The translations under genes were made by a program, and so were the position numbers. The notes under the pieces were generated by a model. That model had not been told where the DNA came from. It made no database searches and saw nothing but the letters and a program-made list of their open reading frames with translations. Source: Fictibacillus terranigra (GTDB lineage Bacteria; Bacillota; Bacilli; Bacillales; Fictibacillaceae). From it: 64,000 nucleotides of DNA. The stretch spans positions 992,001 through 1,056,000 of the forward strand of contig NZ_JAUHLN010000002.1 in NCBI RefSeq assembly GCF_030412265.1, in the 5' to 3' direction. Below are positions 1-64,000 of the stretch, one piece after another; the first letter of the stretch is position 1, and every line of letters begins with the position of its first letter.

Positions 1-25
1 ATCCTTCTTGTGAAGGAGGGATATC

Positions 26-679
26 ATGCTTGATTTCTCTATACTGCTCAATAATTTTGACACCTATTTAGAAGGCTTCGGCAACACATTGAAAGCTAGC
101 CTCCTGGCTTTGGTCTTTAGCTTTATTATCGGTGTGATAGCGGCTGTTCTGCGGATTTCCCCTGTAAAGATCCTACAGATGATAGGAACGGCATTTGTTG
201 AATTTGTCCGGAACATACCTCTCATTCTGATTTTATTTATTTTTTATTATGGTTTGCCAAGTTTGGGAATGAAGCTTAGCGGGTTTCAAGCAGGGACGAT
301 TGCTCTTTCCATCTATACGGCTGCTTTTATTGCGGAAGCGATCCGTGCGGGGATTTTATCCGTAGACAAAGGCCAAATGGAAGCTGGCCGTTCGTCAGGA
401 TTGACCTATATCCAAACGATGCGCTACATCATATTGCCCCAAGCCATTAAAATCGTTATTCCTCCGCTTGGAAATCAGTTTATAAATCTGGTGAAAAACT
501 CTTCCATCCTTGGCGTTGTTGCTGGCCTGGATTTAATGTACTTTGGGGATTCGATCTCATCGGCAACCTATGTTGTGTTTGACGTCTATATTTTTGTTGC
601 CCTGTTCTATCTTGTATTGACAATACCACTTAGCTTATTCGTCGGTTATCTGGAACGGCGTCTTGCTGTGAGCGGATAA
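26..679 (+). CDS. glnM: Glutamine-type amino-acid ABC transporter permease
   Basis: Inner-membrane permease of a polar amino-acid importer of the HisM/GlnP family. The 217-residue length is normal for the family. Several hydrophobic segments are visible, and the EAA loop that contacts the ATPase is clear (EAGRSSGLTY near residues 130-140, followed by LPQAIK). The ATG follows GGAGGG. The partner permease starts 15 bases downstream. By analogy with the B. subtilis glnQHMP operon, the ATPase and binding protein should lie upstream of the window. Substrate specificity (glutamine against another polar amino acid) cannot be read from the sequence, so the symbol is by gene order only. Confidence 0.85.
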   Translation: MLDFSILLNNFDTYLEGFGNTLKASLLALVFSFIIGVIAAVLRISPVKILQMIGTAFVEFVRNIPLILILFIFYYGLPSLGMKLSGFQAGTIALSIYTAAFIAEAIRAGILSVDKGQMEAGRSSGLTYIQTMRYIILPQAIKIVIPPLGNQFINLVKNSSILGVVAGLDLMYFGDSISSATYVVFDVYIFVALFYLVLTIPLSLFVGYLERRLAVSG

Positions 680-693
680 GGAGGAGACCCGCA

Positions 694-1404
694 ATGGATT
701 TTATTGGTGCTTATTCCACAGGGAATCTGCTCTTTTTGCTGAAAGGGCTCATGACTACCCTTTTGGTTGCGTTCATCGCTATTGTTTTCAGCTTTATTGT
801 TGGAAGTATCCTCGGGATTCTCCGGTATGCAAAGATCCCGATAATTTCGAAAATTGTCGCTGTCTGTGTCGAGACGATCAGAAACCTGCCATTGCTGCTG
901 ATCATCTTTTTCACTTTTTTCGCTTTGCCGGAAGTCGGTATTAAATTGAGCGCTATGATGGCAGCGATCATTGCTCTTATCATCTTTGAATCTGCCATGC
1001 TCTCTGAAATCGTACGGAGCGGTTTAAATTCTATTGAAAAAGGACAGATCGAAGCGGCCAGATCCTCCGGGCTCACATATGTTCAGACGATGCAGCACAT
1101 TATTTTGCCACAGGCACTAAGAAGAATGGTTCCACCCATCGTCAGCCAGTTTATCTCGCTTTTAAAGGATACCTCTCTTGCAGTTGTGATCTCTTTGCCT
1201 GAGCTGCTGCATAATGCACAGATAGTAAATGGAAAGAATGTAAACTATGTCATTCCCACGTTTATACTGATTGCTGTGCTTTACTTCCTCGTTAACTATT
1301 CGTTATCATTACTGGCCAGAAAACTTGAAACGAAAGAACGCAGAAACAGAAAATCTACAGGCAAACTTGTTGCCCAGCATCAAGCGACCGATCAATCCAT
1401 GTAA
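694..1404 (+). CDS. glnP: Glutamine-type amino-acid ABC transporter permease, second subunit
   Basis: Second permease of the same importer, 236 residues. It carries the same EAA-loop signature (EAARSSGLTY, then LPQALRR) and hydrophobic segments matching the first permease, so the two probably form a heterodimeric channel. A strong GGAGGAG site precedes the ATG 15 bases after the previous stop. The C-terminal tail of about 20 residues is polar and basic (KLETKERRNRK), longer than in many homologues. A terminator follows directly, so this is the last gene of the operon. Confidence 0.85.
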   Translation: MDFIGAYSTGNLLFLLKGLMTTLLVAFIAIVFSFIVGSILGILRYAKIPIISKIVAVCVETIRNLPLLLIIFFTFFALPEVGIKLSAMMAAIIALIIFESAMLSEIVRSGLNSIEKGQIEAARSSGLTYVQTMQHIILPQALRRMVPPIVSQFISLLKDTSLAVVISLPELLHNAQIVNGKNVNYVIPTFILIAVLYFLVNYSLSLLARKLETKERRNRKSTGKLVAQHQATDQSM

Positions 1405-1412
1405 ATAAACAA

Positions 1413-1448
1413 GAAAAAAGAGTTCAAACACACTGAGCTCTTTTTTCT
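1413..1448 (+). terminator. Rho-independent terminator of the gln permease operon
   Basis: Inverted repeat AAAAAAGAG / CTCTTTTTT with an AT-rich flank, placed 9 bases after the last permease stop codon. Confidence 0.75.
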
Positions 1449-1510
1449 ATGTTAAAATGGGTGAAACAAAACTTCAGTAATCGTCCAGGATAATGAAAAG
1501 GGGTGAAATC

Positions 1511-2152
1511 ATGAATGCCTTCACTTATACAAAACGAGAAGAAATCATAAATGCCATCACCCATGGCATCGGTGTGATATTCAGCCTTGTCGCCTTAACA
1601 CTTCTTATCGTTTTTGCAAGCTCCCATGGGACTCCGCTGCACATTATATGCTTTGCTGTATTTGGCGGCTCCATGCTGCTTCTGTATACTTCTTCAACCC
1701 TCGTGCACAGCTTTCCGGAGGGAAAAGTGAAAGATATCTTTGAGATTATGGACCACTCTGCCATCTACCTGTTTATCGCTGGATCCTATACGCCGATTCT
1801 CTTGATTGTTGTAAAGGGAGCCCTTGGCTGGGCCTTGTTTGGAACGGTTTGGGGAATTGCGCTGGCGGGTGTAGCGTTTAAAATTTTTTTCACAAAACGC
1901 TTCGTCATTCTCTCAACAGTCGGCTATGTTCTCATGGGATGGATGATCATTTTTGCTTTTAACCGGGTAGTGCTTACTCTCCCTCAGCAGGGGCTTGCCT
2001 GGCTGATCGGAGGCGGAATCTTGTACACGGTCGGTGCCATCTTCTATGTATGGCGTAAATTCCCTTTCAACCATGCAATCTGGCACCTCTTTGTACTTGC
2101 GGGAAGCACCTCTCATTTTATACTTATGTTTTATATTCTCAAGCTTTCATAG
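1511..2152 (+). CDS. Hemolysin III (TrhA/YqfA) family membrane protein
   Basis: Seven-transmembrane protein of the hemolysin III family, part of the PAQR-like superfamily; family members have been linked to membrane-lipid homeostasis. The N-terminal signature ITHGIG, the HS and DHSAIYLFIAGSYTP segments and the C-terminal HAIWHLFVLAGSTSHF segment hold the conserved histidines and aspartate expected to bind zinc. An upstream in-frame ATG at 1493 exists, but AAGGGGTGA sits right before the ATG at 1511, so that start is preferred (213 residues). Haemolytic activity should not be assumed from the family name. Confidence 0.85.
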   Translation: MNAFTYTKREEIINAITHGIGVIFSLVALTLLIVFASSHGTPLHIICFAVFGGSMLLLYTSSTLVHSFPEGKVKDIFEIMDHSAIYLFIAGSYTPILLIVVKGALGWALFGTVWGIALAGVAFKIFFTKRFVILSTVGYVLMGWMIIFAFNRVVLTLPQQGLAWLIGGGILYTVGAIFYVWRKFPFNHAIWHLFVLAGSTSHFILMFYILKLS

Positions 2153-2155
2153 TTA

Positions 2156-2186
2156 GAGACGCTGATACTTATTCAGCGTCTCCTTT
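2156..2186. terminator. Bidirectional terminator
   Basis: Perfect 10-bp inverted repeat GAGACGCTGA / TCAGCGTCTC with a 7-base loop, followed by CTTTT. It lies between the convergent hemolysin III and acetyltransferase genes and can serve both. Confidence 0.8.
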
Positions 2187-2191
2187 TAGTT

Positions 2192-2644
2192 TCAGCGGAT
2201 TCCGGACTCCTTCATCATTTCTTTTTTCATATATTTTTCCGGTTCAACCGTCCGGAACCCGTATTGGCTGTAGAGTCCATGAGCATCGTTGGTCGCTAGA
2301 AGCATGCCTCTTACTTCCTGAAGCTCTTTGAAGTTGGTGATCGTTTCCATCAGCCATTTGGAAAGCCCTTTGCCCCGTCGTTCCCTAAGAATAAACACAT
2401 CGCAAACATACGCTGTCGTAACATAGTCCGTAATAATCCTCGCAAATCCAACCTGTGCCAAGCTTTCCCCTTTCTTCTCATAGACTCCAAAACATAGAGA
2501 ATGATCCACCGCTTTTTGAACCCTTTCCCGTGTAATGCCTTGTGCCCAATACGATTCGCCTGTCAAAAATTCATGTATGAGGCCAATGTTAAGTTTTTCC
2601 TTTTCCATCGAGATGACATACGATCCTTTCTCCCATTCTTCCAT
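2192..2644 (-). CDS. GNAT-family N-acetyltransferase
   Basis: Acetyl-CoA-dependent acetyltransferase of the GNAT fold, about 150 residues. The acetyl-CoA-binding motif A is visible as RERRGKGLSKWL, preceded by the strand VCDVFIL and followed by the C-terminal YSQYGF element typical of the fold. The longer open frame would start at 2680, but GGGAGG lies just before the ATG at 2644, so that start is used. The substrate is unknown: it could be a small molecule, an antibiotic or a protein N-terminus. Single gene, convergent with the hemolysin III gene. Confidence 0.8.
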   Translation of the reverse strand: MEEWEKGSYVISMEKEKLNIGLIHEFLTGESYWAQGITRERVQKAVDHSLCFGVYEKKGESLAQVGFARIITDYVTTAYVCDVFILRERRGKGLSKWLMETITNFKELQEVRGMLLATNDAHGLYSQYGFRTVEPEKYMKKEMMKESGIR

Positions 2645-2668
2645 AAATGAACCTCCCTTTTTATTCAC

Positions 2669-2681
2669 GGTGCCAGGCACC
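2669..2681. repeat. Palindrome GGTGCCAGGCACC
   Basis: Perfect 6-1-6 palindrome between the acetyltransferase start and the next gene. From memory this family of short palindromes recurs in intergenic regions of several Bacillus-like genomes; only this copy was noticed in the window. Function unknown. Confidence 0.5.
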
Positions 2682-2984
2682 TGATTTTAACAAAAATATA
2701 CTTTTTTACCATAGGAAACAGTGATATGCTAGAAGTAATGACTTAACCCCTTTGGAAAAAAAGGTGTGGACTTTTTTCGTCATTTTCAAAAGATGCTGCT
2801 AGTAAATTATCTCATACGATCTTATCACAGTGATAGGAGTTGAAAATTATTCGCTCCTCATCTCAACGCTTGAAAAAGGGATCATCTCAGCAATTTTGGG
2901 TGTGTCCTTTTGGCCTTAGTCCCTCTGGTGAACAAACAAAGGATTATCTGTGCCATCAACTTTTACATAAAATCAGGAGTGAAT

Positions 2985-3743
2985 ATGCGTTTATTATTTT
3001 TCTTCATCAGTATCGCAGGGATGTTCTATTCTATTTTTGTCATAGCGATCACCAGGATAGACACTGGCGCTCTCGCTATCCTGTTTGTTTCTTTTTTGTT
3101 TATGACTATAGCTATTGTTTATCATCCTCTAAGAATACGGTGGAAAAAAAACAAAACGTTCAGGGTATCCACCCTGTCAGCAGTATCCATTGCTCTTATC
3201 ATTGCCCTATGTCTTGAAGGTCTCATCCTTTCCTCGATTAAAGATGACCATCCAGCTGATATCGATTATGTGCTTGTTTTAGGTGCTGGCATTAAGGATG
3301 GAAAACCATCGAGAGTGCTGAAAGAGCGGCTGGATAAAGCCTCCGAATACCTTCATGAACATCCGCATGCAAAGGTAGCTGTAAGCGGAGGACTAACTGA
3401 CGGCGAAAGAGAGACAGAAGCAGAGGCCATGGGCAAATACTTAAAAAACAAAGGCGTTCCTTCAGGTTCGATTGTTTATGAGCACAAAGCCACGAGTACT
3501 TATGAAAATATAAAGTTCTCACAAGAGCTTATGAAAAAATATCTTTCTCCAGAGAAAGAACAGCGTGTGTTAATCATCTCCAGCGATTTTCACCTGCACC
3601 GGGCGAAATGCCTGGCAGAAGACATAGGTCTGAAAGCGTTCGGCCAGGGTTCATCTGTCCCGCTTTCTGTGACACCTCAAGTTCATGTCCGAGAAATTCT
3701 CGCACTCGCCAAATACTATGTAATGGATAAGAATTACTTTTAA
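2985..3743 (+). CDS. YdcF-like membrane protein (DUF218 domain)
   Basis: About 252 residues: three N-terminal membrane segments (residues ~1-90), then a DUF218/YdcF domain. The domain shows the expected pattern DYVLVLGAGI, VAVSGGL, the E-x-E-A-M segment ETEAEAMGKYL, then STYENI and VLIISSDFHLHRA. Homologues such as SanA, ElyC and YdcF are linked to envelope processes, without a defined reaction here. AGGAGTG precedes the ATG at 2985; the longer frame from 2910 lacks such a site. The 300 bases upstream (2682-2984) hold no gene I can support. Confidence 0.75.
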   Translation: MRLLFFFISIAGMFYSIFVIAITRIDTGALAILFVSFLFMTIAIVYHPLRIRWKKNKTFRVSTLSAVSIALIIALCLEGLILSSIKDDHPADIDYVLVLGAGIKDGKPSRVLKERLDKASEYLHEHPHAKVAVSGGLTDGERETEAEAMGKYLKNKGVPSGSIVYEHKATSTYENIKFSQELMKKYLSPEKEQRVLIISSDFHLHRAKCLAEDIGLKAFGQGSSVPLSVTPQVHVREILALAKYYVMDKNYF

Positions 3744-3769
3744 AAGCACCTTTTCCGGGTGCTTTTTCT
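3743..3769 (+). terminator. Rho-independent terminator
   Basis: AAAGCACC / GGTGCTTT stem followed by a T-rich run directly after the YdcF-like stop codon. Confidence 0.75.
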
Positions 3770-3848
3770 ATTGCAGATTTGAATAGTTATACCATCAATT
3801 GGAATCATAAACAAAGAGATACATGAATCGATTCAAATGGAGGCAGCT

Positions 3849-5363
3849 ATGTTCAGACTACGGCAGAAGAAACAACAAAAAACAGCGGGTCAGTCTTCTG
3901 AACAAAGCGGAAACCAGCTGACCATTCGTGAACTGATGGAGAAATGCAAAGCTTCCAAGGACTTTGTTTCCTTTACAAAAAGCGGTCGGCATCCGTTTAC
4001 CATTTCCTATTACAAGAGCATGGTGAACCCCGACCTTGTTCATCGGGATCTAATCCCTCATTTGACCAAAAATGCATCAATGTCACTTAAAGAGCTGGCT
4101 GGAGAAATTCCAATCGAAAACATTGAGCATACGAAAGACATACAGAAAATTAAAGAGAGCTTGTTAATCGGTTCTGTAATGATACAGCCTGATGCGAAAA
4201 AGGCTGACTGCCTGCTGGTTCCAGCGGCCACAGCAGAAAAACGGCAGATTTCAGTTCCTGAAACCGAATTCAGTGTTATAGGTCCGAAGGAAGCATTTGT
4301 CGAAGCGATCGAAGTTAACGTTAACATGATACGCAAAAGGCTCCCGATTCCGGAGCTTCATGTGAAAGAAGTCAAGATCGGAAAATTATCAAAAACGAGG
4401 GTTACGGTCCTTTATATAGACGGAATTGCCAATCAAGAAAATGTTAACACCCTATTACAGAGAATATCAGACATTGAATATGACCACATCTTAGACAGCA
4501 CTTATGTACTTCAGATGATTTCTGACAACCAGAATTCACCCTTTCCCCAATTGATTAATACAGAGCGCCCTGACCGTGTAGCAGCTGTATTGGCAGAGGG
4601 AAAAGTGGCCGTTCTCGTTGATGGATCGCCAAGTGCATTGACAGGGCCGACGACCCTTGTAGAGTTTTTCTCCGCTTTTGAGGACTATTTCCTATCCTGG
4701 CATGTTGCTTCCGTGTTTAGGATGATCCGCCTGTTCTCGGTGTTGTTTTCTGTGTTATCCACCCCTCTTTACGTTGCCGTTCTTACGTTTCACTACGAAA
4801 TGATACCGACAGACCTGCTTGGGACATTGATCGCCTCCAGGTCCAATATCCCCTTTCCGCCGATTGTTGAAGCGATCATTTTAGAATTATCCATCGAACT
4901 GCTTCGCGAAGCAGGAGCGCGTCTCCCTTCAAAAGTCGGGCAGACGATCGGTATTGTCGGAGGTATCGTTATCGGAACTGCAGCCGTACAAGCGGGTCTG
5001 ACAAGCAACGTCCTTTTGATCATCGTTGCCTTAGCTGCACTCGCCTCCTTTACGACGCCGGTTTATCAGATGAGCAACACCATCCGTCTGATCCGCTTCC
5101 CGTTTTTGATTTTTGCTCAATTCTGGGGATTGCTTGGTGTTTCTATCTGTACCGCTTTTATATTAGCTCATACGCTCCGGCTTACGTCGCTCGGCCGTCC
5201 TTACATGGCTCCGTTGTTCCCTTTAAGAATGACCGACCTGAAAGATGCGCTGTTCCGTCTTCCTTTTAGCCGCCAGGGATTGCGCCCCATGCAGATGAGG
5301 CCGGCCGATCCGTCAAGAATGAATTTCCAGAGGGCGATACAAAAGAACGATATTGAAGAATAA
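3849..5363 (+). CDS. Spore germinant receptor A subunit (GerA family)
   Basis: A subunit of a Ger-type germinant receptor of the spore inner membrane. About 504 residues: a cytosolic N-terminal half (to about residue 285), then a C-terminal half with about five membrane segments. The family hallmark is seen around VAVLVDGSPSALTGPTT and in the loop IPFPPIVEAI-LELSIELLREAGARLP. An upstream in-frame ATG at 3837 exists, but TGGAGG sits 7 bases before the ATG at 3849. B and C subunit genes follow. Which of GerA, GerB, GerK or another class it belongs to, and so the germinant, cannot be read here. Expected to be made in the forespore. Confidence 0.93.
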   Translation: MFRLRQKKQQKTAGQSSEQSGNQLTIRELMEKCKASKDFVSFTKSGRHPFTISYYKSMVNPDLVHRDLIPHLTKNASMSLKELAGEIPIENIEHTKDIQKIKESLLIGSVMIQPDAKKADCLLVPAATAEKRQISVPETEFSVIGPKEAFVEAIEVNVNMIRKRLPIPELHVKEVKIGKLSKTRVTVLYIDGIANQENVNTLLQRISDIEYDHILDSTYVLQMISDNQNSPFPQLINTERPDRVAAVLAEGKVAVLVDGSPSALTGPTTLVEFFSAFEDYFLSWHVASVFRMIRLFSVLFSVLSTPLYVAVLTFHYEMIPTDLLGTLIASRSNIPFPPIVEAIILELSIELLREAGARLPSKVGQTIGIVGGIVIGTAAVQAGLTSNVLLIIVALAALASFTTPVYQMSNTIRLIRFPFLIFAQFWGLLGVSICTAFILAHTLRLTSLGRPYMAPLFPLRMTDLKDALFRLPFSRQGLRPMQMRPADPSRMNFQRAIQKNDIEE

Positions 5364-5387
5364 CTCAACAGAACGAAGGTGAAGAAC

Positions 5388-6491
5388 ATGAACATCCATC
5401 CTCAAGAGAATAAACAGGTTTCGCCGTATTTTACCTTTTACCTCATCTCGACCATGCAGATCGGTGTCGGGATCCTGGGATTTCAGCGGTATATCGCCAA
5501 ATCGGCAGGACATGATGCATGGATGGCCGTTATCATCGGCGGCATACTGGTCCATCTCCTCGTCTGGATGATCTATATGATGTTAAAGAGGAGTGACGGC
5601 GATATCATAGCCATTCACAATGATGTGTTCGGTGAATGGATTGGAGGCCTAATCAGCTCGGCCATCATGATCTATACTGTATTCTTGGCGCTCACTGTGC
5701 TGAGAACGTATATAGAGGTCATTCAAGTTTGGATGTTCCCCCATATCAGCATATGGGGGATCTCACTGATTTTATCTTTGCTTGTCTATTATTTTGTCAG
5801 CGGCGGATTCCGGATTGTAACTGCCATCGCCTTTTTCAGCATGGTGATCGGCACCCCGCTGATCCTGTTAAAGTATTTCGCCATCAAGGATTCACACATC
5901 TATAACATTCTTCCTTTATTTGATCACTCGATGATCGATTATTTTGCAGGAACGAAGTCAATGACCCTTAATTACCTGGGATTTGAAATGCTGTTATTCT
6001 ATTACCCATTTATTAAAAATGGAGAAAAATCACACAAGTGGGCACAATGGGGTGTATTTTTCACCATTATTATCTATGGAATAACAGCAGTAGTATCTTT
6101 TGCTTACTACAGCCAAGGACAGTTAAAGCATACCATTTGGGCGACACTGACCCTCTGGAAAATAGTTGAGTTTCCTTTTGTTGAACGCTTTGAATATATA
6201 GGGATATCCGTCTGGCTGTTCGTTATCCTGCCAAATATCTGTATCGCCATCTGGTGTGCCACAAGGGCCAGCAGGAGGCTCTTTGCCATAAAACAAAAGC
6301 ACTCTCTCATTATCGTTGTTATTCTTGTTTATATAGGAACATTATTTTTTCAAGACCGCCAGCAAATCGATGAGCTTAACAACAGGGTGTCCCAAGTAGG
6401 GTATTATTTTATTTATTTTTATATCCCTCTCCTGTTTTTGCTTCATATGCTGGTTTACAAAGTGAGGAAAAGAAAAAATGCGGAAAATTAA
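5388..6491 (+). CDS. Spore germinant receptor B subunit (GerB permease family)
   Basis: Integral membrane B subunit, about 367 residues with ten predicted membrane helices of the amino-acid permease-like superfamily; in receptors of this type it forms the germinant-binding pocket. The N-terminus (QENKQVSPYFTFYLIST) and the following GVGILGFQ are typical. The ATG at 5388 is chosen over a GTG at 5379 because GAAGGTGA precedes it. The 3' end overlaps the C-subunit start by 14 bases, implying translational coupling. Confidence 0.92.
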   Translation: MNIHPQENKQVSPYFTFYLISTMQIGVGILGFQRYIAKSAGHDAWMAVIIGGILVHLLVWMIYMMLKRSDGDIIAIHNDVFGEWIGGLISSAIMIYTVFLALTVLRTYIEVIQVWMFPHISIWGISLILSLLVYYFVSGGFRIVTAIAFFSMVIGTPLILLKYFAIKDSHIYNILPLFDHSMIDYFAGTKSMTLNYLGFEMLLFYYPFIKNGEKSHKWAQWGVFFTIIIYGITAVVSFAYYSQGQLKHTIWATLTLWKIVEFPFVERFEYIGISVWLFVILPNICIAIWCATRASRRLFAIKQKHSLIIVVILVYIGTLFFQDRQQIDELNNRVSQVGYYFIYFYIPLLFLLHMLVYKVRKRKNAEN

Positions 6492-7560
6492 GACTGCCTT
6501 TATCAGTTTCCTTTTGCTTGCTGCAGGGTGTACCCCACAAAAACAAGTGCTCGAAGATATTCAGCTCGTTGGAGCAGTCGGCTATGATTATGTGGATGGG
6601 AAGAAGATTGAAGCTACTGTGGCAGTACCGGTTTCAACAGGAGGAAGTCAGCAGGCAACCCTGTCAAGCACAACCTTTTCTGCCAAATCACATACAAGCA
6701 AAAACATCCGCCAGGTCCTTCAGTCCGAATCGCCGCGGCCCTTTGCAACAGGCCGGGTTTCTACGATCATGTTCGATGAGGAGCTCGCAGAACACGGGAT
6801 TACTAAAATCATTGATTCCATCCAGCGGGACCCTTCGGTCGGAAGAAACATCTATCTTGCCGTGGTGAAAGGAAAAACTAAGGACCTTTTAAATAAGCAG
6901 TACCCGGTTGGTGACATTGCTCCGGTTTATTTGAAAAGGCTGATCGAACAAAATACGGAGCTTACCCTGCCCCGCTACAACCTTCATCACTTTAACTACA
7001 GTTATTACGGGAAAGGCAGCGATCCTTTTATGGCTTATATTGATCAGAAGGAGGGGCATATCCGGATCGCAGGTTTAGCCCTGTTTGATCATTCCAAATA
7101 TGTGGGCCACATCACTTTTTCCGATACCTTTATTTTCAAGCTCATGTATGAAAATTTCCGGCAGGGAACCCATGAATTCAAGTTAGGGAAAGAAAACCAC
7201 CTCACCGTCGAAAACTTAAATTCCAGAGTGAATTATGATATTACGCATAGCAAAACAAACCCAAAAATCAACATAAAAATCCATATCAAAGGTAAGGTTA
7301 ACGATGCGGCCGCTACCCCTCTTTACGAGAAGAAAAAGATAGATATGATTGAAAGGACCATTAAAAAACAAACCGAGCACCAGGCAGAGGCCATGGTTGA
7401 CCGGTTTCAAAAAAAGGGAATTGATCCCCTCGGTTTAGGTGACATTACCAGGAGCCGTTACAGACACTTTAATTTTAATGAATGGAAAAAAGCATACCCC
7501 GATGTCCCGGTTGATGTTAATGTAGACATCCGTGTAACCCAAGCCGGGATTGTTGAATAA
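6478..7560 (+). CDS. Spore germinant receptor C subunit (Ger(x)C lipoprotein)
   Basis: Lipoprotein of about 360 residues. The signal peptide ends in the lipobox LLAAGC, with Cys about residue 18 to be diacylated by Lgt, followed by the GerC-type domain (IQLVGAVGYDYVDGKKIEATVAVP). In receptors of this kind the C subunit sits on the outer face of the spore inner membrane and is needed for receptor function. Last gene of the three-gene ger operon; a bidirectional terminator follows at once. Confidence 0.92.
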   Translation: MRKIKTAFISFLLLAAGCTPQKQVLEDIQLVGAVGYDYVDGKKIEATVAVPVSTGGSQQATLSSTTFSAKSHTSKNIRQVLQSESPRPFATGRVSTIMFDEELAEHGITKIIDSIQRDPSVGRNIYLAVVKGKTKDLLNKQYPVGDIAPVYLKRLIEQNTELTLPRYNLHHFNYSYYGKGSDPFMAYIDQKEGHIRIAGLALFDHSKYVGHITFSDTFIFKLMYENFRQGTHEFKLGKENHLTVENLNSRVNYDITHSKTNPKINIKIHIKGKVNDAAATPLYEKKKIDMIERTIKKQTEHQAEAMVDRFQKKGIDPLGLGDITRSRYRHFNFNEWKKAYPDVPVDVNVDIRVTQAGIVE

Positions 7561-7562
7561 GG

Positions 7563-7609
7563 AAAAGCGTCAGCAGAACAGGCTTTTAGCCGCTTGCTGA
7601 CGCTTTTTT
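7563..7609. terminator. Bidirectional terminator overlapping a stop codon
   Basis: AAAAGCGTCAGCA / TGCTGACGCTTTTTT inverted repeat between the ger operon and the convergent VOC gene. The right arm encodes the last residues (Lys-Lys-Ala-Ser-Ala) of the VOC protein, so the stem is partly coding. Confidence 0.8.
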
Positions 7610-8266
7610 GCTGCTGAATTTGTATGGATATCCATCAAGCTGGCTTGCAGCCGCCGGAGAATCCAAAACAATCTCCATGGGAAAGATTTTTGCCGCCTTA
7701 TTTGAACCGAGCCAATTGCGGCTATCGTCTGAAACAATCAGCAGCCCGTCTTCGTTTCCAAGGGGAGCAAAAGTTTCGTTTTCTCCGTGATAAGTCCCCG
7801 TATTGAGTGCTGCTCTCAACTGTCCTGCAGCTTCCCGGACATCTTTTACCGGCATGCCGATCTCGCTGATCGCCAAAATATCCCTGCTCGTAAAAGGATG
7901 ATCAATGAAATGGTCAATCGTATGTCTTGCAATCAGTTCAACGACATTGCCCGCTGGATCATAAAAATAACAGGCATGGGCATCCCAGTTTTTGAAATAA
8001 ATTTCATTGCTTCCTTCAACAGTGTTTAACGGTACATAGGAGCTGATCCAGTTTTTTGATTCCGAAAAAGCATTGTTCGGTACCGTAAAAGCAAAATGAT
8101 AGTAGCTTTTCTCGTTTCCTGACCGAAAACTAAGCAATGTTGATCCCACGGCGACTCCAAATGACTGGTCATCATTTTTTACCAGTGGCAGACCGAGAAC
8201 CTGATGATAAAAGTTCCGCTGTTCCTTCAGACAATGTGTAAACAGTTTGATCTCTAAGAATTTCAT
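7586..8266 (-). CDS. VOC-superfamily protein (glyoxalase / extradiol dioxygenase type)
   Basis: 226 residues with a clear N-terminal vicinal-oxygen-chelate module: FLEIKLFTHCLKEQRNFYHQVLG, then HFAFTVP and the metal-ligand segment YFYDPAGNVVELIAR. A second, weaker module (residues ~130-226, ISEIGMPVKDV) follows. Metal ligands are suggested by the His/Glu positions, but substrate and reaction (glyoxalase, dioxygenase or resistance protein) are not known. The HxlR-type regulator gene lies just upstream on the same strand, so the pair may be co-transcribed. Confidence 0.75.
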   Translation of the reverse strand: MKFLEIKLFTHCLKEQRNFYHQVLGLPLVKNDDQSFGVAVGSTLLSFRSGNEKSYYHFAFTVPNNAFSESKNWISSYVPLNTVEGSNEIYFKNWDAHACYFYDPAGNVVELIARHTIDHFIDHPFTSRDILAISEIGMPVKDVREAAGQLRAALNTGTYHGENETFAPLGNEDGLLIVSDDSRNWLGSNKAAKIFPMEIVLDSPAAASQLDGYPYKFSSKKASASG

Positions 8267-8307
8267 GTTACTTCCTCCCTGTATCCGCAGAGTTAGAAGC
8301 TGCTATT

Positions 8308-8673
8308 CTAGGATAAACCCGCCTCACTCACTTCTTTATTATAATTTTCTCCTACTTTTTTCTGGTGGGCCCTGCCCCACTTTTCCATCATTCTTAGCGT
8401 TTCCTCGAGTTCTTTACCGTATGAAGTTAGAGAGTAAACGACCTTTGGAGGCACTTGGGGATAGACGGTTCTTGCGATCAAACCGTCCTCCTCCAGTTCC
8501 CGAAGCTGCTGGGTCAGCACTTTCGGTGTGACAGATGAAAGCTGATCTTTTAATTCACCAAAGCGAAAATCTCTCTCCTGAAGAAGGCATAAGATCACGC
8601 CTTTCCATTTACCGCATACCACATCCAGCGTTACTTCAATAGGATGAAAATATTTTCTTTTTCTTTCCTTCAT
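8308..8673 (-). CDS. HxlR-family transcriptional regulator
   Basis: 121-residue winged-helix regulator. The family pattern is complete: GKWKGVILCLLQERDFRFGELKDQL, then VTPKVLTQQLRELEEDGLIAR, then PPKVVYSLTSYGKEL. HxlR proteins act as dimers and often respond to aldehydes or redox stress. It is divergent from the small gene at 8809, and the shared intergenic region carries a near-palindrome that could be its operator. Confidence 0.9.
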   Translation of the reverse strand: MKERKRKYFHPIEVTLDVVCGKWKGVILCLLQERDFRFGELKDQLSSVTPKVLTQQLRELEEDGLIARTVYPQVPPKVVYSLTSYGKELEETLRMMEKWGRAHQKKVGENYNKEVSEAGLS

Positions 8674-8734
8674 TAACCTCAGTCCCCCTGCTCCAAAAGC
8701 GTCATTTAGTATCCAAAAAGTAACTATCTATCAT

Positions 8735-8750
8735 AAAAGTACATACTTTT
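8735..8750. promoter_or_regulatory. Candidate HxlR operator
   Basis: AAAAGTACATACTTTT, a near-perfect 7-2-7 palindrome in the divergent intergenic region between the HxlR regulator and the 98-residue gene. The assignment to the regulator is inference from position. Confidence 0.45.
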
Positions 8751-8808
8751 TTCGATTCCGCCGCCCCAGTATACTTAGTATAGAATAGTTTACACGAAAG
8801 GAAAATGT

Positions 8809-9105
8809 ATGAAAAAAGAAAAAGAACAGGTGAAGATTGAACTCATTCGCAAAGGTGGACAAACGAGTATTCATTTCCGCGATTTGCCTTCTGTTCTTCA
8901 ACTGCTCGAAACAGCAGCTGAGGAAGGGATCGCAAAAAAAGTGGAGCACTTTCATGACATTCTGGCTTTTCGTTCTTCACACGCACCGGTGGGAGAAACC
9001 ATCCTCAGCCTTAATAAAGTAACGAACGAAATACTATTTTTTGCTCCATATCCATTTAAAATCATGGCTGACAGTTTAAATATCGCGATTTCTTATGAAC
9101 ATTAA
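8809..9105 (+). CDS. Hypothetical protein, 98 residues
   Basis: Soluble, mixed-charge small protein not recognised. AAAGGA lies upstream of the ATG. Because it is divergent from the HxlR regulator with a palindrome between them, it may be the regulator's target. No signal peptide or membrane segment is seen. Confidence 0.6.
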   Translation: MKKEKEQVKIELIRKGGQTSIHFRDLPSVLQLLETAAEEGIAKKVEHFHDILAFRSSHAPVGETILSLNKVTNEILFFAPYPFKIMADSLNIAISYEH

Positions 9106-9237
9106 TGGTGCGAGTCGCGACCTTTTTCCTATTTCCTCCAGGAACCACAATGACTTTTGAACGAAATTCAGAGAACGTAAAGGAATCAAAACGCCTTAAA
9201 CGGAACCTTTTACTATCAAACTAAAGGAGGAGCAAGA

Positions 9238-10260
9238 ATGAAGTACATAAAAAAATGGACAGGAACCGTTTTAACCGCAGGTATCGTATTTTCCTTATTG
9301 GCAGGAACAGCAGACGCTGCAAAACCTGCCCAATCTCAGGACATTTCACCAGCAAGAGCCTATGTCGATGTAGCCGCTGCAACACTCTGGACAAAGCCGA
9401 ATGAAACAAGGCCTTTAGATGCACCTTCGTTAAGCAATCCCGTTGATCTCAGAAAATGGACGACAAGCATGACGTACCAAGATAAGCTTTGGCTGGTAGG
9501 TCCTCTTGAAACCCAAGCCTTATACGGCAATAAAGTAACCATTACGGATGAGCAGGGCGACTGGGTAAAGGTAGCAGTAGATGGACAGCCGACGCCCAGG
9601 CTTGAGGCAGGATACCCTGGATGGATGCCAAAATCACAGCTCGTTTACAACAAGAAGTACGCCAAGGAAGAAAATAAACCTTTTGCATTAATCAAAAGCC
9701 CTACGGCATGGCTGTATAAAGAGAAATCGTTAAAACATCAGACCCTTGAGCTAAGTTACAACACAAGGCTGCCGGTCCACAAGATCAGCGGTTCGTCTGT
9801 CAGTGTACTTACCCCGGAAGGTAAGACACGGTATATTAACCGTAAGGATGTTCAAGTCTATCTATCAGAAAAATCCATTCCTGTACCCACTGGGGAAGAT
9901 CTCGTAAATGAAGGGAAAAAGTTCTTAGGACTCCCTTATTTGTGGGCAGGAACGTCCGGATTTGGGTTTGACTGTTCCGGATTCACACATACTCTCTATA
10001 AAGCTGCCGGTATTACGATCCCGAGGGATTCCGGACCACAATCCAAGAGTGGTGTCCCTGTAGCCAAAGAAGATTTGAAAAAGGGGGATCTCCTCTTCTT
10101 CGCCTATAATTCTGGAAAAGGCAGCGTTCACCACGTGGGGATGTATGCAGGGGACGGCATGATGATCCATTCACCAAACTCCAGCACAACAGTCAGGATT
10201 GATAAAATCGAAGGCATATATGCACAGGAATATGCCGGGGCAAGACGATATCTTCCATAA
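9238..10260 (+). CDS. Secreted C40 peptidase with SH3-like domains (NlpC/P60)
   Basis: 340 residues: signal peptide (cleavage near ADA-AK, residue ~28), two bacterial SH3-like regions (~40-215), then an NlpC/P60 domain. Catalytic Cys246 lies in FDCSGF, His299 in HHVGMY, and a third polar residue is near His311 (MIHSPN). The domain order matches YkfC-type gamma-D-glutamyl-L-diamino-acid endopeptidases, which cut peptidoglycan stem peptides or recycled muropeptides. GGAGGAG precedes the ATG; it is monocistronic with a terminator behind it. Confidence 0.88.
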   Translation: MKYIKKWTGTVLTAGIVFSLLAGTADAAKPAQSQDISPARAYVDVAAATLWTKPNETRPLDAPSLSNPVDLRKWTTSMTYQDKLWLVGPLETQALYGNKVTITDEQGDWVKVAVDGQPTPRLEAGYPGWMPKSQLVYNKKYAKEENKPFALIKSPTAWLYKEKSLKHQTLELSYNTRLPVHKISGSSVSVLTPEGKTRYINRKDVQVYLSEKSIPVPTGEDLVNEGKKFLGLPYLWAGTSGFGFDCSGFTHTLYKAAGITIPRDSGPQSKSGVPVAKEDLKKGDLLFFAYNSGKGSVHHVGMYAGDGMMIHSPNSSTTVRIDKIEGIYAQEYAGARRYLP

Positions 10261-10266
10261 AAGACA

Positions 10267-10298
10267 GCACACGGTTAACGATACCGTGTGCGTTTTCT
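10267..10298. terminator. Terminator between convergent genes
   Basis: Perfect 9-bp stem GCACACGGT / ACCGTGTGC with a 7-base loop and a T-rich tail on the plus strand. It separates the C40 peptidase from the convergent end of the BMC operon and may also stop the latter. Confidence 0.8.
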
Positions 10299-10347
10299 TT
10301 GTATCTTAACCTTTTTAGTATGATCCAATGTGAATTCCGGACGGAGA

Positions 10348-11685
10348 TTATTGATTCAGTCTCTCGATCCTTTTCATCAGGCGGCTTATACATTTATTGG
10401 ATTCATATAGGACGGTCTTTTTATCAATGTTTCTCAGAAGTCGGTGCTCCATCACGATTTCACCGTCAATTATGGTCGTTTCCACGTCAGCTCGCGTAGC
10501 CGAATAGACGATGCGGGAGATTGTATCCACCCCATAAGATGGATACATGTGAAAGCCATTGAGGTTCAGAATGGCAAGGTCCGCTTTTTTTCCAGCCTCC
10601 AGGCTCCCAATTTCTTGATCCATGCCAACTGCACGGGCCCCTCCAATGGTGGCCATCCGGAACACCGTTTTGGCATTCATGGCAGTCGGCCCGTGGACAG
10701 GCTTTTGGATGAGCGCAGCCAGCCTCATTTCGTTCAGCATGTCCAAGTTATTATTACATGGAGCTCCATCTGCCCCTAGACTTAAATCAATGCCTTGCTG
10801 CAGCATTTCCGGTACATCGGCAATTCCTGAGGAAAGTTTCAGATTAGACCCAGGACAATGGCTGACTTTTACCTTGCGTTTTTTTATGATGCTTTTTTCT
10901 TCATCATCCAGCCACACACAATGAGCCAGAATGAGCTTCTCATTGGCAAGACCTAAATGATCCAGATAAACAACGTTTCGCATTCCGGTTTCCTGCTCCA
11001 CCAAGGCAATTTCTCCCCGGTTTTCGGCCGCATGTGTATGAACGCATACACCGTGCCGGTCAGAAAGCTTCCGCACTTCGGTCAGCAGCTCCTCCGTACA
11101 TGAAACAACAAAACGGGGGCAAAAAGCGTATTGAATCCGCCCGTTCTGTTTCCCATGCCACTTTTCAAGCAGGTCGGCGCTTTCCTGAAGAGACACTGAT
11201 GTTCTCTCTCTCAGTCCATACGGCACTTCTTCCCCTTTGTCCATCATCACTTTCCCGGAAAGGGCACGGATGCCGCTTTTTGCAATGGCCTGAAAGGCAA
11301 AATCGGCATGGCTGACCGTCTCCATATCGACGATCGTTGTTGTCCCGCTCTGAAGCAGTTCCCCAATTCCAAGAAGCGCTGAATAATAGAGTGATTCCTC
11401 ATCATGTGAGGCTTCGAGCGGCCATATTTTTTGTTTCAGCCAATCCATTAATTCAAGGTCATCGGCTTGTCCTCTGAACAAGGTTTGACATAGATGTATA
11501 TGGGTCTGAATAAACCCTGGGATGATCGTCTTGTTTGTGGCATCTATTGTTTTATCCGCTTGATAATCGAGCGATTGGCCAATATCAATAATGCGGTTGT
11601 TTTCGATGTAAAGATCTCCTCGAATGATTTCATCTTTTTCGTTCATCGTCACAATTTCAGCATTCTTTATTAGAATGGACGGCAT
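10348..11685 (-). CDS. Amidohydrolase-superfamily aminohydrolase (COG0402 type), last gene of BMC operon
   Basis: 445-residue cytosolic metal-dependent hydrolase related to guanine/cytosine deaminases, chlorohydrolases and MtaD-like deaminases. Metal ligands are visible: HIH in GFIQTHIHLCQT, HTHAAEN, LAHCVWL followed by VSHCPGSNLKLSSG, and GADGAPCNNN. AAGGAGG precedes the ATG, but that site is folded into a hairpin downstream of a variant purine-riboswitch fold, so its translation may be ligand-controlled. In this context it could deaminate guanine or a ring-opened purine intermediate such as 4-aminoimidazole; that is inference. Confidence 0.85.
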   Translation of the reverse strand: MPSILIKNAEIVTMNEKDEIIRGDLYIENNRIIDIGQSLDYQADKTIDATNKTIIPGFIQTHIHLCQTLFRGQADDLELMDWLKQKIWPLEASHDEESLYYSALLGIGELLQSGTTTIVDMETVSHADFAFQAIAKSGIRALSGKVMMDKGEEVPYGLRERTSVSLQESADLLEKWHGKQNGRIQYAFCPRFVVSCTEELLTEVRKLSDRHGVCVHTHAAENRGEIALVEQETGMRNVVYLDHLGLANEKLILAHCVWLDDEEKSIIKKRKVKVSHCPGSNLKLSSGIADVPEMLQQGIDLSLGADGAPCNNNLDMLNEMRLAALIQKPVHGPTAMNAKTVFRMATIGGARAVGMDQEIGSLEAGKKADLAILNLNGFHMYPSYGVDTISRIVYSATRADVETTIIDGEIVMEHRLLRNIDKKTVLYESNKCISRLMKRIERLNQ

Positions 11686-11692
11686 CGTTATC

Positions 11693-11718
11693 CTCCTTTT
11701 CTTCTTGCAGAAAAGAAG
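11693..11718 (-). promoter_or_regulatory. RBS-sequestering hairpin (riboswitch expression platform)
   Basis: On the minus strand CTTCTTTTC (11718-11710) can pair with GAAAAGGAG (11701-11693) across an 8-base loop: nine pairs, one of them G-U. The second arm contains most of the AGGAGG ribosome binding site (11697-11692) of the aminohydrolase gene. The sequence just upstream of P1 is purine-rich (GAAAAAGAAAG) and might compete for the CTTCTTTTC arm. Translational control is inferred. Confidence 0.6.
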
Positions 11719-11722
11719 ATCG

Positions 11723-11794
11723 ATTTCATAGCGTGGAGAATTTAAGGTCCTCCGGTAGACACTTTCGATCCGTATTACCGAAACTATATGAAAT
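11723..11794 (-). ncRNA. Variant purine-riboswitch aptamer
   Basis: A 72-base three-way junction on the minus strand. P1 is a perfect 8-bp helix, ATTTCATA (11794-11787) with TATGAAAT (11730-11723). P2 is TCGGT/ATCGA with loop AATACGG; P3 is GGAGGA/TTCTCC with loop CCTTAAA. The GG of L2 and CC of L3 keep the loop-loop pairing of guanine riboswitches. J2/3 is AAGTGTCTAC against the canonical AAGUUUCUAC. J1/2 is TAGTT against UAAUC, and the P3-to-P1 strand reads ACGC before TATG where xpt has GAC. These core changes suggest an altered ligand. It lies between the DUF1989 gene and the aminohydrolase gene. Confidence 0.85.
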
Positions 11795-11808
11795 CTTTCT
11801 TTTTCTAA

Positions 11809-12432
11809 TCATCGCTCTTTCGTTAACACTTGAAGCATTAAAGACGTAACCGAAAAACCGTTAACCGGGGCCATGTCCTGTGAACAGGTGGAACAGGCGG
11901 TGACCACATCCTCCAATGCCTTCAACCTGATAAAATCCCCTGGCTTCGACAGAGGCTCAGCAATGACATAATCTCCTTTATCATCCAACACATTGTTCAT
12001 GAACCAGTTGATCGGATCCGGTACAGGAAGGTGGCCAAGCGAATATGTTCCTAACGCTTTAATCAAATTATCATGGCAGTTTGGATGATCTTCAAGCTGG
12101 AAGTCTACTTTATAGCGATAATAGTCACATGCCGGAAAAAAGAAATCGTGCTTGCCTACCGTGTCCTGCAAAAGCTGCATGAGCGGCCTGCGGCGGTTGC
12201 TGTACAGAAAATCTCCTTCTTTCAGACGGATGCTGCTTAAGCTCGCCCTCATATGGACCGGTGAGACATGCTCACTTGGATCCTGGAGAGAAAAACAGAC
12301 AAAGTCACCGACCTGCTTTCCTTCCATGTCGATGATCACGAGCTCCTCACCAGCTTTTACGAGTGTGCTTCTTGCTTCATATGGAGGTATAACCACCTCT
12401 TCTTTGATTCGGTATTTGTGGTCAATAGGCAT
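11809..12432 (-). CDS. DUF1989 (urea carboxylase-associated family) protein
   Basis: 207-residue protein of the DUF1989 family, seen elsewhere next to urea carboxylase and nitrogen-compound catabolism genes. Recognisable segments are GEELVIIDMEGKQVGDFVCF, SLSSIRLKEGDFLYSNRRRP, DFFFPACDYYRY and the C-terminal DVVTACSTCSQDMAPVNG, whose cysteines may bind metal. No reaction is established. It sits between the cyclase gene and the riboswitch inside the BMC operon, so a role in the last steps of nucleobase breakdown is likely but not shown. Confidence 0.8.
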   Translation of the reverse strand: MPIDHKYRIKEEVVIPPYEARSTLVKAGEELVIIDMEGKQVGDFVCFSLQDPSEHVSPVHMRASLSSIRLKEGDFLYSNRRRPLMQLLQDTVGKHDFFFPACDYYRYKVDFQLEDHPNCHDNLIKALGTYSLGHLPVPDPINWFMNNVLDDKGDYVIAEPLSKPGDFIRLKALEDVVTACSTCSQDMAPVNGFSVTSLMLQVLTKER

Positions 12433-12444
12433 TTTTTTCCCCCT

Positions 12445-13128
12445 TTATTCTATAAAAACAGCAACCGCCCGAACCGGCGACCCCGTTCCTTTCCGTATCC
12501 TCAGAGGCAGTCCAAAATATAGAAAACGCATGCCCGCAACCTGGTCAAGATTGCAAAGATTTTCAGTGTTGGTGATGCCGTATTCCTTACAGATCAAATG
12601 GCCCGAGTAATTCGTGTCGAGCGGATGATCGATGGCCGGGGCATCAATTCCGATGTTAACTACCCCTTTTTCAGCAAGCCAGCGTGCTCCGCTGTAATCG
12701 AGGCCTGTATAGCGAGTCAGCCATTCCTCCGTTCCGTATGAACGGTTGTAATGGCCGGTATACAACAAGCAAATATCCCCTTTTTGCAAAATTTGGCCCG
12801 AAGCATTCAATGCGTTATCCAACTCTCTGGGGGTAATGTACTCTTCCGGCTTAACTTGAGACAAGTCCAGGCATACGGCAGGGCCATAAAAGAAATCCAA
12901 TGGCATCTCGTCGATATACTTTCCATCAGGATCGTATTCGTACGTTGCATCACTGTGGGTAGGGCCGTGTTCATTGATCAATAAATTGTTGGTAGCGAAA
13001 GGAAAGCCGATCTTCCGAATGCTTTCTTCATGAGAAATGTTGGGAAAAATCATCGTTTTTTGATGAAGCGGAAAAACCGGCATACCCTGATAGATTTCTT
13101 GAGACAAATCTACAAGTTTCACACCCAT
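12445..13128 (-). CDS. Cyclase-family hydrolase (kynurenine-formamidase-like)
   Basis: About 227 residues of the metal-dependent cyclase/KynB family. The signature HGPTHSDAT corresponds to the family's HxGTHxDxP-type zinc motif; the N-terminal DLSQEIYQGMPVFP and the C-terminal RAVAVF strand fit too. Family members hydrolyse cyclic or acyclic amides. In this operon it is a candidate for opening an imidazolone or similar ring (inference). GGAGGGG stands 6 bases before the ATG at 13128; the GTG at 13134 is less likely. Confidence 0.82.
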   Translation of the reverse strand: MGVKLVDLSQEIYQGMPVFPLHQKTMIFPNISHEESIRKIGFPFATNNLLINEHGPTHSDATYEYDPDGKYIDEMPLDFFYGPAVCLDLSQVKPEEYITPRELDNALNASGQILQKGDICLLYTGHYNRSYGTEEWLTRYTGLDYSGARWLAEKGVVNIGIDAPAIDHPLDTNYSGHLICKEYGITNTENLCNLDQVAGMRFLYFGLPLRIRKGTGSPVRAVAVFIE

Positions 13129-13140
13129 AGACACCCCTCC

Positions 13141-14949
13141 TTACAGTACTGTAGGAATGACCTGGAATCGATCGACATCAATGAGACCCATGTCTGTAAT
13201 CTTCCACTCCGGGCTCGTAACGAGCGAGAGGAATGAAAGATGCATAAACGGAACATGGATTCCACAGCCAAGTTCTTCTTTAGTAAGCCGGTGGAGCTCT
13301 GCAATCTTTTCACTGACCTCCATGCCGGTCATCTCATCCGTCATCAAGCCGCCGATATTGAGAGCCATGTCCCCTACTACTCTTCCTTCATTGATTAATG
13401 CGAGGCCTCCGTTCATGGCTATAACTCTGTTGACCGCGGTCACCATGTCTTCATAGTTCGTGCCGCAGACGATAATATTATGTGTATCATGGGCCACGCT
13501 TTCTGCTATAGCCCCTCTTTTCAGTTTAAAGCCATGTAGAAACGTTTTCCCGATCCTGCCGCTTCTGCCATGACGTTCGACGACTGCGAGGGGCAGGACG
13601 TCCTGCTGAATACACGGCTGGACGATGCCGTCCTTGACCTTCAGTTCGAACTCCCTTGCACCTGTAAGATTTTGGTCAGGTATCACTTCGATGGCCCTGA
13701 CATTTGCTCTTGACGACTGCGACGGAAGCACCAAATCGTTTGTTTTAAGCGGTTTTCTTTTTACCGAGCGCTTCACACTGTCAGGATACGTGTAGGCAGG
13801 GATTTCCACTGTCAGCCTTTGCTGTTCTGCTGCCTTTTTCCCGCTCAGATACACTTTTTCAACCGTCATGTTGATAAGGTCACTGATTACCGCAATATCT
13901 GCACGCTTTCCTGGTGTCAGCACCCCAATATCCTTGAACCCAAAATGAGTAGCCGGATTGATCGTCACCATCTGAATCGCTTCCACCGGATCAATTCCCT
14001 GTGCGATTGTTCGTTTGACGATCTCGTTCATATGGCCGGTTTTCATCAAGTCCTCCGGAACCATATCATCGGAAACAAGGATAGCTCGCCTTGAATCCAT
14101 TCCTTCTTCTTTAATTGCCCGTATGCACTCTGCCATGTTCCGCTGGGAAGAACCTTCCCGCATAAACACACTCACGCCAAAACGGAGCTTCTCCACCATT
14201 TCTTCCTTCGTTGTCGTCTCATGGCACGAGATATGAGTTCCCCCACTGATGATGTGGGCAGCGAGTTCTTCACCAAACAGAGCCGGAGCATTTCCCTCCA
14301 CTGTCTTACCGATGCTTTTTGCGTAGGATACCGAGGCAATCAGGTCATCGATCAATTCAGGCGCGTTCTCGAACACAGGCCTGACATTGCTGAACCCCTG
14401 TATTTCACCGATGCCTTGAACATGTGGATCGTTCAATAGTGTCTTCATTTCGGCTGATGTCACATCCTGGCCTGCCGTCTCCAACCCAGGAGCATCGGGA
14501 GTCAGACATGGTACGGTAAACAACACGGTGTTTGGAAGAGTCTTTGCCTCACGCACCATCTCCCGCATACCTTGAACACCGAGAACATTCCCGATCTCAT
14601 GGGGATCGGCGACCAGTGTTGTCGTTCCTGTTGGAATGGAAAGCTTGGAGAATTCCGTGACAGTAAGCATCGCACTTTCAAAATGCATGTGAGAATCAAT
14701 AAATCCAGGGGTGATATAGCATCCGGACACGTTCTCGACCTCTGTGGCAGGACCAATCAATTTTTCACAGTCCCCGACCATCAGGATGTACTCCCCTTTC
14801 ATCGCCACATCGGCCTGATAGATCTCACGGGTTATGACATTAATAAACTGTCCGCCTTTCAGGACGATATCTGCGAATTGATTGGCATCAAGCAGCACAT
14901 CAATGAGTTTTCGCCACTGGATGGCTTCTTTAATACCCTTTGTATCCAT
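13141..14949 (-). CDS. Adenine deaminase-type amidohydrolase (BMC operon copy)
   Basis: 602 residues with the full adenine-deaminase layout: N-terminal beta domain, metal ligands in PGFIDSHMHFESA, DPHEIGNVLG, the GEIQGF segment, EGNAPALFGEEL, HISCHET and VSDDM, then a C-terminal domain with VAHDTHNIIVCGTN. The family uses manganese or iron to convert adenine to hypoxanthine. A second homologue is at 30501. Having two suggests that one, perhaps this shell-linked copy, acts on another amino-heterocycle such as 4-aminoimidazole; that is inference. Five bases separate it from the EutN-type gene. Confidence 0.85.
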   Translation of the reverse strand: MDTKGIKEAIQWRKLIDVLLDANQFADIVLKGGQFINVITREIYQADVAMKGEYILMVGDCEKLIGPATEVENVSGCYITPGFIDSHMHFESAMLTVTEFSKLSIPTGTTTLVADPHEIGNVLGVQGMREMVREAKTLPNTVLFTVPCLTPDAPGLETAGQDVTSAEMKTLLNDPHVQGIGEIQGFSNVRPVFENAPELIDDLIASVSYAKSIGKTVEGNAPALFGEELAAHIISGGTHISCHETTTKEEMVEKLRFGVSVFMREGSSQRNMAECIRAIKEEGMDSRRAILVSDDMVPEDLMKTGHMNEIVKRTIAQGIDPVEAIQMVTINPATHFGFKDIGVLTPGKRADIAVISDLINMTVEKVYLSGKKAAEQQRLTVEIPAYTYPDSVKRSVKRKPLKTNDLVLPSQSSRANVRAIEVIPDQNLTGAREFELKVKDGIVQPCIQQDVLPLAVVERHGRSGRIGKTFLHGFKLKRGAIAESVAHDTHNIIVCGTNYEDMVTAVNRVIAMNGGLALINEGRVVGDMALNIGGLMTDEMTGMEVSEKIAELHRLTKEELGCGIHVPFMHLSFLSLVTSPEWKITDMGLIDVDRFQVIPTVL

Positions 14950-14953
14950 GATC

Positions 14954-15232
14954 TCAACCTCCCGACCTTTCCCAGTCTAGGCTATCTATAATTCCGACGA
15001 TGGCTGCATCAATGGGAGCATCCTTGTCGGCTGCAGCGCGAGAAGCCATACTCCCGGTCACATACAAGACTTTTTCGCCAACTCCTGCACCCACCGTATC
15101 GACAGCGATGATCGGTAAATACTTCAGCGTATCATTGGTGCCGATCGGCTGGGTAATGAGCAGCTTCGATCCGATCAGCTTTTCATCTTTTCTGGTCGCT
15201 GTGACCCGCCCAACCACTAAACCCATTTGCAT
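14954..15232 (-). CDS. BMC vertex protein (EutN/CcmL family, BMC-P)
   Basis: 92 residues with the EutN/CcmL fold signature: GLVVGRVTATRKDEKLIGSKL at the start, IAVDTVGAGVGEKVLYVTGS in the middle, and DAAIVGIID at the end. Such proteins form pentamers that cap the vertices of the icosahedral shell. It is the only pentamer gene seen, enough for a closed shell together with the BMC-H proteins. AAGGAG precedes the ATG. Confidence 0.95.
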   Translation of the reverse strand: MQMGLVVGRVTATRKDEKLIGSKLLITQPIGTNDTLKYLPIIAVDTVGAGVGEKVLYVTGSMASRAAADKDAPIDAAIVGIIDSLDWERSGG

Positions 15233-15244
15233 GGCGTCCGCTCC

Positions 15245-15973
15245 TTACTGCCTGCAGATTTTTATACCGTATTGTTTTGCTGCATCCGCCGCCAGCGGAG
15301 TGATGATGGTTTGATCACCCGCCATAAGAAATTTCCTCTGTGTTTTTGCGGCAGCCAATATATCCGCTTCCGTTATGACAGACTGCGGTTGCCTTCCGCC
15401 ATTCATCCAGGAGCCAATACCTTCTCTCTCTCTCAGCAAGGTAACACCCAGCTTCTTTAACTCAAACAGTGATTGTTGAAGCTCTGTTTTTAAGTATCCC
15501 GGACCTTTATGCAGTTTCTTACTTTTGAACACTTCATGGTAAGGATCGCTGCCGCATGACAGAGCAGCCACTTTTTTACCGCTTAATAAAGCTTGCAGTA
15601 TGATACGTACAAAATCCCGCTGGTCATTAAAACGCAAGATATCGGCTGCAAGAGAAAAGGAAAGTACAGGTATAAGGATGCCATCCGCCATTTCCAGCCT
15701 TTCCTCTGTCAGACTTGAACTCGGATACCAGGCATCATGATTGATATCCACGGCGAGACGATCTTTCGAGTAATGGCGGAACAGCGTTTTCTCAGTGAAT
15801 ACTTCCAGTCTTATTTTGCTCGTGCCTGCTTCACGAAGAAGTTCAAGGCCTTCTTCCATTCCAGCAAAATGATAGGTTAGCAGGGAAAGCACATAGGGGG
15901 CTTCTTCTCCAGGCGGGCAAAGCATCTTCAGTAAAATATTCTTGACGAGTGCGCTCTGCCTTGGGTCATGCAC
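15245..15973 (-). CDS. BMC-associated flavoprotein-like protein of unknown function
   Basis: 242 residues, no firm assignment. The middle has a Rossmann/flavoprotein-like pattern: a strand GILIPVLSFSLAADILRFNDQRD, then IILQALLSGKKVAALSCGSDPYHE, reminiscent of flavoprotein-domain proteins found in some BMC loci. The N-terminus (SALVKNILLKMLCPP, residues ~7-21) can form a short amphipathic helix followed by Pro, as encapsulation peptides do. A C-terminal VITEADILAAA segment is also typical of such BMC-linked proteins. Possible roles are a redox partner or prenyl-FMN handling for UbiD; both are inference. Confidence 0.55.
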   Translation of the reverse strand: MHDPRQSALVKNILLKMLCPPGEEAPYVLSLLTYHFAGMEEGLELLREAGTSKIRLEVFTEKTLFRHYSKDRLAVDINHDAWYPSSSLTEERLEMADGILIPVLSFSLAADILRFNDQRDFVRIILQALLSGKKVAALSCGSDPYHEVFKSKKLHKGPGYLKTELQQSLFELKKLGVTLLREREGIGSWMNGGRQPQSVITEADILAAAKTQRKFLMAGDQTIITPLAADAAKQYGIKICRQ

Positions 15974-15975
15974 CT

Positions 15976-16254
15976 TTACTCTCCTTTAGAAAGAAGGGCT
16001 CTTTCGATTTCACTATGAGGGCGCGGAATGACATGTACAGAGACGAGTTCTCCCACCCGGCTCGCCGCACTGGCACCCGCATCAGTGGCAGCCTTTACTG
16101 CTCCTACATCTCCTCTAACCATAACTGTTACAAGGCCAAACCCTACTTTTTCATAGCCGCAGATCTCAACGTTCGCTGCTTTTACCATGGCATCTGCTGC
16201 TTCGATCGCCCCGACAAGGCCTTTGGTTTCAATCAAGCCTAGAGCTTCTCCCAT
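15976..16254 (-). CDS. BMC shell hexamer protein (BMC-H), PduA/EutM type
   Basis: 92 residues, one BMC domain. The family pattern is complete: [68 protein letters not shown]. The pore loop reads KVGFGLV, with Phe where PduA has Ser, giving a bulkier pore. AGGAGG lies 7-8 bases before the ATG at 16254, while it abuts the ATG at 16260, so 16254 is chosen. The stop is 3 bases before the next gene's start. Confidence 0.95.
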
Positions 16255-16256
16255 TT

Positions 16257-16586
16257 TCATTCCTCCTGGTCTCTTTGGTTTGCTGACGCTAAGGTAAAGG
16301 CTGACAGAAGTCTTTCAGCCACATTGGAATGGGTTCTTGGTATAACATGTGATGATATAACGGTACCTACCCTTTCCGCCTCTTTTTTGCCCGCCTCCAC
16401 AGCAGAAGCTACAGCGGCTACATCTCCGCTCAAATGCAAAGTAACACCAAGAGCGCCCTGGACCCCGATCACCTTCTCGATAGCCGCTATCTTTACATCG
16501 GCCGCTTTCACAGCCGCGTCTGCTGCTGAAACGGCTGCGCAATACCCTACTGTTTCAATCATGCCTAATGCATACAATGGTTTCAC
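16257..16586 (-). CDS. BMC shell hexamer protein (BMC-H), divergent pore
   Basis: 109 residues starting at a GTG (16586) preceded by GAGGAAGG; a longer frame to 16796 overlaps the upstream gene and is not coding. The BMC domain runs [22 protein letters not shown] ... [13 protein letters not shown] ... [10 protein letters not shown]. The pore-loop region has [11 protein letters not shown] instead of VGSGLVTV: two residues longer and lacking the usual GSG, so it likely has a different pore. The GTGA overlap with the upstream stop implies coupled translation. Confidence 0.92.
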
Positions 16587-17521
16587 CGTCCTTCCTCGTT
16601 TCTCGAATCCAGCATCCGATAAACATCTGGCAGGAAGCTGGAAAGAAGCTGCTGCGGCCCATAAAGTAAAAAGTAGCCTTCTTCTATTTTGGACCGGATA
16701 TTCAAGCTTGATAGTTTGGCAGAGATGGGAAGAAGGAGAGCAATAGCCTCGTAACGCGGCATTCCTTCTACGATTGCAAGCGATTCTCTTGTACATGAGA
16801 CGTCAAGCTGTTTAATGAGCCAAGTTCCCGGCTGTTCGATATAAAATCGTTTGATTTTTTTTTCCGACTGATGGTCCAACGTTTGAAACAGGGTTCGAAT
16901 GGCTGTTTCAAGTGCCGTGCTTTCGTTAAGATAAAGTTCGAGAAGAAATGGATTCCTGCCGTTTTTATCCCATTGGATGTAATATTTTACATCTGGATAC
17001 TGTGACAGCCATTCCTGGATAAGCACAAGCTGACCCGGTGAACAAGCAACGGAAGAAAAGACGGCTACCGCTTTTGCCGGGATCGGCCGATGGAACCACT
17101 CTATCATTTGTGGCTCCAGGTTCGTATAGAGCCAGACAGAGATGCCGTTTTTTGTTTTGCCTAGAGATTTTGCTGATGGTCCAGTATGAAGCGGATCCGC
17201 CACTTGATTTTTTTCTGTTAGATTACGGGATGGAATCCCTTGGGAAAGAGAAAGGACCTGAAGCCTCGATACGAGCTCATTTGACTGATCCTTGCTAAAC
17301 GGTCTTTGCCATTGTTTTTCTCTTCCAGCAGGAGGAACAGCAGTGCCCCCCAAACGTTTTTCCTTTTTCAGTCTTTGATAGTTGGGGCGGTATAGCTCGG
17401 GCACATTCTGTTTATAAGAGGTATCCTCCATCACTTCATTCGGCTCTTGTTTCCCTTTAACGGACGAGGGAGTATTGGATTTTAAAACCTCCTGTACGAT
17501 GGCTCGCATGAATTCTGACAT
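16583..17521 (-). CDS. BMC-locus protein of unknown function with candidate encapsulation peptide
   Basis: 312 residues, not recognised. Residues 2-15 (SEFMRAIVQEVLKS) look like a classic N-terminal encapsulation peptide, an amphipathic helix that targets cargo to the shell. A Pro/Lys/Gln-rich low-order linker follows to about residue 125, then a ~185-residue folded domain. The last ~65 residues (ESLAIVEGMPRYEAIALLLP...) faintly recall the beta-alpha start of a BMC domain, so it could be a degenerate shell-like or scaffold protein. Located between two shell genes, with a 4-base GTGA overlap to the downstream one. Confidence 0.7.
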   Translation of the reverse strand: MSEFMRAIVQEVLKSNTPSSVKGKQEPNEVMEDTSYKQNVPELYRPNYQRLKKEKRLGGTAVPPAGREKQWQRPFSKDQSNELVSRLQVLSLSQGIPSRNLTEKNQVADPLHTGPSAKSLGKTKNGISVWLYTNLEPQMIEWFHRPIPAKAVAVFSSVACSPGQLVLIQEWLSQYPDVKYYIQWDKNGRNPFLLELYLNESTALETAIRTLFQTLDHQSEKKIKRFYIEQPGTWLIKQLDVSCTRESLAIVEGMPRYEAIALLLPISAKLSSLNIRSKIEEGYFLLYGPQQLLSSFLPDVYRMLDSRNEEGR

Positions 17522-17536
17522 GGGGCCTCACCTCCG

Positions 17537-17800
17537 CTAAAGAATTTTGGTTAACTCTGGATGAGGCCGGGGAATTACATTTGAAGAGATCAGTTCTCCT
17601 CCCGTCTGGATGTGGGCCTGCCTCCCCACTTCGATGGCAGACGACACAGCAGCTACATCGCCTTCAATTATAACGGTGACAAGGCCAGATCCTACTTTTT
17701 TGAAGGCTGTCATTTGTATGTTTGCAGCTTTTGCCATGGCATCAAGCGCTTCAATCGCAGCGGTCAGCCCTCTTGTTTCAATCATGCCGATTGCATTCAC
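17537..17800 (-). CDS. BMC shell hexamer protein (BMC-H), canonical pore
   Basis: 87 residues, one BMC domain: AIGMIETRGLTAAIEALDAM, AFKKVGSGLVTVIIEGDVAAVSSAIEVG, SSNVIPRPHPEL. The pore loop KVGSGLV is the canonical PduA/EutM form, making this the likely main facet protein. First of the shell genes in transcription order, just after ubiD-like and ahead of the encapsulation-peptide protein. Confidence 0.95.
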   Translation of the reverse strand: MNAIGMIETRGLTAAIEALDAMAKAANIQMTAFKKVGSGLVTVIIEGDVAAVSSAIEVGRQAHIQTGGELISSNVIPRPHPELTKIL

Positions 17801-17819
17801 TCACGGTCCCCCCCTTGGT

Positions 17820-19160
17820 TTATATATAATCTTTAAGATCAATCGGCCCGAACGGTACAGAAGTGCGTTTGAACGATTCCTTATGAGCGAGCGGAACCGT
17901 AGCGTCAATTCCCATTTTAGCTGTGACTCCCCGAACATTGTGAGACGACTCGAGTGGAGATCCTTTTGCACCCGGTACAATAAAAATATCCTGATCGGCC
18001 TGGACTCTTACCGCCATCGCCCATTCCACATCCTCGGGGTCAAAGATATCGACATCTTCATCGACTACAATCACGTGCTTTAAGTCTTTATCACTCGCAA
18101 AAGCTGCAAGCGCTGCTTGCTTTCCGTCTCCATCTGATCTCTTCTCAATCTGAATGACCGCATGGAACCTTGCTACCCCGCCCATCGTAATATGAACTCG
18201 TTTGACGTTCGGTACGGTCTGTCTTACCGTACTGAGCAATGTAGCCTCCCGGACAAGCGCCATCGGCAGCCGCTCTTCATAGCTGGAGGGAAAGATAGTC
18301 TGACAGATCGCATGGTTGCGATAGGTTACTGCTGAAAACTCAATGACTGGCTGCGGAGCTCTTGCTCCATAAAACCCTGCAAGCTCTCCGAACGGCCCTT
18401 CCATTTCCCGTTCATGGGGAATGATCCTGCCCTCCATGACGATTTCCGCTTCTGCCAAAACTTCAAGATCCACCGTTTTGCATCGCACCACTTCAAACGG
18501 CTTGCCGATCAACGCACCGGCAACATCGAGTTTGTCAGCATGATACAGATGGGTGCTGATCTGAGAGCTGAGCACCACCGCCGGCACCACGCCAAACATG
18601 ACAGCGACCTCCAGCGGTTCATCACGCTCTTCAAACGTATAAAACTGATGCAGAAGTTCAGGTGAAGTAATGAGTACGTTTGTCCTGTTTCCGCCCAAAA
18701 ATTGCATCCTTCTGATGGAGGTATATCTTTTTCTTCCACTTGGATCCTTTACGACGAGAATACCCGAAACGTAATAGGCGCCCGAATCCTCTCCATGATA
18801 GGTCGGAATCGGAAAGAGCGAAGCCAAATCCATCGGCCCAAGCACCACATTTTCCTGAACGGGTCCTTTTTCGATCAGGCGGGTTGGGATGGGAGAGACA
18901 ATTGAACCAATAATCTTTGGGACGAATTCATCCGGTGTGATGCCGATGCTGGCTGCGAGCAGATCCCTGTCTCCGCCGATCCCTCCTGCCATTGGAGATG
19001 AATAGCCCTTCACTTTTTCAAAATAGAACGGCTGGCTTCCCTGCCTGGAATTAAGGACCGCGCCGAGTTCAAACAAAGGATCCACTTCTTTTTTAATCCG
19101 GATGAGTTTCCCCTCCCCTTCCCATTGATCGAGAAGGGAGCGCAGTGAAGAAGGGTTCAC
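17820..19160 (-). CDS. UbiD-family prenylated-FMN-dependent decarboxylase
   Basis: About 446 residues. UbiD hallmarks are EGPFGELAGFYGAR, PIPTYHGEDSGAYYVSGILV, an N-terminal SLRSLLDQWEGEGKLIRI, and the C-terminal DSSHNVRG-like segment (LESSHNVRGVTAKMGIDAT). UbiD enzymes (de)carboxylate aromatic and alpha,beta-unsaturated acids using prenyl-FMN supplied by UbiX. GGGGGAG precedes a GTG at 19160 that overlaps the ubiX-like stop as GTGA, so this start is preferred over the ATG at 19175. In this operon a heteroaromatic acid such as 4-amino-5-imidazolecarboxylate is the suggested substrate (inference). Confidence 0.9.
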   Translation of the reverse strand: MNPSSLRSLLDQWEGEGKLIRIKKEVDPLFELGAVLNSRQGSQPFYFEKVKGYSSPMAGGIGGDRDLLAASIGITPDEFVPKIIGSIVSPIPTRLIEKGPVQENVVLGPMDLASLFPIPTYHGEDSGAYYVSGILVVKDPSGRKRYTSIRRMQFLGGNRTNVLITSPELLHQFYTFEERDEPLEVAVMFGVVPAVVLSSQISTHLYHADKLDVAGALIGKPFEVVRCKTVDLEVLAEAEIVMEGRIIPHEREMEGPFGELAGFYGARAPQPVIEFSAVTYRNHAICQTIFPSSYEERLPMALVREATLLSTVRQTVPNVKRVHITMGGVARFHAVIQIEKRSDGDGKQAALAAFASDKDLKHVIVVDEDVDIFDPEDVEWAMAVRVQADQDIFIVPGAKGSPLESSHNVRGVTAKMGIDATVPLAHKESFKRTSVPFGPIDLKDYI

Positions 19161-19726
19161 GCTTTCTCCCCCCATCTCCTGAGAAGTTCATGATCGATGC
19201 CCAACATGTCCAGAATCCGGCCGGACATAAAATTAATCAGCTCCCATATCTCTTTCGGTTTATGGTAGAACCCCGGTGATGCCGGCATGATGCAGGCGCC
19301 CGCTTCGGCAAGCCTTGTCATATTCTGAAGATGGATCAGATGAAACGGAGCTTCCCTTGGAACGACGATGAGCTGCCTCTTTTCTTTCAGCATGACAGAG
19401 GCGCAGCGGCTCAGGAGTGTGTCCCCGACTCCATTCGCCATCGCTCCCAGCGTGTTCATGGAGCATGGAACAACGACCATCCCATCATTTAAAAAGGATC
19501 CGCTCGCCACAGAGGCAAAAAGGTTCTTGTTGCTGTGTACTTCGGCATATTGCTTCACGGTTTCCATCCTGACGCCGCACTCAAACTGCAAGACCTTCTC
19601 TCCCATTTCGGTTACGATTAGATGGGTTTCCATCCCGAGCTGGTGGAGGGCACGGACGAGCGAGTATCCGTATAGTGACCCGCTCGCCCCCGTTATTCCT
19701 ACAACGATCCGTTTGTTTCGTCCCAT
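19157..19726 (-). CDS. UbiX-family flavin prenyltransferase
   Basis: 189 residues; makes prenyl-FMN from FMN and dimethylallyl (mono)phosphate for the UbiD partner. Motifs: VGITGASGSLYGYSLVRAL (flavin site), VVPCSMNTLGAMANGVGD, LIVVPREAPFHLIHLQNM and IMPASPGFYHKP. Coupled to the decarboxylase gene by a 4-base overlap and placed 6 bases after the cysteine hydrolase gene. Confidence 0.95.
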   Translation of the reverse strand: MGRNKRIVVGITGASGSLYGYSLVRALHQLGMETHLIVTEMGEKVLQFECGVRMETVKQYAEVHSNKNLFASVASGSFLNDGMVVVPCSMNTLGAMANGVGDTLLSRCASVMLKEKRQLIVVPREAPFHLIHLQNMTRLAEAGACIMPASPGFYHKPKEIWELINFMSGRILDMLGIDHELLRRWGEKA

Positions 19727-19732
19727 GGCAGA

Positions 19733-20323
19733 TTAGACGACCTGGCTGTTTTGGGAGAACTTTTTCTTGGCAGCCGCCATGTATTCTTTGGTCGTCATGA
19801 TATCGCCGAATAGTTCGATATCACGGAGACCGGATTCATGCATGGAATCATCTTTTGAAGCTGTGGAGTCGGACAAACAAATGACATTGTAGCCATGATA
19901 CAATGCATCAGAGCCTGTGCTTCTTACACAAACATTGGTCCAGACACCGGTAAGGACAACCGTATCAATCTCTTCTTCACGGCAGAACAGGTCAAAATCA
20001 GTATAGCTGAACGCACTATGCCGCCTTTTTTGAACGATATAATCTCCCTTGCTCTCATCAGGCTGCAATTCAGGGATAAACTGAGATCCCCATGTCCCTT
20101 TGACGGCATGAACCGGCCGTACCCTGAAATCACGGTCGTTCTTACGGTGCGCTTCTTGCACAAAAACGACCTGGATATTTTCTTCATGGCAAAAGTCGAC
20201 TAGTTCTTTAATGGCCGGTACAATTTTTTCGCCGTTTTTGCATCGGAGGGCCGCTTTTTCTCCGATAAAGTCATTGAGCATATCAATAACAACGACTACA
20301 TGCTTCTTGCCTCTCAGTTCCAT
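19733..20323 (-). CDS. Isochorismatase-like cysteine hydrolase (candidate N-carbamoyl hydrolase)
   Basis: 196 residues. The catalytic triad of the family is visible: Asp14 (VVVIDMLNDF), Lys99 (IVQKRRHSAF) and Cys132 (GVWTNVCVRST), with the cis-peptide region before the Cys. Relatives include nicotinamidase, N-carbamoylsarcosine amidohydrolase and ureidoacrylate amidohydrolase. Next to a cyclic amidohydrolase, the natural reading is hydrolysis of the ureido (N-carbamoyl) group released by ring opening; substrate is inference. Part of the minus-strand BMC operon. Confidence 0.88.
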   Translation of the reverse strand: MELRGKKHVVVVIDMLNDFIGEKAALRCKNGEKIVPAIKELVDFCHEENIQVVFVQEAHRKNDRDFRVRPVHAVKGTWGSQFIPELQPDESKGDYIVQKRRHSAFSYTDFDLFCREEEIDTVVLTGVWTNVCVRSTGSDALYHGYNVICLSDSTASKDDSMHESGLRDIELFGDIMTTKEYMAAAKKKFSQNSQVV

Positions 20324-20338
20324 ATACGGTCTCCTCTC

Positions 20339-21817
20339 TTACTTGCTTTTTTCTAGTTCTTGCCGGCCTGACTTTGGAGCTTCTGCTCTGGAAGTTTCAT
20401 ACTTTTCATACTTTAACGTCCGATCAAGGCGCTGGATGCTCTGCCGTTTAACGTACTCTCCATAACCAGCTTCACCTACAATCCCGCCATCTTCATAGTG
20501 ATAGACCATGTTGCCCCGTACAATCGTCTGCACCGGACGCCCTTTGAGCTTGATGCCATGAAGCGGGTTATACTTCGCCATCGATTCGGTCTGTTTCTCA
20601 TCGATTTCCCACTCGCAATCAAGATCGATGACTGTGAAGTCCGCATCACTGCCGATCTCCATCGCTCCTTTTTTCGGATAGATGCCATAATGGATCGCTG
20701 CGTTCTTACTTGTTACTTCAACAAAGCGTGACAAGGATAACCGTCCTTTGTTCAAACCTTCACTGACGAGAATCGGCACCATCGTTTCCACTCCTGGAAT
20801 GCCCGGGAAGCTGTTCCAGATCGTTGAATCCGCTGCAGCTTTTTCAGTTGCAATCTCATAAGGCGCGTGATCAGTACCGACAAAATCAATCGTTCCATCA
20901 GCCAGTGCCTGCCAATGTGCCTGATTGTCATCTTTGCCACGCAGCGGCGGAGCGATCTTGGCAAATGTTCCTCTCTCACTCATGGAGTCCTGCGCGTTCA
21001 GCATCAGATAGTGCGGACATGTTTCGGCTGTTACCTTTACGCCGCGTTTCTTAGCTTCACGGACGAGCTTGACCCCTTCCTTCGTACTCATGTGAACGAC
21101 GTGGACCCGTGCATCGGTCGCTTCTGCATAGCTGATGATCAGCTCGATCGCCACTTTTTCAGCAAGAGCCATCCTTGCCTCTGCCCATGCCGGACCGTCT
21201 TCCCGCCCCTCCTTCTTCAACTTCTCCGTATAAAAGGTGCAGATGTCATAGTTTTCTGCATGAACACCAATCGGCATGCCGGTTTTCGCAACCTTTTGAA
21301 AGATCTCAAGCATCTCTCCATCGGATACCTTTGGGAACGTCGGCACTGACGGCGTCATGTAAACCTTAAACGCCACAACTCCTTCGTCGATCTGCGGATA
21401 GATGTTATCGATCCAGCCGTTCCTCGCGTCTTCCCCGGTCATGCCGCCCCAGAAGCAATAATCGATGTATGCCTGTCCCCGAATGGGAGCGATTTTTTTC
21501 TGGAAGCTTTCACCGTCCCGAACGGAGGGTTTGGAACAGCAAGGCATATCGATGATCGTCGTAAGCCCGCCCGCCGCGGCAGATCTTGAACCCGTCGCAA
21601 ACGTCTCACGGTGAGTGAAGCCTGGATCCATGAAATGCGTGTGCGGATCAATGCATCCAGGGACGACGAGCTTTCCTTCCATGTCGAGTACCTTGTCCGC
21701 TTTTAGAAAATGAATGTCATTGCAAAATCCTGTGATTTTCCCTTCGTTCACGAGAATATTGGTAATTACCGTACGGTCTCCTTGTGGAATCATTGCATTC
21801 TTTAAAATCAAGTCCAT
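20339..21817 (-). CDS. Cyclic amidohydrolase (dihydropyrimidinase/allantoinase/dihydroorotase family)
   Basis: 492 residues. Binuclear metal-site residues are visible: HTH in GCIDPHTHFMDPG, Lys in FKVYMTPS (to be carbamylated), His in GVHAEN and VHMST, and Asp in GTDHAPY. The segment NSFPGIPGVETMVP is like allantoinases. It opens cyclic amide rings. The C-terminal ~35 residues are a charged extension. With the carbamoyl hydrolase and UbiD/UbiX behind it, opening of the xanthine pyrimidine ring to 4-ureido-5-imidazolecarboxylate is the favoured idea (inference); allantoin or dihydropyrimidines are alternatives. Confidence 0.85.
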   Translation of the reverse strand: MDLILKNAMIPQGDRTVITNILVNEGKITGFCNDIHFLKADKVLDMEGKLVVPGCIDPHTHFMDPGFTHRETFATGSRSAAAGGLTTIIDMPCCSKPSVRDGESFQKKIAPIRGQAYIDYCFWGGMTGEDARNGWIDNIYPQIDEGVVAFKVYMTPSVPTFPKVSDGEMLEIFQKVAKTGMPIGVHAENYDICTFYTEKLKKEGREDGPAWAEARMALAEKVAIELIISYAEATDARVHVVHMSTKEGVKLVREAKKRGVKVTAETCPHYLMLNAQDSMSERGTFAKIAPPLRGKDDNQAHWQALADGTIDFVGTDHAPYEIATEKAAADSTIWNSFPGIPGVETMVPILVSEGLNKGRLSLSRFVEVTSKNAAIHYGIYPKKGAMEIGSDADFTVIDLDCEWEIDEKQTESMAKYNPLHGIKLKGRPVQTIVRGNMVYHYEDGGIVGEAGYGEYVKRQSIQRLDRTLKYEKYETSRAEAPKSGRQELEKSK

Positions 21818-21902
21818 TTCTGTCGCTCCTTTTTTACGTATTCAGGACAGAACCAGAGAAAAGGGGGCATTGTTGACATGCCCCTGATCGTGAGCAGCCA
21901 AA

Positions 21903-23231
21903 CTATTGAGCCTCTGCAGAAGCATCCGTTTTCAGCTGTTCCATCCTTTCCTGCTCATTTATATTCATAGACCTAAAATTAAATACTAGATTTAGCAAAA
22001 TTGCCGTTAAACTTCCAATCACAATCCCGTTTTCGACGAGAAGCCTGACACTGTCCGGGAGCTGGCTGAACACCATGGGAACCACTGCTGTCCCAAGCCC
22101 TATCCCTACAGAACAGGCGACGATCAGCAGGTTCTCATTGCTTGAAAAATCAGCCTGAGAAAGCATCTTTACGCCAGAAGCGATCACCATCCCGAACATC
22201 GGAACCATCGCACCGCCAAGGACAGCCGTTGGAATGATCGTCGTCAGCGCTGCGATCTTTGGAAGCAGTCCGAGAATGAGCAGTAACCCTCCCGCCGCAA
22301 TAACAACGTTTCTCGTTTTTACTTTCGTTAAAGCAACAAGCCCAACATTTTGAGAGAACGACGTATAAGGAAACGAGTTGAAGATGCCCCCGATCATGAC
22401 CGCCAGCCCTTCGGCACGAAGACCTTTTTTAATATCCTCTGGCTTTAGGTCTCTTTCACAGATGTCACTTAACGCAAGAAAGACACCGGTTGATTCAATC
22501 ATGCTGACGATTGCAACAATGGTCATCGTCAGGATCGCTGAGAAGTGAAATTCAGGCACACCAAAATAGAACGGCTGCACAAGGTGGAACCAGGAGGCAT
22601 CCTTTACGGGTGCAGCATCTACGAGACCCATGAAAGAAGCCAGAAACGTTCCCGCAATCAGTGATATAAGAACAGAGATTGCGCGTACATATCCTTTGGA
22701 AAACCGGTTGATCAGAATGATGAGCACAAAAGTAAAACTCGCCAAAGATAAATTTTCAAGGCTTCCGAAACCTTTCGAACCGAGGCCTCCAGCTGCATTA
22801 TTCATCGCTACCGGTATGAGCGATACACCAATAATGAGGACCACGGAACCGGTAACAATCGGCGGGAAAAATTTCAGGATCTTTCCTACAAATTGGGATA
22901 GCACCATAACAACGAGCCCTGAAGCAATAATCGCTCCATAAATGGCGGTAATTCCCTCCAGCTTTCCAATGGCGATCATAGGAGCGACGGCCGTAAACGT
23001 ACAGCCCAGGATAATGGGGAGCCGTATCCCGAAGTGCCTGCCTCCGAGAACCTGCAGCAAGGTAGCGATCCCGCAAGTAAACAGATCAATAGAGATGAGA
23101 TAAGCAAGCTGCTGCGCGTTCATTCCGATCGCTGGCCCTACGATGAGCGGTACAATGACCGCTCCTGCATACATGGCAAGAACATGCTGAAAACCAAGTA
23201 CTCCAACTTTCCATTTTTGAAGTGCTGCCAT
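21903..23231 (-). CDS. Nucleobase permease, NCS2/NAT family (xanthine/uracil/urate type)
   Basis: About 442 residues and 12-14 membrane segments. NAT-family marks: VGVLGFQHVLAMYAGAVIVPLIVG at the start and the substrate-site stretch FPYTSFSQNVGLVALTKVKTR. It resembles PucJ/PucK and PbuX-like transporters of xanthine and urate. AAGGAGGT precedes the ATG at 23231; an open frame continues to 23354 but without support. First gene of the BMC operon and divergent from xanthine dehydrogenase, so it probably imports the substrate. Confidence 0.9.
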   Translation of the reverse strand: MAALQKWKVGVLGFQHVLAMYAGAVIVPLIVGPAIGMNAQQLAYLISIDLFTCGIATLLQVLGGRHFGIRLPIILGCTFTAVAPMIAIGKLEGITAIYGAIIASGLVVMVLSQFVGKILKFFPPIVTGSVVLIIGVSLIPVAMNNAAGGLGSKGFGSLENLSLASFTFVLIILINRFSKGYVRAISVLISLIAGTFLASFMGLVDAAPVKDASWFHLVQPFYFGVPEFHFSAILTMTIVAIVSMIESTGVFLALSDICERDLKPEDIKKGLRAEGLAVMIGGIFNSFPYTSFSQNVGLVALTKVKTRNVVIAAGGLLLILGLLPKIAALTTIIPTAVLGGAMVPMFGMVIASGVKMLSQADFSSNENLLIVACSVGIGLGTAVVPMVFSQLPDSVRLLVENGIVIGSLTAILLNLVFNFRSMNINEQERMEQLKTDASAEAQ

Positions 23232-23520
23232 TTTGATGACCTCCTTGATGTAGTTTTGAAGCCAGTCGTTGTTAGTGTCATCACCCCCTTTAAAAAGATG
23301 GAATTTTTTTGATGCGGCATGTAAAGGGCTTGAAGTGGACAGTAAACGCATCAAAGGGCATGTAATCGCCTTGGTAAACTCTCAAAAATTGGATGCAACT
23401 ATGAAAATAGGAATGTTTTTTTGAAACTCTACTATATTTGTACAAACTGACTTTTAATCAACTACCATCCATTAAGTAAACAAGCCAAATTGTCCATTCA
23501 TTATATGGGGAGGGTGAACA
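23232..23520. promoter_or_regulatory. Divergent leader between BMC and xanthine dehydrogenase operons
   Basis: 289 bases containing the promoters of two divergent operons. The minus-strand leader of the permease is long. CCTTGGTAAA at 23369-23378 weakly resembles the core of a B. subtilis PucR box. No clear -35/-10 pair or riboswitch fold was identified. A shared position suggests joint control. Confidence 0.4.
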
Positions 23521-24003
23521 TTGAAGACCATTGATTTTTGCGTAAACGGAAAGAATGTGTCAGTCATTTGCAGTCCGGCAAAGACTTTGCTTGATGTGCT
23601 GAGGGAAGACGCCGGATTAACAGGAAGCAAAGAATGTTGCGGAAAAGGAGAATGCGGCTCCTGTACTGTTCTGCTCAATGATGTGCCAGTTTGTTCATGC
23701 TTGGTGCTGGCAGGACAGGTTGAAGGAGAACGAGTGGTCACAGTGGAAGGAATTGGAACGAAACAGGCGATGGATCCTGTGCAGCAGGCATTTGTGGATG
23801 AAGGAGCAACCCAGTGCGGGTATTGCACACCTGGTCTGATTGTAGCTTCACGGGCGTATTTAACTTCCATCGGCCATGTTCCGGGCCTCGATGAAATCAA
23901 ACGGGCGCTTGGCGGAAATCTATGCCGGTGTACCGGCTATACTAAAATTCTGCAAGCCGTCCAGACGGCCGCTGCCCGACAGCTTTCATCCCGTGAGCTC
24001 TAG
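23521..24003 (+). CDS. pucE: Xanthine dehydrogenase, [2Fe-2S] subunit
   Basis: 160 residues with both iron-sulfur motifs of the family: the plant-ferredoxin type (CCGKGECGSC ... C) and the helical-domain type (QCGYCTPG ... CRCTGY). It passes electrons from the molybdenum site to FAD. The start is TTG at 23521 after GGGGAGGG. First gene of the plus-strand puc operon; the next gene overlaps its 3' end. Confidence 0.95.
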   Translation: MKTIDFCVNGKNVSVICSPAKTLLDVLREDAGLTGSKECCGKGECGSCTVLLNDVPVCSCLVLAGQVEGERVVTVEGIGTKQAMDPVQQAFVDEGATQCGYCTPGLIVASRAYLTSIGHVPGLDEIKRALGGNLCRCTGYTKILQAVQTAAARQLSSREL

Positions 24004-24598
24004 CACGCCTTCCCTATCAGCCATCGTGCTTGGCGCAGGCCGTTCATCAAGAATGAGGACATTGAAAGCACTGCTTCCATGGAAAGGTACCTCACTCATC
24101 CGCTTTCAAACCGAAACACTGTTAAACGCCGGAATATCAGACATTGTGGTTGTTCTAGGATTCAGGGCAGCAGATTTATCAAACGAGCTCAGCTCCTACA
24201 CTATAAAAACAGTGATGAACAAAGACTATCATTCTGGGAAATGCTCGTCCATCAAAGCTGGATTGGCAGCCATAACTCAACCTTCTTCAGGTGTCATCAT
24301 ATGTGCGGTCGACCAGCCGTTATCATTGAATGTCGTTAGAAACTTGTACAAGCTCCACACGAAACACCCTGCCGCGATTATCCTTCCCTCCTTTAAAGGA
24401 AAACGCGGACATCCCCTGCTTATCCCGAAGTCTCTTTATGATGATCTGCAGGACATTAAGGAGCAGACACAGGGACTGAGGCACTTGGTCAACACCCGCC
24501 GGAAAGAAATCGTAACTGTCGAATTGGATGAACCAAGTATTCTTTTAAATCTAAATGAACAAGCCGATTACCAGGAGGCCTGTTGGGAGGATTCGTAA
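23993..24598 (+). CDS. pucB: MobA-like NTP transferase (molybdenum cofactor cytidylyl/guanylyltransferase)
   Basis: About 201 residues when started at the GTG at 23993, which overlaps the pucE stop; the open frame to 23876 lies inside pucE. Nucleotide-binding motif IVLGAGRSSRMRTLKALLPWKG is followed by GVIICAVDQPLS and the acceptor-site region KRGHPLLIPK. Homologues (PucB, MocA) attach CMP to molybdopterin for xanthine dehydrogenase. No strong ribosome site stands before the GTG, so coupling to pucE is likely and the exact start is uncertain. Confidence 0.85.
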   Translation: MSSSTPSLSAIVLGAGRSSRMRTLKALLPWKGTSLIRFQTETLLNAGISDIVVVLGFRAADLSNELSSYTIKTVMNKDYHSGKCSSIKAGLAAITQPSSGVIICAVDQPLSLNVVRNLYKLHTKHPAAIILPSFKGKRGHPLLIPKSLYDDLQDIKEQTQGLRHLVNTRRKEIVTVELDEPSILLNLNEQADYQEACWEDS

Positions 24599-25482
24599 TG
24601 TTTGTTTCAGAGATTGATATGCTGTCGCCTCGTTCTCTAAAGGAATGTCTTTTTATCCTGGAGAACGAAAAATCAAGCCTCCGCCTCTTAGCCGGGGGAA
24701 CAGACGCCGTCGTGAGGATGAAAGAAGGAAAATGGCGGCCTGACTACTGGGTAAACCTTAAACATGTGGACGAGCTTCGTTTCATAACCATACAAAAAGA
24801 TGAAATTCAGATCGGACCTCTCACCACTCATTCTGAAATCATAAACTCCCCTCTTCTACAGGCTCATGCCGACGTACTCGTACAAGCCTGCCAGGAAATT
24901 GGAGCCACCCAGATGCAGAACATGGGGACCATTGGAGGCAATATCGCCACAGCCTCTCCTGCAGGTGATACGATTCCTGCTTTATATGCACTTGGAGCGG
25001 TGATCGAACTCACCTCATTATCCGGTAAACGAATGATAAACGTGGAGGACTTCTTTATCGGACCCGGAAAAACCGCAGCCCAGCCCAATGAGATCATCTC
25101 CAAGATAGCATTTAACGTCCGCGGTAAAAATGACATCGGTATCTTTCAAAAGCTTGGTCCACGGAAAGCGCAGTCGATCTCCATCGTGAATGCAGCTGTT
25201 ACTCTTTCCATGAAACAAGGCACGAAAGAGTGCACAGGGGGCCGTATCGCTTTCGGTTCAGTAGGCCCTACGGTTATCCGGGCAAAGAAATGCGAGGCGA
25301 TGCTGACATTGGGCCCGCTTACAGACGAAATGATCGCCAATATTGGCAGGGTCGCCTGGAAAGAAGTCATGCCAATCTCTGATATCCGGGCCTCAGCGTC
25401 ATACCGAAGGGATATGGCTAGCGCACTTCTTGAACGCGGACTTTACCGTTTATTGAAAAGGTGGGCAGAACATGAAGAATAG
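24598..25482 (+). CDS. pucC: Xanthine dehydrogenase, FAD-binding subunit
   Basis: 294 residues of the CoxM/PucC family. FAD-binding signatures: RLLAGGTDAVVRMKEG near the start and the QMQNMGTIGGNIATASPAGD stretch. The ATG at 24598 follows GGGAGG and shares one base with the pucB stop (TAATG). Delivers electrons to NAD+ or another acceptor. Confidence 0.95.
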   Translation: MFVSEIDMLSPRSLKECLFILENEKSSLRLLAGGTDAVVRMKEGKWRPDYWVNLKHVDELRFITIQKDEIQIGPLTTHSEIINSPLLQAHADVLVQACQEIGATQMQNMGTIGGNIATASPAGDTIPALYALGAVIELTSLSGKRMINVEDFFIGPGKTAAQPNEIISKIAFNVRGKNDIGIFQKLGPRKAQSISIVNAAVTLSMKQGTKECTGGRIAFGSVGPTVIRAKKCEAMLTLGPLTDEMIANIGRVAWKEVMPISDIRASASYRRDMASALLERGLYRLLKRWAEHEE

Positions 25483-27784
25483 CCATTTTAAGTACGTGGG
25501 TAAAAGGATTCCCAGGATTGACGGGCCTGAAAAAGTGACGGGCGAACTGAAATACATGACAGACTACCAATTTGAAAACATGGTATGGGGTAAAGTGCTG
25601 CGCTCCTCATTTCCCTATGCAAGAATCAAGCATATCGACACCTCCAGGGCAGAAGCTCTGGCGGGAGTCCTTGCTGTTCTGACCCATAAAGACATTCCAG
25701 GCTTTAATGGCTTTGGGATTGTCGTGCCTGACCAGCCCGTGCTGGCAAGTGACGTGGTGCGCTGTACAGGTGATGCCATTGCGCTCGTTGCAGCAGAAAC
25801 TCAGGAAATTGCAGAACACGCTCTCTCGCTCATCCATGTCGATTACGAACCGCTCACTCCTATTACTGATGCCGAGTTTGCAATGACAGACCGAGCCCCT
25901 TTTCTTCATGAGAGCGGAAACATCCACAGTCATGTCACCATCAAAAATGGAGACACAGAGAAGGCATTTTCTGAAGCGGATATTATTCTTGAAAACACCT
26001 TCTATTCCCCTCGCCAGATGCATGCTTTTATTGAAACAGAAGGTGGCTGGGGTGTGCTTGAGCCGGACGGGATGCTCACCATCCGCTGTCCGGGGCAATA
26101 CGCATACCGCGACCGCCTTCAGATCGCCCGCGCACTCGCTTTAAACCCGGCAAGGATTCGGGTGATTTCAAATCCAATAGGTGGCGCTTTTGGAGGAAAA
26201 GATGAGATTACCGTACAAATTTATTTGGCGCTCCTCGCCCTCCATACTGATGGGCGTCCGGTTAAAATCCATCTCAGCCGGGAAGAGTCGGTCATTGCAG
26301 GAATCAAACGCCATCCCTTTAAAGTACAGATGAAAACAGCAGCAAGGAAAGACGGTACAATCATCGCCAACCAGGTCCGAGCTGTAGCTGACACGGGAGC
26401 ATATGCTTCATTAGGAGGCGCCGTCATCGCTCTTGCGATTGAACATTGCTGCGGGCCTTACAAGATTCCAAACGTTGACTTAGAAGGATTTTGCGTTTAT
26501 ACGAACAATGGCATCTCAGGAGCCTTCAGAGGCTTCGGTGTCAATCAGGTTTGTGCAGCGATAGAAACCCATATGGATATGCTGGCTGAGAAGCTGAACC
26601 TTGATCCTATTGAACTCCGGAAAAAGAATGTGTACCAAAAAGGCGATACATCGAGCATCGGCCATGTACTGAAAACAAGCGTCGGCACACTCCAAACGCT
26701 GGAAACTGCAGAAAAATGCGAGTTATGGAAGAACCGCGCTCTCCATAAAAAGGACATAAGCGAGCCTTGGAAAAAACGAGGAATCGGTCTCGCCACCTCT
26801 TTTCACGCGGTCGGCATGGGAATTGGACTTCCTGACTATGGTGCAGCCACCCTAGAATTGATGCAGGATGGAACATTTAAAGTGGGAGTCGGCTGTGAGG
26901 ACATCGGCGGGGGCAACGGCACTGTTTATGCGCAAATAGCCGCAGAACTGCTGAATTGCAGCATCTCCAGTATTTCTGTCGTTCAAGGGGATACCTCTGA
27001 AACGATTGACAGTGGTACTGTTACAGCTTCTCGTTCTACCTACACCGGAGGCAAAGCGATTGCCGCTGCTGTTCCTAATATGATTCGTCTTCTGACCGAG
27101 GCGGCAGCAGAGATTCATGGAGTCATGCCGGAGAATGTGCTCATGGGGGACGATGAGCTTTATGCATTGAAAGAAGATGGAGAAAAAACCGTCACCTATA
27201 AGGATATCTTTCATTACCTCTATGAAAAACACCGCCCCACTAAAGTGGAAGGCCACTTCATGCTTCCAAAAGAGCAAGAAGAATTCAAAGGTTCCGGCGG
27301 AGCACCTCACCATCTGTATGGCTATTTAACACACATTGTCCTTGTGGAAGTAGATACCATGACAGGAGAAACTGACGTACTGCGGGTCGTATCCATTCCC
27401 GATGCCGGAAAAGTTCTTAATCCGCAGGGCCTTGAGGGGCAGGCAGAAGGTGGAGCTGTCATGGGGATCGGTTATACGTTATACGAGGATGTTCTTATGG
27501 AAGCCGGATACCACAAGACGACAAATTTCACTAATTATATCCTCCCTACGATAAGGGAAACTCCAATCATTGAAACGTTCCCAGTTGACAGTGCTGAGGA
27601 GACCGGTCCTTTCGGAGCGAAAGGAATTGGTGAGGTAGTCATGATTCCCATAATCGCAGCGATCACGAACGCCATATACGATGCAGCCGGAATTCGCATT
27701 AAACATCTTCCTGCTACTCCGGAACGAATTTTTGCTGCATTGAAAGAGCAGGAAGCCTCCACTCCGGTGAACTTAAATGAATAA
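25472..27784 (+). CDS. pucD: Xanthine dehydrogenase, molybdenum-binding catalytic subunit
   Basis: 770 residues, full length for the family. N-terminal KRIPRIDGPEKVTGELKY, then GGAFGGKDE and RGFGVNQ at the molybdopterin site, and near the C-terminus GPFGAKGIGE, which carries the catalytic Glu of xanthine-oxidase-type enzymes. Hydroxylates hypoxanthine to xanthine, and normally xanthine to urate. The lack of uricase genes here makes the second step questionable in this organism. Overlaps pucC by 11 bases. Confidence 0.93.
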   Translation: MKNSHFKYVGKRIPRIDGPEKVTGELKYMTDYQFENMVWGKVLRSSFPYARIKHIDTSRAEALAGVLAVLTHKDIPGFNGFGIVVPDQPVLASDVVRCTGDAIALVAAETQEIAEHALSLIHVDYEPLTPITDAEFAMTDRAPFLHESGNIHSHVTIKNGDTEKAFSEADIILENTFYSPRQMHAFIETEGGWGVLEPDGMLTIRCPGQYAYRDRLQIARALALNPARIRVISNPIGGAFGGKDEITVQIYLALLALHTDGRPVKIHLSREESVIAGIKRHPFKVQMKTAARKDGTIIANQVRAVADTGAYASLGGAVIALAIEHCCGPYKIPNVDLEGFCVYTNNGISGAFRGFGVNQVCAAIETHMDMLAEKLNLDPIELRKKNVYQKGDTSSIGHVLKTSVGTLQTLETAEKCELWKNRALHKKDISEPWKKRGIGLATSFHAVGMGIGLPDYGAATLELMQDGTFKVGVGCEDIGGGNGTVYAQIAAELLNCSISSISVVQGDTSETIDSGTVTASRSTYTGGKAIAAAVPNMIRLLTEAAAEIHGVMPENVLMGDDELYALKEDGEKTVTYKDIFHYLYEKHRPTKVEGHFMLPKEQEEFKGSGGAPHHLYGYLTHIVLVEVDTMTGETDVLRVVSIPDAGKVLNPQGLEGQAEGGAVMGIGYTLYEDVLMEAGYHKTTNFTNYILPTIRETPIIETFPVDSAEETGPFGAKGIGEVVMIPIIAAITNAIYDAAGIRIKHLPATPERIFAALKEQEASTPVNLNE

Positions 27785-28598
27785 ACAAGAACTCTATCAA
27801 GAACTTTCAGCAGCGATTACAAAAAGAAAACATGTTTCTCTTGTAACGATCACAAGGGCAGCCCGAAAAGAAATGATTGGCAAACGAATGCTGCTCTTTT
27901 CACAGGAAGAGATCTACCCAGAAACCGGGATAGACAGAACGCTTGTTTTAAAGCTCGCTGAACTCTGCTTTCCTTTTTTCCGCGAACAGATCACCAGGTC
28001 GGCTGTCCTGTACGGAAAGGATGACCCGATCACGGTCTTTCATGAAGTCTTTGCCCCTCCTCCCCATTTAATTATCGCCGGGGCGGGACATGTGGCAGAA
28101 CCCGTTGCGCATATGGCAAAAATGCTGCGATTTTATACTACTGTAGTAGATGACCGCCCTGAATTTGCCCGTCAAGGGCGGTTTCCTTCTTCAGATGACG
28201 TTCGCTGTCAGTCCTTTCATTCTTATTTCCAGTCCGTCCCTCTCAATGAGTTCACCTACGTTCTACTAGTGACCAGAGGGCACCAATTCGATGTCCTCAG
28301 CCTTCAGCAGCTTCTCTCCCGGAACGAGAAACCCGCATATATTGGAATGATTGGAAGCAGACGCAGAATTGCTGGGGTTTTTGAACAGCTTCGAACAGAT
28401 TTTCCTGATGAATCCTTTTCCCATCTTTATACACCTGTCGGACTTGATATCGGAGCCGAAACTCCTGAAGAGATTGCTGTCAGTATTTTTGCTGAGATCC
28501 TTGCCGTAAAGAACCGAAAATCCGGTGCTCCTCTCAGCTCGACAATCCGTGAACTGGCGAAAACCGGTTTCCATGAGAGGCGAAAAAGAAAACGATGA
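27777..28598 (+). CDS. pucA: XdhC-family molybdoenzyme maturation factor
   Basis: 273 residues. An N-terminal XdhC/CoxI-like part is followed by the Rossmann-type XdhC_C domain (PPPHLIIAGAGHVAEPVAHMAKMLRFYTTVVDDRPEFA ... GMIGSRRRIAG, with GLDIGAETPEEIAVSI). XdhC proteins bind molybdenum cofactor, promote its sulfuration and insert it into xanthine dehydrogenase. Overlaps pucD by 8 bases, and the next gene by 4. Confidence 0.9.
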   Translation: MNKQELYQELSAAITKRKHVSLVTITRAARKEMIGKRMLLFSQEEIYPETGIDRTLVLKLAELCFPFFREQITRSAVLYGKDDPITVFHEVFAPPPHLIIAGAGHVAEPVAHMAKMLRFYTTVVDDRPEFARQGRFPSSDDVRCQSFHSYFQSVPLNEFTYVLLVTRGHQFDVLSLQQLLSRNEKPAYIGMIGSRRRIAGVFEQLRTDFPDESFSHLYTPVGLDIGAETPEEIAVSIFAEILAVKNRKSGAPLSSTIRELAKTGFHERRKRKR

Positions 28599-28912
28599 AG
28601 GAAATCGAATTTATTCAAACACTGCAAAATATTTTTTTTACTGGGGAGCATGCGGCTTTAGCTACTATCGTCCGTACAAGAGGATCGACGCCCAGGAAGG
28701 CCGGCTCCAAAATGATCATCTATCCATCAGGAAGGATTATTGGCACGGTCGGAGGAGGCTGTGGAGAGGGTGAAGTCATCGAGAAAGCCTTGAAAGTCAT
28801 CAACACCGGACAGCCTGTTACTCATGAGGTAGATCTAACGACCGGACTTCTTTATGAGGACGGCGGGATCTGCGGAGGGATCATGGACGTTTTTATTGAA
28901 CCTTTACTTTAA
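28595..28912 (+). CDS. XdhC/CoxI N-terminal-domain protein (short)
   Basis: 105 residues consisting only of the XdhC_CoxI domain: ALATIVRTRGSTPRKAGSKMIIYPSG, GTVGGGCGEGEVIEKAL, YEDGGICGGIMDVFIEPL. It retains the canonical Cys residues (GGGCGEG and GGICGG) that the N-terminal part of the upstream 273-residue protein seems to lack. The two likely form one functional XdhC from two chains, joined by an ATGA overlap. Last gene of the puc operon. Confidence 0.88.
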   Translation: MKEIEFIQTLQNIFFTGEHAALATIVRTRGSTPRKAGSKMIIYPSGRIIGTVGGGCGEGEVIEKALKVINTGQPVTHEVDLTTGLLYEDGGICGGIMDVFIEPLL

Positions 28913-28915
28913 CAG

Positions 28916-28940
28916 AACAGGAGAATATTCCTGTTTTTTT
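28916..28940 (+). terminator. Terminator of the xanthine dehydrogenase operon
   Basis: AACAGGA / TCCTGTT stem followed by T-run, beginning 3 bases after the last stop codon. Confidence 0.85.
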
Positions 28941-29076
28941 GTTCATAGGATGTACCAATTAACCTGTCTCACCCTATGTGCAGCGGTTCTATTCTCATCT
29001 TTGGAATAAACGTTCCCTTTTTTCCGGTTAATTGAAAGGGTCTAAGGATCCTCAAATAAGAAAAGGGGTGTTTTCC

Positions 29077-30423
29077 ATGTCATCGGCAGGAAAAAGCGCA
29101 ACAGTCAAAAGTTCCTTGGACAGATTTTTCAAATTAACCCAAAGAAAAACGAACACAAAGACTGAAATTCTCGCAGGCATTACGACCTTTCTGACCATGA
29201 GCTACATCATTTTTGTCAATCCCTCCATTCTCGCCGACGCCGGAATTCCAAAGGAAGCCGCTCTTGCCGCAACCATTTACGGCAGTGTCTTCTGTACACT
29301 GTTAATGGCTTTATGGGCAAACTTTCCGGTAGCAGTGGCACCAGGCATGGGGTTGAATGCATTCTTCACGTATACCGTAGTGCTTGGTGCCGGATTAAGC
29401 TGGCAAACCGCGCTCGGTGCCGTGTTTATTTCCGGTGTGGCATTTTTCCTGTTGACGGTCACCGGGGTTCGGCAAAAGATTGTTGACGGTGTTCCACCGC
29501 TATTAAAGTCTTCGATCAGTGTAGGAATCGGATTGTTCATTGCCTTCATCGGCCTGAAAAACTCCGGCATCGTCGTTTCCAATAAAGATACCTTTGTGAG
29601 CTTAGGGAAGATTACCGAGACCGGCCCGCTTCTCGCCCTGTTCGGTCTTCTTGTTGCCTCCTACCTAATGGCCAAGAAAAAGAAAGGTGCTTTGCTGATC
29701 AGTATTTTACTAACCACAGTGGCCGCTATGATTACAGGCTTTATTGACTATCCGCAAACTTTAAAAGATGTTGCTTCCTTCTCCCTGCCAAGCCTTTCAG
29801 AAACTTTCCTTGCGATGGATCTAAAAGGAGCGTTCGCTTATGGCATCTTATCCATTTTATTCTCTTTTACCATTGTTGAGCTGTTCGATAACCTTGCCAC
29901 ATTAATCGGCCTTTCAAGAAAAGCCGGTCTTGCGGATGAAAACGGAAAAATTGAAAATCTTGACCGCGCCCTGCAGGCTGATGCCGTCGGTACGATGGCA
30001 AGTGCAGCGATGGGCGGTACGGTAATGAATGCGTATGTTGAGAACGCGACAGGCATTTCTGAGGGTGGGCGCACAGGTCTCACAGCATTAACGGCGGGAG
30101 TTCTTTTCTTTTTGACGCTTTTCTTTGCACCACTCATCGCTTTTGTTCCGTCGGTTGCTACAGCGCCGATCTTGATACTTGTCGGAGCCTTAATGCTCAG
30201 CGAGATCAAAGCGATCGGTTTTGAAGATTATACCGATGTCATTCCTGCTTTTCTTACCATCATACTCATGCCTCTCACCTTCAGTATCGCGCAAGGCTTG
30301 GCTTTTGGCTTTATTTCCTACACGATCTTAAAGCTCATGACTGGCAAGCATAAGGACCTTCACTGGATGATGTACTTGATCAGTATCGCGTTTATAATCA
30401 ACTTTATATGGGGAAGCCATTAA
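29077..30423 (+). CDS. Purine permease, AzgA/PbuG-type NCS2 family
   Basis: 448 residues with about 12-13 membrane segments. AzgA/PbuG-like marks: RKTNTKTEILAGITTFLTMSYIIFVNPSIL, AVAPGMGLNAFFTYTVV and AAMGGTVMNAYVENATGISEGGRTGL. These carry adenine, guanine or hypoxanthine by proton symport. Start ATG at 29077 follows AAGGGGTG; an earlier TTG frame lacks a ribosome site. No purine riboswitch was found in its 160-base leader, unlike B. subtilis pbuG. It pairs with the adenine deaminase gene downstream. Confidence 0.93.
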   Translation: MSSAGKSATVKSSLDRFFKLTQRKTNTKTEILAGITTFLTMSYIIFVNPSILADAGIPKEAALAATIYGSVFCTLLMALWANFPVAVAPGMGLNAFFTYTVVLGAGLSWQTALGAVFISGVAFFLLTVTGVRQKIVDGVPPLLKSSISVGIGLFIAFIGLKNSGIVVSNKDTFVSLGKITETGPLLALFGLLVASYLMAKKKKGALLISILLTTVAAMITGFIDYPQTLKDVASFSLPSLSETFLAMDLKGAFAYGILSILFSFTIVELFDNLATLIGLSRKAGLADENGKIENLDRALQADAVGTMASAAMGGTVMNAYVENATGISEGGRTGLTALTAGVLFFLTLFFAPLIAFVPSVATAPILILVGALMLSEIKAIGFEDYTDVIPAFLTIILMPLTFSIAQGLAFGFISYTILKLMTGKHKDLHWMMYLISIAFIINFIWGSH

Positions 30424-30436
30424 AGACAAAACCTTT

Positions 30437-30462
30437 GGGCCGGGATAGCATTAACCCGGCCC
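30437..30462 (+). terminator. GC-rich hairpin between purine permease and adenine deaminase
   Basis: Perfect 8-bp stem GGGCCGGG / CCCGGCCC with a 10-base loop, 13 bases after the permease stop. The tail (ATTTCC) has no long T-run, so partial termination or mRNA stabilisation are both possible. Confidence 0.5.
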
Positions 30463-30500
30463 ATTTCCAAAATCGATTCCGAAAGGGGCTAACATTTTAT

Positions 30501-32252
30501 ATGGATATCAATCATCAAGCTCTTTCTCATATCCTTGCCTCCTCTTCTAAGCGTGTTCCAGCTGATCTTGTCATTAAAAACGGGAAAATCATTGATGTAT
30601 TCAACCTTGCGATCATGGAAGCCGATGTGGCGATCACAGATGGAAAAATCGTTGGCATCGGCCATTATGAAGGAAATAATCAAATCGATGCAGATGGTGC
30701 ATACATATGCCCAGGGCTCATCGATGGCCATGTACATATCGAATCATCCATGGTTACTCCGCAGGAATTCGCCAGGGTTGTCGTCCCTCATGGGGTAACT
30801 ACAGTCATTGCCGATCCTCATGAAATTGCCAATGTGAGCGGAAAAGAAGGCATTGATTATATGATAAAAACTTCCGAGCAGCTGCCCCTTGATGTATATA
30901 TCGCTCTTCCTTCCTGCGTGCCGGCTACACCGTTTGAACATGCCGGAGCGGAACTTAAAGCTCCAGATCTTGAACCATATTACTCTTCTCCCCGGGTGAT
31001 CGGATTAGGAGAAGTCATGAACTACCCCGCTGTTTTTCAAGGCGACAGCGACATGTTGAAAAAATTGGCAGGCGCCTCCAATTGCTCCCGGCACATCGAC
31101 GGACATGCTTCTGGTGTGTCTGCAGAAGGCATCAACGTGTATATGGCGGCCGGAATTCGAACGGACCATGAATGTGTGACACCACAGGAAGTAAAAGAAC
31201 GGCTGATGCGGGGAATGTATGTGATGCTCAGGGAGGGTTCTGCAGCAAGAGATCTTACTCTTCTGCTGGACGCCGTGGAGGAGAAGAACGCCCGAAGATG
31301 TCTGTTTGTCACCGATGACAAACATTTGGATGATTTAATCGAGAACGGCAGCATTGACCATAACATCAGACTGACGATTGAAAAGGGATTTGATCCTTTG
31401 CTTGCTATTCAGATGGCCACTCTAAATGCCGCTGAATGCTTTGGTTTAAAACAAAAAGGAGCGATTGCACCGGGATATGATGCAGACCTGGTTCTTTTGA
31501 CGGATCTCACCAGCTTTAAAATTCAACAGGTGTACAAAAAAGGCATGCTGGCCGCTGCACAAGGCGTAATGCTCCCTTTTCAGAACGAGCCCTCAGCTCC
31601 ACCGCCCGTTATCACGAACAGTGTTCATCTGCTTCGGGTGTCTGAAGAATCATTGTCGATTCCAATGAAAAGCGGGATGGCCAACGTCATTAAAATTATT
31701 CCAAACAGTATCGTAACAAAACATGTGACAGAGGAAGTGAGTATTTTGGACAGCTGTTTCAACCCTGATCTCAATAGAGACCTGCTCAAACTGGTTGTCG
31801 CAGAACGCCATCACCTGACTGGAAATATCGGCTGCGGAATTCTAAAAGGCCTTGGTATAACTTCTGGAGCCATCGTCTCTACGGTCGCTCACGATTCCCA
31901 TAATATTGTCGCTGCAGGCACTAATGATCGTGATCTCTTAAAAGCAATTGAAGTGATTGCCGAAATGAGAGGCGGCTTGGCTGTTATTGAAAAAGGTGAA
32001 GTACTCGCATCTCTGCCTCTGCCTATTGCCGGTCTTATGTCCGATAAAAATCATAAAGAAGTCTATCAGAAGCTGCAGGAAATTCATTCAGCATTGAAAA
32101 CCATTGGGTTTACACATGACTTTAACCCGTTTTTGACCTTATCTTTTTTGGCACTTCCCGTCATACCCGAGTTAAAGCTTACAGATATGGGATTGTTTGA
32201 TGTTATATCCTTTCAGCACATTTCTGCAGAGTATAAAAAACCGCCCTTTTAA
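30501..32252 (+). CDS. ade: Adenine deaminase (second copy)
   Basis: 583 residues, typical adenine deaminase. Motifs: PGLIDGHVHIESSMVTP, ADPHEIANVSGKEG, the GEVMNYP segment, GHASGVSAEG, DHECVTPQE, VTDDKHLDD and VAHDSHNIVAAGTND. Converts adenine to hypoxanthine and ammonia using a metal centre. The frame is open to 30408, but that overlaps the permease; the ATG at 30501 fits the family N-terminus. It sits next to a purine permease, fitting uptake-linked adenine salvage, and is clearly paralogous to the BMC copy at 13141. Confidence 0.92.
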   Translation: MDINHQALSHILASSSKRVPADLVIKNGKIIDVFNLAIMEADVAITDGKIVGIGHYEGNNQIDADGAYICPGLIDGHVHIESSMVTPQEFARVVVPHGVTTVIADPHEIANVSGKEGIDYMIKTSEQLPLDVYIALPSCVPATPFEHAGAELKAPDLEPYYSSPRVIGLGEVMNYPAVFQGDSDMLKKLAGASNCSRHIDGHASGVSAEGINVYMAAGIRTDHECVTPQEVKERLMRGMYVMLREGSAARDLTLLLDAVEEKNARRCLFVTDDKHLDDLIENGSIDHNIRLTIEKGFDPLLAIQMATLNAAECFGLKQKGAIAPGYDADLVLLTDLTSFKIQQVYKKGMLAAAQGVMLPFQNEPSAPPPVITNSVHLLRVSEESLSIPMKSGMANVIKIIPNSIVTKHVTEEVSILDSCFNPDLNRDLLKLVVAERHHLTGNIGCGILKGLGITSGAIVSTVAHDSHNIVAAGTNDRDLLKAIEVIAEMRGGLAVIEKGEVLASLPLPIAGLMSDKNHKEVYQKLQEIHSALKTIGFTHDFNPFLTLSFLALPVIPELKLTDMGLFDVISFQHISAEYKKPPF

Positions 32253-32261
32253 GTGAAAAAA

Positions 32262-32297
32262 GATTCCCAGGAAACATCATGCCTGGAAATCTGTTTC
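32262..32297 (+). terminator. Possible terminator after adenine deaminase
   Basis: Imperfect stem GATTcCCAGG / CCTGGaaATC with a weak T-rich tail. Confidence 0.45.
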
Positions 32298-32307
32298 TCA
32301 GCTTCTA

Positions 32308-32547
32308 TTACTCGTATTCATCCTCCTGATGGGATGAATGCAGAGAATTGATAAGATCATAATAATCATCCGGTTTTTCAAATTGATCAGGTGCCCAGTT
32401 TTGTTTAATCCAAGACGCGACTTCGGGTGCACTTTGAAAAATCTGTCCCGTAGTGTCACTGTCTCGAACGGTATAAATATTGTTATCTACATCGATCGTT
32501 ACATCGCAAGGAAAGGCTCCATCCTTTTTGTACAAAGAGTACTCCAT
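32308..32547 (-). CDS. Small acidic hypothetical protein
   Basis: 79 residues, acidic, with a conserved-looking beta-rich N-terminus (CDVTIDVDNNIYTVRDSDTTG) and a tryptophan-containing helix (VASWIKQNW). Not recognised. GGAGGAGG-rich sequence precedes the ATG, and composition looks coding. Stands alone, convergent with the adenine deaminase gene. Confidence 0.65.
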   Translation of the reverse strand: MEYSLYKKDGAFPCDVTIDVDNNIYTVRDSDTTGQIFQSAPEVASWIKQNWAPDQFEKPDDYYDLINSLHSSHQEDEYE

Positions 32548-32695
32548 GGCAACTACCTCCTCCTGAAATAGAATAATTAAGTTATACCCTTTTTCCTTTC
32601 TTTTTATGTTGATTTATTGGACGCCTCTCTTCATTCGAATAGAGAATACCTTCTCCGAGCACCCTAATGAGGTCATAGATGAAGGAGGCTTAATC

Positions 32696-32905
32696 ATGGA
32701 AAAGAAACAGCAAAAAACAACGGAAACCCTTACAAACGCACCGGAACAAAAAGAGTTTACCATTGCATCAGGGCTGAACCCAAAACATCCCTTGGGGTCA
32801 GATGCCTACAGTCCGGGAGATTCGGTGGAAGAACATAAACAGATAGAAAGCACTAACCTTTATCTCAATGAAGGAGAGGTCAGCCAGCAGAACAATAATT
32901 TATAG
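32696..32905 (+). CDS. Small hydrophilic hypothetical protein
   Basis: 69 residues, hydrophilic and Gln/Glu/Asn-rich, without signal or membrane segment; resembles small disordered sporulation or stress proteins of Bacilli, but the family is not identified. GAAGGAGG stands before the ATG at 32696; the open frame starting at 32606 has no such site. Confidence 0.6.
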   Translation: MEKKQQKTTETLTNAPEQKEFTIASGLNPKHPLGSDAYSPGDSVEEHKQIESTNLYLNEGEVSQQNNNL

Positions 32906-32967
32906 TTATTTCAGGCATAATTTCTTTTCAAACGCAGAAAATAATGAAGTGAAAAGGAGGTTATTTG

Positions 32968-33321
32968 ATGCAAAGTCTATTGCTTAAGATTATCAGCATC
33001 CCGTTGATTCTTCTTTTGTGTACGTTTTGGTTTGAGAGTGTTACGTTTAACAAACCGCTTCCCTTCCTCATTATTACCATCACTCTTGCGCCGATCGCCG
33101 TTCTAATGGAGTATGTGTTTCTTCCGCGTTTATCTTTTTGGTCCGTGATCGCAGCGGACTTCATCGTCTCCTATATTGTGGTCTATACAATTAGTTCCAT
33201 AATGTCCGGTGCCTATGTGACGCTATGGGGAACGTTTTTAATCTCACTTGCTTTTACATTGGTCGAGCTGCTTATCCACAGACAGATCGTTGCCGATCAT
33301 ATGAGGCATTCTTATAATTGA
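32968..33321 (+). CDS. YndM-like membrane protein (DUF2512)
   Basis: 117 residues with four membrane segments in the DUF2512 pattern (N-terminal SIPLILLLCTFWF, LAPIAVLMEYVFLPR, ADFIVSYIVVY, GTFLISLAFTLVELLIHR). Function unknown. AAGGAGG precedes the ATG at 32968. Confidence 0.75.
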   Translation: MQSLLLKIISIPLILLLCTFWFESVTFNKPLPFLIITITLAPIAVLMEYVFLPRLSFWSVIAADFIVSYIVVYTISSIMSGAYVTLWGTFLISLAFTLVELLIHRQIVADHMRHSYN

Positions 33322-33425
33322 AAAATGTTTGAAAAGTGCCTTATGCCACGATGGATAGGTTTCTTTTTCTGCCGAGATTTACCTAAAACCGCTCTTCAGG
33401 TCAATCCAATTTTAAATATGACTGT

Positions 33426-33457
33426 AAAAAGACTGCCGGCTGATGCAGTCTTTTTTT
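33426..33457 (+). terminator. Rho-independent terminator
   Basis: AAAAAGACTGC / GCAGTCTTTTTTT with an 8-base loop, about 100 bases after the DUF2512 gene. Confidence 0.85.
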
Positions 33458-33552
33458 AAATCGGCAGGTTCAAATAAGTTGCAGTCCCGTCCAGTCTTGC
33501 CTACAATAACGTTGATTAGGTCACTATTATTCTAAAAGGAAGAGGTAATACG

Positions 33553-34530
33553 ATGCGTACGATGCCTTTAGAGAAACGAGAGATCACTTCAAGCCGTCTG
33601 GCATTAGGGTGTATGGGTTTTGGCGGCAATTGGGACCGAAGCCCCATTTCTGACGAGGAAATCTTGAAAACTGAAAAAGCCATTGATGCCGCACTTTCTT
33701 CGGGCATCACCATGTTCGACCACGCGGATATATACACGCTTGGAAAAGCAGAAGAAGCGTTTGGCCGAGTATTAACAGGAAACCCAAGCTTACGTGATCA
33801 GATGGTCATTCAAAGTAAATGCGGAATCCGCTTTGCTGATGACACCGGACCCGGCCGTTATGATTTTTCTAAGGAACACATACTGCGTTCGGTGGATGGT
33901 ATTTTGCAAAGGCTTACCGTTGACCATTTAGACATCCTGCTTCTTCACCGCCCTGATCCGCTCATGGAGCCTGAAGAAGTAGCAGAAGCGTTTCAGCAAT
34001 TAAAAACATCCGGTAAAGTCCTCCACTTTGGGGTATCCAATATGAACAAAGCGCAAATACAGTTTCTTGAGGCCTATTCTGATGAGCGTTTAGTTGTAAA
34101 CCAGTTAGAGATGAGTCTGAACAAGCTCGATTTTGTTGATCAAGGGGTGCATGTTAATCAACAAGAAGGAACATCCGTCAACTTTGCTGATGGACTAATG
34201 GAGTATTGCATGATGGAAAACATACAAATTCAAGCATGGTCTCCTCTTGCGCAAGGTATCTTTTCAGGCAATAAATCATTAGAGTTGTCCGATGCAGAAA
34301 CAAAGACAAAAGAGCTAGTGGAAAAAATGGCTGCAGATAAAAGAACCACAAGGGAAGCGATTGTTCTTGGATGGCTCATGCGCCATCCAGCAAAAATCCA
34401 GCCCGTCATCGGTACGTCGAATGTTCAGCGTATCATAGACGCAGGGGATGCTGTCCGACAGTCAGAAATAATGACACGTGAGGAATGGTATGCCCTGTAC
34501 GCAGCGTCCAGAGGCAATAAACTTCCTTAA
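33553..34530 (+). CDS. Aldo/keto reductase
   Basis: 325 residues, TIM-barrel NADPH-dependent oxidoreductase of the YdhF-like aldo/keto reductase group. Seen: LALGCMGFGGNW, catalytic-site Asp/Tyr region FDHADIYTLGKAEEAFG, HLDILLLHRPDPLMEPEEVAEAF, and the cofactor-binding IQPVIGTSNVQRI near the C-terminus. Substrate unknown. GGAAGAGG lies upstream. Monocistronic. Confidence 0.9.
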   Translation: MRTMPLEKREITSSRLALGCMGFGGNWDRSPISDEEILKTEKAIDAALSSGITMFDHADIYTLGKAEEAFGRVLTGNPSLRDQMVIQSKCGIRFADDTGPGRYDFSKEHILRSVDGILQRLTVDHLDILLLHRPDPLMEPEEVAEAFQQLKTSGKVLHFGVSNMNKAQIQFLEAYSDERLVVNQLEMSLNKLDFVDQGVHVNQQEGTSVNFADGLMEYCMMENIQIQAWSPLAQGIFSGNKSLELSDAETKTKELVEKMAADKRTTREAIVLGWLMRHPAKIQPVIGTSNVQRIIDAGDAVRQSEIMTREEWYALYAASRGNKLP

Positions 34531-34551
34531 CATAAAAAGCCAGCCCCGGGA

Positions 34552-34869
34552 TCAACCTGGGGCCTGGCTACTTTCTCCTTCCATTTTCCGGTCCTCATCC
34601 AACACAACTTCTCTTCTCATCGTTTCATGTTTTTTCAAATTTTGTTCCAGACGTTTCACCTTATTTCTAAGCTGAACTACCTTCAGGATTCCAAAGAATC
34701 CCACAGCCAATCCGCCAACCGCTGCCGAACCTAAAATAATCAGGACAAGCGGCCATTTTACGGTTCCAAAAATATAATTAAATTCTACATCATTGCCATT
34801 AACTACAGCGAAAACGGCGATCAGCAGGGCAAAGAGCAGTCCGAAAATCAAATACCCTTGTGCTTTCAT
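34552..34869 (-). CDS. LapA-domain (DUF1049) membrane protein
   Basis: 105 residues: two membrane helices (residues ~5-22 and ~40-62) with NGNDVEFNYIFG between them, then a basic coiled-coil tail (QLRNKVKRLEQNLKKHE). This is the LapA/YrvD layout; in E. coli LapA is linked to lipopolysaccharide assembly, but the role in Gram-positives is unknown. Confidence 0.8.
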   Translation of the reverse strand: MKAQGYLIFGLLFALLIAVFAVVNGNDVEFNYIFGTVKWPLVLIILGSAAVGGLAVGFFGILKVVQLRNKVKRLEQNLKKHETMRREVVLDEDRKMEGESSQAPG

Positions 34870-34940
34870 ATCTCAGCCTCCTTAGCACTCCTATTCCCCA
34901 ATTCCTGATAATCTAAATAAAAAAATGAAGAAATCCTTTC

Positions 34941-34969
34941 TTGATAAAATGGTTAATTCATGTTACAGT
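34941..34969 (+). promoter_or_regulatory. Sigma-A-type promoter of the cold shock gene
   Basis: TTGATA (34941-34946), 17-base spacer, TACAGT (34964-34969). Transcription from here gives a 5' leader of roughly 110 bases, the long leader expected for cold-shock-induced csp mRNAs. Confidence 0.6.
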
Positions 34970-35085
34970 AGTAATAGTTATTTTTGTTCGGTACATGACT
35001 TCTTCGCAGCGGTTTGCGTCTTGAATGATATTTGAGCAGGAATAGTAATAAATCGTGGTTTTGATCCACACAGGAGGAACATCAT

Positions 35086-35283
35086 ATGTTACAAGGTAAA
35101 GTTAAATGGTTTAACGCAGAAAAAGGTTTCGGCTTCATCGAAGTTGAAGGCCAAGACGATGTATTCGTACACTTCTCTGCTATTCAAGGCGAAGGTTTCA
35201 AATCTCTTGAAGAAGGTCAAGATGTAACTTTTGAAATCACTGAAGGTGCTCGCGGACCTCAAGCTGCAAACGTTCAAAAGTAA
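35086..35283 (+). CDS. Cold shock protein (CspB/CspD family)
   Basis: 65-residue single-strand nucleic-acid-binding protein with both RNP motifs: KGFGFIEV and VFVHFSAI. Acts as an RNA chaperone at low temperature and on entry to stationary phase. CAGGAGGAA ribosome site; long leader upstream and its own terminator. Which csp paralogue it is cannot be decided. Confidence 0.97.
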
Positions 35284-35291
35284 GCAGATAG

Positions 35292-35321
35292 AAAGACTCC
35301 TGAAGTCAGGAGTCTTTTTTT
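35292..35321 (+). terminator. Terminator of the cold shock gene
   Basis: AAAGACTCCTGA / TCAGGAGTCTTT stem and T-run directly after the csp stop. Confidence 0.9.
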
Positions 35322-36108
35322 ATTGTGTTTTTTTCATAAAAGTTTGTATCGCCCGTATGAGTTCACATGGAGATTCGTACATTCCCATATGGCCCGAATC
35401 TGTAAGCACGGATTGTGTAATCCATTCCCCCGAGACAGAAAATGTCTTTTCCGCCTGGATCACCTGATCTCGTTCGCCTGCTATAAGAAGCACTGGCATT
35501 TTGGAGGATTGGAGAACATCATTGCGGTTCGGACGGTTCTTCATCGCTACCAGTGCGCAAATTGCCCCTTCATCCAGAGTCCCATAGCCAATCTCTCTTG
35601 CTCTCTCAATCTTTTCCTTTTGGGCGGATGCGGGTGCAAACAACTTGGGAACGAGCTGATCGATTACCTCTTTCAATCTGCCATCCTTTATTTTTTCAAT
35701 CGTCTGATCCCTGCCGTTCCTTCCAGCTTCATCATCCGGGAAAGCAGTTGAATGAATGAGCCCAAAAGCTTTCAGCCGGTTACTTTGATGGTCAGCAAAG
35801 GCAAGTGTAATATAACCCCCAAGGGAATGCCCGAACATTGTGACTTTTTCCAGCCCCAAATGTTGAAGCAAATCTTTAATATCTTCAGAAAGATCCTCCA
35901 CTGCGCAAGCAGATTCCCTGACGGATGATTTTCCATGACCCCTCAGATCAGGAGCAATTACCCGATAATCCTTAGCGAGTTCAGGGATAACCTCCTCCCA
36001 ATACTCATGGCTTCCGCAGAAACCGTGAAGGAGCACGATCGGTTCTCCTTTGCCTTCATCCATATACGACATTCTCACAGTTCCAAGGTCTGCAGTTTTT
36101 AATTTCAA
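35320..36108 (-). CDS. Alpha/beta-fold hydrolase
   Basis: 262 residues. Oxyanion-hole motif LLHGFCGS, nucleophile elbow GHSLGG (Ser), acid in LIAGERDQVI and His in DSGHMGMYE give a complete catalytic triad. Similar to esterases and haloperoxidase-like hydrolases; substrate unknown. Start is TTG at 36108 after AAGGAGTGG. The TTG overlaps the TGA of a short upstream frame, suggesting coupling. Confidence 0.85.
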   Translation of the reverse strand: MKLKTADLGTVRMSYMDEGKGEPIVLLHGFCGSHEYWEEVIPELAKDYRVIAPDLRGHGKSSVRESACAVEDLSEDIKDLLQHLGLEKVTMFGHSLGGYITLAFADHQSNRLKAFGLIHSTAFPDDEAGRNGRDQTIEKIKDGRLKEVIDQLVPKLFAPASAQKEKIERAREIGYGTLDEGAICALVAMKNRPNRNDVLQSSKMPVLLIAGERDQVIQAEKTFSVSGEWITQSVLTDSGHMGMYESPCELIRAIQTFMKKTQ

Positions 36109-36255
36109 GGCTGCTCCACTCCTTCTGCACTTTTATATTGATCAACTTGCCGTTTCAAATCCTCCAGCTCATCCAATAATTTTACCATCATATTATCCGT
36201 GCGTCTAAGTTCCAGCCAAATCTGGCCTACTACTCCATACCCTCTTATGTTTCAT
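36105..36255 (-). pseudogene. Possible small coiled-coil protein gene with a frameshift
   Basis: The frame ending at 36105 reads GQIWLELRRTDNMM and then VKLLDELEDLKRQVDQYK before its stop, a credible coiled coil, but has no start codon. An ATG at 36255 with AAAGGA eight bases upstream begins a different frame (MKHKRVW) that would join it after a one-base deletion near 36226-36232. The end overlaps the hydrolase start as TTGA. Either a small broken gene upstream of the hydrolase, or chance. Confidence 0.35.
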
Positions 36256-36293
36256 GTCATGTGTCCTTTGTGATGAATTAAAGGTATTTCAGC

Positions 36294-36317
36294 CAAAAAA
36301 GACCCTAAATGGGTCTT
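36294..36317 (-). terminator. Terminator of coaA
   Basis: On the minus strand AGACCC, ATTTA loop, GGGTCT followed by TTTTT, just past the coaA stop. Confidence 0.85.
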
Positions 36318-36332
36318 CTGGGAATTACGTTC

Positions 36333-37295
36333 TCACATCTTTCGCATCTTTATGCCGGAAACTGAATGGTTTTTTCCTTTTTCCAAGATCAAATGCGCTC
36401 TATACTTGGTAGGAAGAATATTCTCACGCAGGTTTAGGCCGTTGATGGTATTCCAAATATTCAAAGCGAACTGGATCGCTTCATCATCCTTTAAGTCAGC
36501 GTACCGGTGGAAATACGAGATCGGACTTTGGAACGCTGTATTCCTTAAAATCTTAAAACGCTCAACGTACCATTTTTTTATCTCTTCTTCGTCTGCATCG
36601 ACATACAGGGAAAAATCGAAGAAATCTGAGACAAAGATCTGAGGGGTTTGTTTATTCCTTTTTTGTTTCGGAACCTGTAGTACGTTTATTCCTTCAACAA
36701 TAACGATGTCCGGCGCAGAAATGGTTTGTACCTTGTCAGCCAAAATGTCATATTCCAGGTGAGAATAGATCGGCGCCTCAACAACAGGCTTGCCGGATTT
36801 CAAATCGGAAAGAAAATGTATCAATCCTTTCAGATCATAGCTTTCCGGGAAGCCCTTCCGGCCCATAAGACCCTTTTGCTCAAGGACAGCATTCGGGAAC
36901 AAAAAGCCATCTGTCGTTACAAGCTCGACTTTCGGTGTATTCGGCCAACGTGAAAGAAGAGCCTGAATGATTCGAGATGTCGTGCTTTTCCCTACAGCGA
37001 CGCTTCCTGCAATGCCTATAATGAACGGCGGTTTTTTCATTTGCTTTCTTAAAAAAGCATTAGACTGCTGATGCAGCTGCTGTGAGGCTGTCACATGGAG
37101 GTTCAGCAGGCGGCAAAGCGGCAAGTAGATGGAAGACACCTCATCAAGAGAAACATTTTCATTGATTCCCTGAAGCTCCGATATTTCCCATTCCGTCAAC
37201 GGCTGTATATCGGCCGAATACAGGCTCGCCCACTCGCTTCTTGAAAAAGAAAGATAGGGCGACAGCGACTCATTCTCTAACATCATCTGGCTCAT
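36333..37295 (-). CDS. coaA: Pantothenate kinase, type I
   Basis: 320 residues. P-loop [17 protein letters not shown], then [19 protein letters not shown] and the C-terminal region typical of bacterial CoaA ([19 protein letters not shown] ... H-S-V). Phosphorylates pantothenate with ATP in the first committed step of coenzyme A synthesis; type I enzymes are feedback-inhibited by CoA. AAAAGGAG lies before the ATG at 37295, so the ATG at 37304 is less likely. Confidence 0.96.
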
Positions 37296-37465
37296 TGCTG
37301 GCATCTCCTTTTTGGATCACTATGCTTAATATTCTATATAAACGGTCATAGGATACTCATACATTTAAAAGTTGGATCTATCGCTTTACAATGTTAACAC
37401 AATTTTAAAGATAAGATAACCTGATTGTAAACCCAAACGGCTTAAATAAGAAAGCGGTTTCCCCC

Positions 37466-37510
37466 AAAAAGATAAAAAGGATCCCCAATCAGTAGGAAAT
37501 CCTTTTTATC
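37466..37510 (-). terminator. Terminator of the CorA gene
   Basis: On the minus strand GATAAAAAGGAT pairs with ATCCTTTTTATC across about 15 bases and is followed by TTTTT. Confidence 0.8.
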
Positions 37511-37520
37511 CATCATCCCT

Positions 37521-38462
37521 TTACTTACGGAAGAAACGTTTTTTCCAAAAAATAAAAGATACGAGGCCAGAGAGTGTAAATGCCAAGCAAAGACTGACGA
37601 AAAATGCATGGGGATACTTTTGAAACGGCAAAGGAATGTTCATGCCGTAGAAACTCGCCACCATGGTAGGGAGAGCGAGTATAATCGTAATGGATGTCAG
37701 AAAACGCATCTCGACGTTCAAGTTGTTGGATATAACAGAAGAAAAAGCATCCATCAAACTTTTTAAGATATTTCGATAAATCAAGCTCATTTCGATGGCC
37801 TGTTTATTTTCAATGATAACGTCCTCTAACAGGTCCTTATCCTCTTCATACATCTTCAAATAGCTGACCTTCAATAATTTTTCAAGAACGGCATCGTTCG
37901 ACTTAAGCGAGGTCGCAAAATAGACAAGGGACTTTTCAAGTCTGAGCAGCTCAAATAGATCATCATTCTTCAATGATTCTCTCAGTTCATTTTCGATCTG
38001 TTCGGTTTTCCGATTGATCTGACGCAGATACCGCAAGTAATAGGTCGCGATCATCTGCAGCAGCTGAAAGACAAAGCGTGTTTTCTTGTACGTATAAAAA
38101 TTCTTCACTTTATGTTTCGCAAACAACTCAAGAATGGGGTTCTCCCTAAGGCATACCGTAATAAAATGCGTATCCGTTGAAATCATCGCAAGCGGAAACG
38201 TATCGTACTGTATTCCATTTTCATCCGATTCAAGGATCGGAAGGTCGACGATAACACTCACGGTGTTTCCTTCTTTCTCCACCCTTGAACGTTCCTCTTC
38301 ATCCAGAGCATCTCGTAAAAAATCCGGATCGATTCCGATCTTTTCAACGACCCAGTTGATTTCTTCATTGGTAGGCGCAATCAAGTTAATCCAGCAGCCT
38401 TTTTGAATATCGTCCATCTCTGATAATTGATTGGCAGTGTCAGTGTAATAAACATTCAGCAT
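37521..38462 (-). CDS. CorA-family magnesium/divalent cation transporter
   Basis: 313 residues: long cytosolic N-terminal domain (~250 residues), then two C-terminal membrane helices separated by the signature YGMNIPLP (family: GMN) and ending in a basic tail (WKKRFFRK). LTSITIILALPTMVASFYGMN matches the pore helix. Forms a homopentameric channel for Mg2+ or related ions. Monocistronic. Confidence 0.93.
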   Translation of the reverse strand: MLNVYYTDTANQLSEMDDIQKGCWINLIAPTNEEINWVVEKIGIDPDFLRDALDEEERSRVEKEGNTVSVIVDLPILESDENGIQYDTFPLAMISTDTHFITVCLRENPILELFAKHKVKNFYTYKKTRFVFQLLQMIATYYLRYLRQINRKTEQIENELRESLKNDDLFELLRLEKSLVYFATSLKSNDAVLEKLLKVSYLKMYEEDKDLLEDVIIENKQAIEMSLIYRNILKSLMDAFSSVISNNLNVEMRFLTSITIILALPTMVASFYGMNIPLPFQKYPHAFFVSLCLAFTLSGLVSFIFWKKRFFRK

Positions 38463-38556
38463 ATGATCTACCTCTTACATTCAGTCTATTCCTATAATAA
38501 AACAAATCCATTTAAAAAAGTAAACAAAAGATTTATATTTTTTGTTATAAAAGCAA

Positions 38557-38582
38557 AAGAGCCTTTACATGTAAAGACTCTT
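38557..38582 (-). terminator. Terminator of the histidine-kinase gene
   Basis: AAGAGcCTTTAC / GTAAAGaCTCTT hairpin with T-rich tail on the minus strand, directly past the reconstructed kinase stop at 38587. Confidence 0.7.
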
Positions 38583-38586
38583 CTTT

Positions 38587-39951
38587 CTACGCTAGATCCA
38601 ATTGTATGCTTACTTTGAAAAGATCACCGTCAGCTTCAACCTCCATATTTCCCTCGTGAAGGTCAATAATCGATTTGGCGATGGCCAGCCCTAGGCCGGA
38701 GCCTTCCGAATGCCGGGATGTATCTCCTCGTTTGAAGCGTTCAAACAATTCTTCAGTGTTGCCGCCCAGCTCGTATTTCGAGACGTTTTTGAAAGAGAGA
38801 TGAGCTTTTCCGTGCTTTTTTCCACCGCGATATAAACCCGCGTACCTTCAAGAGAATATTTAAGGATGTTTCCGATCAGGTTGTCAAACACTCGCCACAT
38901 TTTCTGTCCATCCACATGCACATCGATGGGCTGTTCCTTGGCGGACATTCTCACTTGCAGCGTCGATTGTTCGATCGCTTCATCATGCTCAGCCAAAGCC
39001 TGCTGCAGCAGCTGAACGATATCTACAGTCGTTTTCACGAGTTCAATATTTCCACTTGCCATCTTTGAAGCTTCAAAAAGATCATCGATCAGAACTTTTA
39101 AACGTTTTGACTTTTTATCAATGATTTGTACGTAAGCTTCCCTAGACGCCTCATCCAGACCATGGGTCTTTAGAAGCTCGGTATACGTGATGATGGAAGT
39201 AAGAGGAGTCCTGAGATCGTGGCTGACATTCGTGATCAGTTCTGTCTTCAGCCGCTCGCTCTTTGCCTCTGATCGTTGAAGAGACTTTACGCCGTGTTTC
39301 AGCGTATTAATGTTCCTGGCCAAACCTGCAAGAACAGAACGTCCTTTCGCCTTCAAATCCGGCTCCATGTTCCCTGCAGCAAGCTCAGTTGAATGATGCA
39401 CAATCCGGTTGAAATACGATATTTTTTTCAGGGAGAAGATCAGTACTGGCATGGTCACAGCAATAAACATCACAACATATAAAACAGCCAGCTGATTATG
39501 ATATAAGATAATTCCTACACCAAAACCGGAAGCGAAAATTACAATAAGCAATACGAAATACTGAAAAGCGAGGCTGCGGAAATGGAAGACCTTCTCTAAA
39601 TCATTCCAGAAACGGTGGATCAAAGCTGTTTTCCAATATTCTTTCGTCCAGGCTCTGCCTTTCCACTCGGTTAAAATCCATATTAGTTGAATGATGTTCA
39701 GCCCTATCATTAAGCTCGTGAACCCGATGGTGATGACCGTATCATCAATGTTGCCGGCAAAGGGCCCATAAACATTGTAATCCGCCGCAACCCCTAGTGA
39801 GATCAGGAGTATGATAATGGAAAAAAGCAAGAAAGCTAATTTTACATCGACAGGTATTGTTTTGAAATAAGCTCGATATGAGGAGTCCGTTATGGAATTC
39901 ACTAGACGCTGTTTTTTTGCCAGCCAAAAGCTGCTCCGTGTCTTTTTTCAT
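38587..39951 (-). pseudogene. Sensor histidine kinase, two homopolymer frameshifts
   Basis: Membrane-bound sensor kinase with about five or six N-terminal helices, HAMP-like linker, H box VSHDLRTPLTSI and N box FDNLIGNILKY. The main open frame (38691-39902) runs out of frame at a six-A run on the minus strand (38816-38821). Adding one A restores YELGGNTEELFERFKRGD and the G2 box SEGSGLGLAIAKSI up to a stop at 38587. At the 5' end a seven-A run (39912-39918) similarly separates the start MKKDTEQLLAGKK (ATG 39951) from QRLVNSITDSS. No response-regulator gene adjoins it. Either decayed or carrying sequencing errors. Confidence 0.85.
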
Positions 39952-40098
39952 GCTCTTCATTTGTTACACAAAACTGCTGGCTGCTCGCCAGCAATCCCAC
40001 CCACATTCTAGGAAATGAATTGAGGGTCTCTTTCAAGCATCTGGCCGCGAGGATAATCTGAAACTATAATCAAAATATTGTGTTAAGAGAGCTAATTC

Positions 40099-40126
40099 AA
40101 AAGAGACCTTTTACAAGGTCTCTTTT
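40099..40126 (-). terminator. Terminator
   Basis: AAAAGAGACCTT / AAGGTCTCTTTT with a 4-base loop, past the end of the isochorismatase-family gene. Confidence 0.8.
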
Positions 40127-40139
40127 GCTGCCGATTTGC

Positions 40140-40693
40140 TTATCGGTAAGTGTCATGTATGGGGTGAAACAAATCTTCTTCAGCACTTCTGACGATAGAA
40201 AAGTGATCGACATTGTAATGACCGTGAAGAATTTCATTATGATGGGCAATGATCTGTTCTGCGTTCAGCGTTTTTGAATCCGTCGTCGAATGCCCCTCTT
40301 TGACAAGCGTCACATCAAATCCTTGTACGGTTGCCATCCTTACGGCCGTATCAATGCAATGCTCTGTTTTGCAGCCCATGATCACGAGATGTATTACTTC
40401 ATGGGTTTTCAAGTGTTCCAGCCTGTGCTATAAAAGGCATTGGTAGCTTTCTTGTCAAAAAATGGACAATTCTCAGGCATTGTGATGTCCTTATGAACTT
40501 GAAACCCCTTTCCTTCACCAGAAGCAACATCCTGATCCCTGATAAACAGAATGGGAACCTCTAGCTCTCTTGCTTTTCCAATCACAAAATTGATGGTTTG
40601 TATCAGCTTTTCTTTTTGATAAACCGCTTCATTTCCTTCACTTCCGTCCATCAAATCCTGCTGTGCATCAATTACGAGCAAGGCTTGTTTCAC
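40140..40693 (-). pseudogene. Isochorismatase-family cysteine hydrolase, frameshifted
   Basis: The GTG at 40693, after GAGGAGA, starts VKQALLVIDAQQDLMDG (catalytic Asp). The frame ends early at 40409 in FYSTGWNT. The rest of the domain continues in another frame as LEHLKTHEVIHLVIMGCKTEHCIDTAVR (catalytic Cys), through to a stop at 40140. One missing base near 40418-40426 explains the break. The two pieces overlap as TTGA, so two-chain expression is conceivable but unlikely. Same family as the BMC gene at 19733, but a different subgroup. Confidence 0.85.
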
Positions 40694-40914
40694 GCAATCA
40701 TCTCCTCGATTCTTTACTAATCCTGATCTTCCCATTGTAAAAGTTGATTTTGGTATGCCATAATAACCGCCTCCTTTCTTGATGTCTGTCTGACTAATTC
40801 TATACTTGGCCTCAGCATCCTGTTCCAGCTTCCAAAACCTTCAATTATTTTACACTATTAACCTTGAAAATTATGGTAGAATATAAAGAGATTAATAGAG
40901 ACGGAGGACTAGAA

Positions 40915-42384
40915 ATGAAATCACTGCTATTGAAGGCGGGTTTGGCAGGCTGCCTGGCCATTGGTTTATGGCCTGCGAATGATGCACACGCCGAAGCCGC
41001 ATCTGGCTTACAGACGAAATGCAGTTCATTAGGCACTCTAAAAAGAGGAGTAAATCCCGGCTTTCAGCATATGAACTGTCTGTTGACAAACGCCGCTTTA
41101 GAAGCCGGCATCCCGCCAGAGATTGTGAAGGCTGTCGCCTCAAAAGAAAGCAGCGGATGGAAGCAATATGACAAATATGGCAACCCGATTGTCTCTCACG
41201 ACAACGGGATCGGGGTTATGCAGATTACCGTTCCGAGAGATTCTGACCCTATAGAACTTGAAAAGCTAAAGTTTGATATTCCATATAACATAAAGGCAGG
41301 TGTTGCTCTTCTTTCTTCCAAATATAATAATTTGAAATTACCTGCTGTACTGCCGAAAGACAAAAACGTGCTGGAGTCCTGGTACTTTGCCGTCATGGCA
41401 TATAATGGGATCAAGCCTAAGAACAGCCCGCTGTTCCAAAGTACAGGCAAACCGAATACGGAAGCCTATCAGGAAAGAGTACTGTCTTTATTGAACGATG
41501 ATAGTTTCTTAGGGCATACAGCTCTTGGTAAACCAACATTCTCAACAAAAGATTTTCAATATGATCCATCGATAGCAGAAAACATTGTTTTTCTTAAAAA
41601 ATCATACAGTATGACGAAACGGCTCCATGCCTCAAGATATCTATTAAAGAAAAATGATAAAGTGGTAACGAGCTGGGACGAACCTCCGTTAACTCAAGTT
41701 AATCTGAGAAAAGGTCCCTCTTCAACTACAGCAACGGTGAAACAGCTCACTAAGAACACACCTTTGCTCATTTCTGATCAATTTCAATTTGACACGTATC
41801 TAGACAGCGCTAATCAATTTGTATGGTATCCGGTTACTACAATTGATAAAAAATTTAAAGGGTATATCTCTTCCGCATACATCACCAAAGCCATGGCCAA
41901 ACTAACGGTCAATCCGGTGGACGATAATGATACAAGCATTTCAGGAAAAGCACCAAAAAGCACATGGGTAACCATTAAAGCCGGAAGCAAAACACTGGCT
42001 GCCAAGCTTGCGCACACCACCGGCACTTTCAAGATCTCCATACCGAAACAGAAAGCCAACACCAACCTATCCGTGACCTACAAGGACAGCCTAAATACAG
42101 TCAGTCCTTCAGTTTCCGTTACAGTCGTTGATCACACAGCGCCTGCGGCACCTCAGGTTTCAACCATCGCGTCAAAAACCACGACTGTAACAGGATCTGC
42201 TGAAGCATACTCTACGGTTCTAGTAAAAAAAGGTAAGACTCTGCTTGGCAAGAACACCACTGATAAGTACGGAAAATTTAAAGTAAAGATGAAACCTCAG
42301 AAAGCGGGTACGATCCTTTCCGTTACAGCGACCGACAGAGCAAAGAATACGAGCAAAGCTGCCACCTATAGAGTAAGAAAATAG
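40915..42384 (+). CDS. Secreted lytic-transglycosylase-like protein with SH3 and Ig-like repeats
   Basis: 489 residues. Signal peptide (cleavage near AHA-EA, residue ~25), an SLT-type domain with catalytic Glu in AVASKESSGWKQYD and GIGVMQITVP, then NAGVALL-type and YFAVMAYNG segments. A bacterial SH3 region (VNLRKGPSSTTATVKQL) follows, then two ~80-residue Ig-like repeats (SISGKAPKSTWVTIKAG and VTGSAEAYSTVLVKKG) typical of wall-anchored Bacillus proteins. Probably cleaves peptidoglycan glycan strands. GGAGGA stands before the ATG at 40915. Its terminator is split by an IS remnant. Confidence 0.85.
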   Translation: MKSLLLKAGLAGCLAIGLWPANDAHAEAASGLQTKCSSLGTLKRGVNPGFQHMNCLLTNAALEAGIPPEIVKAVASKESSGWKQYDKYGNPIVSHDNGIGVMQITVPRDSDPIELEKLKFDIPYNIKAGVALLSSKYNNLKLPAVLPKDKNVLESWYFAVMAYNGIKPKNSPLFQSTGKPNTEAYQERVLSLLNDDSFLGHTALGKPTFSTKDFQYDPSIAENIVFLKKSYSMTKRLHASRYLLKKNDKVVTSWDEPPLTQVNLRKGPSSTTATVKQLTKNTPLLISDQFQFDTYLDSANQFVWYPVTTIDKKFKGYISSAYITKAMAKLTVNPVDDNDTSISGKAPKSTWVTIKAGSKTLAAKLAHTTGTFKISIPKQKANTNLSVTYKDSLNTVSPSVSVTVVDHTAPAAPQVSTIASKTTTVTGSAEAYSTVLVKKGKTLLGKNTTDKYGKFKVKMKPQKAGTILSVTATDRAKNTSKAATYRVRK

Positions 42385-42389
42385 AAATA

Positions 42390-42405
42390 AAAAAGCTGAT
42401 CCATC
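42390..42405 (+). terminator. Left arm of a terminator split by an IS element
   Basis: AAAAAGCTGATCCATC directly after the transglycosylase stop. It pairs with GATGGGATCAGCTTTTT at 42975-42991, about 570 bases away, on the far side of the IS remnant. The two arms must once have been one hairpin. Confidence 0.75.
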
Positions 42406-42413
42406 AGATAAAG

Positions 42414-42967
42414 TGTACCCTATGTAAAGGACATTTTAAAAAAGGCTAGGAACCTTTAAAGAGATGATCTCTGTATTCAACAGGGGTCATTTTTTTTAAG
42501 TTCCATTGATGCCTAAAATAATTGTAGTACTTCATATAGTTCTTTACTTTACGCTTAAGTTCATCCAGTGTAGTACACGACTTAATGAATGTTTCATCTT
42601 TGAAGTGCCCAAAAAAAGATTCTTGAGGAGCGTTATCCCCACAGTTTCCTCGCCTTGACATGGATTGGTAGGAACAAACCCGTTTCATTCCAATGATATC
42701 AACATTGAATCCGAATTCTCCAAATATCTCTCTTGGTAGCCTTTCATTATCATTTTCGCGATGAAAATACGTTTGAACTCATCCGTATAGGTAATACCTT
42801 TCGAACTCACTGATTTAACGTAAGGATTTTTTGATAGTAGATTGATCTCTTTCTCTGCAAATAACTTTTTACTCATAATTAAATCTTCCCCAGTTCTGAT
42901 TTTTCTTCATTATATAGAAAAGCACCCTATAGGCAGACTTTTTTTAGTGTCTACACTATAGGGTACA
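42414..42967 (-). mobile_element. Internally deleted IS3-family element (554 bp)
   Basis: Ends are inverted repeats: TGTACCCTAT at 42414 and ATAGGGTACA ending at 42967. Inside, the start of the orfA transposase and the end of orfB are joined, with about 0.9 kb missing compared with a full IS3-type element. No target duplication was clear. It cannot transpose by itself but could be mobilised in trans. Confidence 0.85.
42446..42876 (-). pseudogene. IS3-family transposase remnant (orfA-orfB fusion)
   Basis: ATG at 42876 begins SKKLFAEKEINLLSKNPYVK ... YTDEFKRIFIA, the IS3 OrfA N-terminus. A one-base loss then shifts the frame; in the next frame the text continues ENDNERLPREIFGEFGF ... IIGMKRV and runs straight into the OrfB C-terminus SMSRRGNCGDNAPQESFFGHFKDE, ending at 42446. 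The N-terminal part of the DDE domain and the central region are deleted, so it is inactive. Confidence 0.88.
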
Positions 42968-42974
42968 CATTACA

Positions 42975-42991
42975 GATGGGATCAGCTTTTT
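42975..42991 (+). terminator. Right arm of the split terminator
   Basis: GATGGGATCAGCTTTTT, complementary (one bulged base) to the arm at 42390-42405. The IS remnant occupies what was the loop. Confidence 0.7.
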
Positions 42992-43033
42992 CTATCATTA
43001 TGCTCTTTTTCGTTCGGATGAATCCTTTTTTCG

Positions 43034-43135
43034 CTAAGCGGATGTTTTTTTGCTTCTGCGGTTGCGTTCGTCCACCATTCTTATAGTAAGCATGGCAAAA
43101 CTGATCATTAAGGACAATACCTTATACACCGCCAT
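43034..43135 (-). CDS. Holin-like small toxin (type I toxin candidate, TxpA/Hol_Tox type)
   Basis: 33 residues: MAVYKVLSLMISFAMLTI then RMVDERNRRSKKTSA. The layout (short polar start with a V-Y pair, one hydrophobic helix of S-L-M-I-S-F-A type, basic tail) matches putative holin-like toxins of Firmicutes, membrane-acting peptides usually held down by an antisense RNA. GGGAGG lies 9 bases before the ATG. The gene is just downstream of the intracellular protease gene on the same strand. The antitoxin RNA was not located. Confidence 0.7.
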   Translation of the reverse strand: MAVYKVLSLMISFAMLTIRMVDERNRRSKKTSA

Positions 43136-43170
43136 CAACAACATCCTCCCTTATAATATGGGATTGTTAT

Positions 43171-44142
43171 TTACTTTTGGACAGCCATGTCCTTATTTGA
43201 TCCATGTCTAGGAGCATTTCCTTTCTCAGGGTTTAAGAAAAGCAATCCATTGCCCTCCCCTTTTTTCGTAAGCCCGATGGTCTCGGTATTTTTACAAAGC
43301 TGGGCATATATCTCAGGTTCCGTGAGCTCCCTGCCAAATTCTGCTTCCTCTTTTTGGACCAGTACGGCAACTGCTCCTGAAACGTGCGGTGTGGCCATAG
43401 AGGTTCCAGAAAGTTTGGCGTACTTATTACCAGGATACGTTGATAATACGTTCACTCCTGGGGCGACGAGATCGATCTCATCATTGGTATTTGAAAATTC
43501 CGCCAGGCGTTTTTGTTCATCCACCGCACCGACCTCGACAACTTCTTTATAGTAGCCTGGATAGGCCTGTTCATCAGAATTTTCATCGGAGTCTCCTTCA
43601 TTGCCTGCTGCACAAACGACCATCACGTTTTTATCCACTGCATTCTTGATGGCTTCGTGCATTTCCGGCACATCATCCGGTCCTCCCAGAGACATAGAGA
43701 TGACCCGGACTTTTTCGCCCTTATCGCCTCTCCACTCTACCGCATAATTGATCGCGTCAATGATTCCCTTGTAGCTTCCGCTGCCGTCCTTGTCAAGCAC
43801 TCGCAGAATCAGGAGCTTTACTTCTGGTCCAACACCCGTAACCCCCAGTTGATTCACAGACGCTGCAATTGTACCTGCTACATGTGTCCCATGAAAGTGT
43901 CCATCGGAATAATCCTCAGGATCACCATCAACAAAATTTCGTCCCCCAATGACCCGGTCTTTTAGATCGGGATGATTTACATCGCATCCTGTATCAAGAA
44001 CGGCTACAACCACATCAGTTCCCTTATATCCTTGCTCCCAGGCTGCTGGAGCATTGATCATTTGAATACCATACGGAATTTCTTCACCAACAGTCTGCAG
44101 AACCTCTTCTAGCTTAAAAGGAATTAAACGAACTTCACTCAT
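43171..44142 (-). CDS. Intracellular subtilisin-like serine protease (S8 family)
   Basis: 323 residues, no signal peptide. Catalytic triad: Asp50 (AVLDTGCD), His84 (HGTHVAGT) and Ser248 (GTSMATPHVSG), with oxyanion Asn181 in AAGNEGD. The N-terminus carries the LIPF motif (residues 6-9), the LIPY/F inhibitory element of intracellular subtilisins, whose removal activates the enzyme. GGAGGAAGG precedes the ATG at 44142; the open frame to 44229 lacks a site. It degrades cytosolic proteins in late growth and sporulation in relatives. Confidence 0.93.
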   Translation of the reverse strand: MSEVRLIPFKLEEVLQTVGEEIPYGIQMINAPAAWEQGYKGTDVVVAVLDTGCDVNHPDLKDRVIGGRNFVDGDPEDYSDGHFHGTHVAGTIAASVNQLGVTGVGPEVKLLILRVLDKDGSGSYKGIIDAINYAVEWRGDKGEKVRVISMSLGGPDDVPEMHEAIKNAVDKNVMVVCAAGNEGDSDENSDEQAYPGYYKEVVEVGAVDEQKRLAEFSNTNDEIDLVAPGVNVLSTYPGNKYAKLSGTSMATPHVSGAVAVLVQKEEAEFGRELTEPEIYAQLCKNTETIGLTKKGEGNGLLFLNPEKGNAPRHGSNKDMAVQK

Positions 44143-44481
44143 ACGTCCTTCCTCCTTTATATAGGTGATGGTGCAACGATAAAGATGAAATACCATGGAA
44201 AAAGTGACAGGGGACAGTTGAGCTGACAAAAAGCCATGTCTTTAAAAGAAACTGGATTAACCGTTACAGGCTGCCTCCTCTTTTGACATAAAACTGCTGC
44301 GGGGTATGGGAATAGGTGTTTGCATCATTTTAGCATCCTGTTTGTCCAAAAACAACCTTTTTCAGAAAAATGAGAATTTTGTTCTATTCTATATTAAGAT
44401 TAGCTGAGGTTTAAAGCATGTTTGATTGATTTTCTCCCTTTTTACTGGGTCATTCGATTCAGAGCCAAAAATAAGAAGGAG

Positions 44482-44599
44482 CTATTCGCTCTCCGCCTCT
44501 TTTTTCTGTTTGAGTTTATGCTGTTTCCAGCTTGTATAAGAAAACGTGCAGGTAAGTATAAAAAACGATCGAAGCGCTTAGTATCATGAAATCCCACAT
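44482..44599 (-). other. Possible small membrane peptide gene with frameshift
   Basis: ATG at 44599 starts WDFMILSASIVF, then meets a six-T run on the minus strand (44560-44565). Removing one T gives a 38-residue peptide with one membrane helix and the tail WKQHKLKQKKEAESE, ending at 44482; without it the frame ends after 27 residues. No good ribosome site. Low confidence. Confidence 0.25.
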
Positions 44600-44606
44600 G
44601 CTCCCG

Positions 44607-44916
44607 TTACAGCTGCTGCGGACTCGAAAATTCCGCCCGTTGTTTTTTCTCCTTAACCGGCAGGCGGGGATAATGAAGCTCTGCAAGCACAAACACTTCT
44701 TCTGTGAGTTCTTCCATCACTTTCAAGCTATGTTAGAGGATTCCCCGTTAAAATGTCAGCAAACCGTTCATGCAGATTTTCGGAACGATCATCACTCGGC
44801 GCTTTATTCCATAAAATATGCAGTTCAATATCTGAATGCCTGTCCTCCCATCCCCTCGAAACGGAGCCGGCGAGAAATATCCTTTTTTCGGTTGAAAGAA
44901 AGTGCGCGTGCCTATA
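44607..44916 (-). pseudogene. Nucleotidyltransferase relic
   Basis: A minus-strand frame without start codon (44728-44916) reads RIFLAGSVSRGWEDRHSDIEL, the GSxxRG...SDIEL signature of minimal nucleotidyltransferases (antibiotic adenylyltransferase/MNT type), and stops after about 62 residues. A second open stretch (44607-44730) continues with VMEELTEEVFVLAELHYPRLP. The N-terminal part is missing, and the DHH gene starts just beyond. Remnant of a decayed gene; the region 44143-44480 upstream shows nothing else supportable. Confidence 0.65.
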
Positions 44917-44954
44917 CTATGGAATATGGAATTGAGAAAGGAGGCGTTAGTGGA

Positions 44955-46223
44955 ATGAAACTTTTTTCACATAATGACCTTGATGGTAAATCATGCGGCA
45001 TTGTTGCCATGCTGGCACTTGGAGAAGAGAATGTAGAGACCTTCTACTGTTCGCATGACAATATTAATCGCCGTGTTTCTGACTTCCTGCTTGATGCTGA
45101 GCAGGAACATAAAGCGGTATACATAACGGATATTGCAGTAAATGATGAACTCGCCGAAAAACTTCAGTCACGGTACGAAAGCGGACGGGAAGTACAGCTC
45201 ATCGATCATCATGTCACTGCAGACCACTTTAACCAATATGACTGGGGCCTTGTTCAAACAAAACAAGAGGACGGCAGACTGACTTCTGCGACCTCTCTCC
45301 TTTATGAGCACTTTATTAAGAATGGCCTGCTCAAGGACTCTGGAGCGTTAAAAGAATTTGTAGAGCTCGTCAGACAGTATGACACGTGGGAATGGTTTGA
45401 GAATGAAAACGAAAATGCCAAGCGCTTGAACGACTTGTTCTTTTTGCTTCCTCCGGGCGAGTTTGAGAAAAATATGCTGGAGCGATTGAAAACAGAAGAT
45501 CATTTTCATTTTTCTGAAACAGAAGAAACCATTCTTCAGCTCGAGGAAGACAGCCGAAAAGCGTATATCAAGAAAAAGCAGAGACAAATGGTTGAAACTT
45601 GGGATGAGGTTTACAATACGGGAGGGGAACCCTACCGAATCGGAATCGTCCATGCGGAAAGCCACCATTCTGAGCTCGGGAACGAACTGAACCGGGAAAA
45701 TCCCCATCTTGATCTGATCGTCATCTTAAATATTGGCGGGAAACGAGCCGGTTTCCGAACCATCTATGAACATGTGGACGTATCTAAATATGCCGCCCAG
45801 TTTGGAGGCGGCGGACACCCTAAAGCTTCCGGATGCACCCTCACTCCAGAAGGATTCCAGCGCTTTGTCCTGCCTGCCTTTGAAATACCGCCGAGAAGGC
45901 GCGATGCACAAGACAACGAATGGAACGTCAGGGAAAGCGTGTATGGTACGCTATTCATTAATTACAACAGAGAAATTACTAACCTTTTTCAGGCAAGCGA
46001 CCAAAAATGGAAACTGATTCATAACAGCGTCCTAGTCCCGAGGTCGTTTGAGGATTTTCAGTCAGCTGAAAACTATTTGAAGCGCCAGTACAATTCATGG
46101 CTCATGCCAGATGAAAAGTATTTGGAATATGTAAGCTCAAGCCTCAGTATTCCACTGGAAAAAGTCATGTCAGATTACAGGGAAATTATGGACCAGCATC
46201 GTTCCTTCTTTATTAAGGGATAA
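44955..46223 (+). CDS. DHH-family phosphoesterase (NrnB/oligoribonuclease-like)
   Basis: 422 residues. DHH signature: FSHNDLDGKSCGIVAML (DxD-type metal site), YITDIAVND, LIDHHVTADHF (DHH), and the DHHA1 motif GGGGHPKASGC. Such proteins hydrolyse nano-RNAs or cyclic-dinucleotide breakdown products in B. subtilis (NrnA, NrnB). GGAGGCG precedes the ATG at 44955; the open frame reaches back to 44586 across the nucleotidyltransferase relic and is not coding there. The last ~120 residues are an extra C-terminal region. Confidence 0.88.
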   Translation: MKLFSHNDLDGKSCGIVAMLALGEENVETFYCSHDNINRRVSDFLLDAEQEHKAVYITDIAVNDELAEKLQSRYESGREVQLIDHHVTADHFNQYDWGLVQTKQEDGRLTSATSLLYEHFIKNGLLKDSGALKEFVELVRQYDTWEWFENENENAKRLNDLFFLLPPGEFEKNMLERLKTEDHFHFSETEETILQLEEDSRKAYIKKKQRQMVETWDEVYNTGGEPYRIGIVHAESHHSELGNELNRENPHLDLIVILNIGGKRAGFRTIYEHVDVSKYAAQFGGGGHPKASGCTLTPEGFQRFVLPAFEIPPRRRDAQDNEWNVRESVYGTLFINYNREITNLFQASDQKWKLIHNSVLVPRSFEDFQSAENYLKRQYNSWLMPDEKYLEYVSSSLSIPLEKVMSDYREIMDQHRSFFIKG

Positions 46224-46225
46224 AA

Positions 46226-46262
46226 AACTGCGCACAGACTCAAGATCTGTGCGCTTCTTTAT
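46226..46262 (+). terminator. Terminator of the DHH gene
   Basis: GCGCACAGA / TCTGTGCGC stem with TTCTTTATT tail. Confidence 0.85.
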
Positions 46263-46366
46263 TGCAAATACAAAATAAACAAAATATAAATATGCCATCC
46301 CATCAGAAGCAGATAGACAAAAAATGCGATATATACTAAAACTATAATTTTATTTCGCAGCGGCAA
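46259..46366 (-). CDS. Possible 35-residue membrane peptide
   Basis: TTG at 46366, two codons after and in the same frame as the LysE stop, opens PLRNKIIVLVYIAFFVYLLL then MGWHIYILFILYLQ: basic start and one long hydrophobic helix. GGAAATAGGG stands before it as a weak ribosome site. Could be a coupled small membrane protein or a former C-terminal extension of the transporter. Low confidence. Confidence 0.3.
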   Translation of the reverse strand: MPLRNKIIVLVYIAFFVYLLLMGWHIYILFILYLQ

Positions 46367-46369
46367 ACC

Positions 46370-46996
46370 CTATTTCCATAAAAATTTAAAGGCTTGATAT
46401 CCAAAATAAAAGCCGAAACCGATGAGTGAAAGACCAGAGACGCGTGAAATCAATTTAAGCAGGGAATCTGCAAGAAAACGCCTGAAGCTGCTGGCTACGA
46501 GAGCCATCGTAAAGTCCCACAGCAATATTCCGCTGAAGATCGCCGCGCTGATCAAAAAAAGCTTCTCACTATGGTACTTAGCGGCTGTCTCAGCCAGGAC
46601 TGAGCCATAGATCCCAAGCCAGAAAAGGATGGTCAGCGGGTTAGTCAGTGACATGAAAAAACCAGAAAGAAAACATCTCCATGTTTTTTCGCTTCCTTGT
46701 TTTTTTGAAAGAACCATTACACCAGCACTTTGAAAGCTTTCAATTCCTGTATAAATTAAAACAAAACAGCCAAAAAGCCAAAGAAATGATTTGATGACCG
46801 GAGCATCCAAAAATTGCACAAGCCCCAAATAGACGAGTGCCATGTAGATGGCATCGGCTGTCGTGGCTCCAAGGCCCACCATCCAGGCATGCCAGAAACC
46901 GTTTCGGATCCCCTTATCCATCTGTGCAGCATTAATCGGTCCAATCGGTGCCGCCAACGACAGCCCTAAAAGCATGTATTTTAGTAATATCCCCAC
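46370..46996 (-). CDS. LysE-family amino-acid exporter
   Basis: 208 residues, six membrane helices. Family signature LLGLSLAAPIGPINAAQMDKGIRNGF at the N-terminus, then GLGATTADAIYMALVYLG and SGFFMSLTNPLTILFWLG. Exports an amino acid or derivative by proton exchange. The open frame extends to 47137, but GGAGG lies just before a GTG at 46996, which also fits the family length. Confidence 0.88.
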   Translation of the reverse strand: MGILLKYMLLGLSLAAPIGPINAAQMDKGIRNGFWHAWMVGLGATTADAIYMALVYLGLVQFLDAPVIKSFLWLFGCFVLIYTGIESFQSAGVMVLSKKQGSEKTWRCFLSGFFMSLTNPLTILFWLGIYGSVLAETAAKYHSEKLFLISAAIFSGILLWDFTMALVASSFRRFLADSLLKLISRVSGLSLIGFGFYFGYQAFKFLWK

Positions 46997-47153
46997 CGCA
47001 AACCTCCGCCTGTTTTTGTTCTGTTTGTACAAGTCTATTCCGCTCTCCGTACCTGTACCACTTTTTTTGTGATGGGATTTAAGCCTTAAGTGTATAACAA
47101 AATTCTCCAAAACACATGTTAAGGATAAGAAAAACAACAGGAGGAGTCGGCAT

Positions 47154-47417
47154 ATGGATCACCAGAACCAATACACCCACGCCTTGGAAAGCGTAGAAAA
47201 CGCAAGAAAAGCGATTGAAGAATCACAAGGAAACAACAACCCCGAAGAATTTCAGCAGGCAAAGCAGCTGCTTGAATATGCCCATGAAGTGGTCCATCAA
47301 TCGAGGCACACTGAGGGGCTGTCAGAAGAGCAATCAAAAAATCTTTTTCATGCACATGAACACCTCCGCCATCTGCAAGAAACAACGAACGCAATTGAAA
47401 GCACCCAATACGAGTAA
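47154..47417 (+). CDS. Small helical hypothetical protein
   Basis: 87 residues, almost entirely helical and polar (ALESVENARKAIEESQ, AKQLLEYAHEVVHQSRH), resembling the DUF2564-like small Bacillus proteins, though the family call is uncertain. ACAGGAGGAG lies before the ATG. Divergent from the exporter gene; a glycosyltransferase gene follows 38 bases downstream and may be co-transcribed. Confidence 0.6.
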   Translation: MDHQNQYTHALESVENARKAIEESQGNNNPEEFQQAKQLLEYAHEVVHQSRHTEGLSEEQSKNLFHAHEHLRHLQETTNAIESTQYE

Positions 47418-47455
47418 TATCGGGAGAAAAGGAATAAGGAGGTCTTGCACTTTAA

Positions 47456-48487
47456 ATGAACAATAATCGATTGCCCGTCTTGACGATCGTAGTCCCTTGC
47501 TACAACGAAGAAGAAGTATTAATGATTACTGCACGGGAACTCACATCCATCCTAAAAGAACTCATTTCGGAAACCCTGATCTCTCCTGAAAGCAGCATGC
47601 TCTTTGTTGATGACGGAAGCAAGGACAGAACATGGGAGCTTATTACTGCTTTACATAAAACAAACCGGCATGCCAACGGGATCAAGCTGTCAAAGAACGC
47701 CGGACATCAGAACGCCCTCCTCGCCGGAATGGATACGGCAAAATCCTACTCTGACTGCATTATCACCATTGATGCTGATCTTCAGGACGACGTACAGGCG
47801 ATCCGGCAATTCATCTTCAAATATCGTGAAGGCCACGATGTGGTTTATGGCATAAGGAGTGAAAGGAAAAGTGATACCGCCTTCAAACGGCATACTGCCC
47901 AATGGTTTTACAAAGGGATGGAAAAGATGGGTGTTGACCTTGTGTATAACCACGCTGACTACAGGCTTCTGAGCAAAAGGGCTTTGGAAGAACTCAGCCG
48001 ATATCGGGAACGAAATTTCTTTATAAGAGGAGTCATCCCCCTCCTGGGTTTCCGCTCTGCAGAAGTTTATTATGACCGTAAAGAAAGAGCAGCCGGAGAA
48101 TCCAAATATCCGCTGCGCAAAATGCTCGCCTTTGCGTTTGACGGCATCACATCATTCAGCATTAAACCAATCCGTTTACTGACTGTTTCAGGCTTTTTCT
48201 TCTTAGTGTTCAGTGCACTCGCTGGAATTTTTGCTGTAATTCAGAAGTTTAACGGATACACTGTCCCTGGCTGGACGTCCATCATGCTTTCCATCTGGTT
48301 CATCGGAGGCCTTCAGCTGATGGGAATTGGACTCGTCGGCGAGTACGTCGGGAAAGTATTTAAAGAGGTCAAGCAGCGCCCTCGATATGGAATTGACAGC
48401 GGCCTTATCAGAAATTCCTCACAGCCGAAAAAAACTTCCGCAGCACCGCTTCGAACCCGTCTGCGGTCGAGCCGAAAGCTTTCCTAG
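47456..48487 (+). CDS. Glycosyltransferase family 2 (DPM1/GtrB-like) membrane protein
   Basis: 343 residues. GT2 catalytic core: TIVVPCYNEEEV, FVDDGSKDRTWE, KNAGHQNALLAGMD, DADLQDD (DxD), and RERNFFIRG, then two C-terminal membrane helices (LLTVSGFFFLVFSALAGI and SIMLSIWFIGGLQLMGIGL). Homologues (GtrB, YkoT, YkcC) move a sugar from a nucleotide donor to polyprenyl phosphate for envelope glycosylation. GGAGGT ahead of the ATG. Basic tail of about 35 residues. Confidence 0.9.
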   Translation: MNNNRLPVLTIVVPCYNEEEVLMITARELTSILKELISETLISPESSMLFVDDGSKDRTWELITALHKTNRHANGIKLSKNAGHQNALLAGMDTAKSYSDCIITIDADLQDDVQAIRQFIFKYREGHDVVYGIRSERKSDTAFKRHTAQWFYKGMEKMGVDLVYNHADYRLLSKRALEELSRYRERNFFIRGVIPLLGFRSAEVYYDRKERAAGESKYPLRKMLAFAFDGITSFSIKPIRLLTVSGFFFLVFSALAGIFAVIQKFNGYTVPGWTSIMLSIWFIGGLQLMGIGLVGEYVGKVFKEVKQRPRYGIDSGLIRNSSQPKKTSAAPLRTRLRSSRKLS

Positions 48488-48548
48488 ACTTGCTCACTAC
48501 GTGTACGGTCCGCAACTCACGGGAATAGATAAAGAGGGAGGTTGATCA

Positions 48549-48701
48549 ATGATGGACGAAAAGAATAAAGCAGAGAAGAAGGGGCTCGAAGGTCATCAGA
48601 ATACCGCTGAAGCTACTGATGGATTAAATCAAGTTCTTGAATTAATAAATGCCAAAGGAAACACAAGAAGATTAAATGACGCGGTAAAAGATAAACGATA
48701 A
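48549..48701 (+). CDS. Small charged hypothetical protein, 50 residues
   Basis: Fifty residues, Lys/Glu/Asn-rich: MMDEKNKAEKKGLEG to LNDAVKDKR. GGGAGGTTGATCA precedes the paired ATGs, and a strong terminator follows, so it is a real short transcript unit. Function unknown; no homologue recognised. Confidence 0.6.
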   Translation: MMDEKNKAEKKGLEGHQNTAEATDGLNQVLELINAKGNTRRLNDAVKDKR

Positions 48702-48704
48702 ATA

Positions 48705-48736
48705 AAGCTGGCGCCCAAGTCGGGCGCCAGCTTTTA
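48705..48736. terminator. Strong terminator
   Basis: GCTGGCGCCC / GGGCGCCAGC, 10-bp perfect stem, then CTTTTAG on the plus strand; on the minus strand TTTAT follows, so it may also end the ABC operon. Confidence 0.88.
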
Positions 48737-48741
48737 GCCGA

Positions 48742-49683
48742 TTAAGCAGCTACATCGCGTTTCTTGAATACAATCCAGGTAAGCGCAATAAACACTAAAA
48801 AGTATACGGCTAGTACAGTCAAAGAAAAATTTAAAGTCATCCCTTTAATGAAAGGCGTTCCATCAAAATATTGCTTTAAATTGACATTAGCAAACAGTAT
48901 ATACTTCACCCAATCATACGATGAAAAGAACTGGACGATGAGTGTGCCTGAAAGCGATAAGAAGATAGAAAAACCAATGGCGAGCGAACTGTTGCGGAAT
49001 ACGGTGGACATCATGAAGGCAAAGGTAGCCATCATGAGCAGCATGATGCTGGCAAACCCATATTCCTTCCACATATGCCAGATCAGGTTCTCCTCTACGA
49101 CCTTTCCGTCCGTGTAACTAAGAAAGGAACGAGGGCTTCCTTCGAACCCGAAAAGCACTCCGCCAAGAAGCCACGAGATAACAAAAGTGATGACGATCAT
49201 CAACAGAGCATAAAGCAGCGTTGAGATGTACTTGGAAGCGAGGATGGTCGTTCGGCTGACCGGCCGAATCAGAAGAAGTTTGATCGTCCCCCATGAAAAC
49301 TCACTGGCTACCATACCTCCCGCAATAATAATAGTGAAGATTAAAATAAACTGAATGGCATCGGGGCTGTCACTTACAAATTTCCATTGATTTTTATTCT
49401 CCTGCGGTTTGATACCTTGAGAAATACGGTACTCATTGATGGCGATCAGCCGTTCATAATGCTCCTTCATCATCGGCTCTTTTTTCATCGTCTTTTCCAT
49501 TGATGCATTTTCCGCCTTAAGCTCCTGCTTCCAATTGTCTTTTACCGGAGCTGATTTTTCTGTTTTCGTAATAATGCCGTTCAAGCCTATAAATCCGATG
49601 AGCAAAGCAAGCATGATCAGGTTAGCGATGCGCCTGTAGATTTTCATATTTTCGTTGCGGATCAATCCTATAAAGTTAGACAA
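48742..49683 (-). CDS. ABC-2-type transporter permease
   Basis: 313 residues, about six membrane helices with a ~100-residue extracytoplasmic loop after the first helix. ABC-2 features: SEFSWGTIKLLLIRPVSRTTILASKYIS and the following helices. Start TTG at 49683 after GGGAGGAAAAG, inside the end of the ATPase gene (8-base overlap). Last gene of the GntR-controlled ABC operon; probably forms an exporter with one of the two ATPases. Confidence 0.85.
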   Translation of the reverse strand: MSNFIGLIRNENMKIYRRIANLIMLALLIGFIGLNGIITKTEKSAPVKDNWKQELKAENASMEKTMKKEPMMKEHYERLIAINEYRISQGIKPQENKNQWKFVSDSPDAIQFILIFTIIIAGGMVASEFSWGTIKLLLIRPVSRTTILASKYISTLLYALLMIVITFVISWLLGGVLFGFEGSPRSFLSYTDGKVVEENLIWHMWKEYGFASIMLLMMATFAFMMSTVFRNSSLAIGFSIFLSLSGTLIVQFFSSYDWVKYILFANVNLKQYFDGTPFIKGMTLNFSLTVLAVYFLVFIALTWIVFKKRDVAA

Positions 49684-50602
49684 CTTCTTTTCCTCCCGTC
49701 ACTTCTAAAAATTTATCTTCCAGCGTTTTCGTTTCTGATGAAATCCCGTAAACTTTAATTCCTTCAACGACAAGTGTGGCCGTCACCTCTGGAATCAAAT
49801 CTCTCTCCATCTCTGCTTCGATATAGCCGTTGCCGAGTGTCATGCGTTCATCCTTCACATGATGGCTGACCGCATGACGTGCCGCAGCCACTTCATCCAC
49901 GAGAAAACGCACTTTTCTTGTGCTGCCGCTTTCGACAAACTCTTTCGTGCTCTGAACGCCGATCAGCTTGCCGTGCTGGATAATAGCGATACGGTCGCAC
50001 ATGATCTCCATCTCGGATAATAGATGGCTTGATACGATAACCGCAATACCTTCTTTTTCTGCAAGCTCACGAAGATAGTGGCGGATTTCCCGAATCCCCG
50101 CAGGATCAAGCCCGTTCGTTGGCTCATCGAGGATCAGCACGGACGGTGAATGAAGCAAAGCCTGCGCAAGACCCAGTCTTTGCCGCATTCCGAGCGAATA
50201 CGTTTTTACCTTTTCATGTATCCGATCGGTTAACCCGACCAGCTCGACCATTTCAGCTATTCGTGACTTGCTCACTCCTTTAACCATTCGGCTGTAATGT
50301 ATCAGGTTTTGATATCCGGTCAGAAATTTATACATCTCCGGGTTCTCAACAATAGCGCCGACATTGGAAACTGCCTGCTTATATTCCGTTTGTATATTTT
50401 TTCCGTTTATTAAAATCTTTCCTCCGCTGAGTTTCATTAATCCAACCATCATCCGGATCGTAGTCGTCTTTCCAGCCCCGTTCGGCCCGAGGAAGCCAAA
50501 TACTTCCCCTCCGTAAATATTAAAAGATAGTCCGTGAATGATTTCCTTCCTCCCGATCTTCTTCCTCACATCTTGCAGTTCTACCAATGGTTTTCTGCTC
50601 AC
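49676..50602 (-). CDS. ABC transporter ATP-binding protein
   Basis: About 308 residues. Walker A GPNGAGKTTTIRM, signature LGMRQRLGLAQALLHSP, Walker B VLILDEPTNGLDPAG, H-loop VIVSSHLLSEM, then a C-terminal ~85-residue extension typical of bacitracin/antimicrobial-peptide exporters such as BcrA. Likely start GTG at 50602 (GGAGGAG six bases upstream); an ATG at 50617 sharing a base with the previous stop is the alternative. Confidence 0.9.
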   Translation of the reverse strand: MSRKPLVELQDVRKKIGRKEIIHGLSFNIYGGEVFGFLGPNGAGKTTTIRMMVGLMKLSGGKILINGKNIQTEYKQAVSNVGAIVENPEMYKFLTGYQNLIHYSRMVKGVSKSRIAEMVELVGLTDRIHEKVKTYSLGMRQRLGLAQALLHSPSVLILDEPTNGLDPAGIREIRHYLRELAEKEGIAVIVSSHLLSEMEIMCDRIAIIQHGKLIGVQSTKEFVESGSTRKVRFLVDEVAAARHAVSHHVKDERMTLGNGYIEAEMERDLIPEVTATLVVEGIKVYGISSETKTLEDKFLEVTGGKEVV

Positions 50603-50616
50603 TTTTTTCTCCTCCA

Positions 50617-51318
50617 TTATTCGTATTCTTTCTTCATCCATTCCACGATGGACAAATTCTGATGGATGCGGATTTCCTCTACTTCTTCCATTTGGAGTAC
50701 TTTTCCATCCTTAATTAAAATGACCAAATCAAGAATAGGTTCAATCTCTTTAATTTCATGTGTTGTAATGATGATCGTTTGTGTTTGAAAGTCTACAAAT
50801 GACAGCAAGCCTTTCACAATAGAATCCCTTACCATCGGATCCAGTCCGGAGAAGGGTTCATCCATTAAAATGACCGGTACCTCTCTTGACAGGTTTACAG
50901 CGATCTTTAACCGCCCTCGGTTACCCTTTGAGAGGTCCTTCACTTTTTTGCTGCGGTCCAGCTTCATGTAATCCAGGATTTCCTCCGCTTTGCTGCGGTT
51001 AAAATCCCGGTACAGGGAGGCATAGTAGCCAATCGTTTCTCCTACGGTATAAAAGGAATAATAAACATCAAGTTCAGACAAATAAGAAACTTTAGCGCTG
51101 CTGACTTTTCGGGTAATATCCTCGCCTTCAATGGTTACGCTCCCTTTTGAAGGCCGGATCAGACCTGAGATCAGCTTCAGTGTCGTTGATTTACCGCTTC
51201 CGTTCTCCCCTACTACTCCAATGATCTTTCCCTTCGGCAATGATAGCGTAAAATCATCCAGCGCCAAATGGTTTCTGTATTTCTTTGTTACATTTTTAAA
51301 TTCAATCACGCTGTTCAC
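50617..51318 (-). CDS. ABC transporter ATP-binding protein (YtrB-like)
   Basis: 233 residues. Walker A GENGSGKSTTLKL, signature LSKGNRGRLKIAVNLSR, Walker B VILMDEPFSGLDPMV, H-loop IITTHEIKEIE. The degenerate signature (SKGNRGR) is typical of YtrB-type ATPases found next to YtrA regulators. Overlaps the GntR regulator gene by 17 bases. Probably pairs with the membrane protein at 51692. Confidence 0.9.
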   Translation of the reverse strand: MNSVIEFKNVTKKYRNHLALDDFTLSLPKGKIIGVVGENGSGKSTTLKLISGLIRPSKGSVTIEGEDITRKVSSAKVSYLSELDVYYSFYTVGETIGYYASLYRDFNRSKAEEILDYMKLDRSKKVKDLSKGNRGRLKIAVNLSREVPVILMDEPFSGLDPMVRDSIVKGLLSFVDFQTQTIIITTHEIKEIEPILDLVILIKDGKVLQMEEVEEIRIHQNLSIVEWMKKEYE

Positions 51319-51688
51319 CTCTTTCTTCAGTTGAGATGAACTCTTTTAAGCCGGAAATCATCTCTTCCGCTGAGAATCCCATTTCTTTCATATCAGCAAA
51401 GAAGGACGAGATCTGCTCTTTTTTTAAATTTTGGCGAAGCTCGTTTAATACTGACTGATTTTCCGTCACAAACGTTCCTTGACCCCTTTTTGATTCCACA
51501 CTACCCATCCTTTCTAATTCACTGTAGGTTCTCTGAACCGTATTCGGATTCACTCCCGACTGGATCGCCATCTCCCTGACTGACGGCAGCTTCTGCCCAA
51601 CTGCCAGCTCTTTGCGTAAAATTTGGCGGTTGATCCGGTCAGCGAGCTGCATGTAAATCGGTTTGGATGCATTAAAATCGTCTGCCAT
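51302..51688 (-). CDS. GntR-family regulator, YtrA subfamily
   Basis: 128 residues: N-terminal GntR winged helix (KPIYMQLADRINRQILRKEL, KLPSVREMAIQSGVNPNTVQRTYSELERMG, RGQGTFV) and a short ~50-residue dimerisation tail, the YtrA arrangement. Represses antibiotic- or lipid-II-stress-inducible ABC operons in relatives. The YtrA-type inverted repeat upstream of the operon fits autoregulation. Confidence 0.92.
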   Translation of the reverse strand: MADDFNASKPIYMQLADRINRQILRKELAVGQKLPSVREMAIQSGVNPNTVQRTYSELERMGSVESKRGQGTFVTENQSVLNELRQNLKKEQISSFFADMKEMGFSAEEMISGLKEFISTEERGEQRD

Positions 51689-51691
51689 GTA

Positions 51692-52450
51692 CTACACCTC
51701 AACTTTTCGTTCAATTAACCAGCTGGCTGCAAGGAATAGGATGAGTGCCAGAAGCAAATGGTAAAAATAATAACCTACATAAACATGCTTAAAGATTCCA
51801 TATACGAAGTCGTTATATTTAAGGTTGACTTTACCCCAGATGAATAGAGCATCAAATAATTTGGTGTCTTCCCACTTTGCAAGGATCCATGGGCCAAAGA
51901 AAAAGACACCCAGCCCGATTACCCATCCGCTTATTTTACCGAGCGTTTTGGTGGTTACGAGATAAATCGCCCACAAAAACGTTATACCTATTCCGATGTA
52001 GAAGGAAATAAGCAGGATATGAATAACGAGAAAGGTACCGATGTAAATGACATCCGGCCATGTCATATCCGGATTGAGCTCAAAAACGTCCATGACCATC
52101 GTTCCTGCGATAAGTGTAACAACGCTCGTTATGAATAGCGAAAGGGCAAGCGCCGCGAACCCGTTTACCAGCTTTGCCAACAGCAGTTTACTGACGGACA
52201 GCGGGGACTGCAGCCATAAATGCATTGTTTTATGTTCGAGAAAATAACTCACACATAGATACCCGGCCATATAGACTACATGGATCATCACCGCAACCGA
52301 ACAAAAGGCAAAGAACGTTTCAGGTTTTCCCATCCTCCATGCGGTATAGACTCCAAGCCCCAAATATAAGAACAGAGCGATTAAAGCACCTAGCGCTCCG
52401 CCTTTTCCGAGCCTGTATTCTTTCTTTAATTGTCCTAACCAAGGATTCAT
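51692..52450 (-). CDS. Membrane protein of YtrA-type ABC operon
   Basis: 252 residues with six membrane helices, probably the permease partner of the YtrB-like ATPase. MNPWLGQLKKEYRLGKGG is a typical cytosolic start for such subunits. ATG at 52450 follows GGAGGT; the open frame to 52480 is not favoured. First gene of the operon, ahead of its regulator, an order different from the regulator-first ytr operon of B. subtilis. Confidence 0.8.
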   Translation of the reverse strand: MNPWLGQLKKEYRLGKGGALGALIALFLYLGLGVYTAWRMGKPETFFAFCSVAVMIHVVYMAGYLCVSYFLEHKTMHLWLQSPLSVSKLLLAKLVNGFAALALSLFITSVVTLIAGTMVMDVFELNPDMTWPDVIYIGTFLVIHILLISFYIGIGITFLWAIYLVTTKTLGKISGWVIGLGVFFFGPWILAKWEDTKLFDALFIWGKVNLKYNDFVYGIFKHVYVGYYFYHLLLALILFLAASWLIERKVEV

Positions 52451-52486
52451 TAAGCAGACCTCCATTTCACATTGTTCCAATGAACT

Positions 52487-52530
52487 AGTGTACTAGTGAT
52501 ATAATACACTGGTATTCAAGAAAATGTCAA
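52487..52530 (-). promoter_or_regulatory. Promoter with YtrA-type operator
   Basis: On the minus strand TTGACA (52530-52525), 18-base spacer, TATTAT (52506-52501). The inverted repeat AGTGTA (52487-52492) / TACACT (52505-52510), spacing 12, overlaps the -10 region. From memory, YtrA operators are AGTGTA-N13-TACACT, so this is a close match in the place where a repressor would block transcription. Confidence 0.75.
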
Positions 52531-52568
52531 ACCCAGTTTTTCGAACCGTCCAATAGGATCCGCCAAAC

Positions 52569-52606
52569 AAAAAAACCGGCTGATCTTCCGTGAAAGATCG
52601 CCGGTT
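52569..52606 (-). terminator. Terminator of the siderophore operon
   Basis: On the minus strand AACCGGCGATCTTT pairs with AAGATCAGCCGGTT (one bulge) and is followed by TTTTT. Confidence 0.85.
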
Positions 52607-52622
52607 CTCACTGTACGCCTAT

Positions 52623-54422
52623 TTATTTCGCTTCCTGCCTTGCAAAAAGGCTTAATGCATTGTTCACCTTGCCGAATTCCGAGGCATGAGGGCGGTCTTC
52701 ACCATCACCATAACCGTAATCGACCATCCGATTTCGATTAAGACAAAGCTTCGTCATTTGCGGCTTAAAGAAATCAAACCGCTCAAAACGCCCGTTAAGC
52801 GCTGGAAACTGATCCTGATAGGCATAGATTTCTTCAGCGAGCAGCTTCCAGAATTCCCGCTCCACCATTAAGTTATTCTTTACAAGCTGTTCGGATAAAT
52901 ACCGCAAGTGGCAAATGAATAGCCCTGTAAAGATAAACTGTGTCAAACCTTCAGGAGGCTCACTTCGCAATACAGCCTTCAGGTCATCTTCAAGCCCTGC
53001 AAGCTCTGCAAAAGGCTGGTCACTGATATTGACGTCATCAACAAAATCCTTAATTGCCAGCCGGTGAGGCTGATTATCCTTCAGCACCAGAATCGTGTTC
53101 TGGCCGTGCGGTGAAAAGACCGTACCATATTGATAAAGATAATGGAGAAGCGGCGGGAGGATCGTTTGGAACAGCTTTTTGATCCATGTTTCTGATGAAA
53201 GGCCGGACTTTTCCATCAAACTCTGGACATATGGTTTTCCCTCCCGATCGCTGTGTGTGAGAGCAGCGAGTGTGATCGCTTTTTCACCTTCCTTCAAATA
53301 CGTATAGATACTCTCTCTCCAGATGACACCGAGCATTTCCAAATACTGATAAGGTGCCCCTCTCAGCTGCCGGAAGGAAGTCTGGTCCACATTCAAGCTG
53401 GCGATCTCCCCCGGAAGGATCACACCACATGTATCTTTTAAGAAAGAATCGTTCTCTGCGATGCCTTTAATGAACTCCGTAATTTTCGGCGCGATCAAGG
53501 TTCTTTCTGCTGGCAGACCTCTGTATACGAGTGTGTTCAGGATGCTCATCGGCAGCTTCACATGATGTTTGTGCTTATGTGCCGCATTCACAAACGTCCG
53601 AATGGACTGCTGAGGAAGATAGACGTCAGGTCCTTCGCCAAGCGGAATGATACGATCAATGGCAAGATCCTCCGGGAACTGTTGGATGATGATGTTCTTC
53701 CATTGCCATTCATGGACGGGCATATAGAAATATTCTTCTTTAGAAACTCCTTTTTCCCGAAGCACATTGTCAAAAACATGGCGTGTATGCTCATCAAGTT
53801 CAGATTCAATGAGAGTTTCATAACTCAGCCCATCCACCGACTGAAACGAAGCCCGATGCTTTTTGACAGCCAGCCAGGAGAGTGTGGTGACCTGCTGATT
53901 TTCAGGAGCGAACTTCAAGTAATCGTCGTACCCAAAACCGATGCGGCCCTTGTTGTACGTAATCCAGGGATGTCCTGTCATCTCCCCCTCCAACTCCGCA
54001 TAGTCCATAGCTGCAAGCTCGTCCGATGTCTTTGTTTTCCTGCTGATCAGATTGACATCTGCCAGCAGAGTTGCATTGAGTTCCTTAATCAAATGCCCTG
54101 CTGTTTCTGAGGACATTCCAATCAGTTGCTGGATATCGAGAATGAACTGCACCGCACTTTCCGCTGGTTCCCAGCTTCCATCACTGTAGCGTTCAATCGT
54201 CGCCTCACGGACCGAGTAGCTGTCAAACAATCTTGCTTCCGCTTCGAACCGGTAGTGCACTTCACCGTTAACCGTTAAAATATAACGAGCGCCCTCCACC
54301 ATTTGTGGAATGAGCATATCTTCATACATGTATTCCGAGATCATTTTTGCCAACAGTTTTTGATTGGCTTGAAACCAGTTATCTTTATTCAATTGTTTGC
54401 CAAGTTCTTCTTTAAATAGCAT
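52623..54422 (-). CDS. Siderophore synthetase, IucC/RhbF type (NIS synthetase)
   Basis: 599-residue NRPS-independent siderophore synthetase. Seen: GHPWITYNKGRIGFGYDDYLKFAPE (ATP-binding HPxxKxR-like region), HEWQW, the IRTFVNAAHKHKHHVKLPMSI segment, a GIIWRE-like GVIWRES, and HGQNTILVLKDNQPHRLAIKDF. Such enzymes adenylate a citrate carboxyl and join it to a hydroxylamine. By order and family this is the RhbF-like second condensation enzyme. Last gene of the operon. Confidence 0.92.
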   Translation of the reverse strand: MLFKEELGKQLNKDNWFQANQKLLAKMISEYMYEDMLIPQMVEGARYILTVNGEVHYRFEAEARLFDSYSVREATIERYSDGSWEPAESAVQFILDIQQLIGMSSETAGHLIKELNATLLADVNLISRKTKTSDELAAMDYAELEGEMTGHPWITYNKGRIGFGYDDYLKFAPENQQVTTLSWLAVKKHRASFQSVDGLSYETLIESELDEHTRHVFDNVLREKGVSKEEYFYMPVHEWQWKNIIIQQFPEDLAIDRIIPLGEGPDVYLPQQSIRTFVNAAHKHKHHVKLPMSILNTLVYRGLPAERTLIAPKITEFIKGIAENDSFLKDTCGVILPGEIASLNVDQTSFRQLRGAPYQYLEMLGVIWRESIYTYLKEGEKAITLAALTHSDREGKPYVQSLMEKSGLSSETWIKKLFQTILPPLLHYLYQYGTVFSPHGQNTILVLKDNQPHRLAIKDFVDDVNISDQPFAELAGLEDDLKAVLRSEPPEGLTQFIFTGLFICHLRYLSEQLVKNNLMVEREFWKLLAEEIYAYQDQFPALNGRFERFDFFKPQMTKLCLNRNRMVDYGYGDGEDRPHASEFGKVNNALSLFARQEAK

Positions 54423-54447
54423 AAACTCTCCTCCTATATTGAAATCT

Positions 54448-55632
54448 CTACGCTGCTTTTGCTTTCGTTAAGGACGAATTTCTTCGCAGCGCAACAAAGG
54501 CTGCCGGCAAATGAACAGCTAAAACGACTCCCGCCGCCCAAAACGGTACAGATGAAGCTCCATTCTCAGTGAATGCCGGCACACTGACGGGTGCCAGCAG
54601 CAAGCCCAGGTTCTGAAAGGAACACATCCATCCATATTGATGTCCTGCCTCTTTCCCTTTCTGAAAGAGGCTCATATCCAGGCTTGCCAGGCAGATCGCC
54701 AAGAAAAAGCCAAACAAGCAGCGGCCGGCCGTGAACAGAACGAACGTTGAACTTCCTCCCTGCAGGAGGATTGAGATCAATACCATAGCTCCCGATATCA
54801 TGTAAACGTTCCGCAAGTTTTCAGATTTCAGCTTTTTCATGACAGGCAGGGCAGCCAAAGTCATAAAGCTGGGCAATAAGAACAAGAACGAGCTCTCCAC
54901 ATAGGAGCTTCCATATTCCGCTTCGGTATAGACGGTAAACAAAGGCCTGATTAAAGTAACCGCAAAATGCAATGTAAAAACCGTTATACCGAGTTTCATC
55001 AAGAAATAAAGGTCCCTGCTTTTCCTTGCTGCACTTGCTGAAGCCGGGATAGGAGTCTTATGTATTCTTGATTCTGTTTTCGTCTTGGATAAAACAGCCA
55101 TGCAAATAAGAGCCTGCAGCAGATCCAGCCCGCCAATCCACCAGAAGACCGAAAGAGGGTCTTTAAGCTGAATCAGCCAGGAGCTGGCCAGAGCAGCACC
55201 CGCTGCAGCACATTGTGCAAGAGCGTGGTAATTGGCGGTCACCTTCTTCTGATCCATAGCGGATTCAAGTAAGAGGGGATACAAAAGCAGATAGCTGCTC
55301 TTGAAGAGAAGCAAGATTAAAGACCATACCGCAAATTGTGTTTCGGTGACTGCCAAGGCCATCATGCCGCATGACAGGCCTGTACCTGCTTGTCCGATCA
55401 GCAGCAATCTTTTTCTGTCCACTTTTTTCGAGAGCCATCCCCATACCGGTGACGCTGCAACCACCGACAGCCGGCATAGGAAAAGATAGTTTCCTGTAAA
55501 CTGAAGATCTGAAACTCCGAATACTTTTTGAAAAAACTGCGGGTAGAACGGCGAAAACAAAACTTCAGTAAAGACGAAAAGAAACACACAAATATATAGA
55601 GCAATCCGAGCTATCGGGTGAGAGGAACCCAT
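54448..55632 (-). CDS. MFS transporter (siderophore export candidate)
   Basis: 394 residues, 12 membrane helices. N-terminal half FVFTEVLFSPFYPQFF and the loop WGWLSKKVDRKRLLLIGQ (MFS motif A-like). Its place inside the siderophore operon, overlapping the monooxygenase gene by 22 bases, points to siderophore efflux; import like RhtX is the alternative. Confidence 0.85.
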   Translation of the reverse strand: MGSSHPIARIALYICVFLFVFTEVLFSPFYPQFFQKVFGVSDLQFTGNYLFLCRLSVVAASPVWGWLSKKVDRKRLLLIGQAGTGLSCGMMALAVTETQFAVWSLILLLFKSSYLLLYPLLLESAMDQKKVTANYHALAQCAAAGAALASSWLIQLKDPLSVFWWIGGLDLLQALICMAVLSKTKTESRIHKTPIPASASAARKSRDLYFLMKLGITVFTLHFAVTLIRPLFTVYTEAEYGSSYVESSFLFLLPSFMTLAALPVMKKLKSENLRNVYMISGAMVLISILLQGGSSTFVLFTAGRCLFGFFLAICLASLDMSLFQKGKEAGHQYGWMCSFQNLGLLLAPVSVPAFTENGASSVPFWAAGVVLAVHLPAAFVALRRNSSLTKAKAA

Positions 55633-56951
55633 CGCTCTTCACCTTGAAAACATTGAAAAACGTTCTTTTTCGATAACGGGTAGAGTGTCTCCCTGGCCAT
55701 CGTATTCAGGATGACCGCGTTTCGGTGGGCACCCAGACCAAGATCCGGCGCACCGACTCCGTGTGTATGCATCTCACCGTTTTGAACGAATATCTCGTTT
55801 GCCGTCATCAGATGTGTTTTTAAACGATAATCCCTCTCGATTTGAAACCGCCCTTGTTCATCCCAGTCGATGTATTCCTCAAGGCTCGCTAAAAAAGACG
55901 GGACTGCCGGCTTATAGCCTGTAGCAAAAATTATAACTTCTGATTCCAGCTCGAAGGTTTCTTCTGTCATCCAATGCCGGCAATGCAAAGATGGAGTAGA
56001 GCCTGTCTGCTGCAAGCCAGTTACTTCTGTCATGGATTGCAAGAAGAAATCCGGAGTCTTGTTTCCTGCCGATTTTTCATACATCAGATCATAGATGTCC
56101 CCTATGGTCTCTGCGCTGATGCCTTTATACAATAGATCCTGCTGAGTCAGCAGCGTGTCCTTTTTCTCCTGAGGCAAGTGATAAAAAAAGTCGATATAAT
56201 CAGGAGAAAAATATTCGAGGCCAAGCTTCGAATATTCCATAGGAAAGAAGCCTTTGGACCGTGTCAGCCAATTCAGCCGGCAAGTGTTGCTGTCCACTTC
56301 CCGGGCAAGATCAAGAAAAATCTCTGCCGCACTTTGTCCGGATCCGATGACCGTCAGAGAACGCGCGTTAAGGCATTCCTCTTTTTTCTTCAAATACTCG
56401 GCGGAATGAAAGAGTCTTTTCCCTTCATGCTGTTTCACAAAGGCCGGCAGCTGAGGTTTTGTGCCGATTCCCAGGACCAGATGCCTGGCAAGATACGTCT
56501 CCACTTCACCGCTTTTTTCGTTCCGAACGTAAACTTCATAAAGAAAACCTTCTTCAGAGCCAAAGGGAAGCACGTCTTCTACCTTCATGCTGAACTTGCA
56601 CGACTCCAATTGCTCCGCCGCCCACCGGCAGTAATGGTTGTACTCGTTTCTTGGAATATGGAATTTCTCAAAAAAATAAAAGTGATACAGCCGCTCATGC
56701 TGCTGAAGATAGGAAAGAAAGCTGTACTTGTTCTTGGGATTTGCCATAGTAACGAGATCTGCCAGAAAAGGGACCTGCAAGGTCGTCCCTTCAATCAGCA
56801 TTCCTTCATGCCACTGAAATTCGCTTTTTTGCTCAAAGAATAAGCAATCCAGCCCTGTCCCTTCTGCAAGTGCGGCCATCCCCAGGTTAAAGGGGCCGAT
56901 GCCGATGCCGACTGCATCATATATGGGTCTGGAGCCGATGTTTGTCTTCAT
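55611..56951 (-). CDS. Lysine/ornithine-type N-monooxygenase (RhbE/IucD-like)
   Basis: 446 residues. FAD site GIGIGPFNLGMAALAE, NADPH site VIGSGQSAAEIFLDL, and the C-terminal ATGYKPA motif, the pattern of flavin N-hydroxylating monooxygenases (SidA/IucD/PvdA). In this pathway it would hydroxylate the terminal amine of 1,3-diaminopropane. GGAGGTGG stands before the ATG at 56951; the frame continues to 56984 but overlaps the acetyltransferase gene. Confidence 0.92.
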   Translation of the reverse strand: MKTNIGSRPIYDAVGIGIGPFNLGMAALAEGTGLDCLFFEQKSEFQWHEGMLIEGTTLQVPFLADLVTMANPKNKYSFLSYLQQHERLYHFYFFEKFHIPRNEYNHYCRWAAEQLESCKFSMKVEDVLPFGSEEGFLYEVYVRNEKSGEVETYLARHLVLGIGTKPQLPAFVKQHEGKRLFHSAEYLKKKEECLNARSLTVIGSGQSAAEIFLDLAREVDSNTCRLNWLTRSKGFFPMEYSKLGLEYFSPDYIDFFYHLPQEKKDTLLTQQDLLYKGISAETIGDIYDLMYEKSAGNKTPDFFLQSMTEVTGLQQTGSTPSLHCRHWMTEETFELESEVIIFATGYKPAVPSFLASLEEYIDWDEQGRFQIERDYRLKTHLMTANEIFVQNGEMHTHGVGAPDLGLGAHRNAVILNTMARETLYPLSKKNVFQCFQGEERWVPLTR

Positions 56952-57510
56952 ATTTCCACCTCCTATGGAACGCATCCCGGTCACAGAACATTAACAGCCC
57001 AGTTTTATCAGGCAGCTTGACCGGTTCAATTGGCACAAACCCGCATTTCTCAAACACGTGTATCATCTTTTTATTGCGGATGTCCGGTTCGGCGATGACT
57101 TTTTCAGTAAATGGCTTTTGAAACTGGAAACGTACCATCGCCTTGAGCATCGGCAGTGAATACCCTTTTCCCAAACAGTCTGTTTCACCGATCAAAAGAT
57201 GCACACCCTGGTCATTCGGTTCCGCTTCATACGCCTCTTCCATCACATCACCCCTGACCCAATAGCTTTCCCAATAGCTTACTGGCCGGCCGTTAACGTA
57301 ACCGATATACAGCTTTTGATGCTCATCATGAAGAGCTGTCAGGAGATGCTGAAAATAGGTCTCTTTCGGTCCGTTCAGCTTCCAATACGGAATGACATGC
57401 TCTTCATTCATCCATCGATAAAGAAGCTCGGCATCTTTGTCGAAATCAACCTGACGGAAGGAAATCTTGTTCTTTAGCTCATCATCAAAGATCTCAAAAC
57501 TAAACACCAT
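56917..57510 (-). CDS. Siderophore acetyltransferase (RhbD/IucB-like)
   Basis: 197-residue GNAT-fold acetyltransferase of the AlcB/IucB type: FRQVDFDKDAELLYRWMNEEHVIPYWKL, YWESYWV, GVHLLIGETDCLGKGYSLPMLKAM and FEKCGFVPIEPVKLPDK. Acetylates the hydroxylamine nitrogen to give the hydroxamate. Overlaps both neighbours (11 and 35 bases). Confidence 0.92.
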   Translation of the reverse strand: MVFSFEIFDDELKNKISFRQVDFDKDAELLYRWMNEEHVIPYWKLNGPKETYFQHLLTALHDEHQKLYIGYVNGRPVSYWESYWVRGDVMEEAYEAEPNDQGVHLLIGETDCLGKGYSLPMLKAMVRFQFQKPFTEKVIAEPDIRNKKMIHVFEKCGFVPIEPVKLPDKTGLLMFCDRDAFHRRWKYEDKHRLQTHI

Positions 57511-59263
57511 GAAGCATCCCTTCCTTTTGAAAAATAGGATTCGGCACGTTTACATAAACCGATTGATCCTCAAGCGATCCGATCAGCTCATCTTTGTCGT
57601 ATAGCCTCGTCAAAAGGTTGGCCTTGCACGGGAGCTCTTGTTCATGGAGCAGACTTTTGAGCAGTGTGCCTGAGTGTTCTGCTGATTCTGCATGCGTTTT
57701 GAGGGAGATCCTCAACTGTTCCAAAAGCTTTTCTTCATCTGCCAAGCCGGCCGTACCAAATCCGTTGATCAATCCAAACAGATGATTAAAGAAGAGATAA
57801 TACCTGAGCCGTTCATCCGCTACCGCATCCGAACATACGGTCTCGCTTTTTTCACTAAGATCCGGAAGAAGTTCCCTAAGCATATGGGCCTTCGATTCAG
57901 CATAGTAGTACCCTTGGTTATCCCTATAGTAGAATTTTGCAGGAAATCCATTCTCAAGCTGGATGATGGAGTTCTGCTGATGCGCCTCCAAAGCCAGTCC
58001 ATAATGTTCATAAAGCCAGAGCATGGGCTCTAGAGCAAGTGACAAATAGCGCTGGAACCATTCCTCGCTGACCTCTTCCATGCTTCGGTTTTCTTTTTCC
58101 GATATCGCTTTAATAATTGTATAGAGTCTGCTTTCTCCACCGTAGGGATGGTCCTGGCAGAGCCCTGCGATCAGGCTGGCATCCTTCTCATTATCGCAGA
58201 ACGGATTCTCGCGGATGACTACTTCAAATCCGGTTTCTTCTTCTCCCGTGTTGACGTTGAGGTAGGCAGGATCTTTAATGATTTGAAACGCCGGAAACCT
58301 TTTATTCAGTTCTTCTCCGAGCCCTGTTTTCAAGAGACGTGAGATCTCTACCCCTCTCTCAAGCTCTTTTGGCTTATTTGCTCTCAAGGAATTCGTAATT
58401 TTTACAGGTACGGAGAACTTGAACATATATCGAGATACTTTGTTGTACACCGTCCGTAAAGATGAAGTAGGTGAATATGAGCTGCCTGCTGCACCGATAT
58501 CTAGGATATCCCCTCGCTTCATAAACTGCTGGACAGCGGGCTGTTTCACAAGTTCTCTTGCCTGCAGCGGATGGGCAGGTATAAGGCAGAAAGCTTCATC
58601 CATGCAATGCTCCATCACAAATTCATGAGGAACGGAAGGGTCATCCAGTACCATCGTTCTAACAATCTCTTCAGCTGATTGGCCTGCTGAAGAATCTTGA
58701 AGAACAAGGGAACGATGAACTTTAAAAAAGTGAAGCGGGAACTCCCCTTTTAATTCAGGGGTGTAAATGCGCTCTTCCAAGGATGACATTCCTTGTTTGC
58801 TTTTGGGCGTTGGGTGCATAAGATGGCCGAGAAGAAGAGATTGTTCTGCCTCAATAAACGTAAAATCCTTCTCTGTCAGTTTTCCTGCATCTTTTATCCG
58901 TTTTTCAATATAATCCTTCATGCTTCGGCAGCTCATGATGACCCGAAGGACGAGCTCATCTTCTGCATCATCTCTTCCTTGCTGAAGAAGCAGTTCTTTT
59001 GAAATCAGAGTGGCCAGGCTTAAATAATCTGCGGTAATGGGCTTGCCTCCGCCCTTCGTCCGAAACATGATCGGAAAAGTAAACAAATGTCTGCCCGTTG
59101 GAGACCAATACTTGACCGGAATGATGAGCTCTATATTTTGATGATGCAATGTAAGGATTAATTGCCCATTAGCCGGTTTCCCTTCCGCATTTCTTGTCTC
59201 CCGTAAAAAACAGTTAAGAAAGCTTTTAATAGTAGCTTGCTCTGCTTGTATCTTGCTGTTCAT
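57500..59263 (-). CDS. Siderophore synthetase, IucA/RhbC type (NIS synthetase)
   Basis: 587 residues, family partner of the 52623 gene. Seen: LLGHLMHPTPKSKQGM (HPxxKxRxG region), IPAHPLQARELVK, SSLRTVYNKVSRYMFKFSVPVKITNSLRANK and YGLALEAHQQNSIIQLENGFPAKFYYRDNQGYY. Catalyses the first citrate-hydroxylamine amide bond. Overlaps the decarboxylase gene by 38 bases. Confidence 0.92.
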   Translation of the reverse strand: MNSKIQAEQATIKSFLNCFLRETRNAEGKPANGQLILTLHHQNIELIIPVKYWSPTGRHLFTFPIMFRTKGGGKPITADYLSLATLISKELLLQQGRDDAEDELVLRVIMSCRSMKDYIEKRIKDAGKLTEKDFTFIEAEQSLLLGHLMHPTPKSKQGMSSLEERIYTPELKGEFPLHFFKVHRSLVLQDSSAGQSAEEIVRTMVLDDPSVPHEFVMEHCMDEAFCLIPAHPLQARELVKQPAVQQFMKRGDILDIGAAGSSYSPTSSLRTVYNKVSRYMFKFSVPVKITNSLRANKPKELERGVEISRLLKTGLGEELNKRFPAFQIIKDPAYLNVNTGEEETGFEVVIRENPFCDNEKDASLIAGLCQDHPYGGESRLYTIIKAISEKENRSMEEVSEEWFQRYLSLALEPMLWLYEHYGLALEAHQQNSIIQLENGFPAKFYYRDNQGYYYAESKAHMLRELLPDLSEKSETVCSDAVADERLRYYLFFNHLFGLINGFGTAGLADEEKLLEQLRISLKTHAESAEHSGTLLKSLLHEQELPCKANLLTRLYDKDELIGSLEDQSVYVNVPNPIFQKEGMLHGV

Positions 59264-60758
59264 TCAGTTGCCCTCCGTTTCTAAGTATCCAATTTCCCAA
59301 CTCTGAAATCTTTAGAAGCATTGCGTTAATATCTGCGATCGTTGTTCTTGGATTGAGCAGGGTAAACTTCAGATAAGTGTGCCCGCGATGATTCGTTTTG
59401 GCGAGCACAGCCTGTCCGCTATACAGCATCGCTCTATGAATCTCTCGATTAAGTTTGCAGTGGTCCATTGCTTCAGGGGGCTCATAACGAAAAACGATCG
59501 CATTCATTTCCGGATTCGGATTGATTACATTAAAACCGCCCAACTGCTGCATTTGCTTGGATGTCTGAGCTGCCAGCTCAATGGTATGGTCGATCATTCG
59601 CCCAAAAGGCTCTAAACCAACCGACCGCAATGACATAAACAGCTTCAATGCGTCAAATCGTCTGGTCGTTTGAACAGATTTATTTACCAGATGCAGCAAG
59701 CCTTCCTGTTCGTCCTCTTCAGGATTCAAATAATCTGCATGGTAGTTTAAGTATTTGAAGTTTCTCTTTTCTTTCAGGAAAAACGCTCCGCAGCTGATCG
59801 GCTGATAGAATAGCTTATGGAAATCCACTGTAATAGAATCGGCCTTCTCGATTCCCTGCAGTTTATGAAACTCATTCCTGCTCAGGATCAGTGCTCCTCC
59901 ATAAGCCGCATCAACGTGGAACCAAAGGCCATTTTCCTGTGCAGATTCAGCCATTTTACCGAGAGGATCGATGCTTCCAAAATCTGTTGTCCCGCATGTT
60001 CCAACAAGAGCAAACGGAAGCAGATTCTCAGATTTCAAGGTTCTTAGTTTTTTTCTGAAGTCTGGAAGAGACAACCGGTGAAAGCTGTCCGTCTCTACTT
60101 GAATGACCGCATCCTCTCCCAGCCCGAGCTGTGAAGCCGATTTTTTCACCGTGAAATGGGCCGCTTTTGAGCAAAGGATCCTCAGTCGGCTGGCGTCCGG
60201 CGGAAGTCCCTTTTTCTGAACGTTCCAATTCCATTGTTTGTCGCAAAATTCGTCTCTTGCCAAAAGCAGACCCATATAGTTGGACTGTGTCCCTCCGCTT
60301 GTAAACGTGCCATCCGAACGATTTTCCAGCCCAAGTCTGCGGCAAAGCCATTGAATCATCTCTTCCTCTAAATAGGTCGCTGCAGAGCTCTGATCCCATG
60401 AGTCCATCGATTGATTGGAAGCACTGATGACCATTTCTGCTGCGAGTGCAGGTAGGAGCGGCGGACAGTGGAGATGAGCAATGCATGTTTTGTGATTGAC
60501 ATGAATGCTGTGTAAAAGCAGCTTTTCCACATCTTTCAATACGTATTGCAGGTCCTCTCCTTCCAATGAGGCCAGCTTCATCCCCCGGATCATCGCTTCA
60601 ATGGAAGCCGGACTTTCTCCGCAATAGGGCTCCTTCATCTCGCGCATCGTGTCAGCTATCATTTTTTTTGCAGCATCCACCGTCTGGATATACGCTTGCC
60701 GGCCACTGATTCCTTCGTGCAGAAATAGATGGTCAAATGTGTTGATCACCGTTGCCAT
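59226..60758 (-). CDS. L-2,4-diaminobutyrate decarboxylase (RhbB-like)
   Basis: 510-residue group II PLP decarboxylase. PLP-site features: SGGTQSNYMGLL, HFTVKKSASQLGLG, WFHVDAAYGGALIL, and the Lys in ITVDFHKLFYQP that binds the cofactor. Turns L-2,4-diaminobutyrate into 1,3-diaminopropane, the diamine of schizokinen and rhizobactin. Six bases after the aminotransferase gene. Confidence 0.93.
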   Translation of the reverse strand: MATVINTFDHLFLHEGISGRQAYIQTVDAAKKMIADTMREMKEPYCGESPASIEAMIRGMKLASLEGEDLQYVLKDVEKLLLHSIHVNHKTCIAHLHCPPLLPALAAEMVISASNQSMDSWDQSSAATYLEEEMIQWLCRRLGLENRSDGTFTSGGTQSNYMGLLLARDEFCDKQWNWNVQKKGLPPDASRLRILCSKAAHFTVKKSASQLGLGEDAVIQVETDSFHRLSLPDFRKKLRTLKSENLLPFALVGTCGTTDFGSIDPLGKMAESAQENGLWFHVDAAYGGALILSRNEFHKLQGIEKADSITVDFHKLFYQPISCGAFFLKEKRNFKYLNYHADYLNPEEDEQEGLLHLVNKSVQTTRRFDALKLFMSLRSVGLEPFGRMIDHTIELAAQTSKQMQQLGGFNVINPNPEMNAIVFRYEPPEAMDHCKLNREIHRAMLYSGQAVLAKTNHRGHTYLKFTLLNPRTTIADINAMLLKISELGNWILRNGGQLNEQQDTSRASYY

Positions 60759-60763
60759 GCTGC

Positions 60764-62116
60764 CTACTTCCTTCCTGCAGCAGCTTCGATCGCCTGACTG
60801 AAGATTTCCGCTACTTCCAGCACTTGCTCATATGTAATGATCAACGGAGGCAAGAATCGAACTACACTGCCATGGCGCCCGCCGACCTCAAGGATCAATC
60901 CACGGTTAAAGCATTCCCTTTGAATGGCACTGGCCAATGATGGATGAGCGGGATAGCTGCCGCTGTTTGCTTTCTTTCCTTCTGGATCGACAATTTCAGC
61001 TCCAATCATGAGACCTCTGCCTCTGATTTCCCCGATTTCAGGAAACTTCTGTTGAATATCGGCAAGCTTTGAAACGAGCAGAGCGCCCATTTTTTCAGCA
61101 TGTTCCGAGAGGTTATTCTCCTTGATGTACCGTAAAGAAGCCATTCCTGCTGCCATTGCCATCTGATTGCCCCTGAATGTTCCGATATGTGCACCAGGAG
61201 ACCACTGATCAAGTTCTTTGTCATACACCACCACTGAAAGGGGAAGGCTTCCTCCAATGGCTTTGGAGAGAACCAATACATCTGGAGTAATGCCTGCGTG
61301 TTCAAAGGCAAATAGTTTCCCTGTTCTTCCGATTCCAGTCTGGACCTCATCAATGATCAGAGGAATGCCTCTTTCTTCGGTAATTCTTCTCATTTCCTTT
61401 AGCCACTCGATCGGTGCTGGAATGCTTCCTCCTTCACCTTGAACGACCTCGAGGATCATCGCTGCAGGCGGAAGAACACCGCTTTCCGGATCATCCAGCA
61501 GGTTTTCGATGTACTGGGAACTGATGCGCTGACTTTCCTCTCCCCCTACACCAAATGGGCATCGATAGGTGTACGGATATGGCATAAAGTGAACATCCGG
61601 CATTAACCCGTTCACCCTCTCCTTTGGCCCAAGATTTCCGCTCAATGCCATCGTGCCGTGCGTGGATCCATGGTATCCTCCCTGGAAAGAAAGGATGCTC
61701 TGTCTGCCCGTTGCTGTTTTGCATAATTTGATTGCTGCTTCAATCGCATCACCACCCGTAGGTCCGCAAAACTGGATTTTCGCTCTCTTCGCAAAATGAG
61801 CTGGCAAACTATCAAACAGTTCCGTTACGAAATCTTCTTTTATCGGCGTGGTCAGGTCAAGGGTGTGCAATGGCCGCCTATCCCGGATGACCTGTTCAAT
61901 CGCCTCGATCACGGCCGGGTGATTATGTCCGAGTGCTAATGTACCTGCTCCGGCAAGACAGTCATAATAGGTTTTGCCATTCACGTCTTTTACAAAAATG
62001 CCTTCCGCTTCCTCAATGGCGATCGGAATTCTGCGGGGATACGACCTGGCATTCGACTCCCGATGTTCCTGTTGTTTAAGAAAAATATCATTTTTGGACA
62101 GTTGCTTCGTTGCCAT
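60764..62116 (-). CDS. Diaminobutyrate-2-oxoglutarate aminotransferase (RhbA-like)
   Basis: 450-residue class III PLP aminotransferase: FVKDVNGKTYYDCLAGAGTLALGHNHPAV, CGPTGGDAIEAAIKLCKTATGR, LIIDEVQTGIGRTGKLFAFEH and PLP Lys in VLSKAIGGSLPLSVV. Makes L-2,4-diaminobutyrate from aspartate semialdehyde and glutamate. First gene of the operon; a Fur box lies 25 bases ahead of the ATG, so expression should rise under iron limitation. Confidence 0.93.
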   Translation of the reverse strand: MATKQLSKNDIFLKQQEHRESNARSYPRRIPIAIEEAEGIFVKDVNGKTYYDCLAGAGTLALGHNHPAVIEAIEQVIRDRRPLHTLDLTTPIKEDFVTELFDSLPAHFAKRAKIQFCGPTGGDAIEAAIKLCKTATGRQSILSFQGGYHGSTHGTMALSGNLGPKERVNGLMPDVHFMPYPYTYRCPFGVGGEESQRISSQYIENLLDDPESGVLPPAAMILEVVQGEGGSIPAPIEWLKEMRRITEERGIPLIIDEVQTGIGRTGKLFAFEHAGITPDVLVLSKAIGGSLPLSVVVYDKELDQWSPGAHIGTFRGNQMAMAAGMASLRYIKENNLSEHAEKMGALLVSKLADIQQKFPEIGEIRGRGLMIGAEIVDPEGKKANSGSYPAHPSLASAIQRECFNRGLILEVGGRHGSVVRFLPPLIITYEQVLEVAEIFSQAIEAAAGRK

Positions 62117-62140
62117 CTATAAAAACTCCCTTTCCTAATT

Positions 62141-62159
62141 GATAATGATTTTCATTATT
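62141..62159 (-). promoter_or_regulatory. Fur box of the siderophore operon
   Basis: GATAATGATTTTCATTATT matches the 19-base Fur consensus GATAATGATTATCATTATC at 17 of 19 positions. It sits 25 bases upstream of the first gene. Confidence 0.9.
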
Positions 62160-62207
62160 GTTTACAGGTCTAACTCTAAATGAAAACTGTTCTCATCGTC
62201 AATCATA

Positions 62208-62237
62208 CTTGAGAACCATTCTCAGTTGGTTCTCAAG
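62208..62237. promoter_or_regulatory. Inverted repeat, probable second Fur-like site
   Basis: Perfect 11-bp arms CTTGAGAACCA / TGGTTCTCAAG around an 8-base spacer. The left part also forms TGAGAACCATTCTCA (62210-62224), a 7-1-7 palindrome with 12 matches to the Fur core TGATAATNATTATCA. May be a secondary Fur site or an operator for another regulator. Confidence 0.5.
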
Positions 62238-62422
62238 TACAGCTGTCCATAGAAAATCTATGCTTTAAAGACTAGTAAACGCTGGCATGCCAGTATTTTT
62301 ATAGTGAATATCTCTTTTTATATAGGACGTCTATGAAAATTAATCGCCTGGACTTAAGTGATTCTTTTGGCCTATTTCAAATGATTATGTCGAATCTTGT
62401 TGTATGATGTCGTGCATCAATG
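62238..62422. other. Non-coding spacer
   Basis: AT-rich spacer between the siderophore-operon control region and the short tandem repeats; no gene, RNA or operator recognised. It is part of a 477-base gene-free stretch (62117-62593). Confidence 0.6.
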
Positions 62423-62530
62423 TTTTGTACATAAATCAGTAGTTTTTGAACATAAATCCGTTTTTTTGAACCTACATCCGAAGTTTTGAACAATAAGACT
62501 GTAAATTTGAACATAAAGATTTCGGTGAAT
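62423..62530. repeat. About five imperfect 20-21-bp tandem repeats
   Basis: Unit approximately TTTTTGAACATAAATCCG. The GAAC (once GTAC) cores begin at 62427, 62448, 62468, 62488 and 62509, a period of 20-21 bases, close to two helical turns. A frame across them (62377-62619, minus) looks like a by-product. Function unknown. Confidence 0.75.
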
Positions 62531-62540
62531 GTTCTCAAAT

Positions 62541-62583
62541 AAAAAAGAGGGCCTTTCTCATCGAATACGATAAGGATTCCCTC
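62541..62583 (-). terminator. Terminator of threonyl-tRNA synthetase gene
   Basis: On the minus strand GAGGG...CCCTC with an inner TCCTTATCG / CGATGAGAAAGG-type stem, followed by TTTTTT. Confidence 0.75.
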
Positions 62584-62593
62584 TCTAACTTTG

Positions 62594-64000
62594 TTATTTT
62601 CTGTTTTCAATTTCGTCATGCAGCTGATCGATCAGCTCTTCTAATGCCATTAAACCGGAAGATTCCATACCAAATTTCCTTACATTGACTCCCTGCTGTT
62701 TTACTTCTTCATCTCCTACCACGAAGATGTAGGGAGATTTCTGCATCTGCGCTTCTCTGATTTTATAGCCCAGCTTTTCTTCCCTCAGATCCGCTTCCAC
62801 TCTTATTCCCCCAGACTTCAGTCTCTGTACCACTTCTTCTGCATAGGATTGGTGATGGATTAATGACACAGGGATTACTTTCACCTGAACGGGTGACAGC
62901 CATAATGGAAAGGCCCCGGCATAATGCTCAATCAGAATTCCTAAAAAACGGTCAATCGAACCAAGAACTGCCCGGTGGATAACGACTGGACGCTGTTTTT
63001 CATTCTTTTCATCCACATAGTGCAGATCAAACTTTTCAGGCATCTGAAAATCAAGCTGTACTGTCGCACACTGATGGCTTCGGTTAATGGCATCCCTGAT
63101 ATGGAAATCGATTTTTGGGCCGTAGAATGCACCGTCACCCTCATTAATTCGATAATTTAGCCCGGCTTTCTTCAGCACATTTTCAAGGGCATTCTCTGCC
63201 TTTACCCATAGGTGCTCCTCTCCCATCGAATCTTCCGGACGAGTGGATAGCTCTACCTCGAATTGAAACCCGAATGTGCGGTACACTGCACCGATAACTT
63301 CAAGTACAGCCTCTAATTCACTTTCAATCTGATCTGGGGCTGCAAAGATATGGGCGTCGTCCTGGCAGAATGTTCTTACACGCAGCAGCCCGTTCAGCGC
63401 TCCGCTGTATTCATGCCGGTGTACCTGGCCGAACTCGGCCAGCCTTAAAGGAAGGTCACGATACGATCGGCGTTTGTTTTTATAGATGAGCATGTGCCCC
63501 GGACAGTTCATCGGCTTTAGAGCAAAACCAGCCTGGTCCACCTGTGAGAAATACATATTTTCCTTGTAATGATCCCAATGTCCAGACTGCTCCCACAGCC
63601 TCTGGTTCATCATAAGTGGTGTTCTTACTTCTTCGAACGAATGGCTCAGCTGAAACTCTCTTAAAAATCGTTCCAGTTCATTTCTCATCACCTGGCCTTT
63701 TGGAAGAAAGAACGGCATTCCTGGAGCCTCTTCAGAAAACATAAACAGCTCAAGCTCTTTTCCTAGCTTGCGATGGTTCCGCTTTGCTGCTTCTTCCAAA
63801 AAGTGAAGATGTTCTTCAAGTTCTTTCTGTGAGGAAAAAGCTACACCATAGATTCGCTGCAGCATTTGGTTCTCTGAATCACCCCGCCAATAGGCTCCTG
63901 AAACAGACGTTAATTTAAATGCTCGGACCAAGCCTGTTGATGGCAGATGCGGCCCTCTGCACAGGTCCATAAACTCCCCCTGTCTATAAAATGAAACCTC
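62594..64000 (-). CDS. thrS: Threonyl-tRNA synthetase (5' end outside window)
   Basis: Partial: at least 468 C-terminal residues, open through the window end (frame reads YRQGEFMDLCRGPH at the edge). Class II synthetase motifs: motif 1 region PLMMNQRLWEQSGHWDHY, zinc-site Cys in MNCPGHM, motif 2 YRDLPLRLAEFGQVHRHEYSGAL, the RTFCQDDAHIF segment, motif 3 ...HRAVLGSIDRFLGILIEH, and the anticodon-binding domain (VIPVSLIHHQSYAEEV ... SPYIFVVGDEE). Charges tRNA-Thr. A T-box leader would lie upstream, outside the window. It could be ThrS or the ThrZ paralogue. Confidence 0.95.
   Translation of the reverse strand, partial: EVSFYRQGEFMDLCRGPHLPSTGLVRAFKLTSVSGAYWRGDSENQMLQRIYGVAFSSQKELEEHLHFLEEAAKRNHRKLGKELELFMFSEEAPGMPFFLPKGQVMRNELERFLREFQLSHSFEEVRTPLMMNQRLWEQSGHWDHYKENMYFSQVDQAGFALKPMNCPGHMLIYKNKRRSYRDLPLRLAEFGQVHRHEYSGALNGLLRVRTFCQDDAHIFAAPDQIESELEAVLEVIGAVYRTFGFQFEVELSTRPEDSMGEEHLWVKAENALENVLKKAGLNYRINEGDGAFYGPKIDFHIRDAINRSHQCATVQLDFQMPEKFDLHYVDEKNEKQRPVVIHRAVLGSIDRFLGILIEHYAGAFPLWLSPVQVKVIPVSLIHHQSYAEEVVQRLKSGGIRVEADLREEKLGYKIREAQMQKSPYIFVVGDEEVKQQGVNVRKFGMESSGLMALEELIDQLHDEIENRK

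Follow-up and report, generated by a model that had tools for sequence, protein, structure and literature searches.

A Xau-type microcompartment locus in Fictibacillus terranigra, with xanthine as its predicted substrate

The xanthine utilization (Xau) microcompartment, or BUF1 (Ravcheev et al. 2019, PMC6620236; PMC8156839), has been suggested to represent a third functional type of bacterial microcompartment (BMC), and its authors call for experimental validation (PMC6620236). In the published scheme the last step belongs to a folate-dependent formimidoyltransferase, XauG. The same paper already reports XauG missing from both of its Bacillus clusters, so XauG does not define the Xau family. 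Its main text does not use the word DUF1989, and shell proteins are counted there by the Pfam BMC domain only. Tong et al. 2023 (cited in PMC12507026) identified a gene cluster for the xanthinase of the clostridial pathway (Rabinowitz), an enzyme that has thus been studied. Two further systems bear on single proteins: in the Pdu BMC, residues 1-37 of PduB bind the shell to the enzyme core (PMC9132943), and the carboxyguanidine deiminase CgdA/CgdB, of family PF09347, hydrolytically deiminates an amidine-like carbon (PMC11410670).

Here, a locus of Fictibacillus terranigra is compared with these systems; the window is the whole stretch of DNA analysed, 64,000 nucleotides long. At positions 10348-23231 it contains a minus-strand operon with three BMC-H genes, one BMC-P gene (EutN type), a xanthine-family permease and catabolic enzymes. 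This inventory, given in an earlier note on the DNA, was borne out by a Pfam scan of the 15 operon ORFs, with three matches to BMC (PF00936) and others to EutN_CcmL, Xan_ur_permease, Isochorismatase, Flavoprotein/UbiX, UbiD, Adenine_deam_C, Cyclase and DUF1989. Amidohydro_1 is matched by three ORFs (20339, 13141 and 10348), and no Pfam match was found for ORFs 15245 and 16583. The features are as follows, and genes are called by their lower coordinate:

21903..23231, minus: NCS2 xanthine permease (pbuX-like); TIGR03173, 554.8 bits, cut-off 414.15
20339..21817, minus: xauA, cyclic amidohydrolase, predicted xanthinase (first ring opening); Amidohydro_1
19733..20323, minus: isochorismatase-family hydrolase, predicted carbamoyl removal; PF00857
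19157..19726, minus: UbiX flavin prenyltransferase; TIGR00421, 218.3 bits, cut-off 108.9
17820..19175, minus: UbiD-family decarboxylase; TIGR00148, 321 bits, cut-off 244.85
17537..17800, minus: BMC-H shell protein; PF00936
16583..17521, minus: degenerate PduB/EtuB-like double BMC domain protein; predicted model, Foldseek, hhalign against other-class counterparts, alignment A1
16257..16586, minus: BMC-H shell protein, start revised; PF00936
15976..16260, minus: BMC-H shell protein, 87-100% identical across the loci compared; PF00936
15245..15973, minus: UbiX/EpiD-like flavoprotein-fold protein; predicted model, Foldseek
14954..15232, minus: BMC-P (EutN type) vertex protein; PF03319
13141..14949, minus: adenine-deaminase homologue, predicted 4-aminoimidazole deaminase; 469.5 bits, just below the ade cut-off of 472.5
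12445..13134, minus: cyclase/isatin-hydrolase-like hydrolase, predicted 4-imidazolone ring opening; PF04199
11809..12432, minus: DUF1989 protein, predicted formiminoglycine deiminase; PF09347, presence/absence pattern, separate tree group
11709..11811, minus: purine riboswitch (RF00167) ahead of 10348; 65 bits, cut-off 37
10348..11685, minus: 5'-deoxyadenosine-deaminase-like aminohydrolase; NF005557, 729.3 bits, cut-off 522

The permease start is read as ATG 23231 behind AAGGAGG, where the ORF list gives TTG 23354. For the BMC-H ORF first given as 16257-16796, GTG 16586 is the most likely start; the longer N-terminus is unmatched in most relatives. The 15245 protein weakly matches the BMC-associated model TIGR02536 (E 1.1e-7, below cut-off). 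No clear encapsulation peptide was found on the operon enzymes of the window and up to 16 relatives, and promoter and terminator scans of the locus gave matches at the shuffled level. A 142-aa minus-strand ORF (23472-23900) was one of the tblastn queries and is excluded from the counts given here. It was rejected as a conserved gene of the operon, since the alignment of its relatives is explained by its position antisense to the gene for the XDH-family FeS subunit (23521-24003).

In 41 of 45 named loci, all 13 genes of the block running from 20339 to DUF1989 are present and keep their order, so the cluster is conserved far beyond chance. The exceptions are L057, which has all 13 genes and an additional isochorismatase homologue ahead of xauA, L049, an operon without DUF1989, L055, which ends at a contig edge, and L069, which is broken; leaving aside the last two gives the undamaged loci referred to below. 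Four f19 genomes (L021-L024) were rejected as cases without shell and UbiD, their locus being split with the second half about 10 kb away. Across 398 Bacilli genomes, xauA is found in 11, and in all 11 shell genes lie near the pathway genes.

We read the locus as a Xau (BUF1) microcompartment with xanthine as the predicted substrate, whose shell would enclose a pathway of hydrolyses and a decarboxylation, and from the sequence comparisons put the probability of this at about 0.8. The Xau/BUF1 system is already described (Ravcheev 2019, PMC6620236) and the locus is another example of it; the earlier note had guessed at a listed dehydrogenase-free xanthine type, correctly. As in Xau/BUF1, the operon holds BMC-H and BMC-P genes together with enzymes, aldehyde dehydrogenase is absent, and ring-opening amidohydrolase, second hydrolase, UbiD, aminohydrolase and permease are all present. 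XDH-family genes are nearby, though under the NCBIfam XDH cut-offs, and the identical 13 core genes, in identical order, occur in Siminovitchia (Bacillus) fordii DSM 16014 (L054), a strain named in PMC6620236. It differs from the published system in its ending, since the scheme finishes with a formimidoyltransferase whereas FTCD_N is absent from all the xauA Bacilli, and in a 312-aa protein (16583) that, having no Pfam BMC match, would fall outside the published way of counting shell proteins. None of the 15 operon ORFs has a Pfam match to the aldehyde dehydrogenase, alcohol dehydrogenase or phosphotransacylase families, so this is, as also noted before, not a classical metabolosome. The likeness to the clostridial xanthinase pathway is seen in eight xauA genomes from other classes of the phylum, probably Clostridia, where XauA is 62-67%, the isochorismatase-like enzyme 60-73% and UbiD 42-56% identical where found; in two of these eight, xauA occurs without any BMC match.

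Beside the operon, in divergent orientation, stand genes for an XDH-family enzyme (FeS, FAD and Mo subunits), which also lie within the flank of 31-32 of the 45 named loci. The NCBIfam XDH cut-offs are reached by none of the subunits. The neighbouring genes are:

23521..24003, plus: XDH-family [2Fe-2S] subunit; PF01799
23876..24598, plus: MocA/MobA-like Mo-cofactor nucleotidyltransferase (start uncertain); PF12804
24583..25482, plus: XDH-family FAD subunit; PF00941, PF03450; below NCBIfam XDH cut-offs
25472..27784, plus: XDH-family Mo subunit; PF02738, PF20256, PF01315; best NCBIfam match pucD, 681.1 bits, cut-off 783.65
27777..28598, plus: XdhC-type maturation factor, C-terminal part; PF13478
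28595..28912, plus: XdhC/CoxI, N-terminal part; PF02625
29032..30423, plus: second NCS2 permease; PF00860, no NCBIfam match
30408..32252, plus: adenine deaminase; TIGR01178, 678.7 bits, cut-off 472.5

The anaerobic (Rabinowitz-type) xanthine route named in the earlier note finds support gene by gene in homology, together with the XDH-family genes, the xanthine permease and the purine riboswitches, which are present at the window locus and in five of six relatives scanned. In the proposed route, xanthine would be imported by the permease or produced by the adenine deaminase and the XDH-family enzyme encoded beside the operon, and its six-membered ring would be opened by XauA. In this protein H59, H61, K151, H186, H242 and D316, residues of metal-ligand type which we take to be metal ligands, are invariant in nine of nine rows of alignment A4. 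L057 and L063 dropped out as xauA alignment rows, their ranges containing a stop codon. The isochorismatase-like enzyme, distantly matching the NCBIfam RutB and biuret hydrolase models with scores below their cut-offs, would take off the carbamoyl group, and UbiD would decarboxylate the product using prenyl-FMN from UbiX. The deamination of 4-aminoimidazole had been left to either 13141 or 10348, and of these 13141, 36% identical to the nearby adenine deaminase (30408..32252), appears the better fit. Gene 10348 is less likely for this step: it scores as a 5'-deoxyadenosine deaminase, has its own riboswitch, and has a relative in two of six Bacilli regions that extend about 6 kb beyond DUF1989. 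It is probably not a core pathway enzyme. A relative occurs in at least 10 of the 45 named loci, a floor because all 42 named loci with DUF1989 end within 1.5 kb past that gene. The cyclase-family enzyme 12445, whose 11 PDB relatives include kynurenine formamidases and isatin hydrolases, would then convert 4-imidazolone to formiminoglycine.

DUF1989, to which the earlier note gave no step, would follow this second ring opening, hydrolysing formiminoglycine without folate and replacing the formiminotransferase used outside Bacilli. All 11 xauA Bacilli genomes (G000 and ten others) have DUF1989 and none has FTCD_N, whereas among the eight xauA genomes of other classes none has DUF1989 and seven have FTCD_N. 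Since the two thus replace each other between the groups, DUF1989 is a probable formiminoglycine deiminase, although the pattern is confounded with ancestry because the split follows Bacilli versus other classes; FTCD is rare across Bacilli in general (14 of 398 genomes). The cyclase match adjoins FTCD in two non-Bacilli genomes (G629 and G519) and adjoins DUF1989 in Bacilli. Like CgdA/CgdB, the protein belongs to PF09347, but it is encoded by a single gene, has no guanidine carboxylase in its operon and falls in a separate tree group: the 24 operon sequences form a group of their own apart from 21 others, which come from 20 regions and are only part of the family's range, as 36 further genomes had a match. 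Genome G000 has one PF09347 match and no adjacent CgdA/CgdB pair. C102, C119 and C183 have aligned cysteine counterparts in 3oru and in a TMAO demethylase chain; a zinc role of cysteines in this family has been described (PMC12560246). Among the literature matches listed, with most subscription journals outside coverage, no title or abstract describes a formiminoglycine deiminase.

The 312-aa protein is a fourth, divergent shell-type gene product. Its predicted model has two tandem b-a-b-b-a units, and the best PDB matches in Foldseek are PduB, EtuB and EutL (E 9e-7 to 1e-4, TM about 0.4 by query). A conserved helix resembling an encapsulation peptide (residues 3-13) is followed by a disordered linker, in which the motif RPNYQ is invariant across the family in alignment A1 (A1 and A2 cover 33 of 43 named-locus sequences plus the window). 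Its N-terminal moment is the highest, 0.63, but this measure alone proves little because several C-termini reach 0.55-0.72. In G588, which has a shell locus, no double-BMC ORF was seen at the corresponding place. With its two BMC domains and its N-terminal extension the protein recalls PduB; the differences are the RPNYQ motif in the linker and a divergence too great for Pfam BMC.

Each of these assignments has a competitor. The substrate could be another ureide or azole (hydantoin, allantoin or a dihydropyrimidine): the nearest named relatives of XauA are L-hydantoinase, allantoinase and dihydropyrimidinase, and its 355.4 bits against the NCBIfam allantoinase model fall only 2.4 short of the cut-off of 357.85. 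Yet the sole model over cut-off among the matches listed (25 of 42 NCBIfam rows) is pyrC_multi, a dihydroorotase subfamily-domain model, the cluster holds XDH-family genes, a xanthine permease, a purine riboswitch and adenine deaminase, and purine breakdown would fit the UbiD, adenine-deaminase-like and FTCD partners. A substrate other than xanthine is very improbable. Less easily set aside is another role for DUF1989, such as deaminating aminoimidazole or a side product, with formiminoglycine left to 10348 or to a general formimidoyl hydrolase elsewhere. Gene 10348 shares a broad family with formimidoylglutamate deiminase, matching it far under the cut-off; L049, where DUF1989 is absent from the operon and from the whole genome searched, has a relative of 10348 directly after the cyclase gene; and no enzyme for N-formylglycine was identified in the operon. 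Against this, 10348 is over cut-off as a 5'-deoxyadenosine deaminase and is patchy in the longer Bacilli regions, the 13141-type homologue occurs in both Bacilli and non-Bacilli groups, and DUF1989 is in 42 of the 43 undamaged loci but in none of the non-Bacilli genomes, most of which have FTCD. We hold this other role possible, and the folate-free deiminase the likelier function of DUF1989 as judged from its distribution.

For the 312-aa protein, a place as interior scaffold or ordinary minor shell tile could be argued from domains so degenerate that none of 34 family members gives a Pfam BMC match, and from the missing GGPGHG loop, which counterparts in other classes have. Those counterparts, one of which (L099:6984-7958) does match Pfam BMC, nonetheless share the operon position, the N-terminal helix and, in three of four, RPNYQ, and their profile matches EtuB and PduB. 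Scaffold or tile seems rather unlikely, and the 312-aa protein, with its peptide helix, probably ties cargo enzymes to the shell as a linker of PduB type.

Tentatively, the xanthine BMC of Bacilli may have become free of diffusible cofactors. With a DUF1989 formiminoglycine deiminase in place of the folate-dependent formiminotransferase, all steps from xanthine to N-formylglycine would be hydrolytic, apart from a decarboxylation that uses bound prenyl-FMN. The entire route could then take place within a sealed shell, its unstable aminoimidazole and imidazolone included, without cofactor recycling of the metabolosome kind and held by a degenerate PduB-like linker with RPNYQ as docking motif. 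The locus offers a compact model of the Xau BMC in a Bacillus relative, with a proposed assignment of genes to steps, and the shell-free xauA genomes are natural controls. If the reading of DUF1989 is true, part of a family so far without a known function would gain one, and the folate-free finish of the purine route in Bacilli would be accounted for.

Pfam bears out the minus-strand operon of the earlier note, with matches where its genes had been placed: Xan_ur_permease, Amidohydro_1, Isochorismatase, Flavoprotein (UbiX), UbiD, three BMC and one EutN_CcmL, and further Adenine_deam_C, Cyclase, DUF1989 and an additional Amidohydro_1. The ORFs at 15245 and 16583 have no Pfam match. As the note had stated, the operon is free of Pfam matches to aldehyde dehydrogenase, alcohol dehydrogenase and phosphotransacylase families, and the observation on gene content is confirmed. 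The BMC family occurs three times in the whole genome (4.97 Mb), every copy within this operon. The xanthine interpretation is also supported, by homology and by gene neighbourhood. The note did not extend to the neighbouring genes. Running divergently from the operon, these encode the [2Fe-2S] (23521-24003), FAD and Mo subunits of an enzyme of the xanthine dehydrogenase (XDH) family, with a nucleotidyltransferase for the Mo cofactor between the first two, and then its maturation factor in two parts; beyond them lie another NCS2 permease and, above its NCBIfam cut-off, an adenine deaminase. The XDH-family subunits score below the NCBIfam XDH cut-offs, and the operon permease scores above that for xanthine permease. 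Two RNA elements were found in the window, the second outside the operon:

11709-11811 (minus strand), purine riboswitch between DUF1989 and 10348, 65 bits (cut-off 37)
34958-35321 (plus strand), cspA thermoregulator RNA (RF01766), 82.7 bits (cut-off 78)

The riboswitch has a C at the core position where this base distinguishes guanine-type from adenine-type switches, and some of its core bases are unusual. Five of six scanned relatives have purine riboswitches (L054 has none), located before the relative of 10348 in loci L025 and L049, upstream of the XDH genes in L029, L036 and L049, and before a permease in L063. Gene 10348 itself scores 729 bits as 5'-deoxyadenosine deaminase (cut-off 522). 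At 19963-21291 of L049, the riboswitch and the 10348 relative directly follow the cyclase gene, in an operon without DUF1989.

The genome collection holds 45 named loci with xauA, the closest from Fictibacillus (XauA 97% identical), and 41 of them carry the full set of 13 genes, xauA to DUF1989, in one and the same order. The exceptions are L057, which has all 13 with an extra isochorismatase homologue in front, L049, which is without DUF1989, L055, which is truncated at the end of its contig, and the broken L069. In L069 (a Marinithermofilum abyssi record), xauA, permease and XDH-family genes lie in broken pieces, as if the locus were being lost. Loci titled Pseudomonas sp. ISL-84 (L044) and Paenibacillus sp. 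(L041), with XauA at 83 and 86%, are about as near to the window as Cytobacillus loci, and these assemblies are possibly mislabelled or mixed. Siminovitchia fordii DSM 16014 is one of the 45; as Bacillus fordii, this strain is named for the xanthine-utilization microcompartment (BMC) in the part of Ravcheev et al. 2019 consulted (PMC6620236), and the consulted part of PMC8156839 equates that BMC with BUF1. The kind of system is therefore already known, and the window operon is an additional member.

XauA is related to hydantoinases and allantoinases, falling 2.4 bits short of the allantoinase cut-off, and its metal-ligand-type pattern of H59, H61, K151, H186, H242 and D316 is kept in all nine aligned sequences. 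The 13141 protein is slightly below the adenine deaminase cut-off, with a 36% identical neighbour above it, which fits an altered substrate, for instance 4-aminoimidazole. Relatives of the 12445 protein include kynurenine formamidases and isatin hydrolases, enzymes that open amide or lactam bonds. The 242-aa product of 15245-15973 has a UbiX/EpiD-like flavoprotein fold and weak similarity to TIGR02536.

The published scheme, as far as the consulted part of PMC6620236 goes, hands formiminoglycine on to folate. Among 398 Bacilli genomes, 11 have xauA; a second search of 398 genomes found it in 10, two of them Bacilli already counted and eight from other classes of the phylum. The formiminotransferase domain FTCD_N is present in none of the 11 Bacilli, each of which has one copy of DUF1989; the other eight have FTCD_N in seven cases and DUF1989 in none. 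The cyclase gene, which adjoins DUF1989 in Bacilli operons, was found in six of these eight. Its match adjoins that of FTCD in G519 and G629; three genomes have the two about 8 kb apart, and in G588 the distance is greater. FTCD absence is ordinary in Bacilli, since FTCD_N occurs in only 14/398 genomes. DUF1989 occurs in 47/398, and its presence in 11/11 xauA Bacilli, against 36/387 others, is out of the ordinary. A tree was built from 45 DUF1989 sequences; the 24 that come from operons lie on one side of a single branch (support 89/95, in 92% of bootstrap trees, 0/500 shuffles as low), apart from other single genes and from adjacent pairs, the latter of the kind expected for carboxyguanidine deiminase; the tree carries a long-branch warning, with L132 a long-branched neighbour of the operon group. 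Carboxyguanidine deiminase belongs to PF09347 (PMC11410670, part consulted). Taken together, distribution, tree and family kinship suggest that the operon DUF1989 protein is likely a folate-free formiminoglycine deiminase. Two points count against this reading: a search of the L049 genome for PF09347 gave no match, and the DUF1989/FTCD split coincides with ancestry.

The shell gene list of the earlier note, three BMC and one EutN_CcmL, stands but missed a shell-type gene at 16583-17521. Its 312-aa product has no match in NCBIfam or among PDB sequences, and its family gives only scattered chance-level matches in Pfam, from single members at a time. Members of the family have in common the helix MSxFMKxIVQEVLK, then a linker that varies, and the motif RPNYQ, kept in 43/43 named-locus sequences. 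The predicted model (mean pLDDT 79.8, reaching 90 or more in the 10-residue blocks between about 121 and 300) consists of two b-a-b-b-a units, and its best solved structural matches are PduB, EtuB and EutL. Of five loci compared from other classes, four (L098-L101) have a protein in the same position with a similar N-terminal helix and recognisable BMC domains, three of the four with RPNYQ; the same position in the fifth, L106 (G588), holds no such counterpart. Profile comparison of the window family with three counterparts aligned 292 columns at 97.7% probability, the second profile having only three rows, and the counterpart profile matches EtuB and PduB. In PduB, the first 37 residues (1-37) attach the shell to the core (PMC9132943, part consulted). 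Both proteins have an N-terminal extension and tandem BMC folds; those of the 312-aa protein are too divergent for a Pfam BMC match. From these matches and the PduB precedent, we read it as a putative PduB-type linker with decayed tile domains. In L101, a second ORF (6804-7367) adjoining the double-BMC gene has another encapsulation-peptide-like helix.

New relative to the literature covered are the exchange between DUF1989 and FTCD, the protein resembling PduB, the riboswitch and the reading of 10348, though Tong et al. 2023 may contain part of this; the word DUF1989 is absent from the main texts of PMC6620236 and PMC8217296. BMC genes lie close to the pathway genes in all 11 Bacilli genomes with xauA, and are present in six of the eight from other classes (in G519 on contigs other than that of xauA). 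A search for BMC in the remaining two, G557 and G629, gave no match (assemblies 99 and 100% complete by tool). Each has two xauA-isochorismatase pairs, one with UbiD (L102-L105). Insofar as their assemblies are complete, these two genomes are natural shell-free controls.
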